A stretch of 64,000 nucleotides of DNA from Adlercreutzia faecimuris (GTDB taxonomy: Bacteria > Actinomycetota > Coriobacteriia > Coriobacteriales > Eggerthellaceae). How positions within the stretch are numbered: position 1 is the first letter of the stretch; every line of letters starts with the position of its first letter. Shown one piece after another: positions 1 to 64,000 of the stretch. The stretch spans positions 62,001 through 126,000 of the forward strand of contig NZ_JAJMLW010000001.1 of assembly GCF_022669055.1 (NCBI RefSeq). Direction: 5' to 3'. A program made the position numbers and the translations under genes. The notes beneath the pieces are model-generated. The model ran no database searches. It worked only from the letters and a program-made list of their open reading frames with translations, and was not told the DNA's origin.

Positions 1-2
1 CC

Positions 3-1397
3 ATCCTCCAGGCCGACGACGCCACCGGCGAGCTGCGCGAGGTGACGCAGAACTCCGGCGGCCAGGTCATCTACGGCCAGCAGGGCGGCTTCGGCGCCGT
101 GACCACCAAGGCCATGGCCAAGGGCGAGCCGTTCCAGATCCACGGCTACTGGCAGCAGACGAGCGAGCCGATCCTGTCCATCGAGGGCGGCAAGGAGATC
201 ATCGAGGGCTTCAAGAACCTGGACTTCTTCGTGAACGTCGACATCTTCATGACCCCCTCCGGCGAGCTGGCCGACATCATCCTGCCCGCCGCGCACCCCA
301 ACGAGGTCGACCGCGTGGAGTGGGCCCATTCCGGCCACGGCTACCCCACCAGCCACACCTACCTCATCCGCCAGCCCTTCCACGCGCCGCTCGGCGAGGC
401 GAAGGACGACATGGACATTTGCTTCGAGTTCGCCAAGTACATGGACGTCGACATGTACTGGAAGGACAAGTACGAGTTCTTCGACTACATGGTGAAGGGC
501 CCCGAGACGCTGCCGCCGCAGCTGTCGTGCGCCAACTTCGAGGAGTTCCGCAACCGCATCAGCGTCACCGGCGTCGAGATGGCCACCGTGCGCAACGCCC
601 CGAAGTACGAGACGGGCTTCATGCGCAAGACGAGCGACTTCCGCCCCGGCTTCAACACCATGTACCGCGGCAACAAGATGGGCAGCGTGTACCGCTTCCC
701 CGGCACCACCACGCCCGACGGCAAGGTGATCCCGGCGCATCCGCAGTCGGACAACGGCAAGATGGAGCTGTGGAGCGAGGACCTGCTGCTGTACGGCAAC
801 GGCCCGCTTCCCATGTACATCGAGCCGCCCATCACCAAGGTGTCGCGCACCGACCTCACCGAGGAGTACCCCTACACGCTCATCACCGGCGGCCGCAGCC
901 ACGCCTTCTTCCACACCGAGTACCGCAACTCGCCGTGGATGCGCGAGGTGCACATGTTCCCCACCATGGACATCAACCCCGCCACCGCCGCCGAGCTGGG
1001 CATCGAGCAGGACGACTGGTGCTGGATCGAGACCTACGTCGACCGCATCCGCCAGCGCGCGAACCTGACCGAGGCCATCAAGCCCGACACCATCCACGTC
1101 GAGCACGACTGGTGGTTCCCCGAGCGCGCCGCCACCGACGACCTGCACGGGGCGCTCGACGCCAACTGCAACATCCTGTTCGAGAACAACGGCCCCTACG
1201 ACCCCGCCGTGGGCACCGACAACTTCGGCGGCCTGTGCAAGGTGTACAAGGCCGAGGAGGGCGCGCCCGACAACATCTGCATGACGGCCGAGGACCTGCG
1301 CATCTTCCTGCCGCTGACCCGCGAGCAGCTGGCTCAGGACGGCCAGGACGACGGCGTGGCCATGCCCACCGTGGCCGCCGCGAAGGGAGGCAAGTAA
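3..1397 (+). CDS. Molybdopterin oxidoreductase catalytic subunit, DMSO reductase family (5' end missing)
   Basis: The reading frame is already open at the window edge; 464 codons of the C-terminal part are present. The fragment has the signature of a DmsA-type catalytic subunit: an internal domain with 'GELADIILPAA' followed by a C-terminal molybdopterin-dinucleotide-binding region ('YTLITGGRSHAFFHTEYRNS' and 'DINPATAAELGIEQDDW'). Such enzymes use a bis-MGD molybdenum centre to reduce a terminal acceptor outside the membrane. The stop lies one base before the ferredoxin subunit start, so it heads an operon with dmsB, dmsC, torD and napGH-like genes. The substrate cannot be read from the sequence; Eggerthellaceae carry many paralogues with different acceptors. 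The N-terminal Tat signal, Fe-S motif and Mo ligand are outside the window. Confidence 0.93.
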   Translation: MLQADDATGELREVTQNSGGQVIYGQQGGFGAVTTKAMAKGEPFQIHGYWQQTSEPILSIEGGKEIIEGFKNLDFFVNVDIFMTPSGELADIILPAAHPNEVDRVEWAHSGHGYPTSHTYLIRQPFHAPLGEAKDDMDICFEFAKYMDVDMYWKDKYEFFDYMVKGPETLPPQLSCANFEEFRNRISVTGVEMATVRNAPKYETGFMRKTSDFRPGFNTMYRGNKMGSVYRFPGTTTPDGKVIPAHPQSDNGKMELWSEDLLLYGNGPLPMYIEPPITKVSRTDLTEEYPYTLITGGRSHAFFHTEYRNSPWMREVHMFPTMDINPATAAELGIEQDDWCWIETYVDRIRQRANLTEAIKPDTIHVEHDWWFPERAATDDLHGALDANCNILFENNGPYDPAVGTDNFGGLCKVYKAEEGAPDNICMTAEDLRIFLPLTREQLAQDGQDDGVAMPTVAAAKGGK

Positions 1398-1398
1398 C

Positions 1399-1971
1399 AT
1401 GACCCGCTACACGATGGCCATCGACCTGGACAGCTGCATCGGCTGCCACTCCTGCGCCGTGGTGTGCAAGCAGGAGAACAACGTCGGGCTCGGCACCTTC
1501 TACAGCAAGGTGCTGACCATCGGCCCCTCCGGCTCCTACCCCGACCTGGAGATGTACTACCTGCCCGTCGCGTGCCAGCACTGCGAGAACCCCCAGTGCG
1601 TGAGCGTGTGCCCCACCGGCGCCAGCTACAAGCGCGAGGACGGCATCGTGCTGGTCGACCACGCCAAGTGCGTCGGCTGCCAGTACTGCGTGATGGCGTG
1701 CCCCTACGGCGTGCGCACCTACGACGAGTCCAAGGACAAGGGCGTCATCGAGAAGTGCACCCTGTGCGCGCACCTGGTGGACGACGGCAAGACGCCGGCC
1801 TGCGTGCGGCACTGCCCGGGCCAGGCGCGCTTCTTCGGCGACGCCGACGACCCCGAAAGCGACGTGAGCAAGATGATCGCACGCAAGCAGACCCACAAGC
1901 TCACCGACGTGGGCAACAAGCCCTCGGTGACCTTCGGCCTGGACAAGTGCGAGTGGAAGGGCGGTGAGTAA
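1399..1971 (+). CDS. 4Fe-4S electron-transfer subunit of the molybdoenzyme (DmsB-like)
   Basis: A 190-residue DmsB/NrfC-type ferredoxin with four cysteine clusters: CIGCHSCAVVC near the N terminus, CQHCENPQCVSVCP, CVGCQYCVMACP, and CTLCAHLVDDGKTPACVRHC. These would bind four [4Fe-4S] clusters that carry electrons from the membrane anchor to the molybdenum subunit. The start is preceded by GGGAGG at 1385-1390, and only one base separates it from the upstream stop. No signal peptide is present, as expected for a subunit exported by hitchhiking on the catalytic subunit. The family call is very secure; the acceptor of the complex is unknown. Confidence 0.95.
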   Translation: MTRYTMAIDLDSCIGCHSCAVVCKQENNVGLGTFYSKVLTIGPSGSYPDLEMYYLPVACQHCENPQCVSVCPTGASYKREDGIVLVDHAKCVGCQYCVMACPYGVRTYDESKDKGVIEKCTLCAHLVDDGKTPACVRHCPGQARFFGDADDPESDVSKMIARKQTHKLTDVGNKPSVTFGLDKCEWKGGE

Positions 1972-1974
1972 GCC

Positions 1975-2925
1975 ATGGCAGTGCAGTGGCCCCTACTGGT
2001 GTTCAGCGTTCTGCTGGGCGCCTCCTGCGGAACCTTGGTGTTTCTGGGGATAGGCGAGATCAAGGGCGTGTTCAAGAAGGTGCGCTTCCCGCTGGCAGTG
2101 TGCGCGCTGGTGCTGCTGGCCGTGGGCGGCTGCGCCTCGGCGATGCACCTGGGGCACATCGACCGCGCCTTCTACATCCTGGGCAACATGGCCTCGGGCC
2201 TGTCCAAGGAGCTGTTCGCCGTGGGCTTCGCCGGCGTGGTGACGCTGGTGTACGCGGTGCTGGCCCGCAAGGACTACCCCGGCGCCTCGAAGGTGCTCGG
2301 CGTGCTGGCGCTGATCGCCGGCGTCGTGCTGCCGCTGGTGGCCGGCGCGTCCTACATGATGCCGGCGCGCCCGGCATGGGACAGCTTCACGCTGCCGCTG
2401 ATGTACCTGGGCACCGGCCTGGGCCTGGGCTTCGTGCTGAGCGCCGCCGTCGTGTGCCTGCGCGGTGAGGGCGACGACGCCTCGCTGGCGCTCAAGCTGG
2501 CCCTGGTCGGCGTGGCCGCGTCGGTGGTGACGATGCTCGCCTATGTGGCGTGGATCGCCCTGGCGCCGTTCCCGGTGGAGAGCCGCTCCATCGGCCGGCT
2601 GCTGACCGGCAGCCTGGCGCTTGAGTTCTGGGCGGGCGTCGTGGTGCTGGGCATCGTGGCGCCGGCGGCGCTGGCGTGGCTGGCGCTGCGCAAGGCCGAC
2701 GACGGCGCGGGCGCGGGCGCTGCTGGCGCGGGCGCTGCCCCGGCGGTGGCTGCGGCCGGCACCGATGGCGGGGCTGCGGCGGGTGCCACGACGGCCGAGG
2801 CGGCCGGCGTGCGCTCGGCAGCCGGGATGCTGTGGGGCGCGCTCGCGTGCCTCGTGGTGGGCAACGTGGCGCTGCGCATCATCATGTACGCGGTGGCCAC
2901 ATCCGTCGAGTCGCTGATCTACTAG
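1975..2925 (+). CDS. DmsC-like membrane anchor subunit
   Basis: A 316-residue integral membrane protein with about eight hydrophobic helices, beginning 'MAVQWPLLVFSVLLGASCG', typical of DmsC-family quinol-oxidising anchors ('SGLSKELFAVGFAG', 'PARPAWDSFTLPLMYLGTGL'). It would take electrons from menaquinol and pass them to the four-cluster ferredoxin. Residues about 243-278 form an Ala/Gly-rich linker just before the last membrane helix, which is unusual for the family and is encoded by GC-repetitive DNA. It follows the ferredoxin gene by three bases. A strong hairpin immediately downstream probably ends or attenuates this part of the transcript. Confidence 0.9.
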   Translation: MAVQWPLLVFSVLLGASCGTLVFLGIGEIKGVFKKVRFPLAVCALVLLAVGGCASAMHLGHIDRAFYILGNMASGLSKELFAVGFAGVVTLVYAVLARKDYPGASKVLGVLALIAGVVLPLVAGASYMMPARPAWDSFTLPLMYLGTGLGLGFVLSAAVVCLRGEGDDASLALKLALVGVAASVVTMLAYVAWIALAPFPVESRSIGRLLTGSLALEFWAGVVVLGIVAPAALAWLALRKADDGAGAGAAGAGAAPAVAAAGTDGGAAAGATTAEAAGVRSAAGMLWGALACLVVGNVALRIIMYAVATSVESLIY

Positions 2926-2937
2926 CACGAGCCGCTG

Positions 2938-2970
2938 CGGTGGCGGCGCGCCAGGCGCGCGCCGCCACCG
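2938..2970 (+). terminator. Strong GC hairpin after dmsC
   Basis: A 14-bp perfect stem (2938-2951 with 2957-2970) and a short loop begins 12 bases after the dmsC stop. There is no clear T-run, so it may act as an RNA 3' end or stability hairpin rather than a classical terminator. Confidence 0.5.
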
Positions 2971-3137
2971 GGCATGGCCGCTGGATGAGCGCCGGCGGAT
3001 CCGGCTGCTGCCGCCGCCGGGCACGGCCGCCCGGTACCGCCGCCGAATTCGGTCGCTGGCCGCGCTCGCCGGACACCGCCGCCGGGCGTAGCGGCCGGAT
3101 GCGCGCCGCCAAACGCGGGCGCTGGCAGCGATTTGCG
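2971..3137. repeat. Degenerate GC-rich repeats between dmsC and torD
   Basis: A non-coding stretch made of imperfect copies of a CCGCCGCCGGGC-like unit alternating with CGGCCG. No start codon with a ribosome site and no convincing protein was seen. Similar degenerate GGTGCCGG-type DNA occurs at about 56.3 kb. Confidence 0.4.
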
Positions 3138-3140
3138 GAA

Positions 3141-3300
3141 GTCATATCCATTTCGTCGAGTTTTCCGAGCCTTGCAAGCGCCATCGCGGCGAGGCCTGTC
3201 ACGTTTCCCCAGGTCACGAAAAATCGTTGGCGCGATTTGCGGGGAATTCGCCCCTCCAACGCCCCTTGAGCCTCGGAAAACTCGACGAAATGGATACGAA
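3141..3300 (+). repeat. Long inverted-repeat element A with CCCCAGGTCA core
   Basis: Perfect 25-bp inverted arms (3145-3169 and 3272-3296, starting TATCCATTTCGTCGAG) enclose a 102-bp spacer. The core CGTTTCCCCAGGTCA lies at 3202-3216, 57 bases from the arm start. Element B at 21.55 kb has the same arm-to-arm length (152 bp), the same core offset and closely related arms. Both are followed by a similar sequence containing TTGCTGCAG. It sits upstream of torD inside the respiratory operon. Function unknown. Confidence 0.85.
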
Positions 3301-3363
3301 ACGGCCTTCTTGCTGCAGCAGGCAGCCGAGGCGGGCCGAAGCACCAGGCGAAAGGAGCCTCTC

Positions 3364-4110
3364 ATGTCCGACAACGCACCGAACGCGGCCGCCGCGACCG
3401 ACGGCATGGCCGCCGCCGAGCCGCTCGACCCGCAGACCCGCGCGGCGCTGGCCGACCTGATGGCCAGCCGCGCCAACGTCTACCGCCTGCTGTCCCGCTG
3501 CTTCCGCGGCGAGGTGGACGCCGCGCTGGCCCGCGAGCTGGCCGGCGACTTCGCCTTCGCCAGCGACGACGCGGCCCTGACCGCCCACCTGGACGCCCTG
3601 CGCGCCGCGGTGGCCGACGCCGACGAGGCGGCCCTCGAGCTGCTGGCCGTCACCTTCGACCGCGTGTTCTTCGGCATGGGCCCGCTGACGGCGCGCCATG
3701 CCTTCCCCTACGAGTCGGTGTACACGAGCGACCGCGGCATCATGATGCAGGACGCCTACGCCCAGGTGGCGCGCGCCTACCGCGAGCAGCACCTGGCCAA
3801 GGACGCGTCCTTCACCGAGCCCGAGGACCACGTGGCCGTCGAGCTGGCCTTCATGGCCACGCTGGCCGACCGCGCGCGCACCTTCCTGGAGGCCGGCGAC
3901 GCCGCGGGCGACGAGGCGGCGGACGAGACCGTGCGCCAATCACTCGCGTTCGCCCAGGCGCACCTGCTGAACTGGGTCGACCGCTTCTGCGCCGACCTGG
4001 ACGCCGCGGCGTCGTCCGACGGGGCCGCGGGCTTCTACCCGTCGCTCGCGCGCTTCACCGACGCCTTCGTGCGCGAGGACGTGGCGCTGCTGGAGGACAT
4101 GCTGGACTGA
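3364..4110 (+). CDS. TorD/DmsD-family molybdoenzyme chaperone
   Basis: A 248-residue, mostly helical, acidic, Ala-rich protein of the TorD family ('ASRANVYRLLSRCFRGEVD' near residue 40, 'EPEDHVAVELAFMATLA' near residue 160, the latter close to the family's E/DxxxxE-LxFM signature). These cytoplasmic chaperones bind the Tat signal peptide of the catalytic subunit and hold the apo-enzyme until molybdenum cofactor is inserted. The frame is open upstream, but the ATG at 3364 follows AAGGAG with six bases of spacing, and the upstream codons run through inverted-repeat element A, so this start is preferred. It lies 438 bp downstream of dmsC and probably serves the same enzyme. Confidence 0.9.
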   Translation: MSDNAPNAAAATDGMAAAEPLDPQTRAALADLMASRANVYRLLSRCFRGEVDAALARELAGDFAFASDDAALTAHLDALRAAVADADEAALELLAVTFDRVFFGMGPLTARHAFPYESVYTSDRGIMMQDAYAQVARAYREQHLAKDASFTEPEDHVAVELAFMATLADRARTFLEAGDAAGDEAADETVRQSLAFAQAHLLNWVDRFCADLDAAASSDGAAGFYPSLARFTDAFVREDVALLEDMLD

Positions 4111-4119
4111 CGCGACCGC

Positions 4120-4200
4120 TGCTCGGCGCCGCCCCTCCCCTCCCAGGCGGCGCCGAGCACGTCTGCGCGACCGCACCCGGGTGGTGCCGCCGCGCAGACG
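4120..4200 (+). other. Two consecutive perfect hairpins between torD and the napG-like gene
   Basis: Hairpin 1 pairs 4120-4132 with 4147-4159 (13 bp, TGCTCGGCGCCGC). Hairpin 2 starts at the next base and pairs 4160-4169 with 4191-4200 (10 bp, CGTCTGCGCG). No T-run follows, so they are more likely RNA-processing or stability elements than terminators. Confidence 0.55.
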
Positions 4201-4239
4201 AGGGAACGTGAGAGCAAGAGGAACCCGAGGGGGAAGGCC

Positions 4240-5097
4240 ATGCAGGGGATGAAGGAGAAGAGCAGCGGGCAGGCGACTGCCGGCAGCGGCGCGGCGGCGC
4301 CCTTGGGCGCATCGGCGGCCGACGGCGCCACGCGCGCCGACGACGCGACGAGAAGCGGCAGGCGGCCGGCCGGGATGAGCCGGCGCCAGTTCGTGATGGC
4401 CGGGGCCGCGGGCGCGGTGCTGGTGGGCGCCGGGGGCCTGGGGGCCTTCGCGCGCGACACGGCACAGGCGGCCTACCTGCGGCCTCCCGGGGCCGAGGAC
4501 GAGGCACACCTGCTGGCGCGCTGCGACCGCTGCCAGCGCTGCGTGCAGGCGTGCCCCTACGACCTGGTGCAGCCGCGGCCGCTGACCTGGGACTTCCCCG
4601 CGGTGGGGACGCCCGAGCTCATCTATAAGGACGGCTACTGCGACTTCTGCATGAAGTGCGTCGAGGCGTGCCCGACCGGCGCGCTCAGCTGGGATGCGCC
4701 CAGCGCCGCCAACATCGGCGTGGCGAAGGTGGTGAGCGACGCGTGCGTGGCCTGGGACTGGGGCGGCTGCACGGTGTGCGCCGACCGCTGCCCCGTCGAG
4801 GGCGCCATCACGCTGGACGACCGGGGCCGACCGCACGTGGACGAGGTCCTCTGCGACGGCTGCGGGCTGTGCGAGATGGTGTGCCCGGCGCCCTCGCTGC
4901 GCGCCTACGACGCGTCCACGGCCGAGAAGGGGATCTACGTGGTGAGCCGCCAGAGCGCGGCGGCGGCCGTGCCGGGCGCGCTGACCTCGGCCGAGCTCGA
5001 GGAGCTGTGCCGGACGCGCCGCACCGACGCGGGCACGGGCACGACAGCGGGCGCGGGCGCCGCAGGCTCGCGGGAGAAGGGAGGCAGCCGTGAATAA
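4240..5097 (+). CDS. NapG-like Tat-exported 4Fe-4S ferredoxin
   Basis: A 285-residue protein with a Tat signal (MSRRQFVMAGAAGAVLVG, from residue 46) after a low-complexity N-terminal extension. Four Cys clusters follow: CDRCQRCVQACP, CDFCMKCVEACP, CVAWDWGGCTVCADRCP and CDGCGLCEMVCP. NapG/MauM-type ferredoxins work with the membrane protein NapH to move electrons from quinol to periplasmic or exported acceptors. The ATG at 4240 follows a GGGGAAGG ribosome site; an internal ATG at 4375 would begin exactly at the Tat motif and is an alternative start. The C-terminal 45 residues are Gly/Ala/Thr-rich. It overlaps the napH-like gene by eight bases. Confidence 0.88.
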   Translation: MQGMKEKSSGQATAGSGAAAPLGASAADGATRADDATRSGRRPAGMSRRQFVMAGAAGAVLVGAGGLGAFARDTAQAAYLRPPGAEDEAHLLARCDRCQRCVQACPYDLVQPRPLTWDFPAVGTPELIYKDGYCDFCMKCVEACPTGALSWDAPSAANIGVAKVVSDACVAWDWGGCTVCADRCPVEGAITLDDRGRPHVDEVLCDGCGLCEMVCPAPSLRAYDASTAEKGIYVVSRQSAAAAVPGALTSAELEELCRTRRTDAGTGTTAGAGAAGSREKGGSRE

Positions 5098-5920
5098 AAT
5101 GCGCTACCTTCGCATCGGCGTGGCCCTGGCCGTGCTGGCGGCGGTGCTGGCCTGCACCTTCGCCCACGTGCCGGCAGGGACGCTCTGCGCGCTGTGCCCG
5201 GTGGGATTCGCCGAGATCGCGGTCGCCAGCGGCTCGGTGCCGTGGGCGCTCTTGCCCGGCGTGCTGGCGCTGCTGGCCGTGGTGGCCCTGCTCGGCCGCG
5301 TGTTCTGCTCGTGGGTGTGCCCCACGTCGCTGACCCGGAACCTGTTCGGCGGACGCACGCCGCGCGGCCTGACGGGCCGCACCGGCACGTGCGCCGGCTG
5401 CGCGACCGGCGCCGGCAGCGCCGCCGGCGACCCCAACGCCGCGCGCACCCGCAGCAGCCTGGCGGCCCAGGGCATCGTGCTGGCCGTGCTGCTGGCGGTG
5501 TCGCTGGTGGTGCACTTCCCCGTGTTCTGCCTGTTCTGTCCCATCGGGCTGGCCTTCGGGACGCTCTTCGCGGCGAGCCGCCTGCTCATCACCTGGCAGC
5601 CGGGCTGGGAGCTCATCGTCTTCCCGGCCATGCTGCTGGCCGAGGTGTTCCTGCTGCGCCGTTGGTGCGCGGCCATCTGTCCCCTCGGGTTCTTCTTCGG
5701 GCTGGCCGCCAAGCTGCACGTGCGCCTGCCGTTCGCGCCCAAGCCGCGCGCCGACGCCGCGACGTGCCTCTACGCCGAGGGCTGCCGCACCTGCGCCACC
5801 GTCTGCCCCGAGGACATCTGCGACGCCACCGCCACCCCGCGCGACCTGGAGGACTGCACCGGCTGCCTCGACTGCAAGGAGCACTGCCCCACCAAGGCCG
5901 TCAAGCTGACGGGGAAGTAG
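5090..5920 (+). CDS. NapH-like membrane 4Fe-4S quinol dehydrogenase
   Basis: A 276-residue polytopic protein with four to five membrane helices, two membrane-embedded CxxxCP pairs typical of NapH/NosR ('FCSWVCP', 'FCLFCP', 'WCAAICP') and C-terminal ferredoxin motifs ending CTGCLDCKEHCP. It would oxidise menaquinol and reduce the napG-like partner. Translation probably starts at a GTG (5090), which has GGAGG five bases upstream; an ATG at 5099 is the alternative. The start lies inside the end of the upstream gene, so the two are translationally coupled. A bidirectional terminator follows. Confidence 0.88.
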   Translation: MNKMRYLRIGVALAVLAAVLACTFAHVPAGTLCALCPVGFAEIAVASGSVPWALLPGVLALLAVVALLGRVFCSWVCPTSLTRNLFGGRTPRGLTGRTGTCAGCATGAGSAAGDPNAARTRSSLAAQGIVLAVLLAVSLVVHFPVFCLFCPIGLAFGTLFAASRLLITWQPGWELIVFPAMLLAEVFLLRRWCAAICPLGFFFGLAAKLHVRLPFAPKPRADAATCLYAEGCRTCATVCPEDICDATATPRDLEDCTGCLDCKEHCPTKAVKLTGK

Positions 5921-5954
5921 CGGCGCGGCGAGCGCCATCCGACGCGCCGACGCG

Positions 5955-5985
5955 AAGGGGCCCGCTCACCCGAGCGGGCCCCTTT
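5955..5985. terminator. Bidirectional terminator between napH-like and NCS1 permease genes
   Basis: A 13-bp stem (AAGGGGCCCGCTC with its complement) with a 4-5 base loop and a short T-run on the plus side, between convergent genes. The stem sequence is almost the same as the rpsI terminator at 19.3 kb. Confidence 0.8.
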
Positions 5986-6045
5986 CATGCGATCAGGCCG
6001 CCCTCTAGGCGCAGGCCGGCGCCCCCAGCGCCCTCGCCCGCACGC

Positions 6046-7341
6046 CTAGCGCCCCGCCAGCACGCGCTTGTCGAAGGCCTTGCTCAGCACCGTGTAGAGC
6101 ACCAGCGTGAACGCGAACGCCACCACGGGCGACACGAAGAAGTTGGCCATCAGGCACAGCTGCCCCACCGCGCCGCCGGCGAGCCAGCACACCAGGGCCA
6201 CCGGGTTGAAGCCGATGCCCGCCTTCGAGTTCTTGACGAAGCAGTACTCGGCGATGATGAGCGCCGGCACCGGCGCCAGCAGCACCGACAGGAACTGGAT
6301 GACGGGCAAGAGGAAGCTGAGCGCCCCGCAGGCCGCGAAGATGGCCGCCGCCACGGTGATGGACAGCGCGATCCAGCAGTGCCGCACCTTGCCGGCCAGC
6401 GGCGTCTCGGCCAGGATGTTCTGCATGGCCAGGCCCGCGCCGTAGATGTTGTTGTCCTGGGTGGTGCACAGGCACACGAAGGTGCACACCAGCACCACCC
6501 CGCCGAGCCCCAGCGCCGCCGTGGCGGCCGAGAAGTCGGGGTCGACGGCGATCTGGGCCACCACGCAGCCCACGAACTGGAGGCAGAACAGCCCCAGGAA
6601 GGACGCCGACGTGCCGGCGCCGACGACGCCCTTGCGGCTGCGGGCGAAGCGCGCCGCGTCGGGCGTGATGAGGCAGCCGAACACCCAGCTGCCCACGATG
6701 GACGCCGACGCCTCGGTGAACGACATGGTGTTGGCCGGGTCGGGCGCGTAGGCCAGCACGGCGCCGTAGCCGTTGTTGCTCATGCCCACCATGACGAAGC
6801 AGATGACCGCCATGGCCGTGGCGATGGGCACGCCGATCCACGACACGATCTCGAGCCCGCGGTAGCCGCGCATGGCCGATATCGACCACAGGAGGATGAT
6901 GGCCGCGGACGTGGCAGCCGTCGGCAGCGGCCACCAGGGGAAGTTCACCGCCACCATCGACGCGAAGGTGTCGCCGTTGATGCCCACCCACACGGCCGAC
7001 GACAGCACCAGCAGAAGCGAGAAGATGGTCGACCCGCGCCGCCCGAAGGCGATGCGCGACAGAAACGACGTGGAAAGCCCCGTCTTGAAGGCGATGAGCC
7101 CCGTGGACACCGCGATGAAGATGAGAAAGGCGTCGGCCGTCAGCATGGCGATGACCGCGTCGATAAACGTCATGCGGAACCCGATGGCCGCGCCCGTCAC
7201 GAAGTTGGACACCGCGATGGGGTATCCCGCCAGCACCATGAACAGGCTGAGCCCGCTCGTGCGCTCGGAATCGGGCACCGCCTCGAACGCGTACTCGTAC
7301 TCGCCGCCCGGAGCGGCGGCCTTCGTTGCTTCACCACTCAT
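6046..7341 (-). CDS. NCS1-family purine/cytosine permease (CodB-like)
   Basis: A 431-residue protein with about twelve membrane helices and the CodB/NCS1 look: 'GLIAFKTGLSTSFLSRIAFGRRGS' at roughly 90-112, 'INGDTFASM', and 'DAARFARSRKGV' near residue 225. NCS1 carriers import nucleobases, allantoin, hydantoins or vitamins by cation symport; the substrate is not evident. The ATG follows GAGGGG at a suitable distance. It is the last gene of the minus-strand cai-fix cluster but is separated from fixX by 135 bp containing two strong hairpins, so it may be only weakly co-transcribed. Confidence 0.85.
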   Translation of the reverse strand: MSGEATKAAAPGGEYEYAFEAVPDSERTSGLSLFMVLAGYPIAVSNFVTGAAIGFRMTFIDAVIAMLTADAFLIFIAVSTGLIAFKTGLSTSFLSRIAFGRRGSTIFSLLLVLSSAVWVGINGDTFASMVAVNFPWWPLPTAATSAAIILLWSISAMRGYRGLEIVSWIGVPIATAMAVICFVMVGMSNNGYGAVLAYAPDPANTMSFTEASASIVGSWVFGCLITPDAARFARSRKGVVGAGTSASFLGLFCLQFVGCVVAQIAVDPDFSAATAALGLGGVVLVCTFVCLCTTQDNNIYGAGLAMQNILAETPLAGKVRHCWIALSITVAAAIFAACGALSFLLPVIQFLSVLLAPVPALIIAEYCFVKNSKAGIGFNPVALVCWLAGGAVGQLCLMANFFVSPVVAFAFTLVLYTVLSKAFDKRVLAGR

Positions 7342-7381
7342 GGAAATCCCCTCGTCTCAGCCAGTCGGCCAGCCCCGCACC

Positions 7382-7466
7382 CCGCGCCCGCGCACCCGCC
7401 GGGGTGCGCGGGCGCGGACGCGGGCCGGAATCCCGGGGCGCCGGGCCTGGGCCGGCGGCGCCCCGG
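7382..7466 (-). terminator. Two strong hairpins downstream of fixX
   Basis: A 16-bp perfect inverted repeat (7382-7397 with 7402-7417) is followed by a second stem (7433-7442 with 7457-7466). Together they fill the gap between fixX and the NCS1 permease gene. No T-run was found, so factor-independent termination is uncertain. Confidence 0.5.
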
Positions 7467-7476
7467 AGCTGGGGTT

Positions 7477-7782
7477 CTAGCCCCAGCGGTACTCGACGCC
7501 CTTGGTGGGCCCCGGGTAGTTCCAGTGGTCTAGGATGGTCGTGCCGCACAGGATCCGGCAGGTGCCGCATTCCAGGCACCCCGCGTAGTCGAAGGACGTG
7601 CGGCCATCGGCATCGCGCTTGTACAGGCCCGCCGGGCAGGCCAGCACGAGCTTGTCGAACTCCCGGTCGAAGTCGGGGGCGGCGTCGGGCTCCTTCAGCT
7701 CGATGTGGGCCGCCTCCTCGTCGACGTCGTAGCGGTTGAGGGACAGCTTCGCGTCGACGTTGACGGTGATGTCCTTGATCAT
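7477..7782 (-). CDS. fixX: FixX-like ferredoxin
   Basis: A 101-residue ferredoxin-like protein with the C-terminal motif CLECGTCRILC and an upstream ACPAGLYKRD segment, as in FixX. It passes electrons between FixC and its acceptor or quinone. The ATG overlaps the fixC stop codon (ATGA at 7779-7782), which indicates translational coupling. It completes a full FixABCX set, the electron-bifurcating complex that can couple NADH oxidation to both quinone and a low-potential acceptor. Confidence 0.92.
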   Translation of the reverse strand: MIKDITVNVDAKLSLNRYDVDEEAAHIELKEPDAAPDFDREFDKLVLACPAGLYKRDADGRTSFDYAGCLECGTCRILCGTTILDHWNYPGPTKGVEYRWG

Positions 7783-9065
7783 AGCGCCGTCACCCCTCCC
7801 TTAGCGTCCTTGAGCACGTTCATGATCCCGACCGTCTTCACCGGGTCCATGAGCTTGCGCCTCAGGGGCACGCACGGCTCGCCGTCGACGATGAACAGGT
7901 TGTTCATCATGTCGCGGACCATGGCCGGGTACTCGTTGAAGATGCGCTTGGTGCTCTCCATGAAATGCGGGAACTTCTGGAACTGCCGCAGGTCCTTCAT
8001 CACGTAGGACCCGTCGAGCAGCTGGGTGTAGCGGGCGAGCTTGGCGGCGCTCACGTCGCCGGCGTCCAGGGCCTCGATGGCGGCCTGGGCGGCGAAGTCG
8101 CCCGAGGTCACCGCGAAGTCCATGCCGCGGACGCAGTAGCCCAGGTTGATGCAGAGCATGCCGGCGTCGCCCGTCACCAGGCAGCCGTCGGTCACCAGCT
8201 TGGGCACCATGGCGTAGCCGCCCTCGGGCACCATGTGGCCCGAGTACTCCACCACCTTGCCGCCCTTGACGGGCGGGGCGACGGCCGGGTGCTGCTTGAA
8301 GTCCTCGAACATCTGGTAGACCGGCGTGTCGGCCGTCACCAGGTCGGACAGCGTGGCCACCAGGCCCAGCGAGATGGAGTCCTTGTTGGTGTACATGAAC
8401 GCTCCGCCCACGTGCCCGTGGGTGGCGTCGCCGGCGAACAACCATGCCGCGCCCTCGCCGGGGGCCAGCAGCAGCCGGTCCTCGATGACCTCGGCCGGCA
8501 GCTCGATGAGCTCCTTCAGGCCCACAGCCATCTGGTGCGGCTGCGGCGTGGGGGCGCCGACGGCCTTGGCGGTGAGCAGCGAGTTCACGCCGTCCGCCAG
8601 GATGACGATGTCGGCGGTCAGCGTGTCCTCGCCGGCCACCACGCCCTTCACGGCGCCGTCCTCCGTCACCAGGTCGTCCACGGGGATGCCGTAGATGCAC
8701 TCGGCGCCCGCGTCCTCGGCCTGCTGGGCGAGCCACTGGTCGAAGGGGCCGCGCAGCACCGTCCAGGAATCCTCCCCCGGCGTGTGCATCTTGTCGGAGG
8801 TGAAGTCGATGGTGAAGTTGGCCTCCGGGTCGATGAGCGAGATGCGCTCATGGGTGACCCGGCGCTCCAGCGGCGCCTCCTCCTCGAAGTCGGGGAAGAC
8901 CTTCTTCAGCGAATGGGAGTAGATGCGCCCGCCGGTCATGTTCTTGGCTCCGGCGTAGTTGCCGCGCTCGATCATGAGCACGCTCTTCCCCGCCTTCGCC
9001 AGCTGGTAGGCGGCCACCGATCCGGCGCACCCCGCTCCTACCACGATAACGTCAAAGTCAGCCAT
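7779..9065 (-). CDS. fixC: FixC-like flavoprotein (ETF-quinone oxidoreductase family)
   Basis: A 428-residue FAD protein beginning with a Rossmann motif (VVGAGCAGSVAAYQLAKAG), with 'GGRIYSHSLKKVFPDF' and the later FAD-binding stretch 'GDAGMLCINLGYCVRGMDFA'. It matches FixC, the ETF:quinone-reductase-like subunit of the FixABCX complex. The ATG at 9065 is preferred to the upstream GTG at 9074 because GGGAG lies ten bases upstream of the ATG but abuts the GTG. It sits between fixB (18 bp) and fixX (4-bp overlap). Confidence 0.93.
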   Translation of the reverse strand: MADFDVIVVGAGCAGSVAAYQLAKAGKSVLMIERGNYAGAKNMTGGRIYSHSLKKVFPDFEEEAPLERRVTHERISLIDPEANFTIDFTSDKMHTPGEDSWTVLRGPFDQWLAQQAEDAGAECIYGIPVDDLVTEDGAVKGVVAGEDTLTADIVILADGVNSLLTAKAVGAPTPQPHQMAVGLKELIELPAEVIEDRLLLAPGEGAAWLFAGDATHGHVGGAFMYTNKDSISLGLVATLSDLVTADTPVYQMFEDFKQHPAVAPPVKGGKVVEYSGHMVPEGGYAMVPKLVTDGCLVTGDAGMLCINLGYCVRGMDFAVTSGDFAAQAAIEALDAGDVSAAKLARYTQLLDGSYVMKDLRQFQKFPHFMESTKRIFNEYPAMVRDMMNNLFIVDGEPCVPLRRKLMDPVKTVGIMNVLKDAKGGVTAL

Positions 9066-9083
9066 AGCGCTCACACTCCCGTC

Positions 9084-9968
9084 CTAGAGCTCCGCGTTGA
9101 TCTTGGGGAGCACGTCGGCGATGTCGCCCGCCAGGCCGTAGTCCACCTGCTGGAAGATAGGCGCGTTCTTGTCCTTGTTGATGGCGAAGCTCACCTTGGC
9201 GCGGTCGACGCCCACCATGTGCTGCATCTGGCCCGACACGCCGATGCCGACGTACACCTCGGGGTTGAGGATGAGGCCGGACACGCCGATGTAGGCCTCG
9301 CGCGGGAACCAGGTCTCGCTCTCGGTCAGCGGACGCGTGCAACCCAGCTCGGCGCCGATCTTCTGGCAGAAGTCGCGGGCCAGGCCCAGCTGCTCCTCGG
9401 CGGCGAAGCCGCGGCCGGCGGCCACCACGCGCTCGGCCGCCGTCAGGTCGACCTCGGCCGGCGGCAGGTCCTCGCGGGCCACCAGGGTCAGCGGGACGGC
9501 CGGCTCGACGAACGCGACGGCCTCGGCGGCGTCGGTGCCGCTGGGCTCGGCGTCGGCGAAGGTGCCGGGGGCCACGGTCACGAAGGTGACGGGCGTGGCG
9601 GCCTTGGCGGTGCGGACGCCCACGCCGCCGAAGTACATGCTCGTGGCCACGCCGTCGGCCAGGGCCATCGCGTCGGTGATGACGCTGGCGCCCTCGCGAG
9701 CGGCGATGCGCCCGGCGATGGTCTTCAGGCGGCGGGTGGGCTCCACCAGCACGATGTCGGGCTGCACGTCCTGGTACACCTGGTAGAACGTCTCCAGCGC
9801 GTCCTCCTTGGGATGCCCCTCGGGGACGGTGACGGTCACCACGCGGTCGGCCACGCCGGCCACGGGATCATCGAACGTGACGAGGGTGACCTCGTCGGCG
9901 AGCGTGCGGGCCCCGGCGGACAGCTCGCGGGCCGCGGGCTCGGATTCGGCGAAAACGAGTGCCTTCAT
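9084..9968 (-). CDS. fixB: Electron transfer flavoprotein alpha subunit (FixB)
   Basis: A 294-residue ETF-alpha protein. The C-terminal FAD-binding domain is recognisable ('VVAAGRGFAAEEQLGLARDF', 'GVSGQMQHMVGVDRAKVSFA', and 'AINKDKNAPIFQQVDYGLAG' near the end). With FixA it forms the ETF that exchanges electrons with the acyl-CoA dehydrogenase encoded upstream. The start has a GGGAGG ribosome site. Spacing to fixA is 14 bp. Confidence 0.94.
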   Translation of the reverse strand: MKALVFAESEPAARELSAGARTLADEVTLVTFDDPVAGVADRVVTVTVPEGHPKEDALETFYQVYQDVQPDIVLVEPTRRLKTIAGRIAAREGASVITDAMALADGVATSMYFGGVGVRTAKAATPVTFVTVAPGTFADAEPSGTDAAEAVAFVEPAVPLTLVAREDLPPAEVDLTAAERVVAAGRGFAAEEQLGLARDFCQKIGAELGCTRPLTESETWFPREAYIGVSGLILNPEVYVGIGVSGQMQHMVGVDRAKVSFAINKDKNAPIFQQVDYGLAGDIADVLPKINAEL

Positions 9969-9982
9969 CTTGTGCCTCCCTT

Positions 9983-10747
9983 CTACAGCGCGCCCTTGAG
10001 GGCGGCCACGAACGCGTCCAGCTCGCCGTCCTGGGCGGCGTCGAACAGCTCCTTCTTGCGCGCCGCGGGCTCGGGCGCGCTCACGTCGATGACCTCGACG
10101 GCCGCCGGGGCCAGCTCGCCCAGGTCGCCCGCCGCGTACATGGTCACCGGCTTCTTACCGGCCGCCAGGATGTCCTTCATGCCGGCTATGCGCGGCACGG
10201 CGATGTCGGGGCTCACCGACAGCACGGCGGGCAGCGGCAGCGTCACCGTCTCGCGCTCGTTCTCGAGCACGCGCTCGACGGTCACCGTGCCGTCGCCGGC
10301 GGTGATGGCCGTCACGCCGTTGAGCGACGGCCAGCCGAGCGCCTCGGCCAGCTGGACGTCCACCTGCTGGGCGTACAGGTCGGCCGACCCGTCGCCGCAG
10401 ATGACGAGGTCGATGCCGTCGGCCTGGTTCACCATGGCCGCCAGGGCCTGGGCCGTCTGGCGTGCGTCCATGTCGGCCAGCGCGTCGTCGGCCGCCATGG
10501 CCAGCGCGTCGATGCCGCGGGACAGGATGTTCTTCTTGGTCTTGGAGTCATCGACGCTCGCCGGCCCCGCCACGATGGCGGTGGTGGCGGCGCCGGTGTC
10601 GGCGGCCAGCAGCGCGGCCGCCTCGATGGCGTTGAGGTCATAGGTGCTCACGACGGGCTTCGCCTTCGACGCGTCGAGCTTGCGGTCGGCGGTGACGACG
10701 ATGTCCTGATCGTCCGGGAGCACCTTCACCATAACTGCGATATTCAC
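9983..10747 (-). CDS. fixA: Electron transfer flavoprotein beta subunit (FixA)
   Basis: A 254-residue ETF-beta protein with 'VKVLPDDQDI' at the N terminus, 'STYDLNAIEAAALL' and 'ICGDGSADLYAQQVDVQLAE', as in FixA. The frame stays open ten codons further upstream, but the GTG at 10747 has AGGAG with six bases of spacing and begins right at the conserved NIAVMVK stretch. It lies 33 bp after the acyl-CoA dehydrogenase gene, the same order (caiA next to fixA) as in related anaerobic CoA-ester reductase operons. Confidence 0.93.
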   Translation of the reverse strand: MNIAVMVKVLPDDQDIVVTADRKLDASKAKPVVSTYDLNAIEAAALLAADTGAATTAIVAGPASVDDSKTKKNILSRGIDALAMAADDALADMDARQTAQALAAMVNQADGIDLVICGDGSADLYAQQVDVQLAEALGWPSLNGVTAITAGDGTVTVERVLENERETVTLPLPAVLSVSPDIAVPRIAGMKDILAAGKKPVTMYAAGDLGELAPAAVEVIDVSAPEPAARKKELFDAAQDGELDAFVAALKGAL

Positions 10748-10780
10748 GATCTGCTCCTTTTCGCTTCGCTCGGGCACGGG

Positions 10781-11944
10781 CTACAACAGGTCGGCGGCGT
10801 ACTTCTTGACCACCTGGCGACCGGCGATGTGAACCATGATCTCCTCGGTGCCGCCCGCGAAGGAGTCGCCGCGGCAGTCCTCCCAGATACGGCCGATGCG
10901 GCACTCGGTGGTGTAGCCGATGCCGCCGAAGATCTGCATGGCGTCAGAGGCGACCTTCGTGCACATCGAAGACAGGTAGCGCTTGCACAGCGCGCTGTCG
11001 AGGCGCACGGACATGCCCTGGTCGAATTCCCAGGCCGTCTTGTACAGCAGGTTGCGCATGTTCTGGACGGTGGTCTCCATGTCGGTCAGCTTCTCCTGGA
11101 TCAGCTGGTGCATGTAGAGCGGCTTGCCGAAGGTCATGCGCTGGGCGGCGTAGCGGGCGGCGTCCTCGAGGGCGGCCTGCGCCAGGCCCAGGCTGTGGGC
11201 GGCCAGCATGATGCGCTCGAGCTCGAAGTTCTTCATGAGCTGCTTGAAGCCCTCGCCCTTCTTGCCGAGCAGCATGTCCTGGGGCACCACGACGTTGTCG
11301 AAGTAGATCTCGTCGAAGTTGGTGATGGTCTGGCCGATCTTGTGCAGCGGGGCCATCTTGACGCCCTCGGCGTCCTTCGGGATGAGGAACATCGACATGG
11401 ACTTGTTGTCGTGGGACGGATCCTCGTCCTTGCCGATGAACATGATGAACGGGGCCGTCTCGGCATGGCTGACCATGGTCTTGGTGCCGTTGAGGACGCA
11501 GGTGCCGTCATCGTTCCAGTGGACGGTGGCCGTCATGGACATGTTGTCGGATCCGGCGCCGGGCTCGGAAAGCGCCAGCGAGAAGCACTGCTCGCCGGTC
11601 TTCTGGTAGGCTTCCATGCCCATCTTCACCTGCTCGGGGCTGCCGAACTCGGCCAGGTCGAACATGGCCAGGCCGTAGGACATGAAGGACATCGTGGCGC
11701 CGGTGCAGCGCATGAGCTCCTCCACCACCAGCGCCAGGGTCACGGCGTCGCTGGGGATGCCGCCGTATTCCTCGGGGAGGAACAGGTAGCCGAAGCCGGC
11801 GTCGAGGTAGGCCTTGCACACCTCGGGCTCGACGCGACGATCCTTGTACCACTTCTGGATGCGCTCCTCGGTGATCTCGCGGGCGCAGAACTCGCGAAGG
11901 TTGTCGAGCATCAGTTCTTGCTCATCGGTGATCTTGAAATCCAT
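10781..11944 (-). CDS. Acyl-CoA dehydrogenase, CaiA-like (enoyl-CoA reductase)
   Basis: A 387-residue acyl-CoA dehydrogenase of normal length, with 'GFGYLFLPEEYGG', 'CFSLALSEPGAGSDNMSM' and the C-terminal 'DCRGDSFAGGTEEIMVHIAG'. It resembles CaiA (crotonobetainyl-CoA reductase), which runs in the reducing direction with electrons from FixAB. The neighbouring CoA ligase and CoA transferase genes supply CoA esters. The true substrate is unknown: no caiD hydratase, caiE or CaiT-type carrier is present here. Start: ATG with GGAG six bases upstream. Confidence 0.93.
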   Translation of the reverse strand: MDFKITDEQELMLDNLREFCAREITEERIQKWYKDRRVEPEVCKAYLDAGFGYLFLPEEYGGIPSDAVTLALVVEELMRCTGATMSFMSYGLAMFDLAEFGSPEQVKMGMEAYQKTGEQCFSLALSEPGAGSDNMSMTATVHWNDDGTCVLNGTKTMVSHAETAPFIMFIGKDEDPSHDNKSMSMFLIPKDAEGVKMAPLHKIGQTITNFDEIYFDNVVVPQDMLLGKKGEGFKQLMKNFELERIMLAAHSLGLAQAALEDAARYAAQRMTFGKPLYMHQLIQEKLTDMETTVQNMRNLLYKTAWEFDQGMSVRLDSALCKRYLSSMCTKVASDAMQIFGGIGYTTECRIGRIWEDCRGDSFAGGTEEIMVHIAGRQVVKKYAADLL

Positions 11945-11999
11945 GGCACACTCCGTTCTTCGATCGTCTTGCTTTCCAGGTCTATGCTTGAGCGGCCAC

Positions 12000-12033
12000 G
12001 GGCGCCCTCCCCCCTGGTGGCGGGAGGATGCCC
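12000..12033 (-). other. Hairpin in the caiC-caiA intergenic gap
   Basis: Stem of GGGC and CCTCCC blocks with their complements, just after the caiC-like stop. It could be an mRNA-processing or attenuation hairpin within the operon; no T-run is present. Confidence 0.35.
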
Positions 12034-12049
12034 GTTTCCGCTGGCTGCC

Positions 12050-13762
12050 TCAGGGGCGGCGGCGGGCCGCCTCGCGGGCCCGCAGCGCCCGCTTGTCGGG
12101 CTTGCCCAGGTGCGTGGTGGGGATGCGGTCGATGAACTCCACGTACTTGGGGCATTTGTAGGCCAGCAGGTGCTCGTGGCAGTAGGCGATGGCCTCCTGC
12201 TCGGTCAGCTGCGCGCCCGGGTGCAGCACGACGAAGCTCTTGGGGCGCTCGACCGACCGCTCGTCGGGGACGCCCACCGTGCACGCCTCGGCCACCGCCG
12301 GGTGCGCGAACAGCACCTCGTCGATCTCGCGCGGGAACACGCTGAACCCGCCGACGCAGATCACGTCCTTGATGCGGTCGACCACGAACAGGCAGCCGGA
12401 CTCGTCGAAGTAGCCCACGTCCCCGCTGTAGATCCAGTCGCCGCGGAAGGCCTTGGCCGTCTCCTCGGGCACATGCCAGTACTCCTTGATGACCTGCGGC
12501 CCGCGGAAGATGACCTCGCCGTGCTCGCCGAACCCGAGCGGGCGCTCGCCCGTCTCCAGGTCGACCACCAGCACGTCGGTGTCGATGCAGGGCACCCCCA
12601 CGCTGCCGGCGGAGGCGCCGCGCAGCACCGGGGTGAGGGTGACCGGGCCGGCGGTCTCGGTCATGCCGTAGTCCTCGACCACGGCCACATCGGGATGCAG
12701 CCGCTCGAAGCGCCGCATGATCTCGCCGGACGTGGCGGCGCAGCTGACCACCACGGCCCGCAGCGACGACACGTCCCGGCTCTCCCGCTCCTCGGCCGAG
12801 CAGAAGTCGTTGAGCAGCGTGGGCACCGCGCCCCATACCGTGGGACGGTGGCGCTCCACCAACGCGGCGAGGGACGGGCCGTCCAGGTGCTCGGCCAGCA
12901 CCACGGGGCCGCCCGCTACGAACCCCCAGTTCACGCCGAAGTTCATGCCGTAGGCGTGAGTCATGGGACTCGTGACCAGGCTCGTCATGGCGCGGCCCTC
13001 GCCCAGCAGCGGCTCAAGGTCGCGGAAGAACAGGCGCTGGGCCTGCAGCAGCATCCGGTTGGTGAGGGGGCAGCCCTTGCTCACGCCCGTGGTGCCGCCG
13101 GTGTAGATGATCATGGCCGGGTCGTCAGGGGCGGGCGGGTCGGCCGGCTCGGGGGCCGGGCCGTCGGCCGCCACGCGGGCGAAGGAGGCCACGGGGACGG
13201 GAGGCTCGGTCGGCAGCGCGGCGGGGATGGCGGGCGCCTCCGCGGCCTCGGGGGCGTCGTCGGCCACCGCCAGCACGATCCGCGGGGCCGCGCCGGCGCG
13301 CTCCGCGGCCGCCGCCAGGTCGTCCAGCCGCCCGGCAGGGGCCACCACGGCCGCCGGGGCGCAGTCGGCCAGGTTCGCCGCCATCTCGTCCACGGTCGAG
13401 CGCGGGTTCACGCCCACCACCACGTAGCCGGCCTTGTAGCAGGCCATGTACGCCTCGATCAGCTCGGGCACGTTGCCCAGCATCACGACCACGCGGTCAC
13501 CCCGCGTGACGCCGGCCGCGGCCAGCGCGGCCGCCACGCGGCACGCCGCCTCGTTGGTCTGACGGTAGGTGAGCGCCTCGTCGCGGTAGGCCGCGTGCAC
13601 GGCGTCGGGCCGATCCGCCACCGTCGCGGCGATGCAGTCGGCCATGGTGACGTCGGGCAGGGGGTCGTGGCGAGGAACGCCGGCGTCGTAGGCGGCCTGC
13701 CAGAGGGGCTCCAGCTCGGCGACCTTGCGGTCGAACCGCGCCTCCCACGTCTCGGATGCCAT
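12050..13762 (-). CDS. Acyl-CoA synthetase / AMP-dependent CoA ligase, CaiC-like
   Basis: A 570-residue ANL-superfamily ligase. The P-loop AMP-binding motif YTGGTTGVSKG is at about residue 220, followed by 'VEDYGMTETAGPVTL', 'YSGDVGYFDESGCLFVVDR' and the C-terminal lysine region 'TTHLGKPDKRALRAREA'. It activates a carboxylic acid to its CoA ester. The frame is open a further 52 codons upstream, but that part is an ACGAA-type simple repeat and the ATG at 13762 has GGAGG at a good distance. It lies between the MFS carrier and caiA-like genes, so it probably primes the CoA-ester cycle that the CaiB-like transferase would sustain. Confidence 0.9.
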   Translation of the reverse strand: MASETWEARFDRKVAELEPLWQAAYDAGVPRHDPLPDVTMADCIAATVADRPDAVHAAYRDEALTYRQTNEAACRVAAALAAAGVTRGDRVVVMLGNVPELIEAYMACYKAGYVVVGVNPRSTVDEMAANLADCAPAAVVAPAGRLDDLAAAAERAGAAPRIVLAVADDAPEAAEAPAIPAALPTEPPVPVASFARVAADGPAPEPADPPAPDDPAMIIYTGGTTGVSKGCPLTNRMLLQAQRLFFRDLEPLLGEGRAMTSLVTSPMTHAYGMNFGVNWGFVAGGPVVLAEHLDGPSLAALVERHRPTVWGAVPTLLNDFCSAEERESRDVSSLRAVVVSCAATSGEIMRRFERLHPDVAVVEDYGMTETAGPVTLTPVLRGASAGSVGVPCIDTDVLVVDLETGERPLGFGEHGEVIFRGPQVIKEYWHVPEETAKAFRGDWIYSGDVGYFDESGCLFVVDRIKDVICVGGFSVFPREIDEVLFAHPAVAEACTVGVPDERSVERPKSFVVLHPGAQLTEQEAIAYCHEHLLAYKCPKYVEFIDRIPTTHLGKPDKRALRAREAARRRP

Positions 13763-13772
13763 GGTTCCTCCC

Positions 13773-13850
13773 TTCATCGTTCGTATCGTTTCGTATCGGT
13801 TCGTTTCGTCTTGCCTGTTTCGTTCGTTTCGTTCGTTCCGTTCGTCTCGC
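13773..13850 (-). repeat. Short simple-sequence tract (CGTTT/CGTT units) upstream of the CaiC-like gene
   Basis: About 75 bp made of interspersed 4- and 5-base units (TCGTT, TCGTTT), reading as ACGAA/ACGAAA on the coding strand. It lies between the MFS stop and the caiC-like ribosome site. Copy-number change could alter mRNA leader length, though the units are not perfectly tandem. Confidence 0.5.
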
Positions 13851-13945
13851 CCGCCGCCGGCCTCGCCGCCTCGCGGGGCGGCCGGCGGCGGCTGGGCGGC
13901 GGGTGCGCCGCGCGCCACGCCCTGCGGCGCGCCCGCCTGGGTTCC

Positions 13946-15256
13946 CTACTTCACGTCCGGGTTCTCAGCGGCCCAGGCCCACAGCCCCTTACGGGTCTTG
14001 AGCGCCACGAGGAGGGCCAGCAGGGCCAGCACGCCGATCACCATGTCGATGATGAAGGCGCCGCTGTAGGATCCGGTGATGTCGTAGATCCAGCCCCAGA
14101 AGGTGGATCCGACGGCCGCGCACAGCGGCATCACGACGGCCACGTAGGCGAAGATGCGGTCGTAGGACACGTTGCCGAACAGCTTGCGGGCCACCTGCGG
14201 CACGTTGGTGGGCTGCACCGCGAAGAAGATGCCGAAGCAGACGGCGCCCACGTACAGCCAGATGACGCTGTCGCCGCCGAAGAGCATCATGCAGGCCAGG
14301 CCGACGATCATGGGCACGATGCCGACGATGTTGGACAGCACGATGGAGTAGTCGTTCAGGAAGCCCAGGATGAGCTTGCCGAACAGCGAGGACAGCATGA
14401 TGGTCGAGGCCACGAGCGCGCCGGTGGCGGCGTCATAGCCGATGGAGGTCGTGAAGGACGGGAAGAAGTAGTTCATGGTCAGGCCGATGTTGGCCAGGCC
14501 GGCGAAGATGCAGCACAGCACGAAGGTCGAGGGCTTCTTGAGGGCCTGCTTGAGGGTGATGCCGTCGGTCTTGGTGGCCGCGGCCTTCTCGGCGGCCTGC
14601 ACCTCGGGGTCGTCCCAGCCCAGCGGCTTGAGGCCCTTGTCCTCGGGGCGGCTGCGCACCACGATCAGCGCGAGCGGGATGCAGATGACCAGCACGAGGA
14701 TGGCCTGGTACAGGTAGGCGGTACGCCAGCCGGCCGACTGGATGATGCTCGAGAACACGGGCGCCAGCAGCGTGCCCGATATGGACGTGCACGCCATGCC
14801 CACGCCGATGAGCAGGCCGATGCGCTTCTTGAACCAGCGGCCCACCACCACGGGCACGATCAGCCACAGGAGCCACGCGTTGCCGATGCCCATGAGCACG
14901 CCGGCCACGTAGAACCACTCGATGGATGGGGCGTAGGACATCAGCAGCAGCGCCACGCCCACCAGCGCGCAGGCGATGGACAGGATGATGCGCAGGTCCA
15001 CCTTCTGCAGCAGCGGGCCGGCCCAGAACAGGTTGGCGACGCAGGCGGTGGCGTAGACGAGCGTCATGTAGAAGCCGACGTTGGCGCGGCCCACGCCGAA
15101 GGCGGTGGCCACCGACTCGTAGTAGATGCTCGCGGTGTTGAAGGTGAACGCGCACGCCAGGAACATGCAGATGCACACGGCGATGTAAACGTACCACCCG
15201 TAGTAGACCTTGCCCGATTTCGCGGGCGCTTCGGCGGTTTTAGGTTGCGAGGTCAT
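13946..15256 (-). CDS. MFS transporter, oxalate/formate-antiporter-like (OFA) family
   Basis: A 436-residue carrier with twelve predicted helices, beginning 'YYGWYVYIAVCICMFLACAF', followed by 'GVGRANVGFYMTLVYATACV', 'GIGNAWLLWLIVPVVVGRWF' and the loop 'VVRSRPEDKGLKPLGWDD', the usual OFA-type pattern. OFA carriers exchange or import small carboxylates. Its place between the caiB-like and caiC-like genes suggests it brings in the acid that is activated to a CoA ester, a role filled in carnitine operons by the unrelated BCCT carrier CaiT. The substrate is inferred, not shown. Confidence 0.87.
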   Translation of the reverse strand: MTSQPKTAEAPAKSGKVYYGWYVYIAVCICMFLACAFTFNTASIYYESVATAFGVGRANVGFYMTLVYATACVANLFWAGPLLQKVDLRIILSIACALVGVALLLMSYAPSIEWFYVAGVLMGIGNAWLLWLIVPVVVGRWFKKRIGLLIGVGMACTSISGTLLAPVFSSIIQSAGWRTAYLYQAILVLVICIPLALIVVRSRPEDKGLKPLGWDDPEVQAAEKAAATKTDGITLKQALKKPSTFVLCCIFAGLANIGLTMNYFFPSFTTSIGYDAATGALVASTIMLSSLFGKLILGFLNDYSIVLSNIVGIVPMIVGLACMMLFGGDSVIWLYVGAVCFGIFFAVQPTNVPQVARKLFGNVSYDRIFAYVAVVMPLCAAVGSTFWGWIYDITGSYSGAFIIDMVIGVLALLALLVALKTRKGLWAWAAENPDVK

Positions 15257-15325
15257 AGGGTCCCCCTTTCTGCGGAGAGCCTTGGTCGGATTTGGCTTTG
15301 GAGCCTCTTCGGTTGTGACGGTGTC

Positions 15326-16552
15326 CTAGCGGGAGTGGATCAGCTCCGGATCGTTGTTGATGACGCCCTTGGCGTAGAGCTCGTCGATCTCGGCGGGGGT
15401 GTAGCCGAGCTCGCCCATGATCTCCTCGTTGTGCTGGCCGAAGGCGGGGCAGGGCCCCCACACCTTCGCCGGGTGGTTCTTGAACTTGGGATAGGGCGCT
15501 ACGGCGCGGATCTTCGTCCCCTTCACGGACTCCCATTCGATGATGTCCTCGCGGGCCTGGACGTGCGGATCAACCTCCACCTCGGCGAAGGTGTTGATGC
15601 GCGACACGGGGATGTTGTGCTCGAGCATGATCTGCTCGGCCTCCTCCACCGTGCGCTCGGCGAGCCACGCCTCCAGGGCGGCGAGGAAGGTCTTGCCGGC
15701 CTCCGTCTCGATGCTCCACGTCGCGGAGCCCTCGGGGAACACGTCGGTGCCGTAGGGCAGGCCCAGAAGCTCGTTGCCGCGCTTCATGACGGCCGCGCCG
15801 TTGAAGCAGCAGAACAGGTAGCCGTCCTTGCACTGGTAGGCGCCCCAGCCGGCGTTGATGTTCTGCTCGCCCGCCGTCGGGAAGGTCTTGTGGTTGGTGA
15901 ACCAGTCGATGGAGTAGATGCTCGTGCGCAGCATGCACTCGTACTGGCTGGCGTCGATGGAGTCGCCGACGCCCGTGCGCTCGGCCTGGTGCCACGCGGC
16001 CAGCAGCGCGATGCACGCGTAGAGGGCCGTGGTGTAGTCGCTGGCGAACTGGCCGACGGCATAGGGCGGCGAGAAGGGGTTCTCGTTCTCGTGCAGGTAG
16101 CCCGAGAAGGCCTGGCCGATGGCGTCGAAGGAGGGGCGCTTGACGTACTCCGGCACGCCGGTCTGCCCGAAGCCCGAGATGTGGCCGATGACCAGCTTGG
16201 GATTGCGCTCCCACAGCACGTCATCGGACAAGCCCAGGCGATCGAACTGGCCGCCCTTGGACGACTCGATGAAGATGTCGGCGTCCTCGATGAGCTTGAG
16301 CATGAGCTCGCGGCCCTCGTCGCTCTTCATGCGCACGGCCATCGCGCGGCAGTTGCGGCGCTCGCCCTCGCACTACCAGTTGGGGGTGCCGCGGGTGAAG
16401 TCGGGGGCGTCCGCGTTCTCGACCCAGATCACGTCGGCGCCGTACTCAGCCAGCACCGTGGCGATGAAGGGACCCGCGAGCGAGGACGAGGCGCTCACCA
16501 CCTTGAGATCCGACAGCGTGCCGAATTCCGGCTTGTTTTTGTTACGCCACAT
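15326..16552 (-). pseudogene. CaiB-like CoA transferase interrupted by an in-frame amber codon
   Basis: Read through, the frame gives about 408 residues, the normal length of class III CoA transferases such as CaiB. The N-terminal part starts at the ATG at 16552 behind GGAGG ('SDLKVVSASSSLAGPFIATV') and ends at TAG (16373-16375, codon 60: RGTPNW-stop-CEGERRNCRAM). The remaining part resumes in the same frame and carries 'GQTGVPEYVKRPSFDAIGQA'. Everything after the stop is intact, so the change is either a recent nonsense mutation (one base from a CAG or TAC/TAT codon), a sequence error, or recoding. It is the first gene of the cai-fix operon. If truly null, the cell would rely on the CaiC-like ligase to make CoA esters. 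Confidence 0.85.
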
Positions 16553-16878
16553 CGTTCCTCCTTGGTCTTGGGGGTATGTTTCCAGGTCAAACCACGGCCT
16601 TATGAACGATTGAGGGCAGTACCTGCTTGAAGCACGGTGGAACAAGGTGAAGCGGAAACGCAAACGGCTCCTCGTGGTAGCGGGAAGAACCATCCCTGAT
16701 GAGGAGCGTTAGCGTTAGAGTAGTACTTCGGCAGAGTTTTGGAATTTAAATGGATTCACTGTAAAAACGCTGCCCCATCCTTGTTTCCTTTCTGTAAACC
16801 GATCATGACCTTTCCGCACATCTTTACCCCGCTAAAGCACGCCAACACAGCGCGATGCCACGCGAACCGCGCTTTCCC
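16553..16878. other. Intergenic region upstream of the caiB-like gene; no gene seen
   Basis: About 330 bp, notably AT-richer around 16730-16800. It must hold the promoter of the minus-strand cai-fix operon, but I could not pick a convincing -35/-10 pair. No protein or RNA gene is evident. Confidence 0.4.
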
Positions 16879-16907
16879 TTGACTGCTTCGCAGCGACTCC
16901 TTAGTAT
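16879..16907 (+). promoter_or_regulatory. Promoter of the RelB/PIN operon
   Basis: TTGACT (16879-16884), 17-bp spacer, TAGTAT (16902-16907), a near-consensus housekeeping promoter. A GTAATAC direct repeat (two copies nine bases apart) follows directly and may be an antitoxin operator. Confidence 0.7.
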
Positions 16908-16936
16908 GTAATACACGTAATACGAAAGGAGGCGCC

Positions 16937-17221
16937 ATGGAATCCGTGCTCACCGTGCGGCTCGACGCGCAGATGAAGGAACGGGGCTCCCGGGTCATGC
17001 GCCAGGCGGGCCTCACGCCCTCCCAGGCGGTTCGCCAGCTCTTCGACTACGCCTCCCGCAACGACGCGCTCCCCTTCCCCGCCGCGCCCAAGCCCGGCAA
17101 GGAGGAGGTCGCCCGGCGCATTGCCGCGTTCGACCGCTGCCATACCAAGCGCCCGCTGACGCTCACCGACGACGAGCTGCGCGAGGAGAGGATGAGGGAG
17201 CGCTATGGTCTTGATGCTTGA
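16937..17221 (+). CDS. RelB/DinJ-family antitoxin
   Basis: A 94-residue protein with the ribbon-helix-helix start of the DinJ/RelB family ('VLTVRLDAQMKERGSRVMRQ', then 'GLTPSQAVRQLFDYASRNDA') and a charged C-terminal tail expected to wrap and block a toxin. AGGAGG lies four bases upstream of the ATG. It overlaps the next gene by 17 bases, the normal coupling of toxin-antitoxin pairs. The partner is a PIN-domain protein rather than the RelE/YafQ toxin usually found with this antitoxin fold. Confidence 0.88.
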   Translation: MESVLTVRLDAQMKERGSRVMRQAGLTPSQAVRQLFDYASRNDALPFPAAPKPGKEEVARRIAAFDRCHTKRPLTLTDDELREERMRERYGLDA

Positions 17222-17648
17222 TGCCAACATCGTGATCGACCACATCGGGCGACGCGAGCCCTTCTACGAGCTGTCGCGGCGGGTCTGCCTTCTGGGGATA
17301 ACGGGCGAGGCCGCCACCTACATCTCCACCAATATGGCCACCGACATCTACTACCTGCTGCGCAAGGACTACGGCAGCCAGGAGGCCCAGCGCATGATCG
17401 AGGAGGACCTCTCCTTCCTGGCCCTGGTGGGCGTCGACCCGCAGGACGTGCACGAGGCCCTGGCGCTGCGATGGGGCGACTTCGAGGACTGCCTGGTGGC
17501 CCAGTGCGCCCGGAAGATCGGCGCCGACTACATCATCACCCGAAACACGCGCGACTTCACCCGCTCCAGCATAAAGGCCCTCACCCCCGAGCAGCTCTTC
17601 GAGGAACTAGCCGCCCGCGGCCTCGTCTACGAGGAGATAGACTGGTAG
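17205..17648 (+). CDS. PIN-domain ribonuclease toxin (VapC-like)
   Basis: A 147-residue PIN-domain protein. The acidic catalytic residues are visible: D in 'LMLDANIVIDH' near the N terminus, the T/S-E region around 'STNMATDIYYLL', and 'DFEDCLVAQCARKIGADYII' with the final TRNTRDF motif, all typical of VapC-like RNases that cut tRNA or other RNA. It is coupled to the RelB/DinJ-like antitoxin upstream, so the two form a mixed-family module. A GGGAG ribosome site lies inside the antitoxin gene. Confidence 0.88.
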   Translation: MVLMLDANIVIDHIGRREPFYELSRRVCLLGITGEAATYISTNMATDIYYLLRKDYGSQEAQRMIEEDLSFLALVGVDPQDVHEALALRWGDFEDCLVAQCARKIGADYIITRNTRDFTRSSIKALTPEQLFEELAARGLVYEEIDW

Positions 17649-17725
17649 CCCCTAAAGAGAAGGAGGCGCTTCGAGGTAGCCCTCGACATCATCATGGCAT
17701 CGGAATCCGCGTAACCCTCGCCGCC

Positions 17726-17751
17726 TAGGTGTTAAGCGTTTAACAGCTAAG
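17726..17751 (+). repeat. 26-bp repeat, copy 1 (TAGGTGTTAAGCGTTTAACA...)
   Basis: First of three near-identical 26-bp copies (others at 19082 and 19176) built around a GTTAAGCGYTTAAC palindrome. The copies bracket the Fic gene and its 38-bp palindromes. Confidence 0.8.
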
Positions 17752-17765
17752 GTGCGAAATACTCC

Positions 17766-17851
17766 TGACTGAGTTAAAAATCACGCGATTTTTAACTCAG
17801 TCATCCCTCATAACTCTCTACTGAGTTAAAATATCACTAGTATTTAACTCA
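17766..17851 (+). promoter_or_regulatory. Operator-like palindromes upstream of the Fic gene
   Basis: A 38-bp palindrome (17766-17803) has 17-bp arms TGACTGAGTTAAAAATC around ACGC. A second, imperfect one (about 17821-17849) repeats the TGAGTTAAA half-site. They lie 20-100 bases before the Fic start. The C-terminal helix-turn-helix of the Fic protein makes autoregulation at TGAGTTAAA half-sites a reasonable guess. Confidence 0.7.
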
Positions 17852-17868
17852 ATCAGGAGCACTCAGCC

Positions 17869-19071
17869 ATGGCCTACAAGGACTTCCGTAAACTCTTTCA
17901 CGACCCCACATCCAACGCAGATGCCGTCTATGAGAGCCGGCTCAGCGATCCGCGCACCCTTCACCTCGGCACGACGGTCGCCGGGGCCCCCGCCTTCGTC
18001 TTCATGGCCCCCGAGCTATACGACGCCCTCCTCGAGGCAGCCCGGCTTGACAAGGAAATCCTCAAGCTGGAGCTGTCGCTGCCCGGCCGAGCCCTCGACA
18101 GCTACCGCGACAGCTGCCTCATCGACGAGATCGTGCTCACCAACGAGATCGAGGGTGTCCGCTCCACCCGCCGTGAGATCGGCGAGGTGCTCGAGCGCCT
18201 GCGTGAGAACGACCGTCACGGCCGCTTCCTCGGTATCGTGCAGAAGTACGCCCTGCTGGAAAGCCGACCCGACATCGCGGTGAGCACCTGCGACGACATT
18301 CGCGCCATCTACGACGACCTCGTCCTCGCCGAGGTGAGCGCCGCCACGCCCGAATGCGTCCCCGACGGCCGCTGGTTCCGCACCAAGATCGTCCACGTCG
18401 TCGACCAGGCAGGCATTCCCATCCACGATGGCCTCGAGCCCGAGAGTCGCATCATCGACGAGATGAACAACGCGCTGGGCCTCCTCAACGACGATGGCAT
18501 CGACCTGCTCGTCAGGGTGGCGCTGTTTCACTTCCTCTTCGGCTACATCCACCCCTTCTATGACGGAAACGGCCGCACCAACCGCTTCATCAGCAGCTAT
18601 CTCATCTCGCAAGAATACGAGCCTATCGTGGGGCTGGGCATCTCCTACGCCGTGAAGAACGACATCAACAAGTACTACAAGGCGTTCACCACCTGCGAGC
18701 ACACCCTCAACCGCGGCGACCTGACCCCCTTCGTCATCGCCTTCTGCGAGATTATCGTCCAGGCCATGCGTAACCTCCGTGACTCCCTCGCCGAGAAGCG
18801 CACCGCTTTCGAGCAGCACCTGGAAACGACCGATCGCCTGCTGCCCCCCGAGAGCCGCGACGTTGCCGAAGTCCTCGTCACAGCGACGCTATTCTCGTTC
18901 GAGGGCATCGGCACCGCCGCCATGGCGCGCGTGCTTGGGATATCCCGGCAGACGCTCTACAAGCGCCTGGAGCCCCTGAGGAAGCTGGGGCTGATCGAGT
19001 CGTTCAAGATCGGACGCAAGACGCATTACGCCCTCAACCGGGAGCGCCTCGCCGAGCTTGCCGAACGGTAA
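17869..19071 (+). CDS. Fic-domain protein with C-terminal helix-turn-helix
   Basis: A 400-residue Fic protein. The catalytic motif HPFYDGNGR is at residues 228-236. An N-terminal TNEIEG (T91...E95-G96) matches the inhibitory (S/T)xxxE(G/N) helix of class II Fic enzymes, so activity is probably autoinhibited. The C-terminal 70 residues form a winged-helix-like domain ('VLGISRQTLYKRLEPLRKLG'). Fic enzymes usually AMPylate or otherwise modify a Ser/Thr/Tyr on a target protein. AGGAG precedes the ATG by nine bases. The gene stands alone between repeated palindromes directly after a toxin-antitoxin pair, which suggests a self-contained regulatory or mobile unit. Confidence 0.92.
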   Translation: MAYKDFRKLFHDPTSNADAVYESRLSDPRTLHLGTTVAGAPAFVFMAPELYDALLEAARLDKEILKLELSLPGRALDSYRDSCLIDEIVLTNEIEGVRSTRREIGEVLERLRENDRHGRFLGIVQKYALLESRPDIAVSTCDDIRAIYDDLVLAEVSAATPECVPDGRWFRTKIVHVVDQAGIPIHDGLEPESRIIDEMNNALGLLNDDGIDLLVRVALFHFLFGYIHPFYDGNGRTNRFISSYLISQEYEPIVGLGISYAVKNDINKYYKAFTTCEHTLNRGDLTPFVIAFCEIIVQAMRNLRDSLAEKRTAFEQHLETTDRLLPPESRDVAEVLVTATLFSFEGIGTAAMARVLGISRQTLYKRLEPLRKLGLIESFKIGRKTHYALNRERLAELAER

Positions 19072-19081
19072 GACGGCCGCC

Positions 19082-19107
19082 TAGGTGTTAAGCGCTTAAC
19101 TGCTAAG
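19082..19107 (+). repeat. 26-bp repeat, copy 2
   Basis: Copy beginning TAGGTGTTAAGCGCTTAAC, starting 11 bases after the Fic stop. Its centre GTTAAGCGCTTAAC is a perfect palindrome. Confidence 0.8.
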
Positions 19108-19121
19108 CCGTGAAACGTTGC

Positions 19122-19159
19122 TGACTGAGTTAAAAATCACGTGATTTTTAACTCAGTCA
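19122..19159 (+). repeat. Perfect 38-bp palindrome downstream of the Fic gene
   Basis: Same 17-bp arms (TGACTGAGTTAAAAATC) as the palindrome upstream of the gene, here around ACGT so that all 38 bases are self-complementary. It could double as a transcription terminator hairpin, but its match to the upstream copy points to a protein-binding site. Confidence 0.85.
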
Positions 19160-19175
19160 TAGGCAAAACCACCCG

Positions 19176-19201
19176 TAGGTGTTAAACGCTTAACAGCTAA
19201 G
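19176..19201 (+). repeat. 26-bp repeat, copy 3
   Basis: Copy TAGGTGTTAAACGCTTAAC..., closing the repeat-bounded segment 17726-19201 that contains only the Fic gene. Confidence 0.8.
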
Positions 19202-19292
19202 GACGTTCGGCGCGGTTGATTCTGGCGGACAGGTGCTTCGCGTGAAACGCCTCGCGCGAGCAGTCGCGCAGCGTGCGCGAGGCCTGACGCAA

Positions 19293-19326
19293 AAGAGGGG
19301 CCCGCTCCTTCGAGCGGGCCCCTCTT
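19293..19326 (-). terminator. Terminator of the rplM-rpsI operon
   Basis: A 15-bp stem (AAGAGGGGCCCGCTC with its complement) with a four-base loop, 25 bases beyond the rpsI stop; AT-rich ends on both sides give a short U-run. Confidence 0.8.
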
Positions 19327-19350
19327 CCATGCGGTATCGCAGTCGCGAGA

Positions 19351-19743
19351 CTAGCGCTTGGAGAACTGCGGGCGCTTGCGGGCCTTCTTCAGGCCGTACT
19401 TCTTGCGCTCCACCATACGGGCGTCGCGGGTCAGGAAGCCAGCCTTCTTCAGCTCGGCGCGGTAGTCGCCGGCCTCCAGCAGGGCGCGGGAGATGCCGTG
19501 GCGCAGGGCGCCGGCCTGGCCGGACACGCCGCCACCGGTGATGTTGGCGATCACGTCGAAGTGACCCTGGGTGTCGGTCACCTTGAACGGCGTCTTCGCG
19601 TAGTTGAGCAGAGCCTCACGACCGAAGTACTCCTCGCCATCGCGGCCGTTGACGGTCACCTTGCCGGTGCCGGGAACCAGGCGCACGCGGGCGACGGCGT
19701 TCTTGCGACGGCCGGTGCCGTAGTACAGAGCTTCACCTGCCAT
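19351..19743 (-). CDS. rpsI: Ribosomal protein S9
   Basis: A 130-residue S9 protein of standard length with '[20 protein letters not shown]' at the N terminus, '[20 protein letters not shown]' and the basic tail ending [11 protein letters not shown], whose terminal Lys-Arg reaches the ribosomal P site. It starts two bases after the rplM stop, the universal L13-S9 pairing. A terminator follows. Confidence 0.98.
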
Positions 19744-19745
19744 GA

Positions 19746-20180
19746 TTAACCCTCCATCTCAATCTTGCGGGGCTGCTGGGCCATGTGCGGATGCTCCGCA
19801 CCGGCGTAGACCTTGAGCTTCTTGCCCATGGCGCGGCCGAGCGTGTTCTTCGGCAGCATGCCCTTGACGGCATGCTCGATCACGCGCTCCGGATGCTTGG
19901 CCATGGCCTCGGTGAAGGTCTCGGACTTCAGCCCGCCGGGGAAACCACTGTGGCGGTAGTAGCTCTTGGACGCGGCCTTCGTGCCCGTCACGCGGATCTT
20001 GTCCGCGTTGATGATGACGACGAAGTCGCCGGTGTCCACATGGGGGGTGTACTGCGGCTTGTGCTTGCCCTTGAGGATCTGAGCGGCCTTGGTGGCCACG
20101 CGACCGAGCACCTGATCAGTGGCGTCGATCAGCACCCACTCGCGCTCGACCTCGCCGGGCTTTGCATGATACGTCTTCAC
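19746..20180 (-). CDS. rplM: Ribosomal protein L13
   Basis: A 144-residue L13 of usual length ('[20 protein letters not shown]', '[20 protein letters not shown]', '[20 protein letters not shown]'). The start is a GTG preceded by GGAGG. It is first in the rplM-rpsI operon behind a leader of about 250 nt, longer than needed for translation alone. Confidence 0.98.
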
Positions 20181-20432
20181 TTACGTTCCTCCAATTAGCT
20201 TGCAGGTCCTGCCTGGCGGTTGAAGCGTCCGTCACACGGGGTCGCGCGTGGCCACAGAGCCGCGCCCTCGCCCGCGGGCGGAACCCACCTCGCAGGGGTG
20301 TTTGTTTTCAAAAGTGCAGATGAACCCGGATGCCGGTTTCCTACGCCAGCGCACGCGGTGTGGGCCTGGACTCCCTCTTGCGTGCTTCCGAACCCTTCCT
20401 GCTGTTACGGGGCTTTTGAAAGCGAACTTTTG
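20181..20432 (-). other. Long 5' leader of rplM
   Basis: About 250 nt between the predicted transcription start and the L13 start codon, with no coding sequence. L13 autogenous leaders are known in Firmicutes. I cannot match that consensus here by eye, so any control role is a guess. Confidence 0.4.
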
Positions 20433-20462
20433 CATTGTATATACGCGCGCGCGGCAAAGTCA
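20433..20462 (-). promoter_or_regulatory. rplM-rpsI promoter
   Basis: On the minus strand, TTGACT (20462-20457), an 18-base spacer rich in CG, then TACAAT (20438-20433). It stands in a locally AT-rich gap. Confidence 0.7.
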
Positions 20463-20657
20463 ACGACAAGCAGGTAAAGCTGACGAAAATTCCCAGGTAG
20501 AGCACGGGAAGAGGCGCGGAGACCCGAGAAGTTATCCAAGGGTTACGCTTTGGCCGCACGGGGGCTTGAAGGCGCCTCCGGGGAAAATCACCAGTATTAT
20601 ATATGGGTAACTTTTTTCGCTTCCGCCCGCGCGGCGCCCAGCCGCCGCCCTAGAGAG

Positions 20658-21536
20658 ATGGTCCTGCCCATGGAGTCGATGGATCCGTTCTGGTTCGTAA
20701 CGCTGGTCACCCTGCTCGCCGGAGCGGGCGGCACCGGCCTCGGCGGCCTGGTGGGCGCCCTGTTCAAGAGCGAGTCCAACCGCACGGTCAGTCTGCTTCT
20801 GGCCTTCGCCGGCGGCGTGATGACCGCCATGGTGTGCTTCGACCTGCTCGCCGAGGCCGTCGAGGCGTCCCAGGCCATCCACAGCGAGGGCGTCTTCATC
20901 GTGGTGGCCGCCGTCGCGCTGGGCGTCGCGGTGGTCTACGGGCTCAACTACGTCATCGACCGACGCACCCACCACGAGGTGCCCCACGTCGCCCAGGACG
21001 ACCACCCCGCCACCCACGACGACATCGACGAGCTCATCCACGCCGACCACTACAACGAGCACAAGCGCAACCACGACTCGCGCGCCTCGCTGGTGGTAGC
21101 CGGCGTCGTCATGGCCTGCGCCATCGCGCTGCACAACGTCCCCGAAGGCATGACCATCGGCGCCAGCTTCGCCGTGTCAGACAACCTCATGTGGGGAACC
21201 GGCATGATCATGGCCGTGCTCATCGGCCTGCACAACATCCCCGAGGGCATGGCCGTGGCCGTGCCGCTCATCAGCGGCGGCATGGGGCGCGTGCGCGCCA
21301 CGCTGCTCACGGCGGCCTGCGGCGCCCCCACCCTGCTGGGCGCGTGGCTCGGCTTCTGGCTGGGCGACATCGGGCCCCTCGGGCTGTGCCTGTCGCTCGG
21401 GTTCGCGTCCGGCGCCATGCTCTACGTCGTGTTCGGCGAGATCCTGCCCGAGGCCTACCTCATCTGCCGCTCGAAGGTGCCCGCCTTCGCCGTCATGGCC
21501 GGTCTGGCGCTCGGCCTAATCATGATCTTCGTCTAG
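20658..21536 (+). CDS. ZIP-family metal transporter
   Basis: A 292-residue ZIP (ZupT/GufA-type) carrier with eight membrane helices. The two metal-site motifs are clear: LHNVPEGMTIGA in helix 4 and LHNIPEGMAVAVPL in helix 5. A His-rich cytoplasmic loop lies between them and helix 3 ('RRTHHEVPHVAQDDHPATHD'). It imports divalent metals such as zinc, iron or manganese; the loop suggests metal sensing or chaperoning. The frame is open upstream, but the preferred ATG is at 20658, where the hydrophobic start follows; the ribosome site is weak. Inverted-repeat element B begins six bases after the stop. Confidence 0.9.
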   Translation: MVLPMESMDPFWFVTLVTLLAGAGGTGLGGLVGALFKSESNRTVSLLLAFAGGVMTAMVCFDLLAEAVEASQAIHSEGVFIVVAAVALGVAVVYGLNYVIDRRTHHEVPHVAQDDHPATHDDIDELIHADHYNEHKRNHDSRASLVVAGVVMACAIALHNVPEGMTIGASFAVSDNLMWGTGMIMAVLIGLHNIPEGMAVAVPLISGGMGRVRATLLTAACGAPTLLGAWLGFWLGDIGPLGLCLSLGFASGAMLYVVFGEILPEAYLICRSKVPAFAVMAGLALGLIMIFV

Positions 21537-21541
21537 AAAAA

Positions 21542-21711
21542 GGCGTTTCATATCCATTTTGGCGAGTTTCCCGAGGCTTGAGACGCCCGATCTATCGTGC
21601 TGCCCGGCGTTTCCCCAGGTCAGCATTTTTTCCAGCGCCTCTGAGAGGCCAAACAGGCGGGAATTCGCCGTTTGAGCCTCGGAAAACTCAACGAAATGGA
21701 TATGAAACGCC
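21542..21711 (+). repeat. Long inverted-repeat element B with CCCCAGGTCA core
   Basis: Arms GGCGTTTCATATCCATTT... (21542-21586) and their complement (about 21667-21711) match at the outer 18 bases and, with mismatches, further in. The core CGTTTCCCCAGGTCA is at 21608-21622, at the same offset as in element A (57 bases from TATCCA), and the arm-to-arm length is the same. It lies between convergent genes and directly next to a parS palindrome. Confidence 0.85.
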
Positions 21712-21730
21712 GAATTTGCTGCAGACCGGA

Positions 21731-21746
21731 TGTTTCACGTGAAACA
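21731..21746. other. parS: parS site 1, centre of a 36-bp perfect palindrome
   Basis: TGTTTCACGTGAAACA, identical to the well-known ParB-binding consensus. Here the palindrome extends to 36 bp (21721-21756). Intergenic, 20 bases after element B. ParB spreads from such sites to organise origin segregation. Confidence 0.9.
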
Positions 21747-21794
21747 TCCGGTCTGCTCGCGTTAGGAGGACGCTCGAGGGCGGGGCGAAGGGAG

Positions 21795-21880
21795 GGTGCC
21801 GAGGCGCGGCGCGCGGAAGGACGCCAGGTCGCGGCGCGCGAGGTGCCGAGGTGCGGCGCGCAGAGGAGCGCCAGGTCGCG
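21795..21880. repeat. 39-bp direct repeat, two copies 47 bp apart
   Basis: Copies at 21795-21833 and 21842-21880, both starting GGTGCCGAGG and ending CGCCAGGTCGCG, differing at a few positions, in the non-coding gap before the metY stop. No protein seen. Confidence 0.7.
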
Positions 21881-21934
21881 CTGCGCCGGGCCACGCCGGG
21901 CTGGGTCGCGTCACGCCGCGCAGGGCTCCCCCCC

Positions 21935-23215
21935 CTACTCCCCCGCCAGGGCCTGGTCGAGATCGGCGATGAGGTCGGCGGCGTCCTCGATGCCGCAGGA
22001 CAGGCGCACCAGGTCGGGCCCGATGCCGGCGGCCGCCAGCTCCTCGTCAGTCATCTGGCGGTGCGTGCTCGCCGCCGGATGCAGCACGCAGGTGCGCGCG
22101 TCGGCCACGTGGGTGGCGATCTGCGCCAGGCGCAGGCGCGCCATGACCGCCTCGGCCGCCTCCCGGCCGCCAGCCACGCCGAAGCTCACCACGCCGCAGC
22201 TCCCGTCGGGCAGGTACTTGGCCGCGCGCCCGTATTCCGCGTCGCCGGGAAGCGACGGATGGCGCACCCAGGCCACCCGCGGGTGGTCGCGCAGGAACTC
22301 GGCGACCGCCAGGCCGTTGGCCGCATGGCGCGCCATGCGCAGGTGCAGGCTCTCGAGCCCCATGTTCAGCAGGAACGCGTTCTGCGGGCTCTGGCAGCAG
22401 CCCAGATCGCGCATGAGCTGGGCCGTCGCCTTCGTGATGAACGCGCCGCCCTGCCCGAAGCGCTCGGCGTACACCACGCCGTGGTAGCTCTCGTCAGGCT
22501 CGGTGAGGCCGGGGAACCGGTCAGCGTGCGCCTGCCAGTCGAAGCAGCCGCCGTCCACGATGACGCCGCCCACCGTGGCGCCATGGCCGTCCATGTACTT
22601 GGTGGTGGAGTGCGTCACAATGTCGGCGCCCCACTCGAGGGGCCGGCACAGCACCGGCGTGGGGAACGTGTTGTCCACGATCAGCGGCACCCCGTGGGCG
22701 TGGGCCGCGACGGCGAAGCGCTCGATGTCGAGCACGGTGAGCGCCGGGTTGGCGATGGCCTCGCCGAACACGAGCTTGGTGTTGGGGCGGAAGGCCGCCT
22801 CCAGGTCCTCGTCGGTGCAGTCGGGGTCGACGAACGTGCACTCCACGCCCATGCGCCGCAGCGTGTGCGCCAGCAGGTTGTAGGTGCCGCCGTAGATGGA
22901 CGCCGACGACACGATGTGGTCGCCCGCGCCGGCCAGGTTGAGCACGGCCAGGAAGTTGGCCGCCTGGCCCGACGACGTGAGCATGGCCGCGGTGCCGCCC
23001 TCCAGCTCGGCGATCTTGGCCGCCACCGCGTCGCACGTGGGGTTGGCCAGGCGCGTGTAGAAGTAGCCGGAATCCTCCAGGTCGAACAGGCGGCCCATGG
23101 CCTCGCTCGTGCCGTACTTCCACGTGGTGTTCTGGTAGATGGGCACCTGGCGCGGGTCGCCGTCGCCGGGGCGCCAGCCGCCCTGCACGCAGGTGGTGCC
23201 GATGGTCTCGCTCAT
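21935..23215 (-). CDS. metY: O-acetylhomoserine sulfhydrylase
   Basis: A 426-residue PLP enzyme of the Cys/Met-metabolism family. The PLP lysine sits in 'ADIVTHSTTKYMDGHGATVG'; 'YTRLANPTCDAV' and 'GQAANFLAVLNLAGAGDHIV' are further family marks, and the length fits MetY rather than the shorter MetB/MetC. It converts O-acetylhomoserine and sulfide to homocysteine. The ATG at 23215 starts the conserved region; the frame is open upstream. Its divergent neighbour is metA, whose residue 111 predicts the matching O-acetyl product, so the pair makes a two-step homocysteine route. Confidence 0.93.
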   Translation of the reverse strand: MSETIGTTCVQGGWRPGDGDPRQVPIYQNTTWKYGTSEAMGRLFDLEDSGYFYTRLANPTCDAVAAKIAELEGGTAAMLTSSGQAANFLAVLNLAGAGDHIVSSASIYGGTYNLLAHTLRRMGVECTFVDPDCTDEDLEAAFRPNTKLVFGEAIANPALTVLDIERFAVAAHAHGVPLIVDNTFPTPVLCRPLEWGADIVTHSTTKYMDGHGATVGGVIVDGGCFDWQAHADRFPGLTEPDESYHGVVYAERFGQGGAFITKATAQLMRDLGCCQSPQNAFLLNMGLESLHLRMARHAANGLAVAEFLRDHPRVAWVRHPSLPGDAEYGRAAKYLPDGSCGVVSFGVAGGREAAEAVMARLRLAQIATHVADARTCVLHPAASTHRQMTDEELAAAGIGPDLVRLSCGIEDAADLIADLDQALAGE

Positions 23216-23514
23216 GGGGTTGCCTTTCGTCGTGCCGATGAAACGCCGCCTATTGTACGACGCGGCGCCCGGGACGCTCCCCTCGCATTCGATATAGCCA
23301 GCTACCCGATAAACGAATAAGCCGATAGCCAACCCGCTGCCTCCGCTCGTGCGGGCTTCTTATATAGTAGGGTGGCACCGCTGCGGGCACGCGCCCGCGC
23401 GTCCACCGCGCAACGCGCCTACGCGACGCGCGACCCATCCGCGGCCCGCAGCGCACTTGCGCGCCGCACGCCACACGCACGCACCGCACCACCCGCACCA
23501 CCGAAGGAGCCGCC
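23216..23514 (+). promoter_or_regulatory. Divergent metY-metA control region with a T-box-like sequence
   Basis: A 299-bp gap. On the metA strand, AGGGTGGCACCGC (23369-23381) equals the core of the T-box antiterminator consensus, preceded by a small CCGC/GCGG hairpin and followed by a GCGGGC/GCCCGC stem. Against a T-box: TATATA/TATAGT at 23361-23368 looks like a -10 element that would start transcription inside the motif, and no clear Stem I is visible. The rest is GC-rich with no gene. Confidence 0.35.
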
Positions 23515-24582
23515 ATGCCCATCCGCATCCCCGACTCGCTGCCCGCCACCCAGGCCCTCGAGAGCGAGAACATCTTCGTCATGACGGAGTTCCGCGCCAT
23601 GCACCAGGACATCCGCCCGCTCAAGCTGCTGCTGCTCAACCTCATGCCCACCAAGATCACCACCGAGACGCAGATCCTGCGCAAGCTTTCCAACACTCCG
23701 CTGCAGGTGGAGGTCGAGCTGCTCCAGACCGCCAGCCACGACGCCAAGAACACGGCCGCCGAGCACCTCGAGGCCTTCTACACCACCTTCGACCAGGTGC
23801 GCGACCGCCACTTCGACGGCATGATCATCACCGGCGCGCCCGTCGAGCTGCTCGACTTCGAGGACGTGGACTACTGGGACGAGCTGTGCGACATCATGGC
23901 GTGGTCGGCCACGAACGTGCACTCCACGCTGCACATCTGCTGGGGTGCCCAGGCCGGCATCTACTTCCACTACGGCGTGCCCAAGCGCGAGCTGCCGCGC
24001 AAGATGTTCGGGGTGTTCGAACATCGGCTGGTCAAGCGCACGTCGCCGCTCGTGCGCGGATTCGACGACGACTTCTGGGCGCCGCACTCGCGCTACACCG
24101 AGGTGCGCGCCGCCGACATCGAGGCCTGCCCGCAGCTCGAGCTGATCGCCGTGTCCGACGAGGCCGGCGTCTACATCGCCAAGTCCACCGACAGCCGCAA
24201 CTTCTTCGTCTTCGGCCACCCCGAGTACGACCGTGGGACCCTCCTCGCCGAGTACGACCGCGACATCGCGAAGGGCCTGGACATGGCCGTGCCCGCGCAC
24301 TACTTCCCCGACGACGACCCCGCCGCCAAGCCCCTGTCGCGCTGGCGCTCCCACGCCCAGCTGCTCTACACCAACTGGCTCAACTACTACGTCTACCAGA
24401 CGACCCCCTACGACATCGACGCCATCGGCGCCGACGAGGCGGGGAATACGGAAGCGGAAGGCGCGGCAGCGGGCGCCGACGAGGGCGTGAATGTTTCACG
24501 TGAAACATTCTCCGTCCGCGAAGGCTCAGGTGCCGACACGGAAGGCGCGGCGACAGATGCGGCCACGGAAGGCGGCCGATGA
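23515..24582 (+). CDS. metA: Homoserine O-acetyltransferase (MetA family)
   Basis: A 355-residue MetA-family protein. The catalytic residues sit at the same numbers as in the E. coli enzyme: C142 (HICWGAQ), H235 and E237 (GHPEYD). Residue 111 is Glu (TGAPVELL); Glu here is the known determinant for acetyl-CoA rather than succinyl-CoA, which fits the adjacent O-acetylhomoserine sulfhydrylase. GGAG precedes the ATG. The last 50 residues are a Gly/Ala/Asp/Glu-rich tail beyond the normal C terminus, and a perfect parS site is encoded in it. The stop overlaps the next start (ATGA). Confidence 0.93.
24492..24507. other. parS: parS site 2, inside the metA tail
   Basis: TGTTTCACGTGAAACA within a 22-bp palindrome (24489-24510), translated as part of 'VNVSRETFS' in the low-complexity C-terminal tail of MetA. 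Confidence 0.9.
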
Positions 24583-24863
24583 TGGCGATCGACCCGCGCA
24601 CCGACCCCAACGCGACGCTGGTCACGACGCCGCTGCCCAGCCAGCTGGCCCGCGAGAAGGCCGCGCGCGCCGCGGCGGCCGACGGGACGGATGCCGAGCG
24701 CGTGGCGAATGCGCCAGCCGACGGCGCGGCGACCGACGGCGCGGCCGGCGCCAAGGCGCCCGACCCCTTCCGCCGCCCCGCCAACGAGGACGACGACGGC
24801 TACGACCCCTACTCCGACCGCCCCGCCGACAACCCCCTCTTCGAACGCGACCCCTGGAGCTAG
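24579..24863 (+). CDS. Small hypothetical protein coupled to metA
   Basis: 94 residues, acidic and Ala/Asp/Pro-rich, with no membrane segment or recognised domain ('[20 protein letters not shown]' near the C terminus). The ATG overlaps the metA stop (ATGA at 24579-24582), strong evidence that it is translated as part of the operon. I do not recognise the family. Confidence 0.6.
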
Positions 24864-24891
24864 CGCCGTGCAGGCTCCCCCACCCCCCTGC

Positions 24892-24911
24892 CCCCTCCCC
24901 CAGGGGAGGGG
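24892..24911. terminator. C/G-rich hairpin after the metA operon
   Basis: CCCCTCCCC paired with GGGGAGGGG around a two-base centre, in a run of C- and G-tracts between convergent genes. A terminator or simply low-complexity DNA; no T-run. Confidence 0.35.
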
Positions 24912-25017
24912 AACAAGTAGGGGGAAGGAACCCCCTCCGAGGCGACAGACGAGAAGCGATCCACCCCCCCCCGAACAAGCGGGGGAAGCTACCCCGGGGA
25001 CGCAGCGCGCTAGCGCC

Positions 25018-26625
25018 CTACTTCCCGCCGCGGACGGCGTCGTCGGGATGGATGCTCATGGACTGGAAGCGGTGCTCCATGTAGGCGTTGTCGAAGTGCT
25101 TGTCGTAGAAGCCCTGGATAGGCGTGTCGGCCGGGCTGCCTGACAGGCGCTCGTACCAGCAGTCGAGCGACTGAAGCGTCATGATGGCGTCGGCCAGCAT
25201 GAGCGTAGCGCATACCGTCGTCACCACGTAGCGCCAGTTCCACGGGATCAGGTTCACGATGCGCAGCATCACCGGCAGCAGCAGCTTGATCCACACGACG
25301 CCCAGCACGCCCCACATCACCATGAAGATGCCGCAGGTGCGCCCGCCGATAGACAGCCACATTCCCGTGTAATCCCAGGCCACAGCGCCAAACGCGTACT
25401 GCATGAACACGCTGGTGAAGTACTCGAACGCGCCGCCGATCACCGCGCTCACGAAGAAGATGAGGATGACGTTCTTCTTGTGGAACCGGTTGAGGAACAC
25501 CGTCATCAGCACCGCGCCGATGCCGTAGATGGGCGAGAACGGCCCGAACAGCAGCCCCGCGCGATCTTGGTACTGGCCCGGGTCGACTACCAGGAAGTGG
25601 TAGACCGTCTCGATGCCCAGGCCCAGGATGGAGCAGACCACGAAGATCCAGAACAGGTTGAAGAAGTTGAGCGTGATGTAGCCGTGGCCCGTCTCGTCCA
25701 GGCCCAGCGTGCCGGCCTCGGCCTCGTCGCGCAGGTCCATGTCACGCAGCTTGCGGCGCAGCTCGCGCTCCTCGGCCAGCGACGGGTCGAGGTAGGACTG
25801 CATGGCCACAGCCAGCACCAGCAGCACGCCGTAGCCGATGAGGTAGTAGCCGATGCCCTGGAGCATGACCGAGCACAGCACGCCGACCACCAGCAGGATG
25901 AAGATGAGGTCGAGCGTGAGGGCCGCCAGGCGCCGCCGGTTGCGCAGCAGACGCACCCCGAAGAAGGCGAACGCCGCCAGCAGCAGCGCGTAGTCCACGG
26001 TCATGACTATCTGCACCACCAGGGTGGATATGCCCAGGCTCTCGATGCTCTCGGGCTGGAACAGGCGCACCGACTCGATGACGCCCCAGACCACGCCGGC
26101 CAGGTTGTACACGCCGGATATCAGGCACAGCACGCCGAGCACCTTCATGGCCAGCGGCAGCTTCTTCTTGTCGGAGGGCCCCTCGGTCTCGCTGATGATG
26201 CGCTGGCCGGCTTCCTCGATGGCCTCGCGCCTCTGCTCGACGGCGCGCTTGGCCGCCTCCAGCTCGCGGGAGGGATGGGTCAGGTCGTCGGCGATCCGCT
26301 CCACCTTGGACGCCTCGCGGACCACGGCGGCCGCCACGTCCTCGCGCAGCTCGTTGGGGTGGGCCAGCGCCTCGGCCGCCTTGTGGAGGGACGCCTCCCT
26401 GCGGCGGGCGTAGCGCTCGGCGTCCGCGCGATCCATCTCCAGCTCATGGTGCGTGGACGAGGCGCCCTCGGCCAGCCCCTCCTTGAACTCGGCCCCCGCC
26501 TCCTCCACGTCGTGCTCCACGGCAGCCTCGGCCTTGCGGGCGTCCGCGCTCACGGCGCGCTCGATCTTCGCGGCCTCCTCGCTCAGACGCTCCTCGGCCT
26601 TGGGGGCGTGATGGCGTTCGGTCAT
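25018..26625 (-). CDS. Membrane protein with PF06541-type (CmpB-like) domain and charged N-terminal coiled coil
   Basis: A 535-residue protein. Residues 1-155 are charged and helical (many Glu/Ala/Arg heptads), a probable cytoplasmic coiled coil. Four membrane helices follow, a charged loop, then a C-terminal membrane domain with 'GLLFGPFSPIYGIGAVLMTV' and 'GAFEYFTSVFMQYAFGAVAW', matching the putative ABC-transporter type IV (CmpB) family. Its biochemical role is unknown. The ATG at 26625 is preferred: GAGGAG lies nine bases upstream, while a TTG further up abuts that site. No ABC ATPase is adjacent. Confidence 0.75.
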   Translation of the reverse strand: MTERHHAPKAEERLSEEAAKIERAVSADARKAEAAVEHDVEEAGAEFKEGLAEGASSTHHELEMDRADAERYARRREASLHKAAEALAHPNELREDVAAAVVREASKVERIADDLTHPSRELEAAKRAVEQRREAIEEAGQRIISETEGPSDKKKLPLAMKVLGVLCLISGVYNLAGVVWGVIESVRLFQPESIESLGISTLVVQIVMTVDYALLLAAFAFFGVRLLRNRRRLAALTLDLIFILLVVGVLCSVMLQGIGYYLIGYGVLLVLAVAMQSYLDPSLAEERELRRKLRDMDLRDEAEAGTLGLDETGHGYITLNFFNLFWIFVVCSILGLGIETVYHFLVVDPGQYQDRAGLLFGPFSPIYGIGAVLMTVFLNRFHKKNVILIFFVSAVIGGAFEYFTSVFMQYAFGAVAWDYTGMWLSIGGRTCGIFMVMWGVLGVVWIKLLLPVMLRIVNLIPWNWRYVVTTVCATLMLADAIMTLQSLDCWYERLSGSPADTPIQGFYDKHFDNAYMEHRFQSMSIHPDDAVRGGK

Positions 26626-26669
26626 GGGGAACAACTCCTCGGAAACGGGAAAGGGTGCAAGTTCTTCGA

Positions 26670-27350
26670 TTATAGGCGAGCGGCCGCGCGGCCCATGAAA
26701 TCGTCAGGATTCAGTTGCCGGAAGTCGCGGATGACCAGGTCAGCCTCGGCAGCCAGGTCGTCGTAGGACCCGGCCAGGTCGTTGTCGTAGACGCCCACCG
26801 TGCCATAGCCCGCCGCCGCCAACGTGCGCACGGCGTACAGGGCGTCCTCGAAGCCCCACGTCTGGGCGCGCGTGGTGCCCAGCGCCTCGCGGGCCAGGTC
26901 GTACACCGCCGGCTCGCGCTTGGACGCGCCCGCGTCGTCCACCGACACGATGGCCGCCATATAGGGCGCGAAGCCCGCATGCGCCAGCCCCGCCTCCAGA
27001 AGCGGCCGGGGCGTGGACGACGCCACGGCCTGGGGCACGCCGCGCTCGGCCAGCGCCCGCACGAAGTCGAGCGCGCCGGGGCGCCCCTCGGCGCGGGTGC
27101 GGTAGTAGTCCATCATGAACTCGTCGATCATCGCCTTCACCGCGGCACCCGACGCGCCCAAGCCGAACTTCTCATGGAAGAAGTCGCCGCACTCGGGAAT
27201 GGTGAGCGTGGTGATGTGGTCGGTGTCGGCCTTGGTCAGCGTGAACCCGCCGCGCGCCGCCAGCTCGTCCTCCAGCTCGCGCCACACCCGCATCGAGTCC
27301 ACCAGCGTCCCGTCGCAGTCGTAGATGACGCCTATCTTCTTTCCCACCAT
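26670..27350 (-). CDS. HAD-superfamily hydrolase (beta-phosphoglucomutase/phosphatase-like)
   Basis: 226 residues with HAD motif I DCDGTLVDS (nucleophile Asp and acid Asp), motif II 'AVASSTPRP', and a late acidic motif 'TWGFEDALYAVRTLAAAG' with a helical cap between residues 20 and 90. It resembles sugar-phosphate phosphatases of subfamily IA; substrate unknown. The ATG at 27350 is chosen over the one at 27371 because GGCGAGG lies six bases upstream. Confidence 0.87.
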   Translation of the reverse strand: MVGKKIGVIYDCDGTLVDSMRVWRELEDELAARGGFTLTKADTDHITTLTIPECGDFFHEKFGLGASGAAVKAMIDEFMMDYYRTRAEGRPGALDFVRALAERGVPQAVASSTPRPLLEAGLAHAGFAPYMAAIVSVDDAGASKREPAVYDLAREALGTTRAQTWGFEDALYAVRTLAAAGYGTVGVYDNDLAGSYDDLAAEADLVIRDFRQLNPDDFMGRAAARL

Positions 27351-27379
27351 CGAGAACCTCGCCTTCCCCATAACGCAAA

Positions 27380-27403
27380 GCGGGCGGCCCGCAAGCCGCC
27401 CGC
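27380..27403 (-). terminator. Terminator of lysA-hom
   Basis: GCGGGCGG-type stem with a short loop, followed on the minus strand by TTTGC, 25 bases beyond the hom stop. Confidence 0.6.
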
Positions 27404-27428
27404 CGGGCTCTTTCCCTCGCGCCTCGCG

Positions 27429-28712
27429 CTACTCTTCCACCCGGATGACCGACGGGTCGGCGTGCAGCACGTCGTCCAACGCGGCGATCTCGGCGATGAC
27501 GGCGCGGATGGCGCGCTCCCGGGCGGTGTGGGTGACGTACACCACGTCCACCACGCCGTTCGTGCCCTTGCCGCGCTGCACCACGGAGTGCACGCTGACG
27601 TTGTGCTGGGCGAACACGCCGGTCATGGCCGCCAGCACGCCGGGGCGGTCGGACACGCTGAAGCGGATGTAGTACTTCATCTCCAGCTCCTCCACCGGCA
27701 GGATAGGCAGGTTGTCGGTGCAGGTGCAGCCGACGATGGGGCCCACGCCCTGCTCGATGTGGCGCGCCACCTCCAGCACGTCGCCCATGACGGCGCTCGC
27801 GGCCGGGCCCGAGCCCGCGCCGGCGCCGAAAAACATCGTCTCGCCCACGGCGTCGCCCACCACGTAGATGGCGTTCATCACGCCGTTCACGGTGGCCAGC
27901 TGGTGCGTGTCGGGGATCATGGTGGGATGCACGCGCACGTCGATGCCCTCGGGGCGGCGATGCGCGATGGCCAGCAGCTTCACGACGTAGCCCATGTCAC
28001 GGGCGGCCTCCAGGTCGACGGGGCTGATGGCGGTGATGCCGTCGGTGTGCACCTGGTCCATGACCACGCGCGAGTTGAAGGCGATGGACGCCAGGATGGC
28101 GATCTTGGCCGCCGCGTCGAAGCCGTCCACGTCGGCAGAGGGGTCGGCCTCGGCGAACCCGGCGGCCTGGGCCTCGGCCAGCGCCTCGGCGTAGTCCATG
28201 CCGTCGTCGGCCATGCGGGTGAGCATGTAGTTGGTCGTGCCGTTGACGATGCCCATGACCGACGTGATCTCGTTGGCGATGAGCGAGTGCTTCAGCGGGT
28301 CGATGATGGGAATGCCGCCGCCCACGCTGGCCTCGAAGGCGATCTCCTTGCCGGCGGCCGCCGCGGCGTCCATGACCTCCTCGCCGTGGGTGGCCATGAG
28401 CGCCTTGTTGGCGGTGACCACGTTCTTGCCGGCGGCCAGCGCCCCCAGCACCACGGTGCGCGCGAAGGTGGTGCCGCCGATCAGCTCCACCACCAGGTCG
28501 ATGTCCGGGTCGTTGATGACCTCGTTGAAGTCGTTGGTGAACAGGTGCCCCACGCCGTGGGCCTCGGCCTCGGCCGGGCTGAGCGAGCACACGCGCGCCA
28601 GCTCCACGTCGATGCCGTAGTGGCGCTTGAAGTCGTCCTTGTGGGCCTGCAGGATGTCGATGCAGCCACCGCCCACGGTGCCCGTGCCGACCAATCCGAT
28701 ACGTACCGTCAT
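27429..28712 (-). CDS. hom: Homoserine dehydrogenase
   Basis: 427 residues: an NAD(P)-binding start (VRIGLVGTGTVGGG), the catalytic region 'VNGTTNYMLTRMADDGMDYA' and 'EADPSADVDGFDAAAKIAIL', and a C-terminal ACT-type regulatory domain ('YYIRFSVSDRPGVLAAMTGV') that usually mediates threonine inhibition. It reduces aspartate semialdehyde to homoserine, feeding the metA-metY pathway nearby and threonine synthesis. GGGGAGAG precedes the ATG. It lies about 130 bp downstream of lysA. Confidence 0.95.
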   Translation of the reverse strand: MTVRIGLVGTGTVGGGCIDILQAHKDDFKRHYGIDVELARVCSLSPAEAEAHGVGHLFTNDFNEVINDPDIDLVVELIGGTTFARTVVLGALAAGKNVVTANKALMATHGEEVMDAAAAAGKEIAFEASVGGGIPIIDPLKHSLIANEITSVMGIVNGTTNYMLTRMADDGMDYAEALAEAQAAGFAEADPSADVDGFDAAAKIAILASIAFNSRVVMDQVHTDGITAISPVDLEAARDMGYVVKLLAIAHRRPEGIDVRVHPTMIPDTHQLATVNGVMNAIYVVGDAVGETMFFGAGAGSGPAASAVMGDVLEVARHIEQGVGPIVGCTCTDNLPILPVEELEMKYYIRFSVSDRPGVLAAMTGVFAQHNVSVHSVVQRGKGTNGVVDVVYVTHTARERAIRAVIAEIAALDDVLHADPSVIRVEE

Positions 28713-28841
28713 GGGTTCTCTCCCCTTCTCGCCGGGCCGGTGCCCGGTCGTCTCACTCGAATGCGCGCCGCGCGGGCGCGGGGCGGGCGGCCTCCTCTTC
28801 GCCGCCTTCCCCCTCATCGGCGGAGCGTGGCGCCCCAGCCG

Positions 28842-30197
28842 CTAGATGTCCCTCGCGTAGAGGTCATTATACGTCTCGCGACGCGTGACCACGCGGGCCT
28901 GGCCGTCGCGCACGAAGACCACCGCCGGGCGGGGCTGGCCGTTGTAGTTGCTAGCCATGGTCATGTTGTAGGCGCCGGTGCCGAACACGCACACGATGTC
29001 GCCCAGGTCCGGGTGCTGCAGCGGCATGTCGATGACCACGGCGTCGCCGCTCTCGCAGTGCTTGCCGCACAGGGTGACGATCTCGGTGCGCGGCTGGCCG
29101 GCCTTGTTGGCGATAACCGGCTCGTATTCCGCATGGTAGAGCGCCGTGCGGATGTTGTCGGACATGCCGCCGTCCACGGCCACGTACTTGCGGATGCCGG
29201 GCAGCGTCTTCAGGATGCCCACGGTGTACAGGGTGACGCCCGCGTTGGCCACCAGGCTGCGGCCCGGCTCCACCAGGAGGCGCGGCAGCGGCAGGTCGTG
29301 CTCGCCGCAGAAGTCGCGCACCGCCGCGCAGGTGACCTCGGCGAAGTCGTCGATGGAGGACGGCTCGTGGTCGGCCGTGTAGGCGATGCCCAGGCCGCCG
29401 CCCAGGTCGAGCTCCTCGATGAGGTAGCCGTAGCCGTCGCGGATGCGCGCCATGAACTCCACCATGACCTGCGCCGCCTCGCGGAAGGAGTGCAGCGCGA
29501 AGATCTGCGAGCCGATGTGGCAGTGCAGGCCCGCCAGGCGCACGTTCGGCGCGGCCAGCACGTCGGTCACGCACTTGTAGGCGAAGTCCTCCAGCATGGT
29601 GAAACCGAACTTCGAGTCCTCGCAGCCGGTGCGGATGTACTCGTGGGTGTCGGCCTCCACGCCCGGGGTGATGCGCATGTAGATGTCCTGCGTGACGCCC
29701 AGGCGCCCCGCTATCTCGGACACGCGCGCCAGCTCGATGCGGCTGTCGACGATGATACGGCCCACGCCGGCGGAGATGGCCTCCTCCAGCTCCTGCGGGG
29801 TCTTGTTGTTGCCGTGGACGAACACGCGCTCGGCGGGGAACCCGACGCTCTGGGCGCAGGCCAGCTCGCCGCCGCCCGACACGTCCAGGCACAGCCCCTC
29901 GCGCTCGGCCAGGCGCACGACCTCCTTGTTGAGGAACGCCTTGGACGCGTAGATGACGTCCGAGTTCTCGTAGCGGCTGCGGAAGGCGTCGCGGTACGCC
30001 TCCATGCGGCCCACCAGGTCGGCCTCGTCGAAGACGTAGAGTGCCGTGCCCTGCTCGCGGGCCAGCTCCACCATGTCGACGCCACCGATGAACAGGTGGT
30101 CGTCGCGCACCTCGGCGGTGCAGGGCAGCACCGCGCCCAGGTCCATGGTGGTGCGCTGGTCGGGCTGCTTGGTGAGGTCGGAGGCTGGGAGTGACAT
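28842..30197 (-). CDS. lysA: Diaminopimelate decarboxylase
   Basis: A 451-residue alanine-racemase-fold PLP enzyme. The PLP lysine is in 'VIYASKAFLNKEV' at about residue 80; 'GLHCHIGSQIFALHSFREAA', 'ELDLGGGLGIAYT' and the C-terminal 'CGKHCESGDAV' (active-site Cys) mark LysA. It makes lysine from meso-diaminopimelate. Start: ATG behind GAGAGAAGG. It is upstream of hom on the same strand, grouping aspartate-family synthesis. Confidence 0.95.
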   Translation of the reverse strand: MSLPASDLTKQPDQRTTMDLGAVLPCTAEVRDDHLFIGGVDMVELAREQGTALYVFDEADLVGRMEAYRDAFRSRYENSDVIYASKAFLNKEVVRLAEREGLCLDVSGGGELACAQSVGFPAERVFVHGNNKTPQELEEAISAGVGRIIVDSRIELARVSEIAGRLGVTQDIYMRITPGVEADTHEYIRTGCEDSKFGFTMLEDFAYKCVTDVLAAPNVRLAGLHCHIGSQIFALHSFREAAQVMVEFMARIRDGYGYLIEELDLGGGLGIAYTADHEPSSIDDFAEVTCAAVRDFCGEHDLPLPRLLVEPGRSLVANAGVTLYTVGILKTLPGIRKYVAVDGGMSDNIRTALYHAEYEPVIANKAGQPRTEIVTLCGKHCESGDAVVIDMPLQHPDLGDIVCVFGTGAYNMTMASNYNGQPRPAVVFVRDGQARVVTRRETYNDLYARDI

Positions 30198-30323
30198 AGG
30201 GGCCCTTCTCTCGTAGCGCGGCGTCGCGCGCTGTGCCGCGCCGCGGCCGCCGCCGTGTCAAACCGATGTCCGCCCATGGTACCAAGGCCAATGTTTCAAG
30301 CGTCGAACAAGCAGGGCTTTCCG

Positions 30324-30329
30324 TATAAT
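30324..30329 (+). promoter_or_regulatory. -10 element of the MoaE-like gene
   Basis: TATAAT 74 bases upstream of the start; no good -35 at the usual spacing. Confidence 0.4.
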
Positions 30330-30402
30330 ATTCGCGATAAACGTCCCCTGAACGCGCCTGACCCCGCGCACCGCGCGCCCCAGGCGGGAAGGAAGGAATA
30401 CC

Positions 30403-30801
30403 ATGGCGAAGACCGAACCCTCCGTCGACCAGTGGCTCAAGGAGGCCAAGGCCGATCCGGCGGCGGCCCAGTGCGGCATGTTCCTCACCCATAACGGCGT
30501 CGTGCGCATCACGCCCAAGAAGCAGGTGCGCGAGGGCGTCGAGGGCCTGGGCGATGTGGTAGCCGTCGAGTTCTCCTACGACGCCGAGGGCCTGGCCGCG
30601 GCCGAGGCCGAGGCGCTCACCTGGCCGGGCGTCTACTATGTGCGCACCTGGCTCAACGAGGGCCGCTGCGAGGTGGGCGACTCGCTCATGTACGTGCTCA
30701 TCGGCGCCGACATCCGCCCCAACTGCATCGACGCGCTGCAGAAGCTGGTCGGCCACATCAAGAACGAGCTGGTGGTGGAGAAGGAGATCTTCGCCGACTA
30801 G
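30403..30801 (+). CDS. MoaE-like protein (molybdopterin synthase large subunit family)
   Basis: 132 residues. The C-terminal half follows MoaE: 'NEGRCEVGDSLMYVLIGADI' and 'LVGHIKNELVVEKEIF', in which two lysines (HIK and EKE) fall at the places of the MoaE catalytic lysines. The N-terminal 'CGMFLTHNGVVR' parallels the MoaE 'GAVVTFTGKVRN' stretch. MoaE with MoaD inserts the dithiolene sulfurs of molybdopterin. The protein is a little short, and no moaD is adjacent, so it could be a diverged paralogue. AGGAAGGAA precedes the ATG. Confidence 0.75.
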   Translation: MAKTEPSVDQWLKEAKADPAAAQCGMFLTHNGVVRITPKKQVREGVEGLGDVVAVEFSYDAEGLAAAEAEALTWPGVYYVRTWLNEGRCEVGDSLMYVLIGADIRPNCIDALQKLVGHIKNELVVEKEIFAD

Positions 30802-30853
30802 CCGCCCACGCCGGCGCCCGCACGCGCACACGCACACGCTTGCCCGCACCCAC

Positions 30854-30890
30854 GAGGGGCCCCGCGCCGCCAGCCGGCGCGGGGCCCCTC
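30854..30890. terminator. Bidirectional terminator after the MoaE-like gene (stem copy 1)
   Basis: A 16-bp stem GAGGGGCCCCGCGCCG with its complement around CCAG. It lies between the convergent MoaE-like and HipA-like genes. About 30 bases of it recur at 32409-32442 on the other side of the HipA-like gene. Confidence 0.85.
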
Positions 30891-30894
30891 GCTT

Positions 30895-32304
30895 CTACCA
30901 GCCGGCGACGATGAGGCCGCGCTCGGCCGCCAGGTCGTTCACCGCGCGAATCTGGCGCGCGACCTGGCGCTGGACGGCGGCGATGAAACGCTCGTCGAGC
31001 GCGGGGTTCCACCCCAGCACCTCGGCGATGTCCTCCTCGAACCCGTCAAGCACCCCCGGGTCGTACCAGGAGAGGTCGTCGACCAGGGCCAGCTGCTGCG
31101 ACGGGTACTCGCGGAAGGGATTGCTCTCCCACTGGTAGGGCCGCGCCTCCAGCTCGGCCGTGGTCGCGCGGCTGAAGAAGCCGCAGCCGTGGTCGTAGAG
31201 GGGGGCCACCCGGTAGCCGTCCAGGCTCTCCGCCGAGCGGATCAGCCCGAAGTTATGGGTGTGTCGATCGAAGTTGGCCATCAGGAAGTCGGCCACGATC
31301 ATCTTGTCCACGGCGAGCTGGGCATCGGAAACGCCCAGCTCGCCGAGCGCTCGCAGGTATGCGCCGTGGAAGTCCCGCCCGCCGCTGATGCCGAACGCCG
31401 TGCGCACGTCCTCGGCAGCGATGAGCTCCTCGTCGGACGCGATCATGGTCGCGCACAGAGAGAAGGCACGGCCGCCCCGCTCCGTCAGCTCATAGGCCAC
31501 GAAATCCCCTGACCCGAGCAGCCTTCCGAGCAGCCGCGTGGCCAGCACCTCGTTGTATGGCTCGCGGTTCTCGTTACCCGATCCCGCCTTCATCAGGCAG
31601 TCGACGCCGTCGCGACGCACCCAGGCCTTCCCCAGCATGCCGTTGGTGGCCGCATCGGGCGAGAACGTCGGCTTCGCGCCGACCGCCGGCGGAAGGCCGG
31701 CCAGCAGCGCATCGCCGAACGCCTCCTCGTAGCCGTTCTCGAAGTAGTTCACCTCGCGCCAATCCACGTCGGCATCCCGTGGCTTGAGCCAATACTGATC
31801 GGACAGGCTGAGGCCGAGCGACTCGAACATGAGATCGGAGGCTGACCGGGCGCCGAGGGCACGCAGGGCCGTCGCCAAGTTGGGGCGCACCGCGGGGATG
31901 GAGCGCGCCGCCAGCCAGGCGGCCAGATCGTAGCGGTTGGGCTTCCGGTCGATGCGCCCGACGCCGAGGGGGCGCCAGGCGATGCCCTCACGTTCCACCA
32001 GGTCGGCCGTCTCGCCCGTGCGATGGTTGTAGGTGAAGTCGAGCACCGCGTGATCACGGCTCATCAGCGTGTAGGCGCCCAGGTTGCCCGCGTCGCGCTC
32101 CCCCATCTTGGGGCGCCCCGCGTGCGTCGGCGCCGCCTGACGGCGCGCCACCGAGGCCTCGTCCACCATCCACGCACGGCCGAACTTCTCGGCCTTGAGC
32201 TGGCCTTCCGCTATGAGGGCGCCCACGCGCCGAGGGCTTACCCCCAGCCGTCGCGCCGCCTCCTGGGTGGTTATCAACGCCGCCTCCTCCTCGCAGACCT
32301 CCAT
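30895..32304 (-). CDS. HipA-like Ser/Thr kinase-fold protein with N-terminal HTH
   Basis: 469 residues. Residues 10-55 form an excisionase/MerR-type helix-turn-helix ('LITTQEAARRLGVSPRRVGA'). The C-terminal two-thirds is HipA-like, with the catalytic loop NFDRHTHNFG (Asp and Asn) and the metal-binding 'APLYDHGCGFF'. HipA kinases phosphorylate targets such as aminoacyl-tRNA synthetases and cause dormancy. The HTH is fused rather than supplied by a separate HipB antitoxin. Start ATG 32304 with a weak GGCGAG site. The upstream DNA is AT-rich with palindromes, and the gene lies between duplicate terminator stems. Confidence 0.82.
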   Translation of the reverse strand: MEVCEEEAALITTQEAARRLGVSPRRVGALIAEGQLKAEKFGRAWMVDEASVARRQAAPTHAGRPKMGERDAGNLGAYTLMSRDHAVLDFTYNHRTGETADLVEREGIAWRPLGVGRIDRKPNRYDLAAWLAARSIPAVRPNLATALRALGARSASDLMFESLGLSLSDQYWLKPRDADVDWREVNYFENGYEEAFGDALLAGLPPAVGAKPTFSPDAATNGMLGKAWVRRDGVDCLMKAGSGNENREPYNEVLATRLLGRLLGSGDFVAYELTERGGRAFSLCATMIASDEELIAAEDVRTAFGISGGRDFHGAYLRALGELGVSDAQLAVDKMIVADFLMANFDRHTHNFGLIRSAESLDGYRVAPLYDHGCGFFSRATTAELEARPYQWESNPFREYPSQQLALVDDLSWYDPGVLDGFEEDIAEVLGWNPALDERFIAAVQRQVARQIRAVNDLAAERGLIVAGW

Positions 32305-32390
32305 CGTCTCGCCCAGTTTATCATTCTGAATACGGAATAGTTTATATCTTTGTAACTATAGAAAATTATTCCTTATGAGGAATGGTTTCT
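32305..32390 (-). promoter_or_regulatory. AT-rich operator/promoter region of the HipA-like gene
   Basis: Two ATTC...GAAT inverted repeats: ATTCCTCATAAGGAAT (minus strand, about 32370-32385) and ATTCCGTATTCAGAAT (about 32324-32339). They flank an AT-rich stretch containing TATAAA. They look like operators for the fused HTH domain. Confidence 0.5.
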
Positions 32391-32408
32391 CGCGCATCCA
32401 CATACGCG

Positions 32409-32442
32409 GAGGCCCGCGCCGCCAGCCGGCGCGGGGCCCCTC
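32409..32442. terminator. Terminator stem copy 2, beyond the MmgE/PrpD gene
   Basis: Same CCCGCGCCGCCAGCCGGCGC centre and right arm as the stem at 30854, here 25 bases after the MmgE/PrpD stop. Confidence 0.8.
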
Positions 32443-32466
32443 CGCGTTTGCCCGCCGGTGCAGGCG

Positions 32467-33825
32467 CTAGGCGGTCATCAGACTGGTGAGGCGGATGATG
32501 TCGGGGGACGCGTCCAGGCTACGGACGGCGGCGACCAGCGCGCGGGCCTGTTCGTCGGGGACGCAGCCCCGCTCAAGGTCGAGGAACTTCTCGATGGTGC
32601 CATCCCATCCGATGGGGTTGCCCAGGGTGCCGCGCGCGTTGTTCACCGTCTCCTGGTACACGGTGCCGTCCTTGAGGGTCACGGTCACGCGCGCCGGCGC
32701 AGCGCTCCCCGCCAGGTACGTGTCGTCCTCGTCTACCTCCCAGATGATGTTGCGACACAGCTCGCGCACGGCGGGGTCGCCCACCGCCTCCATCGTGTAG
32801 TCGTAGAAGCCGTTAGAGCCCCGCACCAGGCGCAGCGCGACGCCGAACTGGGCGCTGAACTGGGCTTGGGTGATGTCCTGCGGCTCGACGGTCCCGCCGA
32901 TGTCGCGCGTCTCCCGCGGGCGCATCATCACGGCGACGGACGCGATGTCGTCAGCGGTGACGCCTCGCCGCCTTATCTTCTCGGCCGCGTCGATGGCCCC
33001 GTGCATGCCCGCGCAGCAGCAGTAGGGCTTCATGCCCACCTGCATGATCTTGTAGTCCGCGCCCAGCCCCTCGACGAGCTTGGCAGGGTCGCACTCCTCG
33101 TCGTCGGCGAAGGCGCGGATCCAGCCCTTCCTGCCCTCCAGCGCCTCAGTCGGCCCGGTGATGCCGAGCTGCGCGAGCAGCGCGGCGCGGACGCCGTTGC
33201 TGGCCGCCAAACCTGCGTTGACGCGCTTGACCGACCCGCCCGTGCAGGTGTGCTCGGTGATGCCGCTCGACTCGCTGGCGGCGATGCCCAGGGCGTTCGC
33301 CACCTGGTCTGCGGAAAGTCCCAGCAGCTTTGCCGCAGCCGCCGTCGCCCCGAAGGTGCCGGCGGCGGCCGTCTCGTGGAAGTGGCGCTCGTGCATCTTG
33401 CGGGCGGCATGGGCGCAGCGGATCATGACGTCGTAGCCGACGATGATGGCGCCGAGGACATCCTGCCCGCTCGCCAGCACGCGCTCGCCAACCGCCAGGG
33501 CCGCGGGGATGACGCACACGCCCGGGTGGCTGGTGGACGACTCGTCGTCATCGTCCATCTCGAACCCATGGCCGAACAGGCCGTTCGCGAACGCCGCCTT
33601 CTCCATGGAAGTCCGCGCGCCGTAGTACGCGATGGTGCTGTCGCCGCGCGCGCCGTCGGCCAGGGCGTAGCGGCAGGCGGCCTTCCCCCACGGCAGCGTC
33701 GCGAACGCCATCTGGCAGCCGATCTGGTCGAGCAGGTGCAGCTTCGCCTTGTCGATGACCTCGGCGGGCACCTCCGCCACGTCGAAGTCGGCGATGTAGT
33801 CCGCAAGCTGGCGCGTCTCGTTCAT
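32467..33825 (-). CDS. MmgE/PrpD-family protein
   Basis: A 452-residue PrpD-fold protein ('QIGCQMAFATLPWGKAACRY', 'GHGFEMDDDDESSTSHPGVC', 'AAAGTFGATAAAAKLLGLSA', 'KPYCCCAGMHGAIDAAEKI'). Family members include 2-methylcitrate dehydratase, cis-aconitate decarboxylase and other dehydratases/epimerases; the aspartate- and histidine-rich stretches are where the active site lies. The substrate is not evident and no methylcitrate-cycle genes are near. The ATG at 33825 follows GAGGAGGGG; the frame is open 67 codons further upstream, but without conservation. Confidence 0.9.
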   Translation of the reverse strand: MNETRQLADYIADFDVAEVPAEVIDKAKLHLLDQIGCQMAFATLPWGKAACRYALADGARGDSTIAYYGARTSMEKAAFANGLFGHGFEMDDDDESSTSHPGVCVIPAALAVGERVLASGQDVLGAIIVGYDVMIRCAHAARKMHERHFHETAAAGTFGATAAAAKLLGLSADQVANALGIAASESSGITEHTCTGGSVKRVNAGLAASNGVRAALLAQLGITGPTEALEGRKGWIRAFADDEECDPAKLVEGLGADYKIMQVGMKPYCCCAGMHGAIDAAEKIRRRGVTADDIASVAVMMRPRETRDIGGTVEPQDITQAQFSAQFGVALRLVRGSNGFYDYTMEAVGDPAVRELCRNIIWEVDEDDTYLAGSAAPARVTVTLKDGTVYQETVNNARGTLGNPIGWDGTIEKFLDLERGCVPDEQARALVAAVRSLDASPDIIRLTSLMTA

Positions 33826-34001
33826 GGGATCCCCCTCCTCGTCGGTCGTAACACGCCCATTGTGCCGCGCCGCCCCGCCCCCGTCATGCGCCCGAGAGTA
33901 TGAACCCGCGCTGCTGCCCCCCCATCGCGCCTCCGCTCGAAGGCTATAATCTCCCCATCCGTCCCCACCTCTGTCCTGCGGCTTTCGTTGGAATTCAGGT
34001 G

Positions 34002-34202
34002 ATGCCTGTGACTCGCCAGCTCTCACCCCTCGCCGGGGGCGTCGCCCTCGTCGCGCTCGGGGGCATGATCGTCGCGGCCGCGCGCCATGCGGCGCGTGAC
34101 GAGGAGGACGCAGCCGAACGCCGACGCGACGGATTGCCGCCCCGGCGACGCGCCGTCGACTGGCCGCCCGAGCCAGGGGACGACGAGCCCCCGCGCCACT
34201 GA
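34002..34202 (+). CDS. Possible small membrane protein
   Basis: 66 residues with one hydrophobic segment (GGVALVALGGMIVAAARHAA) followed by a charged Arg/Glu/Pro-rich tail, a one-helix anchor layout. TATAAT at 33945-33950 lies upstream, but the ribosome site is weak. An upstream ATG at 33900 would add 34 residues. I do not recognise it, and it could be non-coding. Confidence 0.35.
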   Translation: MPVTRQLSPLAGGVALVALGGMIVAAARHAARDEEDAAERRRDGLPPRRRAVDWPPEPGDDEPPRH

Positions 34203-34301
34203 CCCCCCCCCACCGCGCATATCTCCGAATGCGTGCTTCGCGTTACGGTCTGCTGACTGGTGCGGGGCGGGCGGGGGCGCGGCGGGCGGGGCGCTTACAC
34301 T

Positions 34302-34330
34302 GGGAAGCTGAGAGAATCGGTCAGCTTCCC
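34302..34330 (+). promoter_or_regulatory. Hairpin just before the DUF2974 gene
   Basis: GGGAAGCTGA (34302-34311) with its perfect complement (34321-34330) and a nine-base loop, ending 20 bases before the chosen start. Possible translational control or an operator. Confidence 0.5.
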
Positions 34331-34349
34331 GTGAATGCGAGTTCCCGCC

Positions 34350-35627
34350 ATGCCCTATCTGCTCGACTACCTGGACACCCAGTTCGCCACCTTCGAGCGC
34401 GAGCCCTTCAACCCGCTCGACGCCGCCGCGCTCACCCAGTTCGCCATGGTGCGCGGCAAGGGCGTCATCCCCGCCCTCCACGAGCGCGCCGACTTCGCCG
34501 ACGTACGCACCGTCGTCCGCAACGCTCTGGGCCCGCGGCGGCGCCCGGCTCACTTCTGCGACCTGCTGCGCGCCGAGGACTTCCCCACCATGTTCACCGG
34601 CCTCGACCCCGACCGCCTCAAGCAGAACCTCTTCGCCCTGGCCGCGAGCCCCCGGTTCCGCGCCATGACGGCGTCGGCCTACCTGAGCCTGTTCGACGTC
34701 GAGCGCGAGACGCAGTTCGCCGCCGTCACGCTCACCTACAAGCGCGACTTCGCCTTCATCGGCTTCCGCGGCACCGACACGTCGCGCACCGGCTGGAAGG
34801 AGGACTTCAACATGACGTTCTCCGCCCCGGTGCCGGCCCAGGAGCAGGCCCTGCGTTACCTGGAGACCATGGCGCCGCACCTGCCGCGGCGCATCTACCT
34901 GGGCGGCCATTCCAAGGGCGGCAACCTGGCCGAGTACGCCGCGCTCAAGGCCAGCCCCGCCGTGCAGGAGCGGCTGGAGCGCGTGTTCATCCTGGACGGC
35001 CCCGGCTTCAAGGACGGCCTGTTCACGGCCGAGGACTACGCGCCGGTGCTGGGGAAGCTGCACAAGGTGGTGCCCGAGAGCTCGCTGGTGGGCATCCTGC
35101 TGGACTCCCAGGCGCCCCTGCGAGTGGCGCCCAGCAGCGCCAAGGGCATCGCGCAGCACTCGGTGTTCACCTGGGAGGTCGACGACGGCGACCACGACTT
35201 CCGCTATCTGGACGACCTGCCCGACGCCACCAAGGACACCGCCGCCACGCTGCGGGTGTGGCTCTCGCGCTACGACGACGCCGAGCGCCAGCAGGTGGTC
35301 GAGGCGCTGTTCCGCGCCATCGACGCGTCGGGGGCCGAGGACGCCCTGGACTTCCTGGCCGGCGGCCCGCACGCGCTGGGCCTGCTGACCAACGCCGCGC
35401 TGCGGGTGGACGGCGCCGACCGCGCGGTGGTCTTCGACGCGGTGCGCAGCTACGTGGAGGTGTCGGCCAACGTCGCCGCCGCCAACGCCGGCCGGGCCGC
35501 GCAGGGCGCCGCCATCACCGCCCAGGCCGTCGGCGAGGTGGTGGGAGAGATGATCGGCGAGGCCGTGGGCGGCGCCCTCGATCGGGTACAATCAGGTAGA
35601 TCCCCCAAGGAACGGAGGCTGCCGTGA
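34350..35627 (+). CDS. Mbeg1-like alpha/beta hydrolase (DUF2974)
   Basis: 425 residues with a lipase-like nucleophile elbow GHSKGG at about residue 190 (pattern GxSxG) and the oxyanion-side 'FIGFRGTDTSRTGWKEDF', the common layout of DUF2974 proteins. Substrate unknown. The C-terminal 60 residues are Ala/Gly/Val-rich and amphipathic, and may touch the membrane. The ATG at 34350 starts the conserved 'MPYLLDYLDTQF'; another in-frame ATG lies five codons up. It overlaps the SPFH gene by four bases, so the two are translationally coupled. Confidence 0.85.
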   Translation: MPYLLDYLDTQFATFEREPFNPLDAAALTQFAMVRGKGVIPALHERADFADVRTVVRNALGPRRRPAHFCDLLRAEDFPTMFTGLDPDRLKQNLFALAASPRFRAMTASAYLSLFDVERETQFAAVTLTYKRDFAFIGFRGTDTSRTGWKEDFNMTFSAPVPAQEQALRYLETMAPHLPRRIYLGGHSKGGNLAEYAALKASPAVQERLERVFILDGPGFKDGLFTAEDYAPVLGKLHKVVPESSLVGILLDSQAPLRVAPSSAKGIAQHSVFTWEVDDGDHDFRYLDDLPDATKDTAATLRVWLSRYDDAERQQVVEALFRAIDASGAEDALDFLAGGPHALGLLTNAALRVDGADRAVVFDAVRSYVEVSANVAAANAGRAAQGAAITAQAVGEVVGEMIGEAVGGALDRVQSGRSPKERRLP

Positions 35628-36556
35628 TAACCCTTATCGTCATCGTCGTCCTGCTCGCCCTGCTCGGCTGGATGAGCCTGTTCATCGTTCCCCAGCAGAA
35701 GGCGGTCATCATCGAGCGCCTGGGCAAGTTCAACCGCGTCACCGGCGCGGGCCTGCGGGTGAAGATTCCGCTCATCGAGGTCATCGCCGCCCGCGTCGAC
35801 CTGCGCACCCGCCAGGAGGAGTTCGCCATCGACGCCAAGACGCGCGACAACGTGACCGTCACCATGGCCATCGCCGCGCAGTACCGCGTGAGCACAGCGC
35901 CCGGCGCCACGCCGCAGCAGTCCGGCATCTACCGCAGCTACTACATGCTGGCCAACCCCGTGTCGCAGATGCGGTCGTACCTGATCGACGCGCTGCGCTC
36001 GTCGGTGCCGCAGTACACGCTCGACGAGGTGTTCGACAAGAAGGACGCCATCGCGTCGGACGTGAACCGCACCGTGTCCGACCTCATGGTCGACTACGGC
36101 TACGATGTGGTGTCCACCCTCATCACGTCCATCGACCTGCCCGCCGACGTGGAGCAGTCGATGAACCGCATCAACTCCGCCCAGCGTGAGAAGGAGGCGG
36201 CCCAGTCGCTCGCCGAGGCCGAGCGCATCAAGGTGGTCACCGAGGCCCGCGCCCGCGCCGAGGCCATGGAGCAGGCCGGCCGCGGCATCGCCGCCCAGCG
36301 CAAGGCCATCGCCGACGGCATCTCCGAGTCGCTGGCCGTCATCAAGAGCTCGGGCGTGTCGGCCGCCGAGGCCAACCAGCTGTTCATCTTCACGCAGTGG
36401 ACCGACATGATGAGCGAGTTCGCCCGCAACGGCCGCCAGGCCACCGTCGTGCTGCCGAGCGACTTCTCGCAGACGGCGTCCATGTTCGAGCAGATGCTCG
36501 TCGCCCAGAAGACCGAGGACGAAGCCGAGTTCGTCATCGTGGAGGAAGAGGCCTAG
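35624..36556 (+). CDS. SPFH/Band 7 family membrane protein (stomatin-like, QmcA type)
   Basis: 310 residues: an N-terminal membrane anchor (residues 1-20), the SPFH domain with 'IVPQQKAVIIERLGKFNRVT' and 'IDAKTRDNVTVTMAIAAQYR', then a long Ala/Glu/Arg-rich coiled coil (about 180-250) for oligomerisation. Such proteins form membrane microdomains and scaffold proteases. The start is a GTG behind GGAGG, overlapping the upstream stop. The pairing with a DUF2974 hydrolase suggests a shared membrane role. Confidence 0.92.
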   Translation: MITLIVIVVLLALLGWMSLFIVPQQKAVIIERLGKFNRVTGAGLRVKIPLIEVIAARVDLRTRQEEFAIDAKTRDNVTVTMAIAAQYRVSTAPGATPQQSGIYRSYYMLANPVSQMRSYLIDALRSSVPQYTLDEVFDKKDAIASDVNRTVSDLMVDYGYDVVSTLITSIDLPADVEQSMNRINSAQREKEAAQSLAEAERIKVVTEARARAEAMEQAGRGIAAQRKAIADGISESLAVIKSSGVSAAEANQLFIFTQWTDMMSEFARNGRQATVVLPSDFSQTASMFEQMLVAQKTEDEAEFVIVEEEA

Positions 36557-36651
36557 GGGCCGCCCCCTCCCCTGCCGCCAGGCGCCCGGCCGGCGCGCTG
36601 CGCGCTGTGCCTGGCGGGCGCCGGCCGCGCCGGCCAGCGCCGCGCAAACAC

Positions 36652-36684
36652 GAGGGCCCCGCAAGCCGAGCTTGCGGGGCCCTC
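36652..36684. terminator. Bidirectional terminator
   Basis: A 14-bp stem GAGGGCCCCGCAAG with its complement around CCGAG, between the convergent SPFH gene and the basic membrane-protein gene. Confidence 0.85.
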
Positions 36685-36707
36685 TCACGTCAGACGGAAA
36701 GCGGGCG

Positions 36708-37511
36708 CTACTTGGCGTCGGCCGGCTCGGCGTCGGCGTCAGCGGCGTTCTCGGCGGCGGCCTTCTCGGCCTTCTTCGCAGCTTTCTCGGCGGCGCGCTC
36801 GGCCTTCTCGGCGGCCTTCTCCTCGTTCATCTTCTCACGATTCGACAGGCGGAACCCGCTGCCGAACAGCCCGCGGCGCTTGGGCTTGTCGTCGCCCTCG
36901 GCCTTGGCCTCCTCCTCGGCCGCGGCAGCCTCGGCGGCATGGGCCTCGGCGGCCGCCTGCTGCACCTTGGGGTTGCGGCTCGCCTTCTTGCCCGAGCCCT
37001 TCTTGGCCTGAGCCGCCTGGGACGCGGCGCGGGCGGCGGCGCGCTCCTCCTTCTTCTGCTTCGCCTCCAGGGCCACCATGCGCTCCTGGTACTTGCGGCG
37101 CTCCTTGCGGATCTTGGAGAAGTCGACGTAGAACGCGGCGATGATCAGCGCGTACGCAACCAGGATGATGGCCATGGACGCGCCGTCGCCCAGCGGCTCG
37201 CGCAGGAAGAACGACGACGCCGTGCAGACGATGGCGCCGGCCAGCAGGCCCCACCACAGGCGGCGCAGGCGCTTGTACTCCTTGGTGTCGGGGTTGTAGT
37301 ACTTGCGGTCGAGCTGGCGCTGCTCGTCCTGGGCCTTGCGGCGCGCGGCCTTGGCCTCGGCCTTCTTCTGCTGCGGCGTCTTGGTGGAGGCCTGCACCAC
37401 CACCGAGGCCGCGGCCTTGCTCTTGGGCTTGGCCGACGCGGCGCTCTTACGCGTCTTGCCCTGGTGATCCTCGGACTGGTAACGCTCGTTCATCGGGTTT
37501 CGCTGGGACAT
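36708..37511 (-). CDS. Lys/Ala-rich membrane protein of unknown function
   Basis: 267 residues. N-terminal 75 residues basic (repeated KA/KK), then two adjacent membrane helices (about 84-125), then a long Ala/Lys/Glu coiled-coil tail that is strongly charged (KAAEKAERAAEKAAKKAEK). The layout resembles actinobacterial DUF3043-type proteins, but I am not certain of the family. AGGAG precedes the ATG. It lies 14 bp after the purC stop on the same strand, so it is probably co-transcribed. Confidence 0.75.
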   Translation of the reverse strand: MSQRNPMNERYQSEDHQGKTRKSAASAKPKSKAAASVVVQASTKTPQQKKAEAKAARRKAQDEQRQLDRKYYNPDTKEYKRLRRLWWGLLAGAIVCTASSFFLREPLGDGASMAIILVAYALIIAAFYVDFSKIRKERRKYQERMVALEAKQKKEERAAARAASQAAQAKKGSGKKASRNPKVQQAAAEAHAAEAAAAEEEAKAEGDDKPKRRGLFGSGFRLSNREKMNEEKAAEKAERAAEKAAKKAEKAAAENAADADAEPADAK

Positions 37512-37525
37512 GATTCTCCTTGGGT

Positions 37526-38398
37526 CTATCGCTCGAAGGCGCGGCCGGTTATCGCCTCGTAGGCCTGAATGTACTTCTCGGACGTGGCGTCGATGACGTC
37601 CTGGGGCAGGCGCGGCGGCGCGCCGGTCCTATCCCAGTTGGCGTTCAGCCAGTCGCGGACGAACTGCTTGTCGAAGCTGGGCTGGTCGACGCCCTCCTCG
37701 TAGGTGGCGGCGGGCCAGAAGCGCGACGAGTCGGGCGTGAGCGCCTCGTCGGCCAGGACGATCTTGCCGTCGACGACACCGAACTCGAACTTGGTGTCGG
37801 CGATGATGACGCCCCTCTCGGCGGCGCGCTCGGCGGCGGCCTGGTACACGCGCACGGCCAGGTCACGCAGGGCGGTCGCCTCGTCGGTGCCGATCAGCTC
37901 GGCGCAGCGCTCGAAGCTGATGGGCTCGTCGTGGTCGCCGACCGCGGCCTTGGTCGAGGGCGTGAAGAGGGGCTCGGGCAGCTTCGCCGCATTGGCCAGG
38001 CCCTGCGGCACCTCGATGCCGCAGACGGTTCCCTCGCGCTGGTACTCGTCCCAGCCGCTGCCGGCCAGGTAGCCGCGCACGACGCACTCGATGGGGAACA
38101 TCTTCGCCTTGCGCACCAGCATGAAGCGGCCCCGCAGATAGTCGGCGTAGGGCTGGAACTCCTCGGGCAGGTCGGCCACGTCGGCGGAGATGAGGTGGTT
38201 GTCCACCACGTCACCCAAAAGGTCGAACCAGAAGCACGACAGCTGCGTGAGCACCTGGCCCTTGTGGGGGATCTCATCGTCGAGGATGTAGTCGAACGCC
38301 GATATGCGGTCCGAGGCGACCAGCAAGAGCCTGTCGCCCAGATCGTACAGATCGCGAACCTTGCCCTGGGCATCGGGCTTGATGTCGACTCCCGCCAT
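37526..38398 (-). CDS. purC: Phosphoribosylaminoimidazole-succinocarboxamide synthase
   Basis: 290 residues with the SAICAR synthetase marks 'GKVRDLYDLGDRLLLVASDR', 'ECVVRGYLAGSGWDEYQREG', 'IADTKFEFG' and 'LADEALTPDSSRFW'. It joins CAIR and aspartate in purine synthesis. The length fits the larger, plant/yeast-like class of PurC (about 290-300) rather than the 240-residue class. GGAAGG precedes the ATG. purB is found 5 kb away on the same strand. Confidence 0.96.
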   Translation of the reverse strand: MAGVDIKPDAQGKVRDLYDLGDRLLLVASDRISAFDYILDDEIPHKGQVLTQLSCFWFDLLGDVVDNHLISADVADLPEEFQPYADYLRGRFMLVRKAKMFPIECVVRGYLAGSGWDEYQREGTVCGIEVPQGLANAAKLPEPLFTPSTKAAVGDHDEPISFERCAELIGTDEATALRDLAVRVYQAAAERAAERGVIIADTKFEFGVVDGKIVLADEALTPDSSRFWPAATYEEGVDQPSFDKQFVRDWLNANWDRTGAPPRLPQDVIDATSEKYIQAYEAITGRAFER

Positions 38399-38580
38399 GA
38401 TGGACCTTCCCTCTCGGCTCCTATGCTGCGCGCACGCGCAAAAAGTCATTATCGCGCAAGAAGCCCGGGGGAGCGGCACAATGCCGGTATTTTTCGCAAG
38501 AGATGCGAGGAAGGGGCGATGAGCGCGGGAGGCGGGGGCAAGGCGCGGGGCGCGCAGCTCCGCACGCACCGCCTCCCGCG

Positions 38581-40089
38581 CTAGCCGATCTTGCCGCTGT
38601 TGTGGGCCTTGGCCTTTCCCTGCTTGGCGGCGCGGGCCTGCTTGGCGGCCTCCTTGGCCTGGGCCTTCTCGCGGGTGCGGGCGCGCTCCTCGTCGTAGAG
38701 GGGGATGTGGATGGTGAAGCAGGCGCCCTTGCCCTTCTCGCCCTCCACCTGCACCCAGCCGCCGTGCCGGTCGACGATCTCCTTCACCACGGCCAGGCCC
38801 ACGCCCAAGCCGCCACTCTCGCGGGTGCGGCCGGCGTCGGCGCGCCAGAAGCGCGAGAACACCATCTTCGCCTCCTCGCGCGACAGCCCGATGCCGGTGT
38901 CCTGCACCGCGATGGACGCCATGATGTCGCCCTTGCGCACGCGCACGTCGATGGAGCCGCCCTCGGGGGTGTAGCGAACGGCGTTGGAGATGAGGTTGGC
39001 CGTGGCCTGGCGGATCATGTCGGGGTCGCCCATCACGTACACGTCGGGCTGCGCCTCGTAGTTCAGGGTGAGGCCGGAATCGGCCACGAACATCTCGTGG
39101 GTGACGACGATGCCCTCGATGAGCTCGCCGACGTTGACGACCTCCTCCTTCATGGGGTTGGCGCGGTTCTCGAGCCGCGACAGGCGCAGCAGCGCGTCGA
39201 CCAGGCGCGACAGGCGCTGAACCTCGGAGTTCACCGTCACCAGGCGCTCCTCGTCGGCCTCGTAGACGCCGTCGACCATCGCCTCGACCGTGGCCTGGAT
39301 GGCCATGAGGGGCGTGCGCAGCTCGTGGGCCACGTCGGTGGTGAGGCGCCGCTCGAGCATGCGATCCTTCTCCACCGAGTCGGCCATGGCGTCGAACGTC
39401 TCGCCCAGGCGCGCGATCTCGTCCTCGCCGTGCAGCTCGGTGCGGGCCGACAGGTCGCCCTCCTTGATGGCGCGGGCCGTGGTGGTCATGCGGTTGATGG
39501 GCGCCACCAGGTTGCGCGCGAAGAGGAAGCCGATGCACGAGGCCAGGCCGATGGCGACCAGGGCGGCGATGCCCATGGCCTGGTACGAGTTGTCGCGGAA
39601 CTCCTGGTCAGGCTGGCGCATGAGCGTATCAGACCCGTACACCCAGATGCGCACCGAGCCCACCACCACGTTGTCCACCTCGATGTTGGCCATGGCGATC
39701 TGCGAGGCGTCGGTCGGCTCGAACGAGCGCTGGATGCCGTCGGCTTCCTCGTTGATGACGATGGACGAGTCGAACGGCGTGCCGCCGCCCGCGTCGATAA
39801 CCTTCACGCCCACGCCCGTGGTCATCTCCACCACCTGGGCGGCGGGCTTGGTGGTCTCGGGGTTCCACAGGTCCCCCGTGCGCTTGTAGATGGTCGCGAT
39901 GCGCTGGGCCGTGAGATGGGCCGTGTTGCGCATGTTGTCGGTGGTGTAGGTCTGGAAGTGCTGCTCCCACACGAATGACACCACGCCGATGGCCACGAGC
40001 GCCGTCATGGCGGCGATCAGAGCGAACGCCAGCGTGACACGCGTGGTGTAGGAGAAGCTCGACCAGGCGAACTTCCGCTTGCCTTCCAC
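38581..40089 (-). CDS. Sensor histidine kinase
   Basis: 502 residues: membrane helix at about 18-40, an extracellular sensor of about 130 residues, second helix at about 170-195, HAMP, then the H-box DVAHELRTPLMAIQ, the N-box 'ATANLISNAVRYTPEGG' and the G-boxes DTGIGLSREEA and GGLGVGLAVVKE. The last 35 residues are a Lys/Ala-rich tail. It forms a two-gene system with the response regulator nine bases upstream, similar to the MprAB/BaeSR class; the signal is unknown. Confidence 0.93.
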   Translation of the reverse strand: MEGKRKFAWSSFSYTTRVTLAFALIAAMTALVAIGVVSFVWEQHFQTYTTDNMRNTAHLTAQRIATIYKRTGDLWNPETTKPAAQVVEMTTGVGVKVIDAGGGTPFDSSIVINEEADGIQRSFEPTDASQIAMANIEVDNVVVGSVRIWVYGSDTLMRQPDQEFRDNSYQAMGIAALVAIGLASCIGFLFARNLVAPINRMTTTARAIKEGDLSARTELHGEDEIARLGETFDAMADSVEKDRMLERRLTTDVAHELRTPLMAIQATVEAMVDGVYEADEERLVTVNSEVQRLSRLVDALLRLSRLENRANPMKEEVVNVGELIEGIVVTHEMFVADSGLTLNYEAQPDVYVMGDPDMIRQATANLISNAVRYTPEGGSIDVRVRKGDIMASIAVQDTGIGLSREEAKMVFSRFWRADAGRTRESGGLGVGLAVVKEIVDRHGGWVQVEGEKGKGACFTIHIPLYDEERARTREKAQAKEAAKQARAAKQGKAKAHNSGKIG

Positions 40090-40098
40090 GGGGCCGCC

Positions 40099-40809
40099 TT
40101 ACGAGGCGCTCTTGGTGGGATCCTCGAAGCGGTAGCCGACGCCGTGGACGGTGTGCAGCCACTTGGGGCTGCGCGGGTTGTCGCCGATCTTCGCGCGGAG
40201 GTTCTTCACGTGCGAGTCGATGGTGCGCTCGTAGCCCTCGAAGTCGTAGCCGAGCACCTTCTCGACCAGCTCCATGCGGGAATAGACGCGACCCGGGTAG
40301 CGCGACAGCGTGGTAAGCAGCTTGAACTCGCTGGCCGTGAGGTCGATCTCCTCACCGGAGACGAGCACCTTGTGGCCGGATACGTCGATGGTGAGCTCGC
40401 CGAACTCGAGCACCTCGCGCTGAGGCTCGGAATCGGCGTGCACGCGGCGCAGCAGCGCGCGGGCGCGGGCCACCAGCTCGCGGGGGCTGAAGGGCTTCAC
40501 CAGGTAGTCGTCGGCGCCCAGCTCCAGGCCGATGATGCGGTCTTCCACCTCGCCCTTGGCCGTGAGCATGATGATCGGCACGTCGGAGGTGTCGCGGATG
40601 ACGCGGCAGACGCGCTCGCCCGGCACGCGGGGCAGCATGAGGTCGAGGATGACCAGGTCGAAGTGGTGCTTCTGGAATTCCTCCAGCGCCTCCTGCCCGT
40701 CGCCGACGGCGGTGACCCAGTAGTTCTCGCGCTCGAGGTAGGCGGTGACGGCGTCACGGATGGCCTTCTCATCCTCCACGAGGAGGATGCGGCGGGTTTC
40801 GTTGCTCAT
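40099..40809 (-). CDS. OmpR/PhoB-family response regulator
   Basis: 236 residues with a receiver domain (acidic pocket EDEKA, phospho-acceptor Asp in VILDLMLPR, conserved Lys in LVKPFSP) and a C-terminal winged helix ('LTASEFKLLTTLSRYPGRVY', 'TIDSHVKNLRAKIG'). It precedes its sensor kinase in one operon. Confidence 0.95.
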   Translation of the reverse strand: MSNETRRILLVEDEKAIRDAVTAYLERENYWVTAVGDGQEALEEFQKHHFDLVILDLMLPRVPGERVCRVIRDTSDVPIIMLTAKGEVEDRIIGLELGADDYLVKPFSPRELVARARALLRRVHADSEPQREVLEFGELTIDVSGHKVLVSGEEIDLTASEFKLLTTLSRYPGRVYSRMELVEKVLGYDFEGYERTIDSHVKNLRAKIGDNPRSPKWLHTVHGVGYRFEDPTKSAS

Positions 40810-40967
40810 GGTGATATGCTCTCCTCAGGTTCTCGTCCGGGCTCATGGCAGCTGCCCCGCGAGCACCGCGGAGCGGCGTAAGTTACCAGTAAGGTCGTGT
40901 TTGCGTTTATTGTAGCAATTGCCCGGAAGGGGCCTGGCACCTGTGCGTGAAATGACACAATAGCGCC

Positions 40968-42536
40968 ATGCCACAGAAGAGGACCAAGCACGTGCGCGCG
41001 TCGGCCTCGCCCTCCCGCCGCTCCGCCGGCACCAGGCCCCGCGCCGCGTCTGCCGCCCCCCGGGGCGGCCATAGCAAAAACCCCATAGCCGCCGGCCCCA
41101 GCGCCGCCCGCGCCAGCCGCTCCCGCGCGGCCCATCGCACTGCGCCCAAGGCGGCCCCCCAGCGCCGCAACGCGGCGGACGGCTCCGCCGGCGAGGGCGC
41201 GCACGTCACCCTGCCCGGCGGCCGCGAGGTGCTGCTGACGCGCCGCCACTTCCTCTACGGCGCCGCCGGCCTGGCGGCCCTAGCCGTCTTGGGCGGCGGA
41301 GGCTACGCGGCGTCCAAGGCCGCGTCGTCGAGCGGCGGCGGGGTGTCCACGCTGAAGGTGCCCGAGAGCGCTGTCTTCACGTCCGAGGACTGCGAGCAGA
41401 TCGAGGATTCCGCCACCGTCATGGGCCTCATGGTCGCCAAGGAGCTGCCCTACGGCAGCCTGGTGTGGGCCAGCGACGACACGGTGGCCGCCTGCCTCAT
41501 GCCCACCGACCAGGGCCGCCCGCTGTCCACCGTCGGGCTGCTGTCCCTGACATCGGGCACCGTGAGCACCGTGCTCAAGCAGGCCGTCGGCCAGGACGAG
41601 GGCTTCGAGGTGTATGACGTGCGCGCCTGCGCCCGCGGCATGGTGTGGGCCGAGGCCGACATCCTCGACGGGCTGTGGCGCGTCTACGCCGCCCCGGGCG
41701 ACGGCGCCTCCATCGGCACCCCCGTGCTGCTGGAGGAGGGCACCACCGACTGGGAGATGCCCACGCTGGCCGCCTCCGGCGACTACGCTTGGTGGCAGGT
41801 GCTCCCGCGGCTCGACGGGCCCAAGAAGACCGAGGCGTCGCTCCTCAAGCGGGCGGCCTTCGGCAGCTCCCAGGTCGAGGAGGCCTACTCGTCCAACGGC
41901 CGCATGTGCGCGCCCCCCTGCGCGGTGGAAGGCGGCGTTGTCATCACGCCACGCGCCGACACGAACGGCACGTACTACCAGCTCACGCGCCTGGACGCCG
42001 CCACCGCCGAGGTCACCGACGCCGTGGTGCTCCCCTCCTCCATGCGCCCGCTCGAGGCCGGCTACGGGCCCACCGGGTTCAGCTTCGCCTTCGACGCCAT
42101 CTACAACTACGGCGACGGCATCAAGAACCTGGGCACCTACGTGCCGGCGTCCCCCGTCACCGTGAGCGCGCCCGCCGCGCCCGAGGACGACGACGGGAAG
42201 GCCGACACCTCGCCGCTGCGCGCCCTGGACGCCGCCGGCGCGGCCGCCTACGGCGATGCGCCATGGTTCCGCTTCCCGCGCACCCCCACTGCGCCGCCGG
42301 CGTGGTGCGGCAAGTGGTTCATGGTGAAGTCGACGCGCGCCGTGTGCGGCATCGACCCCGCCACCAAGCGCTACTTCACGCTGGACGTGAAGAACGGCAC
42401 CGACGACTACGGCGACTACCTGGCCTCCACCGGCAGCGGCAGCCGCGTGGTCACCTTCTCGAACATCGACTACACCCCCCTCGAGGGCGACCCCCAGAAG
42501 CACTGCCTCGTCCGCGTCTGGTCCCCCGTCGAATAG
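40968..42536 (+). CDS. Exported protein of unknown function with twin-arginine motif and basic N-extension
   Basis: 522 residues. The first 90 are very basic (Arg/Ala/Ser/Pro), then TRRHFLYGAAGLAALAVLGG gives a Tat-like signal or membrane anchor, followed by about 410 residues of mixed beta content rich in Trp, Tyr and Gly ('SGDYAWWQVLPRLDGPKK'), possibly a beta-propeller (short blades, repeated 'W...D.' patterns). No catalytic motif was recognised. No ribosome site is visible; CACAAT six bases before the ATG suggests a leaderless message. It diverges from the two-component operon and could be one of its targets. Confidence 0.75.
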   Translation: MPQKRTKHVRASASPSRRSAGTRPRAASAAPRGGHSKNPIAAGPSAARASRSRAAHRTAPKAAPQRRNAADGSAGEGAHVTLPGGREVLLTRRHFLYGAAGLAALAVLGGGGYAASKAASSSGGGVSTLKVPESAVFTSEDCEQIEDSATVMGLMVAKELPYGSLVWASDDTVAACLMPTDQGRPLSTVGLLSLTSGTVSTVLKQAVGQDEGFEVYDVRACARGMVWAEADILDGLWRVYAAPGDGASIGTPVLLEEGTTDWEMPTLAASGDYAWWQVLPRLDGPKKTEASLLKRAAFGSSQVEEAYSSNGRMCAPPCAVEGGVVITPRADTNGTYYQLTRLDAATAEVTDAVVLPSSMRPLEAGYGPTGFSFAFDAIYNYGDGIKNLGTYVPASPVTVSAPAAPEDDDGKADTSPLRALDAAGAAAYGDAPWFRFPRTPTAPPAWCGKWFMVKSTRAVCGIDPATKRYFTLDVKNGTDDYGDYLASTGSGSRVVTFSNIDYTPLEGDPQKHCLVRVWSPVE

Positions 42537-42613
42537 CCCCGGAGCGCCCCAACGCCACACCCTGTCACACCGCGCCCCGCTCGACGACACGATGGGGCGC
42601 AGCTTCACGTTGC

Positions 42614-42784
42614 AAAATGGCCGGAATCGACGGTTTGACGACAGCAGGTCTTGCGCTCGCTGGGCGGGAATCGGCGTATCCCCAGGTCACGGGCTTCAGC
42701 CTCGGCGCTGTTGGCGGCGGGGCGGCCCGGAAGGGGCCCTTTTCGGCCCCAAAGCGTCGTCAAACCGTCGATTCCGGCCATTTT
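42614..42784 (+). repeat. Long inverted-repeat element C with CCCCAGGTCA core
   Basis: Perfect 29-bp arms (42614-42642 and 42756-42784, beginning AAAATGGCCGGAATCGACGG) in a 171-bp element. The core CGTATCCCCAGGTCA is at 42675-42689. The arms share no sequence with those of elements A and B beyond chance, but the core is the same. It lies between convergent genes. Confidence 0.9.
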
Positions 42785-42806
42785 AGAAAGAAGTGCTGCA
42801 CAAAAA

Positions 42807-42834
42807 AGGAGGGCCGGCGGATGCCGGCCCTCCT
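42807..42834 (-). terminator. Terminator of purB
   Basis: A 12-bp stem AGGAGGGCCGGC with its complement, followed on the minus strand by a TTTTTT run. Confidence 0.85.
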
Positions 42835-42857
42835 CTGGGTGCGGGGTGCGCGGGGGA

Positions 42858-44207
42858 TTAGAACTCCAGCCCCTCCAGCCTCTGGAAGACCGTGTCGATG
42901 CGGGTGAGGAAGTCCCAGGGGTCGAAGATCTCGTCGAGCTTGGCGGGGGGCAGCAGCGCGGCGGCCTCGTCGTCGGCCTCGAGGCGCTCGCGGTAGGTGG
43001 GGCCGTCGACGGCGTTCTGGATGTCCTCCCACACCTTCATGGCGTTGCGCTGCACGATGACGTAGGCGTCCTCGCGCGTGAGCCCGGCGTCCACCAGGGC
43101 CAGCAGCACCTTCGAGCTGAAGATGAGGCCCTTGGTGCGCCACAGGTTGTGCTCCATCTTGGCCGGGTAGACCTGGAGCCCGTCGAGCATCCACTGCATC
43201 TTGCCGAACATGTAGTCGAGCGCCGTGAAGCTGTCGGCCAGGGCCACGCGCTCGGCGCCGCTGTGCGAGATGTCGCGCTCGTACCACAGCGCCACGTCGT
43301 CGAAGGCCACCTGCGCGTTGGCCTTCACCACGCGGGCCAGGCCGCAGACGCGCTCGGCCGTGATGGGGTTGCGCTTGTGCGGCATGGCCGAGGAGCCCTT
43401 CTGCCCCTTGGCGAAGGGCTCCTCGGCCTCGATCACGTCGGACTGCTGGAGCAGGCGCACCTGCAGCGCGATGGACTCAAGGGTGGAGGCCGTCACCGCC
43501 AGGGCCGCCATGACCTGGGCGTGGCGGTCGCGGGCGAGCACCTGGGTGGACAGCGGGTCGGAGGTGAGGCCCATCTTCTCGCACACGTACTGCTCGACGT
43601 AGGGGTCGATGGACGAGTAGGTGCCCACCGCGCCGGAGATGGCGCCCGTCGCGGCCACCTCGCGCGCCTGCTCCATGCGCGTGAGGGCGCGCTTGAGGGC
43701 CCAGGCCCAGCTGCCGAACTTCATGCCGAAGGTCATGGGCTCGGCGTGGATGCCGTGGGTGCGGCCCACGCACAGCGTGTCCTTGAACTCGAAGGCGCGG
43801 CGCCTGCACGTCTCGCCGAGGGCGCGGATGTCCTCGATGATGAGGTCGCACGCCTGCGTGACCTGGTAGGACAGCGCCGTGTCGCCCAGGTCGGACGAGG
43901 TCATGCCGTAGTGGACCCAGCGGCTCGGCTTGTCCCGCCCCTCCGGCACGTCGGCGTCGATGTAGCCGGCCATGCAGGTGGTGAAGGCGATGACGTCGTG
44001 GTTGGTGACCTTCTCGATCTCGTCGATCTCCTCGACGGTGAAGTCGGCGTGGTCGCGGATCCACTGCGCCTCCTCGCGCGTGATGCCCGCCTGGCCCAGC
44101 TCTGCCTGGGCCTCGCAGGCCAGCACCTCGATCTCCTTCCAGATGGCGAACTTGTTCTGAAGCTCCCAGATGCGGCCCATCTCCGGGCGGGTGTAGCGGT
44201 TGATCAT
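42858..44207 (-). CDS. purB: Adenylosuccinate lyase
   Basis: 449 residues with the fumarase/aspartase-superfamily signature KGSSAMPHKRNPI and 'RTHGIHAEPMTFGMKFGSWA'. It acts twice in purine synthesis (SAICAR to AICAR, and adenylosuccinate to AMP). Normal length, start at ATG near GGGATCG. A good terminator follows; the TrkA genes lie upstream on the same strand. Confidence 0.96.
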   Translation of the reverse strand: MINRYTRPEMGRIWELQNKFAIWKEIEVLACEAQAELGQAGITREEAQWIRDHADFTVEEIDEIEKVTNHDVIAFTTCMAGYIDADVPEGRDKPSRWVHYGMTSSDLGDTALSYQVTQACDLIIEDIRALGETCRRRAFEFKDTLCVGRTHGIHAEPMTFGMKFGSWAWALKRALTRMEQAREVAATGAISGAVGTYSSIDPYVEQYVCEKMGLTSDPLSTQVLARDRHAQVMAALAVTASTLESIALQVRLLQQSDVIEAEEPFAKGQKGSSAMPHKRNPITAERVCGLARVVKANAQVAFDDVALWYERDISHSGAERVALADSFTALDYMFGKMQWMLDGLQVYPAKMEHNLWRTKGLIFSSKVLLALVDAGLTREDAYVIVQRNAMKVWEDIQNAVDGPTYRERLEADDEAAALLPPAKLDEIFDPWDFLTRIDTVFQRLEGLEF

Positions 44208-44255
44208 GCGGAGGCGATCCCTTCTCTTGCTTGCCGGCGGGGAAAGAGTACCACG

Positions 44256-44927
44256 TCAGAGCCCGCGGAACATGGCGCGGACGTCGTCGAGGACGTCGTT
44301 GTCGGCCACGACGATGGCCTTGTCACCCGGATAGAGCACCAGGTCCTCGCTGGCCACCTCCACGTCGTCCTTGGTGGCGACGGCGGCGATGAGCGAGCCC
44401 TCGGGCATGGGGATGGAGTCGAGCACGATGCCGGCCTCGTTGGAGTGGTGCCTCATGCGCGGCACCACCACCTCGGTGAGCGCCACGTTGCCGTGGGTGA
44501 GCGATGACACGACGCTGACCGACCCGAGCAGGGCCTCCTCCTCGACGAGGTTGGCGATGAGGGTGGTGGACGACACGCACTCGATGCCCACCTCGCGGAA
44601 GATGCGCAGGTTCTTCGGGTTGTTCACGCGGGCGATGCAGCGCGGCACGTTGAACACGCGCTGGGCGATCTCGCACGACACCAGGTTGTTGTCGTCCTGG
44701 CCGGTGGTGGCCACGAACACGTCGGCCTGGCGGATGCCCGCGTCCTCCTGGTAGCGCGAGTCGCAGCCGTCGCCGTGGATGACCAGGTAGCTGCCCTCCA
44801 GCTCCACCGACAGGCGGTCGGCCGTGGCCAGCTTCTCCTCGATGACGGCCACCTCGTTGCCGCTGCGCAGCAGCACCGTGGCCAAGTACGACCCGATCTT
44901 GCCGCCGCCGGAGATAACGATGTACAT
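44256..44927 (-). CDS. trkA: TrkA-family potassium-uptake regulatory protein (first of a pair)
   Basis: 223 residues: RCK N-terminal Rossmann domain with 'VISGGGKIGSYLATVLLRSG', an acidic residue after the second strand (VIEEK) for NAD(H), and a C-terminal RCK_C domain. The glycine motif is G-G-G-K-I-G. Such proteins gate Trk/Ktr potassium channels; no TrkH/KtrB gene is in this window. Sixty bases separate it from the second TrkA gene, so two unequal RCK subunits are probably made together. Confidence 0.93.
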   Translation of the reverse strand: MYIVISGGGKIGSYLATVLLRSGNEVAVIEEKLATADRLSVELEGSYLVIHGDGCDSRYQEDAGIRQADVFVATTGQDDNNLVSCEIAQRVFNVPRCIARVNNPKNLRIFREVGIECVSSTTLIANLVEEEALLGSVSVVSSLTHGNVALTEVVVPRMRHHSNEAGIVLDSIPMPEGSLIAAVATKDDVEVASEDLVLYPGDKAIVVADNDVLDDVRAMFRGL

Positions 44928-44987
44928 GGGGGCTCCTCCCGATGGGGCCCTGCGAGGCGGCCCGCCGCGCGCGGGCGCCCGCCGGGC

Positions 44988-45650
44988 CTAGTCCTGGATA
45001 TACTTGCTGAACGCGCCGATGAGGTCGTGGTGGACGCAAGCGAGCACCGTGTCGCCGGCATAGAGCACCGAGTCGGGCGTGGGGATGGACGACGCCGACC
45101 CGTCGGCGCGCTCGAAGGCGACGATGCACACCTCGTGGTCGCGCTCCATCTCGGACACGCGGATGGTCTTGGAGTTCTCGCGCCAGGACAGGTCGAGCGA
45201 GAAGCGCAGCACCTCGAACTCGCCGAACGTCTCGATATGGGCTCCGTGGCCCGAGACGATCTTGCTGAACACGTCCTCGGCCACCAGCGACGTGCCGCAC
45301 ACGTAGTCGATGCCGAGCTGCATGTAGGCGCGCTCGTGGTCGGGGTTGTACAGGCGCGCGATGACGTGGGGCACGTCGAACAGGCGGCTGGCCACCTCGG
45401 CGCACATGAGGTTGGCGTTGTCGAACTGGGTGACGGCGGCCAGCACGTCGCATTCCTCGACGCCGGCGCGCATCAGCACGTCCTCGTCGAAGCCGACGCC
45501 CTGGATGGTCGAGCCGTTGAAGTTGCGGCCCAGGTTGGCGAAGGCGTCGGCCGAGCGGTCGATCACGCACACGTTGCTGCCGTTATCGGACAGCATGTTG
45601 GCCAGCTGCGAGCCCACGCGCCCGCATCCGATGACGATGACGTTGCTCAT
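44988..45650 (-). CDS. trkA: TrkA-family potassium-uptake regulatory protein (second of a pair)
   Basis: 220 residues with 'VIGCGRVGSQLANMLSDNG' and VIDRS, the classical TrkA_N NAD-binding pattern, and a C-terminal RCK_C domain ('SVLYAGDTVLACVHHDLIGA'). The ATG at 45650 is preferred (AGAGG six bases upstream) to the one two codons earlier. A hairpin with a T-run lies just upstream, where the mRNA leader would start. Confidence 0.93.
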   Translation of the reverse strand: MSNVIVIGCGRVGSQLANMLSDNGSNVCVIDRSADAFANLGRNFNGSTIQGVGFDEDVLMRAGVEECDVLAAVTQFDNANLMCAEVASRLFDVPHVIARLYNPDHERAYMQLGIDYVCGTSLVAEDVFSKIVSGHGAHIETFGEFEVLRFSLDLSWRENSKTIRVSEMERDHEVCIVAFERADGSASSIPTPDSVLYAGDTVLACVHHDLIGAFSKYIQD

Positions 45651-45675
45651 TCGCATCCTCTTCCACGAAAAAAGA

Positions 45676-45693
45676 GCTCGGAATCATCCGAGC
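45676..45693 (-). terminator. Hairpin plus T-run between the wall-hydrolase and trkA genes
   Basis: GCTCGGA (minus strand) paired with TCCGAGC around TGAT, followed by CTTTTTTC: a textbook intrinsic terminator for the hydrolase gene. Because a TATACT sits at 45702-45707, the hairpin could also lie at the very start of the trkA mRNA as an attenuator. Confidence 0.8.
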
Positions 45694-45725
45694 CCCCTCA
45701 GTATAGTGCCCCGTTGCGCGCGAGC

Positions 45726-46514
45726 CTAGATCTTGCCCATCTCGTTGCGGGTGTCACGGTACCAGTTGTCGTAGTTCGGCGGGCAGTACTTCATGGCGTT
45801 GGCGTAGCTGATGGTGTAGCCGTAGCCGTTGGCCAGGCCCTTCACGTGCGCGCGGATGGCGGAATCCCAGTCAGACCACGCGGACTGGCCCCAGCCCCAG
45901 GCGTTGTAGGGGCTGAAGCACACCGAGCCGCGAGTGCTCTCGGTGTTGGAGATGGCGGGCGACCAGCGGGGATCCACCCCATAGTCCCACGCGGCGGTGG
46001 CGAAGGTCTCGCCGTGGCCGGCCAGGGGGAACCCGGCCAGGTAGTCGTTGATGCGGTCGGTCCATTCGGCGATGAAGGCGTCGCGGCCCATGGAGAAGTC
46101 GACGTCGGCGACGGGCAGGCTGCCGTAGCGGGCCAGGTAGGCGGCCTTGGCGTCGGCGACCTGCTGCAGGCACGCCTTCTCCTTGGCGATGCGCTCCTGC
46201 TCGGCCGCGATGCGCGCGGCCTCTTCCTCGGCCTCAATCTCCTGGTAACCCTGGGACACGTCGCGCTGGGCGCCGGACTGGATGGCGAGCCCCTCGGACA
46301 CGGCGGGCGCGGCCGCCTGGGTGGGGGCGTCGCTCACCTGGAGGACGACGGCGTCGCTCGTGCCGCCCAGGCCGAAGGAGGTGGCGTCGGCCCCGGCGCT
46401 GCCGGCCGACGCGATGCCGAAGCCGAAGCAGCCGGCGGCGAACAGCGAGGCGCAGGCGACCGCGGCGAACACGCCGACGAAGCCCCTCCCCGTGTTTTTA
46501 CGCCTAGCGACCAT
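45726..46514 (-). CDS. Secreted cell-wall hydrolase (lysozyme-like domain)
   Basis: 262 residues: a Sec-type signal with a long hydrophobic core (residues 14-38), a low-complexity stretch, a coiled coil (about 90-120, Glu/Ala/Arg-rich) and a C-terminal domain with 'ISNTESTRGSVCFSPYNAWG' followed by WGQS. That is the pattern of lysozyme/glucosaminidase-like peptidoglycan enzymes, with Glu in NTES as a candidate catalytic residue. It is preceded by a structured leader and ends at a clear terminator, so it is a single-gene unit. Confidence 0.78.
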   Translation of the reverse strand: MVARRKNTGRGFVGVFAAVACASLFAAGCFGFGIASAGSAGADATSFGLGGTSDAVVLQVSDAPTQAAAPAVSEGLAIQSGAQRDVSQGYQEIEAEEEAARIAAEQERIAKEKACLQQVADAKAAYLARYGSLPVADVDFSMGRDAFIAEWTDRINDYLAGFPLAGHGETFATAAWDYGVDPRWSPAISNTESTRGSVCFSPYNAWGWGQSAWSDWDSAIRAHVKGLANGYGYTISYANAMKYCPPNYDNWYRDTRNEMGKI

Positions 46515-46832
46515 TCGCCTCAGCCTCTCCCTTTCCCTAAACCTAAGCGCACACGACCAACCGCCCGTGGGCGGTGACAGCGTGTTAGGTTGGGTGTGGG
46601 TGTGCTGCCGAACGGCTCGATATGCGTTTTTCAGTACTCCGTATTCTACCGTAGGAGGGCGCCCGGGGCCAAAACCTGATGGTAACGATTCATGTTTTGT
46701 TCGCTTGACAAACGCAGTCGGCTAAGAGTGCGCAGGTGAGAGCGCCACGGTTTTCGCGGCCTGCGAACGCGTCTCCACAACTTTCCCGCAGGGCGCCGCC
46801 AGTCGCCGTCGGCGAGCGGCGGCGGGGGCGCA
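46515..46832 (-). promoter_or_regulatory. Structured leader and promoter region of the wall-hydrolase gene
   Basis: On the minus strand TAGAAT (46648-46643) is a likely -10. Downstream, a nested hairpin forms: outer AACCTAA/TTAGGTT (about 46591 to 46539), middle CACG/CGTG, inner CCGCC/GGCGG. It ends about 20 bases before the start codon. It does not match the c-di-AMP riboswitch consensus I know. The upstream half (46680-46832) shows no gene. Confidence 0.45.
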
Positions 46833-47657
46833 CTAGCGCTTGGTGACGCGGATGGTCGAGATGCGCGAGCGGCGCATCTTCTCTATCTTGAAGGAGAAGC
46901 CGTCCACCTCGAACTCGTCGCCGGTCTTGGGCACGAAGTCGAGCGTGTCCATGAGCCAGCCGGCGATGGTCTCGTAGTCGTCGGACTCGGCCACCGGCCA
47001 GCCCAGCTCGAGCGCGTCGTCCACCGGCAGGCCACCGTCGGCGCGCCAGCTGCCGGGGCCCAGCAGCGTCACCGGGTCGCGGTCGCGGTCGGTCTCGTCG
47101 ATGATCTCGCCGACGATCTCCTCCACGATGTCCTCCACCGTGATGAGGCCGTCGGTGCCGCCGTACTCGTCCACCACGATGGCCATCTGCTGGCGCTGCT
47201 CCTGCATCTCGGAGAGCAGCGGGATGACGTCCTTGGTCTCGGGCACGAACATGGGCTCGTACATGAACTTGGTCACCGGGTCGTCGATGCGGCCGTCCAT
47301 GAGCGGGCCGATGAGATCCTTGTAGTGCACGATGCCCACGATGGCGTCCATGTCGTCGTGGTACACCGGCAGCCGCGAATAACCGGTTCCGCGCATGCGC
47401 TCCAGGGCGGCGCGGCCCGTCTCGGCGTCCTCCACCAAGATCATGTCGACGCGGGGCTTCATGATCTCGCGGGCCGTCAGGTCGCGCAGGTCGAGGATGT
47501 CGTGGATCATGCGCTTCTCGTCATCGAGCAGCTCGCCCGCGCCGGCCACCATGTCCTTGATCTCCTCCTCGGACACGGGCTGGTGGCGCCCGACGCCGAA
47601 GAAGTCGAGGAATCCCCTCTTGTCAGCGGTCTTTTCCGTTGCCTTGTCTTTGTCCAT
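46833..47657 (-). CDS. CorC/HlyC-type CBS-domain protein
   Basis: 274 residues: two CBS domains (REIMKPRVDMILVEDAETG at about 65, then 'KFMYEPMFVPETKDVIPLLS') and a C-terminal CorC_HlyC domain ('EYGGTDGLITVEDIVEEIVG'). It lacks the DUF21 membrane domain of full magnesium exporters, so it resembles E. coli CorC/YbeX. It probably binds adenine nucleotides and modulates an ion transporter. The next gene upstream (hemolysin III) is 13 bp away. Confidence 0.92.
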   Translation of the reverse strand: MDKDKATEKTADKRGFLDFFGVGRHQPVSEEEIKDMVAGAGELLDDEKRMIHDILDLRDLTAREIMKPRVDMILVEDAETGRAALERMRGTGYSRLPVYHDDMDAIVGIVHYKDLIGPLMDGRIDDPVTKFMYEPMFVPETKDVIPLLSEMQEQRQQMAIVVDEYGGTDGLITVEDIVEEIVGEIIDETDRDRDPVTLLGPGSWRADGGLPVDDALELGWPVAESDDYETIAGWLMDTLDFVPKTGDEFEVDGFSFKIEKMRRSRISTIRVTKR

Positions 47658-47670
47658 GGTCGCCTTTTCG

Positions 47671-48444
47671 CTAGATCACAAACAGGATGATGGAGAGGAA
47701 CTGCAGCACGCTGCCCGCCAGCACGAAGACGTGGAAGACGGAGTGCATGTAGGGAACCTTCTTCAGCACGTAGAAGACGGCGCCCACGGTGTAGCTGATG
47801 CCGCCCGCCGCCAGGAGCCAGAAGCCCGGCGCGGCCAAAAGCTCCCACAGCTGCGGGAGGAAGAACACGACGCTCCAGCCCAGCAGCACGTAGAGCAGCG
47901 CCGACACCCAGCGGGGCCGAAACGTCCAGAACGCCTCGCAGGCGATGCCCGCGATGGTGACCGCCCACACGAACACGGCCAGCCACACGCCGCCGACCTG
48001 ACCGAGCGTGACCAGGCAGAAGGGCGTGTAGGAACCGGCGATGAGCAGGTAGATGCAGCTGTGGTCGAGCACCTTGAACACGCGCTTGGCGCCCTCGTGG
48101 GCGATGGCGTGGTAGAGGGTGGACATGAGGTACTCGAGCAGAAGCGAGATGCCGTAGACGAGCGCCGCGAACAGGAGGATGCCGCCGCCGTCCATGACCG
48201 ACTTGACGATGAGCACCACGAGGGCCGCCACGGCCAGGCAGGCGCCGATGCCGTGGGTGACGGAGTTGGCGATCTCCTCGCCGAGGGTGTACTCGCGCGC
48301 GCTGCGCTTGGCGCGCCGGCCGCCCGTCGCGGGAGCCGGCACCGAGCCGCCCGACGCGGGGGCGCCGGCGGGGGCCACCGTCAGGTAGGCCTTGGACGAG
48401 CGGCTACTTCGGCCGCCCGCCTTATCCGCGGAAGATTTGCTCAT
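47671..48444 (-). CDS. Hemolysin III / AdipoR-family membrane protein
   Basis: 257 residues with seven membrane helices from about residue 60 and the metal-ligand motifs of the family: 'NSVTHGIGA', 'STLYHAIAHEG', 'DHSCIYLLIAGSYTPF' and the C-terminal HSVFHVFV. Members are predicted zinc hydrolases or receptors involved in membrane lipid homeostasis. The ATG at 48444 has no ribosome site but sits 12 bases from TACAGT, so a short-leader message is possible; an in-frame ATG at 48483 overlaps the upstream gene. Confidence 0.88.
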   Translation of the reverse strand: MSKSSADKAGGRSSRSSKAYLTVAPAGAPASGGSVPAPATGGRRAKRSAREYTLGEEIANSVTHGIGACLAVAALVVLIVKSVMDGGGILLFAALVYGISLLLEYLMSTLYHAIAHEGAKRVFKVLDHSCIYLLIAGSYTPFCLVTLGQVGGVWLAVFVWAVTIAGIACEAFWTFRPRWVSALLYVLLGWSVVFFLPQLWELLAAPGFWLLAAGGISYTVGAVFYVLKKVPYMHSVFHVFVLAGSVLQFLSIILFVI

Positions 48445-48449
48445 GGGGG

Positions 48450-50537
48450 CTACTGTAGCACATTTCCCCCCGGTTTGAGCCATGCGAGCCAGGCGCGGGC
48501 GTCTTCCTCCCCCACGTCGATCAGGCGGATGGTGGTGCCGCCCACGCCCGCGGCGGTGCGGGCCGAGAGGGTGGCCGTGCGGGCCAGGCGCTGGAAGGGA
48601 TTGGTCTTGGTCGTGCCGAACTGGATCTTCTGCCGCGGGAAGCTGACCGTCTCACGCGAGATGCCGCCGTTGGACACCTGCATGAAGCGCTCGTTCACGG
48701 CGAAGCTCGACTCGCGGAACCACAGCACGGTGCCCACCGCGTCGACGACGAGCAGCACGAGCGCGAACAGGTAGCCCACGAGGCAGCCGCCGTCGAGGTA
48801 GGGCAGCGCCCAGGCCTCCTCCGGCGCCTCGGTCGCGATGAGCAGGTGCAGCCCCACCTGGCAGATGAGCACGACGACCGCCAGCCAGAAGCCCGAGCCC
48901 TGCCACAGGCAGCGGCGGATAAGGCCGCGGCGCAGGGCCACGGGGGCCACGCGATGGGCGTCGGTGGGCAGGCCCGAGAACTCGGGCACCAGGCCGGTGA
49001 GGATGTCGGGCACGCGGGACGTCTTCACGAAGGGGTGGATGACCAGGACGCCCTGGTTGACCGAGTTCTGGTTGCTATCGCCCTCGGCCATGGCGTCGAT
49101 CTTGCCGAGCGACACCTCGCAGCAGCCCATGAGGCGCCGGACGAAGCCCTGCTTGATGATGACCGACTGCACGCGGTCGATGCTCACGCCCTGGAACTGG
49201 TGCTGGAGCAGGCCGCGCTCCACCTCGATGCGGTCGTCGCGCCGGCGGGCGTGGAAGCCGCCGTAGGACAGGCACGAGCCGAGAGCCGACAGCAGCCACA
49301 GGACGAGCGAGCCGCCGATGAACGCGGCGAAGATCACCGCCGCCAGGCCGCCGGCCGCCGGACCCGACGCCGCGGACACCACGGCGTCCACCGCCGCGTC
49401 GCCCGAGCCGGGGATGAGGTCGAACAGCACGTCGGCGAACTGCCCGACGGCGCCCATGATGGCCACGATGACCACCACGAAGGCCGTGTTGTTGGAGAAG
49501 CCGGTGAGCAGCAGCTCCTTGTTGGTGAGGCCGTACTCGTAGGTGACGCGGCCGGTGTCGACGGCGGTGCCAGCGAACAGGCCTCCCACGTCGTCCCACA
49601 CGCCGGCCGGCATGTCGAGCACGTTGCCGGGCTGGGCGCCGGGGGCCTGGGGCGCGGCGGCCGCGGCGGGGTAGGCGCCAGCGGCGGCCGGGTAGGCGGG
49701 CTGGGCGCCGGGCGCGGCGGGCGCGCCGGGCACCGGGCGCGCGACGGGCATGGCGGCCGCGACGGCCTGAGCCGGGAAGGCGGCCGGGTCGCCCCCGGCG
49801 GCGAGCCACTGCTTACGGGCGAACAGCCCCGCGCGCAGGACCTCGGCCTGCTGCTTGGCCAGGTAGGGCACGATGACGGCCTTGTTGTTGGCGCCGCCGG
49901 CCGTGTCGATGGACACGGTGCACACGCCGAAGACGCGCTGGAGCAGCGTCGCCTTCTGGTCGACCGACTGGATGCGCTGGTAGGGCACGTGGACGCGCTT
50001 CTTCGAGATCACGCCGCTGTAGAGGTTGAACTCCTCGGGGCCCAGCTGGTACCACAGGTTGCGGTACGCGAGCCAGTGGATGAGGAAGATGACGGCCATG
50101 ACCGCCACGAAGCCGCCCGCGGCCACGGCGATGGCCACGAAGACGCCGAACCCGAAGTCCACGCCGGCGGTCGCGCGCTGGATGCCGGAGATGAGGCTGG
50201 CGATGGACGAGAACGCCGAGACGGCTATCGCGAACAGCACGGCCACGCCCGCGCGCAGGCCGCCCAGCCAGATGTAGCTGTGGTGCACGTGCTGCCGCGG
50301 CTCCTCGCCGGCGGGCGCGGGGGCCGGCTGCGCGAGCGCGGGCGGCTGCACGGGCGCGGGCGCGGCGGTCGGAGCAGCGGCGGACCGCACGGACGCGGCG
50401 GGCGCGGCCACCGGAGCGGGCGCGGGCGCGGCGGTCGGAGCAGCGGCAGACCGCACAGGCGCAGGCTGCACGGGCGCGGCCGGCGGCTCGGCGGCGGAGC
50501 CCCCGAAGGCGCGCTTGGAGTTGTTCTCCGCCATCAC
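48450..50537 (-). CDS. Large bacterial PH-domain (YdbT/DUF304-type) membrane protein
   Basis: 695 residues. The first 80 are Ala/Pro-rich with an internal duplication (RSAAAPTAAPAP twice). Then come several membrane helices alternating with three bPH2 domains ('GPEEFNLYSGVISKKRVHVP', 'DRIEVERGLLQHQFQGVSID', 'NERFMQVSNGGISRETVSFP'). This is the YdbT arrangement, and the small PH protein just upstream is the YdbS partner. In Bacillus this pair helps protect against some antimicrobial peptides. It overlaps the partner by four bases (ATGA). Confidence 0.88.
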   Translation of the reverse strand: MMAENNSKRAFGGSAAEPPAAPVQPAPVRSAAAPTAAPAPAPVAAPAASVRSAAAPTAAPAPVQPPALAQPAPAPAGEEPRQHVHHSYIWLGGLRAGVAVLFAIAVSAFSSIASLISGIQRATAGVDFGFGVFVAIAVAAGGFVAVMAVIFLIHWLAYRNLWYQLGPEEFNLYSGVISKKRVHVPYQRIQSVDQKATLLQRVFGVCTVSIDTAGGANNKAVIVPYLAKQQAEVLRAGLFARKQWLAAGGDPAAFPAQAVAAAMPVARPVPGAPAAPGAQPAYPAAAGAYPAAAAAPQAPGAQPGNVLDMPAGVWDDVGGLFAGTAVDTGRVTYEYGLTNKELLLTGFSNNTAFVVVIVAIMGAVGQFADVLFDLIPGSGDAAVDAVVSAASGPAAGGLAAVIFAAFIGGSLVLWLLSALGSCLSYGGFHARRRDDRIEVERGLLQHQFQGVSIDRVQSVIIKQGFVRRLMGCCEVSLGKIDAMAEGDSNQNSVNQGVLVIHPFVKTSRVPDILTGLVPEFSGLPTDAHRVAPVALRRGLIRRCLWQGSGFWLAVVVLICQVGLHLLIATEAPEEAWALPYLDGGCLVGYLFALVLLVVDAVGTVLWFRESSFAVNERFMQVSNGGISRETVSFPRQKIQFGTTKTNPFQRLARTATLSARTAAGVGGTTIRLIDVGEEDARAWLAWLKPGGNVLQ

Positions 50538-51022
50538 ACGTCCTCCCGGGCCAGGCGGGCCAGCTCGGCGGCGCGGTCGCGCAGCTCGTCGGCCGCGGCC
50601 ACGTCCAGGCCGGGAATCTCATGGGCGCCGGCAGCGGTGGACACGGTCACGCTCGACAGGCCGAAGGCCCGCATGATGGGGCCCTGCTTGGTGTCGGTGT
50701 TCTGCACGCGGATGAACGGGATGATGAAGCGCTTGCGCCACACGATGCCGCGCGCGATGTCGAGGTACTCGGGCGAGAGCTCGTAGCGCCAGCGCATGTA
50801 GCGGATGGGCGGCAGCACCACGACGAACAGGATGAGCAGCACCGCGAAGGCGATGGCGATGCCGGCGAGCACCATGAGCAGCCAGGGCTCGGGCTCGACG
50901 AGCGTGGCGATGCCGAAGGGAACGAAGCAGCACAGGAACACGACGGCGATCCAGATGGCGTCGTTGATGCGCCACACGTTCTTTATGCGCGGGTCCAGCT
51001 GGTTGGAGGGAAGCTCTCTCAT
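50534..51022 (-). CDS. Small bacterial PH-domain (YdbS/DUF304-type) membrane protein
   Basis: 162 residues: two membrane helices (about 25-70) then one bPH2 domain ('YELSPEYLDIARGIVWRKRF', 'FIRVQNTDTKQGPIMRAFGL'). First gene of a two-gene operon with the large PH protein. The ATG at 51022 has AGGAAAGG upstream. Its divergent neighbour is a Bce-type system, which suits a shared envelope-stress theme. Confidence 0.9.
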   Translation of the reverse strand: MRELPSNQLDPRIKNVWRINDAIWIAVVFLCCFVPFGIATLVEPEPWLLMVLAGIAIAFAVLLILFVVVLPPIRYMRWRYELSPEYLDIARGIVWRKRFIIPFIRVQNTDTKQGPIMRAFGLSSVTVSTAAGAHEIPGLDVAAADELRDRAAELARLAREDV

Positions 51023-51057
51023 CCCCGGTTCCTTTCCTCGGAAAAACTTCGGGAACC

Positions 51058-51085
51058 ATAGTAAGCGTCTTTGGCGGGCGCGCAA
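51058..51085 (-). promoter_or_regulatory. Promoter of the PH-domain operon
   Basis: Minus strand TTGCGC (51085-51080), 16-base spacer, TACTAT (51063-51058). Confidence 0.5.
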
Positions 51086-51109
51086 CCAACCTTAAAGGTT
51101 TCTTCAGGG

Positions 51110-51135
51110 CGCGGGGGCGGCCGGGCGCCCCCGCG
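51110..51135. other. GC hairpin in the divergent PH/Bce control region
   Basis: CGCGGGGGCG (51110-51119) with its complement at 51126-51135. The palindrome AACCTTAAAGGTT lies just left of it (51088-51100). Role unknown. Confidence 0.4.
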
Positions 51136-51224
51136 AGCGCGCGCGACAGCCGCCGCGGACGAGCGTGTCCTCGGCGCGCTTTCGAGGGAGAGGGCGGGCC
51201 GAGGGGCGCGGGGCGGAGGCGGGG

Positions 51225-51272
51225 CTTACTTTTGCGTAAGGTTCGCGGGGACGCGGGGCGGCAGGGTACAAT
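51225..51272 (+). promoter_or_regulatory. bceR-like promoter with CTTAC-N6-GTAAG inverted repeat
   Basis: CTTAC (51225-51229) and GTAAG (51236-51240) sit about 27 bases before TACAAT (51267-51272). GTAAG half-sites recur upstream of the ABC transporter genes, so this is a likely response-regulator site. Confidence 0.5.
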
Positions 51273-51295
51273 GGGCGCGATCGGAGGGAGGGGCC

Positions 51296-51964
51296 GTGAG
51301 CCGCATCTACATCATCGAGGACGACGAGGCGCTGCGCACCGAGCTGGCGCACCTGCTGGAGCTGCAGGGGTTCTCGGTGGCGTGCTGCACCTCCTTCGGC
51401 ACCGCGGCGGCCCAGGCCCTGGCCGCAGGCCCCGACTGCGTGGTGCTCGACCTCAAGCTGCCCGGCACCGACGGCCACGGCATCTGCCGCGACATCCGCG
51501 CGAGAAGCGACGTGCCCATCATCATGCTCACCTCGTCCGAGAGCGAGTTCGACGAGGTCATGGGCATGAACCTGGGCGCCGACGACTACGTGACCAAGCC
51601 CTACTCCCCCGCCGTGCTCATCGCGCGCATCCAGTCGGTCATCCGCCGCAGCTCGGCCGGGCGCGACGAGCTGGTCATCGAGCATGGCGGCGTGCGGCTC
51701 GACGTCGGCGCCGGCGCCGTGTCCTTCGGCGGCCGCACGACCGAGCTCACGCGCAACGAGCTGCGGATCCTCCACATCCTCATGCGCAACCCCGGGATGG
51801 TCATCAGCCGCCAGGAGATCATGTGCGAGCTGTGGGAATCCGACGCCTTCATCGACGACAACACCCTCACCGTGAACGTGAACCGCCTGCGCAAGAAGCT
51901 CGGGTCGCTCGGCGTGCCCGAGGACTTCCTCGCCACCCGCCGCGGCCAGGGATACCAGGTATGA
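51296..51964 (+). CDS. BceR-like response regulator
   Basis: 222 residues: receiver domain (EDDEA, phospho-acceptor in VLDLKLPG, LGADDYVTKPY) and an OmpR-type winged helix ('ELTRNELRILHILMRNPGMV', 'TVNVNRLRKKLG'). The start is a GTG behind GGAGG. It overlaps the sensor gene (ATGA) and belongs to a Bce-type peptide-resistance module with the kinase and ABC transporter downstream. Confidence 0.93.
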   Translation: MSRIYIIEDDEALRTELAHLLELQGFSVACCTSFGTAAAQALAAGPDCVVLDLKLPGTDGHGICRDIRARSDVPIIMLTSSESEFDEVMGMNLGADDYVTKPYSPAVLIARIQSVIRRSSAGRDELVIEHGGVRLDVGAGAVSFGGRTTELTRNELRILHILMRNPGMVISRQEIMCELWESDAFIDDNTLTVNVNRLRKKLGSLGVPEDFLATRRGQGYQV

Positions 51965-53088
51965 GCGACGCGCAGGACGCCCGCGGCGCCCGTCTGCCCT
52001 GGCGCCGCGCCGACGAGGACGACCTCGCGTCAGGCCCCGACCGCTTCGGCCCCGGCGCCTACCTCGTCGACCGCGCGGCGACCCTGGGCATCCTCGCGTT
52101 CTGCCTGCTGGGCACCGCCTGCATGCTGCTGCCCCTGGGCGTGAGCGTGCAGGGGACGCTGCTGGTGGTGGGGTTCATCGCCCTGTGCGCCGGCACCGCC
52201 CTCACCCTGGACTACCGCCGGCGCGCCCGGTTCTACCGCGAGGCCGCCGACCTGGTGCGCGAGCTGCGCAGCGCCGGCCACTTCCCCGCGCTCATCGCCG
52301 AGCCGCCCTTCCTGGAGGGCCGCATCGCCTACCAGGTGGCCGGGGGAATCGCGCAGCTGGCCAACGCCGAGACGGGCGACGCCCAGGCCAGCGCCCAGAA
52401 CTACCGCGAGTACGTGGAGCTGTGGATCCACGAGACGAAGACGCCCATCGCCGCAGCCAAGCTGATGCTGGCCAGCATGCACGGCGCCCAGGCCGCCAAG
52501 CTCTCGCGCGAGCTGGAGCGCATCGAGTCCCAGGTGGAGCAGGCGCTCTACTACGCGCGATCCACGTCGCTGTCCAACGACTACGCCATCCGCGAGGTGT
52601 GCCTGGCCGCCGCCGTGCGCGAGGCGTGCAAGAAGAACGCGCGCTTCCTCATCGAGCGATCGGTGGCGCCCGACATCGACATCCCCGAGGCGCGCCGCGT
52701 GCTGGCCGACGAGCCGTGGCTCGTGTTCATCCTGGGCCAGGTGGTGGTGAACGCGGCGAAGTACGGCGCGTCGACCATCGCCTTCACCGCGCGGGTGGAA
52801 GAGGAGGGCACGCCGCACGAGCGCACGGTGCTGGAGGTGCGCGACGACGGCCGCGGCATCCCGGCGGCGGACGTGCCGCGCGTGTTCGAGCGGGGCTTCA
52901 CCGGCGCCAACGGGCGCGACCAGGGCTCGGCCACCGGCATGGGGCTGTACCTGGTGGCGCTCATGTGCGAGCGCATGGGGCTCGGCGTGGGCCTGGCCAG
53001 CGAGGAGGGCACCGGCACCCGCGTGCTGCTGTCGTTCCCCCACGACCGCCGCCGGGCGATGACGCCCCCCCCCCCCGTCCGCCGTTGA
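51961..53088 (+). CDS. BceS-like intramembrane-sensing histidine kinase
   Basis: 375 residues with two close membrane helices (about 43-62 and 66-80) and almost no extracellular loop, the mark of BceS-type kinases that sense through their ABC transporter. The phospho-accepting His157 lies in WIHETKTPIAAAKL, close to the BceS WVHxxKTPI motif; ATPase boxes 'GQVVVNAAKYGA', 'DDGRGIPAADVPRVFERGF' and 'GMGLYLVALMCERMG' follow. It overlaps the regulator gene by four bases. Confidence 0.93.
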   Translation: MSDAQDARGARLPWRRADEDDLASGPDRFGPGAYLVDRAATLGILAFCLLGTACMLLPLGVSVQGTLLVVGFIALCAGTALTLDYRRRARFYREAADLVRELRSAGHFPALIAEPPFLEGRIAYQVAGGIAQLANAETGDAQASAQNYREYVELWIHETKTPIAAAKLMLASMHGAQAAKLSRELERIESQVEQALYYARSTSLSNDYAIREVCLAAAVREACKKNARFLIERSVAPDIDIPEARRVLADEPWLVFILGQVVVNAAKYGASTIAFTARVEEEGTPHERTVLEVRDDGRGIPAADVPRVFERGFTGANGRDQGSATGMGLYLVALMCERMGLGVGLASEEGTGTRVLLSFPHDRRRAMTPPPPVRR

Positions 53089-53144
53089 CGCGATGACCAG
53101 CCCCGATGCCGGCGACGCGGCGCGCACGGCCAACCTGACAAAGT

Positions 53145-53199
53145 CGTAAGCCAGGCGTAAGCGGCTTCGATGGCAAGCGCAACCGACGCCCCGTAGCAT
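53145..53199 (+). promoter_or_regulatory. Promoter of the Bce-type ABC transporter with CGTAAG repeats
   Basis: Two CGTAAG direct repeats 11 bp apart (53145-53150, 53156-53161) lie upstream of TGGCAA (53171-53176), a 17-base spacer and TAGCAT (53194-53199). One-turn spacing suits an OmpR-family regulator. Another CGTAAG is at about 53204. Confidence 0.55.
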
Positions 53200-53241
53200 G
53201 GGATCGTAAGCTTCGCAGCCACGAACACAGCAGGAGGAACC

Positions 53242-54078
53242 ATGACCGAAGTCTACGCGACCCCCACGCCCGGCGTGTACGCCGGCGCCGTGCCCTACGG
53301 GGCCCATGCGTCCCAACCCATCCTGAGCGTCCGCCAGATCGAGAAGGTCTTCGGCAGCCGCGACTCCGTGACCCACGCCCTGGCCGGCGTCAGCTTCGAC
53401 GTGGCGGCCGGCGAGTTCGTGGGCATCATGGGGCCGTCGGGCTCGGGCAAGACGACGCTGCTCAACTGCATCTCCACCATCGACGCCGTGACCAGCGGCC
53501 ACATCCTGGTGGGCGGCCGCGACATCACGACCATGTCCAAGCGCCAGCTGGCGAAGTTCCGCCGCGACGACCTGGGCTTCATCTTCCAGGACTCCAACCT
53601 GCTCGACACGCTCAACGGCTACGAGAACATCGCGCTGGCCCTCACCATCAAGCGCGAGAGCCCGGCGCGCATCCCCCAGATGGTGGAGGACATGGCGCGC
53701 ACCCTCGGCGTGGGCGACGTGCTCAAGAAGTACCCCTACCAGATGTCCGGCGGCCAGAAGCAGCGCGTGGCGGCGGCCCGCGCCATGGTGAGCGACCCCA
53801 AGCTCATCCTGGCCGACGAGCCCACCGGCGCGCTCGACTCGCGCAGCGCCGCCGTCATGCTGGAGATGCTGGAGATGATGAACCACCAGCTCGGCGCCAC
53901 CATCATGATGGTCACCCACGACGCCTTCGCCGCCTCGTTCACCAACCGCGTGCTGTTCATCAAGGACGGCTCGGTGTTCAACGAGCTGCGCCGCGGCGAC
54001 GCCTCCCGCGACGAGTTCTTCGCGCGCATCATGGAAGTGGTGTCGTTCCTGGGAGGCGAGGCCGGCCATGTTGCTTAA
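53242..54078 (+). CDS. BceA-like ABC transporter ATP-binding protein
   Basis: 278 residues: Walker A GPSGSGKTT, signature MSGGQKQRVAAARA, Walker B LILADEPTGALDSR and the H-loop VTHDAFAAS, of the MacB/BceA type. Thirty extra N-terminal residues precede the core. With the FtsX-like permease it removes or senses cell-wall-active peptides. GGAGG precedes the ATG; the end overlaps the permease start by 11 bases. Confidence 0.95.
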   Translation: MTEVYATPTPGVYAGAVPYGAHASQPILSVRQIEKVFGSRDSVTHALAGVSFDVAAGEFVGIMGPSGSGKTTLLNCISTIDAVTSGHILVGGRDITTMSKRQLAKFRRDDLGFIFQDSNLLDTLNGYENIALALTIKRESPARIPQMVEDMARTLGVGDVLKKYPYQMSGGQKQRVAAARAMVSDPKLILADEPTGALDSRSAAVMLEMLEMMNHQLGATIMMVTHDAFAASFTNRVLFIKDGSVFNELRRGDASRDEFFARIMEVVSFLGGEAGHVA

Positions 54079-56278
54079 GCTCGCCCTGCGCAACATCCGC
54101 CGATCCGTCCGCGACTACGCCGTCTACTTCATCACGCTGCTCTTCGGCGTGGCGGTGTTCTACGCGTTCAACTCCATCGGCAGCCAGCAGATCCTCTTCG
54201 ACATGGAGGCCACGGCGTCCGCGAGCGTGTTCTCCACCACCGTGTACATGCTTGGCATGTTCTCAGTGGTGGTGGCCTGCGTGCTGGGCTTCCTCATCCT
54301 GTACGCGAACCAGTTCCTCATCCGGCGCCGCAAGCGCGAGTTCGGCACCTACCTGGTGCTGGGCATGACGCCGGGCCACGTGTCGCGCATCGTGCTGTAC
54401 GAGACGGTGATCGTGGGCCTGGTGTCCCTGGCCGTGGGCCTCATCTGCGGCGTGATGCTATCCCAAGCGCTGTCCTTCGTGACGGCCAGCCTGTTCGGCG
54501 CCACCATGACCAACTACCAGTTCGTGTTCTCATCGGATGCCTTCCTCGTCACGCTGGGGTGCTTCGCGGGCATCTACCTGGTGGTATCGGTGTTCAACAC
54601 GCTCACCGTCAGCCGCTGCAAGCTCATCGACCTCATCCGCGCCGACGTGAAGAACGAGCGCGCCGGCGTGCGCAACCCCTGGGTGTGCCTGGTGGTGTTC
54701 ATCGCGTCCATCGCCGTGCTGGCCTACGCCTACGAGCAGCTCATCGAGAACGGGCTGGTGATGCTCGACGCGCCGGAGTTCGCCCGCGCCACCGTCGGCA
54801 TGCTGGTGGGCACGCTCATGTTCTTCTGGTCGCTGGCCGGGTTCGCCATCGCCGTGCTCACGCGGCTGCGCGGGGTGTACCTGCGCAAGCTGAACCTGTT
54901 CACCGTGCGCCAGATAGCCAGCAAGGTGAACACGGCGTTCCTGTCGCTGTGGGCCGTGTGCGTGCTGCTGTTCTTCTCCATCACCGTGTTTTCCTCCGGC
55001 ATGGGCCTGGTGGAGGTGTTCGTGGGAGGCGTGGAGAAGGCGAACCCGTATTCCGCCACCCTGACCGCCGGCGTGTGGTACGGCCCCGACGGCACCGCGT
55101 CCTCGTCGGGCGGCCCGCGCGACCGCGCCGCCGAGATGGCGGCCGAGGCGCCCGAGCGGTTCGCCGCCGCCGAGTCCCACGGCTGGTCCATGGCCGCCGC
55201 GCTGCAGGAGGCCGCGCCCGAGCAGTGGGCCGAGACGGTCGGCGCCTGGGCCCAGGTGAGCATCTTCTCCGACCCCGACTCCACCTACGCGCCGCTCATC
55301 GACGCCGCGCAGGCCGTGGCCAGCGCCGACGCGATGCGCCTGGACGACCTCGGTCGCGTACGCGACACCAACCTGAGCCTGGTGGCGCTTTCCGACTTCA
55401 ACGCCGCCCGCGCCCTGCAGGGCCAGGATCCGGTGGAGCTGGCCCCGGGAACCTGCCGCCTGACAAGCAACATGGACATGCTGCGCCCCCTGGCTGAGGC
55501 CGTGGCGAAGAGCGAGCCCGTCGTGGCCGTAGCGGGTGAGAATCTCTCCCTCACCGGCCCCGTCATCGGCGATACCCAGCTGGAGGACAACACCATGGCG
55601 GCCACGGCCCTCGTCCTCGTCGTGCCCGACGAGACGATCGCCGACCTGCGCGCCGAGGGCTGCATCCCCGACACGCAGATGCTCGACATCCAGTACGCCG
55701 ACAACGGCAGGTCCGCGGCCGAGAACGACGCGGCCCTGCAGGCGATCGTAGCCGCGCTGCAGCCGCGTGACATGGGCGGCTTCGATAAGGGCACCGTCGG
55801 GGCGCGCGACTCCTACGCGAGCCTGCTGTGGCCGGTCACGCGCATCGTCACCGCCCACGAGATGATCGCCCAATCCGCCGGCCTGAAGCTGATGATCACG
55901 TACCTGGCGCTCTACATCGGCTTCGTGTTCCTGGTGTCCACGGCCGCCATCCTGGCCATCCAGCAGCTGTCCCAGGCATCCGACTCGGCCCCGCGCTACC
56001 GCACCCTGTGGAAGCTCGGCTGCGACCAGGGGATGATCTACCGCTCGCTCCTGGCCCAGGTGATGGTGTACTTCCTGCTACCGCTGGGGCTGGCGGTGTG
56101 CCATTCGGTGTGCGCCGTGGGAGTGCTCTCCGACTCGCTGCTGAGCGCCATCGGCTCGAGCTCGTTCGCGCCCATCATGATGGCCGGCGCGCTGGTGCTG
56201 GTGATCTACGGCGGGTACATGCTGGTGACCTACCTGGCGAGCCGCTCCCTCGTGGCGGGCGTGCTGCGCGAGGGGTAG
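54068..56278 (+). CDS. BceB-like ABC transporter permease (FtsX family)
   Basis: 736 residues with ten membrane helices in the BceB order: one helix, a FtsX block ('FGTYLVLGMTPGHVSRIVLY'), a large extracellular domain (about 330-585) and a last FtsX block ('RYRTLWKLGCDQGMIYRSLL'). The extracellular domain binds the peptide in characterised relatives and is somewhat larger here than in BceB (about 650 residues total). GGAGGC precedes the ATG inside the ATPase gene. Confidence 0.93.
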   Translation: MLLKLALRNIRRSVRDYAVYFITLLFGVAVFYAFNSIGSQQILFDMEATASASVFSTTVYMLGMFSVVVACVLGFLILYANQFLIRRRKREFGTYLVLGMTPGHVSRIVLYETVIVGLVSLAVGLICGVMLSQALSFVTASLFGATMTNYQFVFSSDAFLVTLGCFAGIYLVVSVFNTLTVSRCKLIDLIRADVKNERAGVRNPWVCLVVFIASIAVLAYAYEQLIENGLVMLDAPEFARATVGMLVGTLMFFWSLAGFAIAVLTRLRGVYLRKLNLFTVRQIASKVNTAFLSLWAVCVLLFFSITVFSSGMGLVEVFVGGVEKANPYSATLTAGVWYGPDGTASSSGGPRDRAAEMAAEAPERFAAAESHGWSMAAALQEAAPEQWAETVGAWAQVSIFSDPDSTYAPLIDAAQAVASADAMRLDDLGRVRDTNLSLVALSDFNAARALQGQDPVELAPGTCRLTSNMDMLRPLAEAVAKSEPVVAVAGENLSLTGPVIGDTQLEDNTMAATALVLVVPDETIADLRAEGCIPDTQMLDIQYADNGRSAAENDAALQAIVAALQPRDMGGFDKGTVGARDSYASLLWPVTRIVTAHEMIAQSAGLKLMITYLALYIGFVFLVSTAAILAIQQLSQASDSAPRYRTLWKLGCDQGMIYRSLLAQVMVYFLLPLGLAVCHSVCAVGVLSDSLLSAIGSSSFAPIMMAGALVLVIYGGYMLVTYLASRSLVAGVLREG

Positions 56279-56410
56279 GGCGCCGGGCGGGGCACCAGCC
56301 GCCGGGTGCCGGGCGCGAGGGCGACCGCTAGGCGCGCGAGGCGGAGCAGGGCGCCGACCGCCGGGGTGCCGGATACCCGGCGAGCCCGCCGCCCGGCGCC
56401 CCCAACGCAA

Positions 56411-56444
56411 GGAGGGCCCGCGGCTCGAGTGCCGCGGGCCCTCC
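56411..56444. terminator. Bidirectional terminator after the Bce-type module
   Basis: A 14-bp stem GGAGGGCCCGCGGC with its complement around a TCGA-containing loop, between convergent genes. Upstream, 56280-56400 is GC-rich degenerate repeat DNA with no gene. Confidence 0.8.
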
Positions 56445-56466
56445 CCTTCTCGCTGCGACGGGGCGG

Positions 56467-57819
56467 CTAGACCAGCCCGAAGAGGTAGTCCATCTCCTGG
56501 GTCCAGTCGTCCTCGTTGAGCATCCAGGTGCCGTTCTCCAGGGTGCAGTTGATGGTGGCGTAGTCGTCCTGCGTCTCGGTGGTCTCCTCGACCGCGGCCA
56601 TCAGCAGCTCGCCGAGCTTCTGGTTCACCTGCTCCTCGGTCATGCCGTTGGCGGCGCCGCTGGCGTCGTATTCGTCCACCTTCTCGTTGAACAGGTCGAG
56701 CACGGCGAAGATGTCGCGACAGGTCACGTCCACGCTCACCCAGCCGGTGCCCTGCTTGTCGTTGACGACCACCAGGTCGACCTCGTAGGTGAGGTCGTCG
56801 GTCATGAGGCGCGCGTAGTTCACGGGGTCGATGCCGCACTCCTCCATGGTGACGCCCGTGGCGTCCTCGAAGCCCTCGGCCGCGATGGAGGCGATCGACT
56901 GCATCATCTCGGCCTCGCCGCCCTCGAGGGCGTCGAACTGGGCGCTCACCAGGTCGAGGATGGTCTGCTCGTCCTCGTCGTAGACCGAGTTGGTCGAGCT
57001 GCTCGACGACCCGGAGCCGCTGGAGCTGGAGCTGCCGGAGCCGGAGCCGAGCGACGCGGAGGGCGTGCTGCCCACGTGAGGCGTGTTCTCGACCTGGTTG
57101 TAGGCCCACAGGACGGTGCCGATGGCGAACACCCACAGCAGCACCGACAGGATGATGCCGACGATGCCGCAGATGCGGCCGGCCTTGGCCTTGCCGTCGG
57201 AGCCGAACGTCTTAAGGTAGCCGCCGGCCATCACGATGGCGACGATGCCGAGCACGATGCCGACAATCGGCGCCGCGCACAGCACGATGGCCAGGATGCC
57301 GCAGATGAGCGCGCCGGTGGCCTTGCCGGACCCGGCGGCCGGGGCCTGGGCGGGCGGAACCGCGCCGTAGGGCGAGGCCGGCGGGACGGGCGCGCCGGGC
57401 TGGGCGCCGTAGGGCGCCGCCGGCTGCGCGTAGGGGCTCGCCGGCTGCTGCGGCGGGACGGCGCCGGCACCGGGCTGCTGGGCACCTGCCGCACCCACCG
57501 CGTAGGGGGCGGCAGCACCGGGCTGCTGCGGGGCCGCGGCGTCGGGCGCGGGGGCCGGCGCGTAGGACTTGGTGCCGGTCACCTTGTTGGTCATCTTGTC
57601 GTCCGCGGCGGCCGGGGCCGCGGCGGGCGCGGGCTCGACGGCCGGCTCGGACGCGGACGTCGCCACCGGCTCGGCGGGGATCACCGCCTGATCCGCGACG
57701 GGCTCGGCGGGCGTCACCGCCTGATCCGCCACAGGCTCCGTCGGCTCGACGGGCGCGCCGGACGCCTCGGGGGCCGCGTCCTGCGCGCCTCCCAGGGTAT
57801 CCCTGCTCTGATCTTCCAT
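56467..57819 (-). CDS. DUF4190-type membrane protein with Pro/Ala-rich N terminus
   Basis: 450 residues: an acidic Ala/Pro/Val-rich start with repeats (PAEPVADQAV twice), a Pro/Gln/Gly-rich stretch, two membrane helices forming a DUF4190 domain ('GALICGILAIVLCAAPIVGI', 'AGRICGIVGIILSVLLWVFA'), a Ser/Gly linker, then about 150 exported residues with 'ECGIDPVNYARLMTDDLTYE', perhaps a lipoprotein-like ligand domain. Function unknown. The ATG at 57819 is preferred: GGGAAAGG precedes it and the -10 lies 38 bases away; an ATG at 57846 would have a five-base leader. Confidence 0.75.
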   Translation of the reverse strand: MEDQSRDTLGGAQDAAPEASGAPVEPTEPVADQAVTPAEPVADQAVIPAEPVATSASEPAVEPAPAAAPAAADDKMTNKVTGTKSYAPAPAPDAAAPQQPGAAAPYAVGAAGAQQPGAGAVPPQQPASPYAQPAAPYGAQPGAPVPPASPYGAVPPAQAPAAGSGKATGALICGILAIVLCAAPIVGIVLGIVAIVMAGGYLKTFGSDGKAKAGRICGIVGIILSVLLWVFAIGTVLWAYNQVENTPHVGSTPSASLGSGSGSSSSSGSGSSSSSTNSVYDEDEQTILDLVSAQFDALEGGEAEMMQSIASIAAEGFEDATGVTMEECGIDPVNYARLMTDDLTYEVDLVVVNDKQGTGWVSVDVTCRDIFAVLDLFNEKVDEYDASGAANGMTEEQVNQKLGELLMAAVEETTETQDDYATINCTLENGTWMLNEDDWTQEMDYLFGLV

Positions 57820-57857
57820 GGGCTTGCCTTTCCCTAAATCTGCCATAGCTGGTCAGC

Positions 57858-57863
57858 ATTATA
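57858..57863 (-). promoter_or_regulatory. -10 element of the DUF4190 gene
   Basis: TATAAT on the minus strand; no clear -35. Confidence 0.5.
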
Positions 57864-57953
57864 CGCCCAACCTCGGCAAGGACAGGGCGGCCGGCCGCGG
57901 AGGTCCCTCCCCCGCGGCCGGCCGCCTCGCCTCGCTCTGTCGGGCCCGAGCGC

Positions 57954-59009
57954 CTAGTGCGCCAGGTCCTCCGGGCTCACGCGGCCGCGGAACGTGCGGT
58001 AGATCACCACGTGGTATACCAGCACCAGCGGCAGGCCGATGCACAGGATGACGGTCATCCAGAACAGCGACAGCTCCGACGACGCGGCGTTCATGATGGT
58101 GATGGTCGGCCCGACGCTGTCGGCCGAGGCCACCACCAGGCACGGGAACATCGAGCACGCCAGCAGCCCCACCAGCGAGAACGCGCCCGCGCTCTGGCCC
58201 AGGAAGGCGCCCAGATCGGCCTTGGGGCAGCCGCGGCGCTCTCCCACACGGCCGACCACCATCGACCCCACCACCGTCACCAGGAACAGCCCGGCGAACA
58301 GCCAGCGGAAGATGCCCAGCTCAGGCGCCATGTCCGGCGCGTAGAAGAAGTGGCCGAGCACCGACACGACCACGAACAGCGCCACGGCCGCCGCCTGCAG
58401 CGGCAGGCGCAGCTTCTGGGCGCGGGCGCGCAGGCCGCTTTCCAGCGGGGCCTTGAGCGCCGTCCACGTGGCGCCGGCCGCCAGGAACATGGCCAACCCC
58501 AGCAGGCCCGTGAGCAGCGTGAACGGGGTGATGAGCCCCAACAGCGGCACGCCCATGTAGTCGCCGTTGGCGTCCATCGGGATGCCCGCGTAGATGTTGC
58601 CCACGGCCACGCCGAACAGCAGCGCCGGCAGGAGCGACCCCACGAAGAAGCACACGTCCCACACCTTGGCCCAGCCCGGGTCGCCCGCGCGGAACTCGAA
58701 GGACACCGCGCGCACGATCAGGCCGAACAGCACCAGCATCACGGCCAGGTAGAAGCCGGAAAACGTGGTGGCGTAGGCGTCGGGGAACGCCGCGAACAGC
58801 GCGCCGCCGGCCGTCAACAGCCACACCTCGTTGCCGTCCCACACCGGTCCGATGACCCGGCGCATGACGGCCTTGTCCTCCTCGCTCTTCGCCAGGAAGG
58901 GGAACAGCACGCCCACGCCCAGGTCGAAGCCGTCGAGGATGAAGTAGCCGGCGATCAGCACGAAGATGAGGAAGAACCACAGCACGCCGAGAACGGTCAT
59001 GGTCATCAT
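57954..59009 (-). CDS. cydB: Cytochrome bd oxidase subunit II
   Basis: 351 residues with eight to nine membrane helices and the CydB start 'LWFFLIFVLIAGYFILDGFD' plus 'GPVWDGNEVWLLTAGGALFA'. It pairs with CydA two bases upstream. Cytochrome bd reduces oxygen with quinol and protects anaerobes from oxygen or nitric oxide. No cydCD or cydX gene is seen here. Confidence 0.96.
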   Translation of the reverse strand: MMTMTVLGVLWFFLIFVLIAGYFILDGFDLGVGVLFPFLAKSEEDKAVMRRVIGPVWDGNEVWLLTAGGALFAAFPDAYATTFSGFYLAVMLVLFGLIVRAVSFEFRAGDPGWAKVWDVCFFVGSLLPALLFGVAVGNIYAGIPMDANGDYMGVPLLGLITPFTLLTGLLGLAMFLAAGATWTALKAPLESGLRARAQKLRLPLQAAAVALFVVVSVLGHFFYAPDMAPELGIFRWLFAGLFLVTVVGSMVVGRVGERRGCPKADLGAFLGQSAGAFSLVGLLACSMFPCLVVASADSVGPTITIMNAASSELSLFWMTVILCIGLPLVLVYHVVIYRTFRGRVSPEDLAH

Positions 59010-59011
59010 GG

Positions 59012-60577
59012 CTACTCACCGTCCTTTCCCGAGGCGGCCGGGCGCGTGGCGTCATCGGCCTCCACGGCGACGCCCTCGGCAACGACCGCGTCGCCTTCCG
59101 CGTCCTCTTCCACGGTCACGACCGCGGCCGCGGCCTCGAGGGGGACGGCCGGCTCATCGCCGTCGAACGGCACCTCGGCGCCGCCCACGGCAGAGGCGCC
59201 CTCCTGCAGCGACGGGCCCTCCTTGATGAAGCGCGCGATCACGCGGGCCCAGCCGACGAGCAGCAGCACGTAGACGAGCACGAACAGCGCGAGCGTGGTC
59301 AGCAGCTCCGGGGCGCTCACCGACATCGAGATGGCGTTGTCGGTGAGCAGCTCGACGCCGTCGGGGCCGGTCACGGACGGGTAGACCACCCACGGCTGGC
59401 GGCCCACCTCGGCGGTGATCCAGCCGGTGTTGATGGCGATGAACGGGAACAGCGGCGATATGAGCAGCAGCTTCTGCAGCCAGCGCATCTTCCGCACGCG
59501 CCCGCCCTTGAAGGTGAAGATGATGGCCAGGATGGCGGCCAGCATGATGAGGCCGTACATCGCCACCATGATGTGGTAGCTCTGGAACACGAAGTTCACC
59601 GGCAGGTCGGCCGGGTCCATCGCGCCGTACTTCTCGGTCTCGGCCAGGTCGTTCAGGCCCGGGTACTCGGTGTCCCACGTGCCGGTAGCCAGGAAGCTAG
59701 TGCCGCCGGGGATGGCGAACGGCGTGATGACCTCGCCCGCTTCCTCGTCGACCCAGCCGAAGGCGTACAGCGGGGGCGCCTCGGTCTCGTACTGGCCCTC
59801 CATCATCGCCAGCTTGGTGGGCTGCTCCTCCCACACCACGACGGCCGACGCGTGGGCGAACACGATCATGATGCAGCTGGTGATGATGCCCACCACGGCG
59901 CCGGTGCGCATGATCTTCATGGCGAAGTCGGTGTGCTTGCCCTTGAGCAGGTACCAGGCCGCCACGGCCATGGCCACGAAGGCGCCCATGATGAGCAGCG
60001 CGTCCACCGTGTGGGTGTAGCGCGCGAAGATGGACGGGTTGAAGGCGGCGGCCAGGAAGTCAGTGATGAGCGCCTCGTCGCCCGCGGCGTTGAGCGCGGC
60101 GCCGGCCGGCGTCTGCATCCACGAGTTGGCGATGAGGATCCACAGCGCGCTCAGGCACGAGCCGAACCACACGAGCCACGCCGACACCATGTAGGCGCGC
60201 GGGCTGACGCGCTTGCGGCCGAACAGCAGCACGCCCAGGAACACCGATTCCAGGAAGAACGCGAACAGCGCCTCGGCGGCCAGCGGCGCGCCGAAGATGT
60301 CGCCGACGAACCGCGAGTAGTTGGCCCAGTTGGTGCCGAACGAGAACTCCATCGTGATGCCCGTCGCCACGCCGATGGCGAACGTGGCGGTGAAGATCTT
60401 CACCCAGAAGTGGGTGGCCGCCGCGTCACGCGGGTCGCGGCTGCGGTAGTAGCGCGTCTCGCAGATGGCCAGGATGAGCCCCAGGCCGATAGAGAGCGGG
60501 ACGAACAGGAAATGGTACGCCACGGTCAACGCGAACTGGATGCGCGACAACAAGGCGACGTCGGTGAAGACTTCCAT
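59012..60577 (-). CDS. cydA: Cytochrome bd oxidase subunit I
   Basis: 521 residues. The heme ligands and quinol-site motifs are visible: 'FALTVAYHFLFVPLSIGLGL' (His for heme b595), 'EFSFGTNWANYSRFVGDIFG' and 'NTGWITAEVGRQPW'. The Q-loop is short. The last 70 residues are an Ala/Val/Glu/Asp-rich tail not found in most CydA proteins. Head of the cydAB operon. A single TTGTGAA, half of a Rex-type site, occurs 130 bases upstream, too little to assign control. Confidence 0.96.
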   Translation of the reverse strand: MEVFTDVALLSRIQFALTVAYHFLFVPLSIGLGLILAICETRYYRSRDPRDAAATHFWVKIFTATFAIGVATGITMEFSFGTNWANYSRFVGDIFGAPLAAEALFAFFLESVFLGVLLFGRKRVSPRAYMVSAWLVWFGSCLSALWILIANSWMQTPAGAALNAAGDEALITDFLAAAFNPSIFARYTHTVDALLIMGAFVAMAVAAWYLLKGKHTDFAMKIMRTGAVVGIITSCIMIVFAHASAVVVWEEQPTKLAMMEGQYETEAPPLYAFGWVDEEAGEVITPFAIPGGTSFLATGTWDTEYPGLNDLAETEKYGAMDPADLPVNFVFQSYHIMVAMYGLIMLAAILAIIFTFKGGRVRKMRWLQKLLLISPLFPFIAINTGWITAEVGRQPWVVYPSVTGPDGVELLTDNAISMSVSAPELLTTLALFVLVYVLLLVGWARVIARFIKEGPSLQEGASAVGGAEVPFDGDEPAVPLEAAAAVVTVEEDAEGDAVVAEGVAVEADDATRPAASGKDGE

Positions 60578-60975
60578 CTCACACCTCCTCTTGCTAGATC
60601 GCTTGTCCTGGAGAAAACGATGACGGCGCCGCGTTCCCCCGCGCGCACCGCATCCGGCTTCTCCAGACCCAAGCCCGATAAAACAGCATGATGATACTCA
60701 ACTTATGGTGCCCTTGTGAACCAGGCGCACATGCAGCCGCGGATTATTACCGAACCGAAACCTGCGCCCCTGCGCCCCCAGGAAGGCGCGCGGGCGTGGG
60801 GCGGGGCGCGCACGAGACGCGAGGCGCGCACGAGACGCGAGGCGCGAAGCGGGGGGTGCGAGGCGCACGGGCGTGGGACGCAGGGCATTCCCCTCCCCTC
60901 GAAAGCCGGCCGACGACTCGCGGGCCGGCCGAGCCATCCGGCGCACCAGGGAGACTCGCGGAACGACGGAAGCGT
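60578..60975. other. Intergenic region upstream of cydA; no gene seen
   Basis: Holds the cydA promoter (not resolved) and very GC-rich repeats. Two perfect tandem copies of an 18-bp unit, GGCGCGCACGAGACGCGA, lie at 60805-60822 and 60823-60840, followed by a partial third. Confidence 0.55.
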
Positions 60976-61127
60976 TGCCAGAAAATGCGAGATATCACAC
61001 GAAAAAACGCCCTCTTCGCAAGCCCGAACCCTTGAAAGACAACGTTTCCCCAGGTCAGATTTCCCGCACCCCAGCAAATCATCCGCCATGCCCCCTTCTC
61101 CCGTGTGATATCTCGCCTTTTCTGGCA
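60976..61127 (+). repeat. Long inverted-repeat element D with CCCCAGGTCA core
   Basis: 26-bp arms (60976-61001 and 61102-61127, one mismatch, TGCCAGAAAATGCGAGATAT...) with the core CGTTTCCCCAGGTCA at 61043-61057, close to the centre. Unlike the other elements it is followed by further partial arm copies: one in right-arm orientation at about 61131-61156 (TGTGACATCTCACG, TTTTCTGGCA) and a shorter one at about 61177-61190. Confidence 0.88.
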
Positions 61128-61213
61128 CCCCGATGTGACATCTCACGTTTTCTGGCAATTCCAGCCGAAAAAAGCCGACATATCACACGCCGCAGAAAAA
61201 ACGTCAAGGAGAC

Positions 61214-61289
61214 GGTGCGGGGGTGCGGGGGTGCGGGGGTGCGGGGGTGCGGGGGTGCGGGGGTGCGGGGGTGCGGGGGTGCGGGGGGG
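61214..61289. repeat. 8-bp tandem repeat (TGCGGGGG), nine copies
   Basis: The unit recurs with exact 8-base spacing from 61216 to 61287, ten bases beyond the GIY-YIG stop. Eight bases is not a multiple of three, and the run can vary by slippage. The G-runs may also form quadruplexes. Confidence 0.95.
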
Positions 61290-61298
61290 CTCCCTCCC

Positions 61299-61853
61299 CT
61301 ACCCGAGGATGGGTGCGAGGGCTTCTTCTAGGGAGGTGCGTGCGGCCCTTGCGAGCAGGGCGTCCTTCTCGTCGCGGGTGAGCTGCTTGAAGCGATACTC
61401 GGCATGCATGGCGTCGTGCTTGGTGGCGAATCCCGCATAGGCCAGCAGCGTCACGGGCCGACGGGCGCGCGTGTACTTGGCGCCGCGGCCGGCGTTGTGC
61501 GCGTCCAGGCGCCGCCGCACGTCCACGGCATAGCCCGTGTAGAGCGACCCGTCCACGCACTCGAGAACGTACATGAAGTGCGCCGACACCTCCACAGCGT
61601 CACCCTCAGGAGAGGAGGGCTTCCTCGTATCGCAGGCGTCCGAGGCGTCAACGCCCTCGCCCGCGGCGGACAGTTGAGCCGGCCGGGCTCGGCGCGCATG
61701 ACGGCCATCGGCGCCCGCGCCCGCGACGGGCGGGCACGCGGCGGCGTCGCCTTTCGCATCCGCGGCGAGCAGGCACGCGGCGGCACTCTCACCCGCGGCG
61801 GTGCGCACCTCCTCGTCACAGGACTGATCGTTGTTTTCCGCACTGTTGTCCAT
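61299..61853 (-). CDS. GIY-YIG nuclease domain protein
   Basis: 184 residues. The first 95 are low-complexity (Ala/Asp/Gly/Ser). The C-terminal domain is GIY-YIG of the UPF0213/YhbQ type: '[20 protein letters not shown]' with Arg in [16 protein letters not shown] and the catalytic Glu in [11 protein letters not shown]. It probably nicks branched or single-stranded DNA. Transcription looks leaderless: TATAAT (61866-61861) ends seven bases before the ATG and no ribosome site exists. Confidence 0.85.
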
Positions 61854-61860
61854 GGGGAGA

Positions 61861-61866
61861 ATTATA
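61861..61866 (-). promoter_or_regulatory. -10 element giving a leaderless GIY-YIG message
   Basis: TATAAT on the minus strand, seven bases before the ATG at 61853, so the message should start at or next to the start codon. Confidence 0.6.
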
Positions 61867-61924
61867 GTGGTGGGCGACGCGCGGCGCGTGGGGCATCGCA
61901 CGTCTTGCGCCGAGGAGGCCGCCC

Positions 61925-63046
61925 ATGTGTCATCGCTTCACCCTGCTCTCGTCCGACGAGGTCGACCGTGTGCTCGCGCACCTGCGCACGGTCGCCCGCC
62001 TCATGGATGAGGGCGCGCTCGGCGGCGGCCACGCCGAGGCCGGCGCTCTGCCTCCGCTGCGAATCCCCCGCGACATCGCCGACATCGACGCCTTCCCCGG
62101 CTCACCATGCCCCGTGATCGTGGCGACGAGCGCGAACGCCGCGCCGGCAGGGGCGGTCTCGACGCACGTCGGCGCAACGCGCCCGATGCCGGATGCCGGA
62201 GTGTTTCACGTGAAACACTCTCTCCCCGACGACAAACCCTCCCCTGCAAACCCACGCGAAGACGCCCAGAACAAAATGTTTCACGTGAAACACTCTGCGC
62301 CGCGGAAGAGCGCCTGGACGTTCGGGGCAGGCGCCGCACCAGACGCAGACGCGAACGACGCCGCGAGCACGGACACCGCGGCCCTCAGTACGCTGGCAGG
62401 CGAGAACGTGAACACGAATGCCGCACCCCTCGACACGCTGGCGGGCGAGAACGCGGGTGCGGGCGGCGCGATGGCGGGCGAAAACGCGGATGCGGACGCT
62501 ACGCCCCTCGGCGTGCTGGCGAGCGGGCTGGCGCGCGTCGACCTCACCTGGGGGATCGAGGTCTCGTGGAAGACGGGGCTCGTGTTCAACACGCGCCTCG
62601 AGTCGGCGCTCGAGGGCCGCGCGATGTGGCGCGACGCCCTGGCACGCGGGCGCTGCCTCGTGCCCGTGCGCGCCTTCTTCGAGACGCGCAACGTCGAGCC
62701 GCCCGCCGACGAGCTGCCCCTGGGCACGGGCGGCGCGGGGCGCGGCGGGCGCAAGGCGCAGTTCCGGTTCGCGGGGCCCGGCGACGGCGCGCTGCTGCTG
62801 GCGGGACTGCGCGAGGGCGACCGCTTCACCATCGTCACCACCGAGCCCAACGTCGCCGTCGCGCCCGTCCACAGCCGCATGCCGGTGGCGTTGACGCCCG
62901 TCGAGGCGCTGACCTGGCTCTTCGGCACGCCGGCGGATCTGGCCGCGCTAGCCGACCGCAGCCGCATCACCCTCGAGCGCAGCGAGGCGCCTGCCCCGTC
63001 CCACGCGACGCGCCGTCCCGATCCCGACCAGCTCTCGCTGTTCTAG
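61925..63046 (+). CDS. SRAP/HMCES-family abasic-site crosslinking protein (YedK-like) with large insertion
   Basis: 373 residues against about 220 in YedK. Met1-Cys2 (MCHRF) gives the Cys2 nucleophile that crosslinks to abasic sites in single-stranded DNA; the conserved Asn-Arg (FNTRLES), Glu (FFETRN) and His (PVHSRMP) are present. An insertion of about 140 residues separates the N-terminal strand from W209. It is low-complexity, contains repeated AGEN units, and carries two parS sites read as FHVKHS. GAGGAGG lies seven bases before the ATG. Confidence 0.9.
62202..62217. other. parS: parS site 3, inside the SRAP gene
   Basis: TGTTTCACGTGAAACA in a 22-bp palindrome (62199-62220), read in frame as VFHVKHS. 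Confidence 0.9.
62277..62292. other. parS: parS site 4, inside the SRAP gene
   Basis: TGTTTCACGTGAAACA, read in frame as MFHVKHS, 75 bases after site 3. Confidence 0.9.
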
Positions 63047-63087
63047 GCGCCAAGGGAAAGGGTCGCGCCTTCGCGTCCCCCGAAAAA

Positions 63088-63218
63088 TGGCCAAAATGGG
63101 CGCGAATTCCGCAAATCGACGGCCCCTTTCCGGAAGCCAGCGTACGTTTGCCCAGGTCGTAAACAGCTAAGCGGCGCCCGGGCCGGTGAAACTGCGGAAT
63201 TCGTGCCCATTTTGGCCA
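63088..63218 (+). repeat. Long inverted-repeat element E with CCCAGGTC core
   Basis: 26-bp arms (63088-63113 and 63193-63218, one mismatch, TGGCCAAAATGGGCGCGAAT...) in a 131-bp element. The core is the variant CGTTTGCCCAGGTCG at 63145-63159, at the centre. It lies between convergent SRAP and hypD genes. Its arms begin with AAAATGGCC like those of element C but then differ. Confidence 0.87.
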
Positions 63219-63333
63219 GAAACTCGCCCGCGGCGTGCACACGCGACGCGCGGGACGCCCGCAGGCCGCGCGCGCCACGCGAACGCCCCGTGGATTGCGC
63301 GTCACACCCGGCTGCACGCCCCGCGCGAGGCGC

Positions 63334-64000
63334 CTAGTAGTAGCGGAAGTATGCCGCGCAGCTGCCCTCGCTGGACACCATGCAGGGGCCGACCGGGTTC
63401 TCCGGGGTGCAGACCGTGCGGAACAGCGGGCAGTCTGATGGAGCCATGATGCCGCGCAGCACGTCGCCGCAGCGGCAGCCGCGGTGCTCCACCGTGGGCT
63501 CGATAGCGGGCGCGAAGCGGCGCATCGCGTCGAAGTCGGCGAACTCCTCGCGGATGCGGTAGCCCGATCCGGGGATGTCGCCCAGGCCGCGCCAGGTGGC
63601 CGTGCACGTCTCGAACACCTCGTCGATGGCGGCCATGGCCACGGGGTTGCCCTCGGCCATGACGCCGCGCGCGTAGGCGATCTCGATGTCGGCACGCCCC
63701 TCGTGCAGCTGGCGCATGATCATCGCGATGCCCTGGAGCACGTCCACCGGCTCGAAGCCGGTGATGACGCCGGGGATGCCGTACTTCTCGGCCAGGAAGC
63801 GGTAGGGTTCCACGCCGATGATGGTGCTCACGTGGCCCGGCAGGATGAGCGCGTCCACCTTGAGCTGCGGGTCGTTGATGATGGCCTCGAGCGCGCCGGG
63901 CATGTTCTTGTGCGCGCCGTAGACGGTGAAGTTGCGCAGGCCGGCCGCCTTCGCGCGCTTGACGGCCATGGCCACCAGCGGCGTGGTGGTCTCGAAGCCG
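63334..64000 (-). CDS. hypD: Hydrogenase maturation protein HypD (5' end beyond window)
   Basis: The C-terminal 221 residues of HypD: 'LPGHVSTIIGVEPYRFLAEK', 'EYGIPGVITGFEPVDVLQGI'-like text, the Fe-S cysteine motif HRGCRCGDVLRG and CTPENPVGPCMVSSEGSC. HypD with HypC assembles the Fe(CN)2CO unit of [NiFe] hydrogenases. The frame runs off the end of the window, so start and neighbours are unknown. The other hyp genes probably lie beyond the right edge. Confidence 0.95.
   Translation of the reverse strand, partial: GFETTTPLVAMAVKRAKAAGLRNFTVYGAHKNMPGALEAIINDPQLKVDALILPGHVSTIIGVEPYRFLAEKYGIPGVITGFEPVDVLQGIAMIMRQLHEGRADIEIAYARGVMAEGNPVAMAAIDEVFETCTATWRGLGDIPGSGYRIREEFADFDAMRRFAPAIEPTVEHRGCRCGDVLRGIMAPSDCPLFRTVCTPENPVGPCMVSSEGSCAAYFRYY

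Follow-up and report, generated by a model that had tools for sequence, protein, structure and literature searches.

Does an operon that looks like the carnitine genes of E. coli, with fixABCX but without a hydratase or BCCT carrier gene, serve carnitine reduction at all? The locus lies in the window, a 64,000-nucleotide stretch of the Adlercreutzia faecimuris genome. There, nine co-directional genes on the minus strand exactly fill the interval (6046-16552) that an earlier note had described as a carnitine-like operon (Table 1). The order runs from a CaiB-like transferase through an MFS carrier, a ligase, an acyl-CoA dehydrogenase (ACAD) family enzyme and FixABCX to an NCS1 permease, and the eight genes other than the transferase gene are all open and full length. 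Because the same gene order is kept in related genomes, the predicted cluster is genuine and a chance arrangement is excluded. The inverted repeat just past the operon was not among the terminator-like matches of a consensus scan, which found two such elements against 4.3 expected, and a sigma-70-type promoter scan found one against 1.0 expected; both scans are uninformative.

Table 1. Features of the operon and its downstream edge, with positions in the window.
Feature	Position	Strand	Basis
CaiB-like type III CoA-transferase gene, 408 codons, in-frame TAG	15326..16552	-	PF02515
In-frame TAG stop, transferase codon 60	16373..16375	-	Gln in 7/7 close orthologues
MFS carrier, MCT/OFA group, 436 aa	13946..15256	-	PF07690
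AMP-forming acyl-CoA ligase, 574 aa	12050..13774	-	PF00501 + PF13193
ACAD family enzyme, putative enoyl-CoA reductase, 387 aa	10781..11944	-	PF00441/02770/02771
FixA (ETF beta)	9983..10777	-	PF01012
FixB (ETF alpha)	9084..9968	-	PF00766 + PF01012
FixC, ETF:quinone oxidoreductase-like flavoprotein	7779..9074	-	PRK10015 above cut-off; PF21162 quinone-binding domain
FixX ferredoxin-like protein	7477..7782	-	PRK15449 match below cut-off
NCS1-family permease (CodB-like), 431 aa	6046..7341	-	PF02133
13-bp perfect inverted repeat, 4-base loop, terminator-like	5955..5984	.	Read from sequence; just past operon

The absence of caiD and caiT, claimed for the operon, extends to the whole 97.8%-complete genome, which has no match to the BCCT family of CaiT (PF02028) and whose sole PF00378 protein was identified as MenB by a score exceeding the NCBIfam cut-off. 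Copies encoded elsewhere, part of what the earlier note had named as overturning its reading, are therefore not there. The absence of caiE is right for the operon itself, but a CaiE-like hexapeptide protein is encoded elsewhere (C2:351949, 45% over 154 aa). The genome also has no thiolase, on which ground we rejected beta-oxidation; with no crotonase besides MenB, the ACAD should be limited to a single redox step.

The ACAD is closer to E. coli YdiO (42% identity) than to CaiA (35%), and belongs to neither clade. In a phylogeny restricted to stop-free, non-duplicate translations with matches of at least 340 aa and scores of at least 150, it falls into a separate Eggerthellaceae/Coriobacteriia clade of eight (support 99). 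True CaiA proteins, 60-61% identical to that of E. coli and accompanied by CaiB and CaiC, occur in other Eggerthellaceae and form a different clade (the homologue comparison took only matches covering over half of the query). Glu243, the IVD-type base, is kept, with Gly at the MCAD-type Glu position, and the protein has neither of the two stretches specific to CaiA, YVLYQLPG and AGxHR. The ligase is no nearer CaiC (28%) than FadK (27.5%), and its best PDB matches are fatty-acyl- and feruloyl-CoA synthetases and 4-coumarate-CoA ligase. The CaiA and CaiC labels under which the operon had been called carnitine-like are thus weakened.

The claim of a CaiB homologue fares better, in that the transferase shares 40% identity with E. 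coli CaiB and belongs to the same group. It nevertheless sits in its own Eggerthellaceae clade of eight (support 100/100), separate from carnitine CaiB, in a tree of matches of 330 aa or more from which the duplicates L060 and L061 and the sequence L068, with 2 stops, had been dropped. Its best NCBIfam model, L-carnitine CoA-transferase, is matched below cut-off, as it is by the intact orthologues (375 v 413 bits). With its gene interrupted as well, we do not count it as an orthologue of the CaiB of an E. coli-type cai operon. Because ACAD and transferase both form Eggerthellaceae clades apart from true CaiA and CaiB, the phylogenies indicate that the operon is a separate, family-specific module resembling the carnitine pathway and not a stripped carnitine operon.

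The interruption is a single TAG within the translated PF02515 match, by inference a CAG>TAG change, and it affects the sole PF02515 copy; a genome-wide search for a second type III CoA-transferase found none. Suppression or recoding of this amber codon was rejected, as none of the 47 tRNA genes of the genome read with ARAGORN (30 loci and the other 17 in 16 stretches) has a CTA anticodon. With no elongation of the transferase branch in its tree (0.10 v 0.08), the stop appears to be of recent origin. A single base difference in one genome assembly could also be an assembly error. As the gene reads, A. faecimuris makes no intact transferase or, at most, little of it.

FixABCX is complete, as had been claimed and as in an E. 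coli-type cai operon, by domain and model matches and by motifs. FixA, whose start is probably the GTG at 10747 judging from orthologue starts, reaches the PRK03359 cut-off and carries the E. coli-type GDGSxDLYAQQV motif. Its corresponding stretch, GDGSADLYAQQV, lacks the AIDGDTAQVG printed for 4kpu_B and CarD, which we take to mark electron bifurcation in EtfB. By this stretch the pair does not look like the bifurcating CarDE/Bcd type, and the FixA motif is fitting for simple electron delivery. FixB is 38% identical to E. coli FixB. FixC (53% to YdiS; best PDB match 7koe, FixC) and FixX (56% to YdiT; cysteine motif intact) are, like the ACAD, nearer to their Ydi counterparts than to E. coli CaiA, FixC and FixX. 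The set accordingly resembles a YdiQRST-type ETF/quinone oxidoreductase, PRK10015 being above cut-off and the YdiQ, YdiR and FixX-type models below it.

An OFA-type MFS carrier had been said to take the place of CaiT. An MFS carrier of the MCT/OFA group is indeed present (NCBIfam scores: SfMCT 119 bits, bile-salt MFS 98, OFA 63, all far below cut-offs; best PDB match the lactate transporter 6g9x), but a second carrier, the NCS1 permease, had gone unmentioned. Its best PDB match is the cytosine permease 7qoa, and the Trp/Trp clamp and the Na+-site Thr are kept. The cytosine-contact residues given for CodB, Gln105, Trp108 and Phe204 (PMC9379551), correspond to Ser115, Trp118 and Trp219 in 5/5 orthologues, its own sequence included, so that Ser replaces the cytosine-binding Gln throughout; we rejected a cytosine permease on these binding-site residues. 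Another NCS1 protein, MetT, is described as able to bind a cation through aromatic residues (PMC13390362).

The complete gene order recurs in 3/7 related genomes and variants of it in the other four; in one variant (G133) FixABCX does not adjoin the module, and the link between the two is therefore not a strict one. A MerR regulator is linked to the module in 6/7 relatives and is missing in A. faecimuris, whose genome holds no close match. The module is absent from three same-genus genomes, and its site holds an [FeFe]-hydrogenase module in two same-genus genomes, a module that A. faecimuris lacks; on this comparison the chromosomal site is accessory. A general rule of hydrogenase or module fails across the eight module-bearing genomes: three (G133, G077, G137) have an [FeFe]-hydrogenase above cut-off as well, and five (G000, G021, G087, G079, G085) do not. 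A search of plasmid DNA gave only weak matches (60-80%); they came from 38 records, and in no record did they span 80% of the query. One further search listing comprised the best 80 of 368 rows.

Known systems share parts of this design. The E. coli caiTABCDE and fixABCX genes, which convert carnitine to gamma-butyrobetaine, have in common with it a CaiB-family transferase, a ligase, FixABCX and an ACAD-family reductase whose catalytic Glu occupies the same place, whereas the operon has two other carriers and, in relatives, a MerR link. The E. coli ydiO-ydiQRST-fadK set, thought to act in anaerobic fatty-acid breakdown, supplies the closest E. coli ACAD, FixC and FixX and includes a ligase, but the operon has a CaiB-type transferase instead of a YdiF-type one, and two carriers. 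The car operon of Acetobacterium woodii (caffeate reduction), which has ligase and CoA-transferase genes, likewise pairs an ACAD-family reductase with an ETF for one-step enoyl-CoA reduction; CarC, however, reaches 168 bits where 4rm7 reaches 267, and the operon has quinone-type FixC/FixX in addition to a FixA of a different motif type. The carnitine-linked caiABC-fixABCX cluster of Propionibacterium freudenreichii is described as lacking caiD and caiT and having an MFS carrier and a hydratase, another carrier being able to replace CaiT (PMC11007987). That cluster, compared by its description only, and those of Eggerthella sinensis and Actinotalea share with the operon an MFS carrier in place of CaiT, FixAB or FixABCX, a CaiB-type transferase and a ligase, but include an enoyl-CoA hydratase; the Eggerthella sinensis and Actinotalea loci have a YdiO-like ACAD (51-55%). 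Our literature searches around the module found no paper on it in the collection searched.

We propose, with moderate confidence, that the operon encodes a one-step CoA-ester reductase serving as an electron sink. This is supported by the lack of a BCCT carrier and a thiolase, by MenB being the only crotonase, and by the ACAD, the ETF pair and the type III CoA-transferase each being the sole one in the genome; the quinone-binding domain of FixC also counts in its favor. An unsaturated carboxylic acid would enter through the MFS or NCS1 carrier and be activated initially by the ligase. At steady state the transferase, if it acts as CaiB does, would take CoA off the saturated product and pass it to new substrate molecules. 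FixAB would then supply the ACAD with electrons for reducing the enoyl-CoA; by analogy with E. coli Fix, FixC and FixX may obtain these electrons from menaquinol or a different donor. The saturated acid would be expelled. Given potentials of about -10 mV for crotonyl-CoA and -30 mV for caffeyl-CoA (PMC5861303) and of -74 mV for menaquinone (PMC10734219), menaquinol-driven reduction appears feasible. The import, activation and Fix-fed reduction suggested earlier thus stand as a plausible scheme, save that the transferase is interrupted in A. faecimuris. There the suggested respiratory energy gain is doubtful, because activation would be left to the ATP-consuming ligase; the pathway is either ligase-run at ATP cost or beginning to decay.

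Decay deserves weight, since the operon could already be silent, given the stop and the loss of MerR. That A. faecimuris carries a relic, with a transferase pseudogene, would fit the TAG at an invariant Gln, the lack of a suppressor tRNA, the module's absence from three genomes of the genus and the decay described for P. freudenreichii clusters (PMC11007987); yet the other eight genes are open, the ligase could in principle take over from the transferase, and the single base may be an error, so that we hold this somewhat unlikely. Quite improbable, in our view, is a crotonobetaine reductase that the MFS or NCS1 carrier feeds directly, making hydratase and BCCT carrier dispensable. The CaiB-wide affinity of the transferase with its L-carnitine model, the P. 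freudenreichii precedent (PMC11007987) and the conjunction of MetT-type cation binding (PMC13390362) with the Trp/Trp clamp speak for it, but true Cai proteins of the family lie in a different clade and the ACAD lacks both CaiA stretches.

Far less probable still is that the enzymes work oxidatively, in the anaerobic breakdown of fatty acids: the Ydi-like ACAD, FixC and FixX would suit this, but beta-oxidation is blocked and a transferase that recycles CoA fits a substrate/product pair. Within the electron-sink reading, a more specific and unlikely version would be an undescribed gut pathway in which the Na+-coupled NCS1 permease, through its Trp/Trp clamp, takes up an enoate that is cationic or heteroaromatic, of the urocanate, indoleacrylate or crotonobetaine type, the CoA ester is reduced as a quinone-linked respiratory electron acceptor, and sister species carry this or an [FeFe]-hydrogenase sink at one site.

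Reduction of diet- and host-derived molecules is a known trait of gut Eggerthellaceae, and CoA-ester reductases with no assigned role are candidate sources of unexplained microbial metabolites. Because true Cai proteins form a separate Eggerthellaceae clade, cai/fix-type annotations in its members do not imply carnitine use. An intact operon is present in Parvibacter caecicola DSM 22242, a type strain that can be cultured, so that simple feeding tests offer a way to look for the substrate.

The nine genes of the operon lie on one strand with short gaps between them, over the extent that the earlier note had drawn. The FixX and FixC genes overlap, three bases separate FixA from the dehydrogenase gene, the longest intergenic gap is 171 bases, and a perfect 13-bp hairpin, read from the sequence, lies 3' of the last gene. 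A toxin-antitoxin pair sits directly upstream, and a separate respiratory reductase set adjoins the operon.

Features of the operon region, with Pfam and NCBIfam assignments for the operon products
Feature	Position	Strand	Assignment or content
Operon	16552-6046	minus	nine genes
Transferase	15326..16552	minus	CoA-transferase III
MFS	13946..15256	minus	MFS carrier
Ligase	12050..13774	minus	AMP-binding ligase
Dehydrogenase	10781..11944	minus	acyl-CoA dehydrogenase
FixA	9983..10777	minus	ETF subunit
FixB	9084..9968	minus	ETF subunit
FixC	7779..9074	minus	FixC-type flavoprotein
FixX	7477..7782	minus	FixX-type ferredoxin
NCS1	6046..7341	minus	NCS1 permease
Toxin-antitoxin pair	16937-17648	opposite to operon	RelB-like antitoxin, PIN-domain toxin
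Left flank	5.4-5.9 kb		NapH-like gene
Right flank	17.7-19.1 kb		Fic-family gene
Respiratory reductase set	42-5920		molybdopterin oxidoreductase (start cut off), Fe-S subunit, DmsC-type anchor, TorD/NarJ-type chaperone, two Fe-S proteins

Judged by its protein sequences, the operon is not Cai. Homology to CaiA, CaiB and CaiC had been proposed; measured against E. coli K-12 proteins, the transferase retains 40% identity to CaiB but in a clade apart from true Cai, the ligase is about as close to FadK (27.5%) as to CaiC (28%), and the dehydrogenase is nearer YdiO (42%) than CaiA (35%). Among the best 80 of 368 named loci, dehydrogenases 60–61% identical to CaiA occur in Senegalimassilia anaerobia, Adlercreutzia mucosicola, Eggerthella sinensis and Paraeggerthella hongkongensis, all with CaiB-like neighbours and three of the four also with CaiC-like ligases in the stretch examined. 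The phylogeny called for earlier goes against a CaiA-like label: the window dehydrogenase falls in a clade of eight, apart from true Cai proteins and E. coli (70 dehydrogenases, quick method), as does the transferase relative to Eggerthellaceae true Cai proteins and E. coli (42 transferases, careful method). In alignment, the dehydrogenase lacks the CaiA stretches YVLYQLPG and AGxHR; at the positions taken as catalytic it resembles CaiA and YdiO, carrying Glu243 at the site used by isovaleryl-CoA dehydrogenase and Gly at that of MCAD.

The absence of caiD and caiT holds genome-wide: the host genome (2.79 Mb, 97.8% complete) has no BCCT carrier, and its sole crotonase is MenB (468 bits, cut-off 380). 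Because family searches also found a single acyl-CoA dehydrogenase, ETF pair and type III CoA-transferase, all in the operon, and no thiolase, the operon is the only acyl-CoA redox unit found in this genome; no enzyme was found able to take its product into beta-oxidation. A CaiE-like gene lies on another contig. As described in PMC11007987, a P. freudenreichii caiABC and fixABCX cluster likewise lacks caiD and caiT; it encodes an MFS carrier together with a hydratase, is linked with carnitine compounds and is often pseudogenised. Equol clusters also contain FixABCX genes (PMC8898433), whereas the gamma-butyrobetaine (bbu) cluster differs in encoding two class III transferases as well as a BCCT carrier (PMC8364193).

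FixC retains PF21162, a quinone-binding domain (Pfam), and matches FixC of 7koe. FixA carries GDGSADLYAQQV, with close variants in E. coli FixA and YdiQ; at this site the EtfB-type chains 4kpu_B and CarD read AIDGDTAQVG. By analogy, the motif suggests that electrons are simply passed to the reductase, as in E. coli, rather than NADH bifurcation. Given published potentials of -10 mV for crotonyl-CoA and -30 mV for caffeyl-CoA (PMC5861303) and -74 mV for menaquinone (PMC10734219), menaquinol could drive enoyl-CoA reduction.

In all five NCS1 orthologues, own included, the equivalent of Trp108 and the sodium-site Thr278/Thr279 are kept, Trp replaces Phe204, as in Mhp1, Ser replaces Gln105 and Ala replaces Phe33 (contact residues of cytosine permease from PMC9379551). 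Given these binding-site residues, the permease is probably sodium-coupled with an aromatic clamp, and probably not a cytosine carrier. One characterised NCS1 member, according to PMC13390362, imports cationic metformin via an aromatic cavity.

The transferase gene is broken in this genome. From an ATG at 16552, preceded by GGAGG, the frame meets a TAG at 16375-16373 and is then open to 15326; the TAG replaces a Gln in alignment with seven of seven close orthologues, all uninterrupted. The family search found one copy only, with the same single internal TAG, and none of the 47 tRNAs found has a CTA anticodon. Because the protein's branch in the transferase tree is not lengthened relative to those beside it (0.10; the two nearest have 0.08), the stop either arose recently or is an error. 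The remaining eight reading frames are open, with orthologue matches over nearly full length.

Across 138 family genomes, the dehydrogenase has matches at 1e-60 in 82, and at least 69% identity in only eight, own included (next best 57%). Six of the seven other bearers correspond to Candidatus Aveggerthella excrementigallinarum, Candidatus Rubneribacter avistercoris, Parvibacter sp., P. caecicola DSM 22242, Eggerthellaceae bacterium B82_7 and Adlercreutzia sp. ZJ141. The full order, transferase-MFS-ligase-dehydrogenase-FixABCX-NCS1, recurs in three of the seven (genomes G087, G079, G077). The G021 locus, with a CaiE-like gene beside it, stops within FixC, where its contig ends; in G133 the dehydrogenase is followed immediately by NCS1, and Fix is missing there; in G085 and G137 NCS1 is absent and a second MFS is present, and FixCX is divergent in G137. 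Every relative except G133 (6/7) has a MerR-family regulator next to the operon; a search of the own genome gave only weak, HTH-level matches (best E 3.6e-6). At a Candidatus Aveggerthella locus (L033:982-1563), a CaiE-like hexapeptide protein is encoded between the MerR and transferase genes. Separately, Eggerthellaceae/Coriobacteriia clusters (L060, L061, L062, L063-L066) pair two different dehydrogenases, 51–56% and 34–44% identical to the window's, some with FixABCX; they are probably further uncharacterised CoA-ester reductases.

Within its genus the operon is accessory. The dehydrogenase is absent from three same-genus genomes (97, 77 and 56% complete), two of which, G058 and G060, have colinear DNA on both sides of the operon site. 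Between the NapH-like and Fic-family flanks, the window (gap 5400-17870) holds the operon and the toxin-antitoxin pair, while G058 and G060 hold roughly 6.6 kb of other genes: in G058 these encode an [FeFe]-hydrogenase that scores above the TIGR02512 cut-off and comes nearest to group A6 (701 bits, below the cut-off of 765), along with an ABC transporter and a GltD-like oxidoreductase. The hydrogenase matches lie inside the gap in both (G058 C328:28086-29282, G060 C18:9252-10433), and no hydrogenase of the own genome passes the TIGR02512 cut-off. In sister species, a single site is thus occupied by one or the other of two electron-disposal modules. A general hydrogenase-or-operon exclusion fails, as three of the eight module bearers have both. 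We propose that the operon is an Eggerthellaceae-specific CoA-ester reductase module, a new version of the cai/ydi/car kind.
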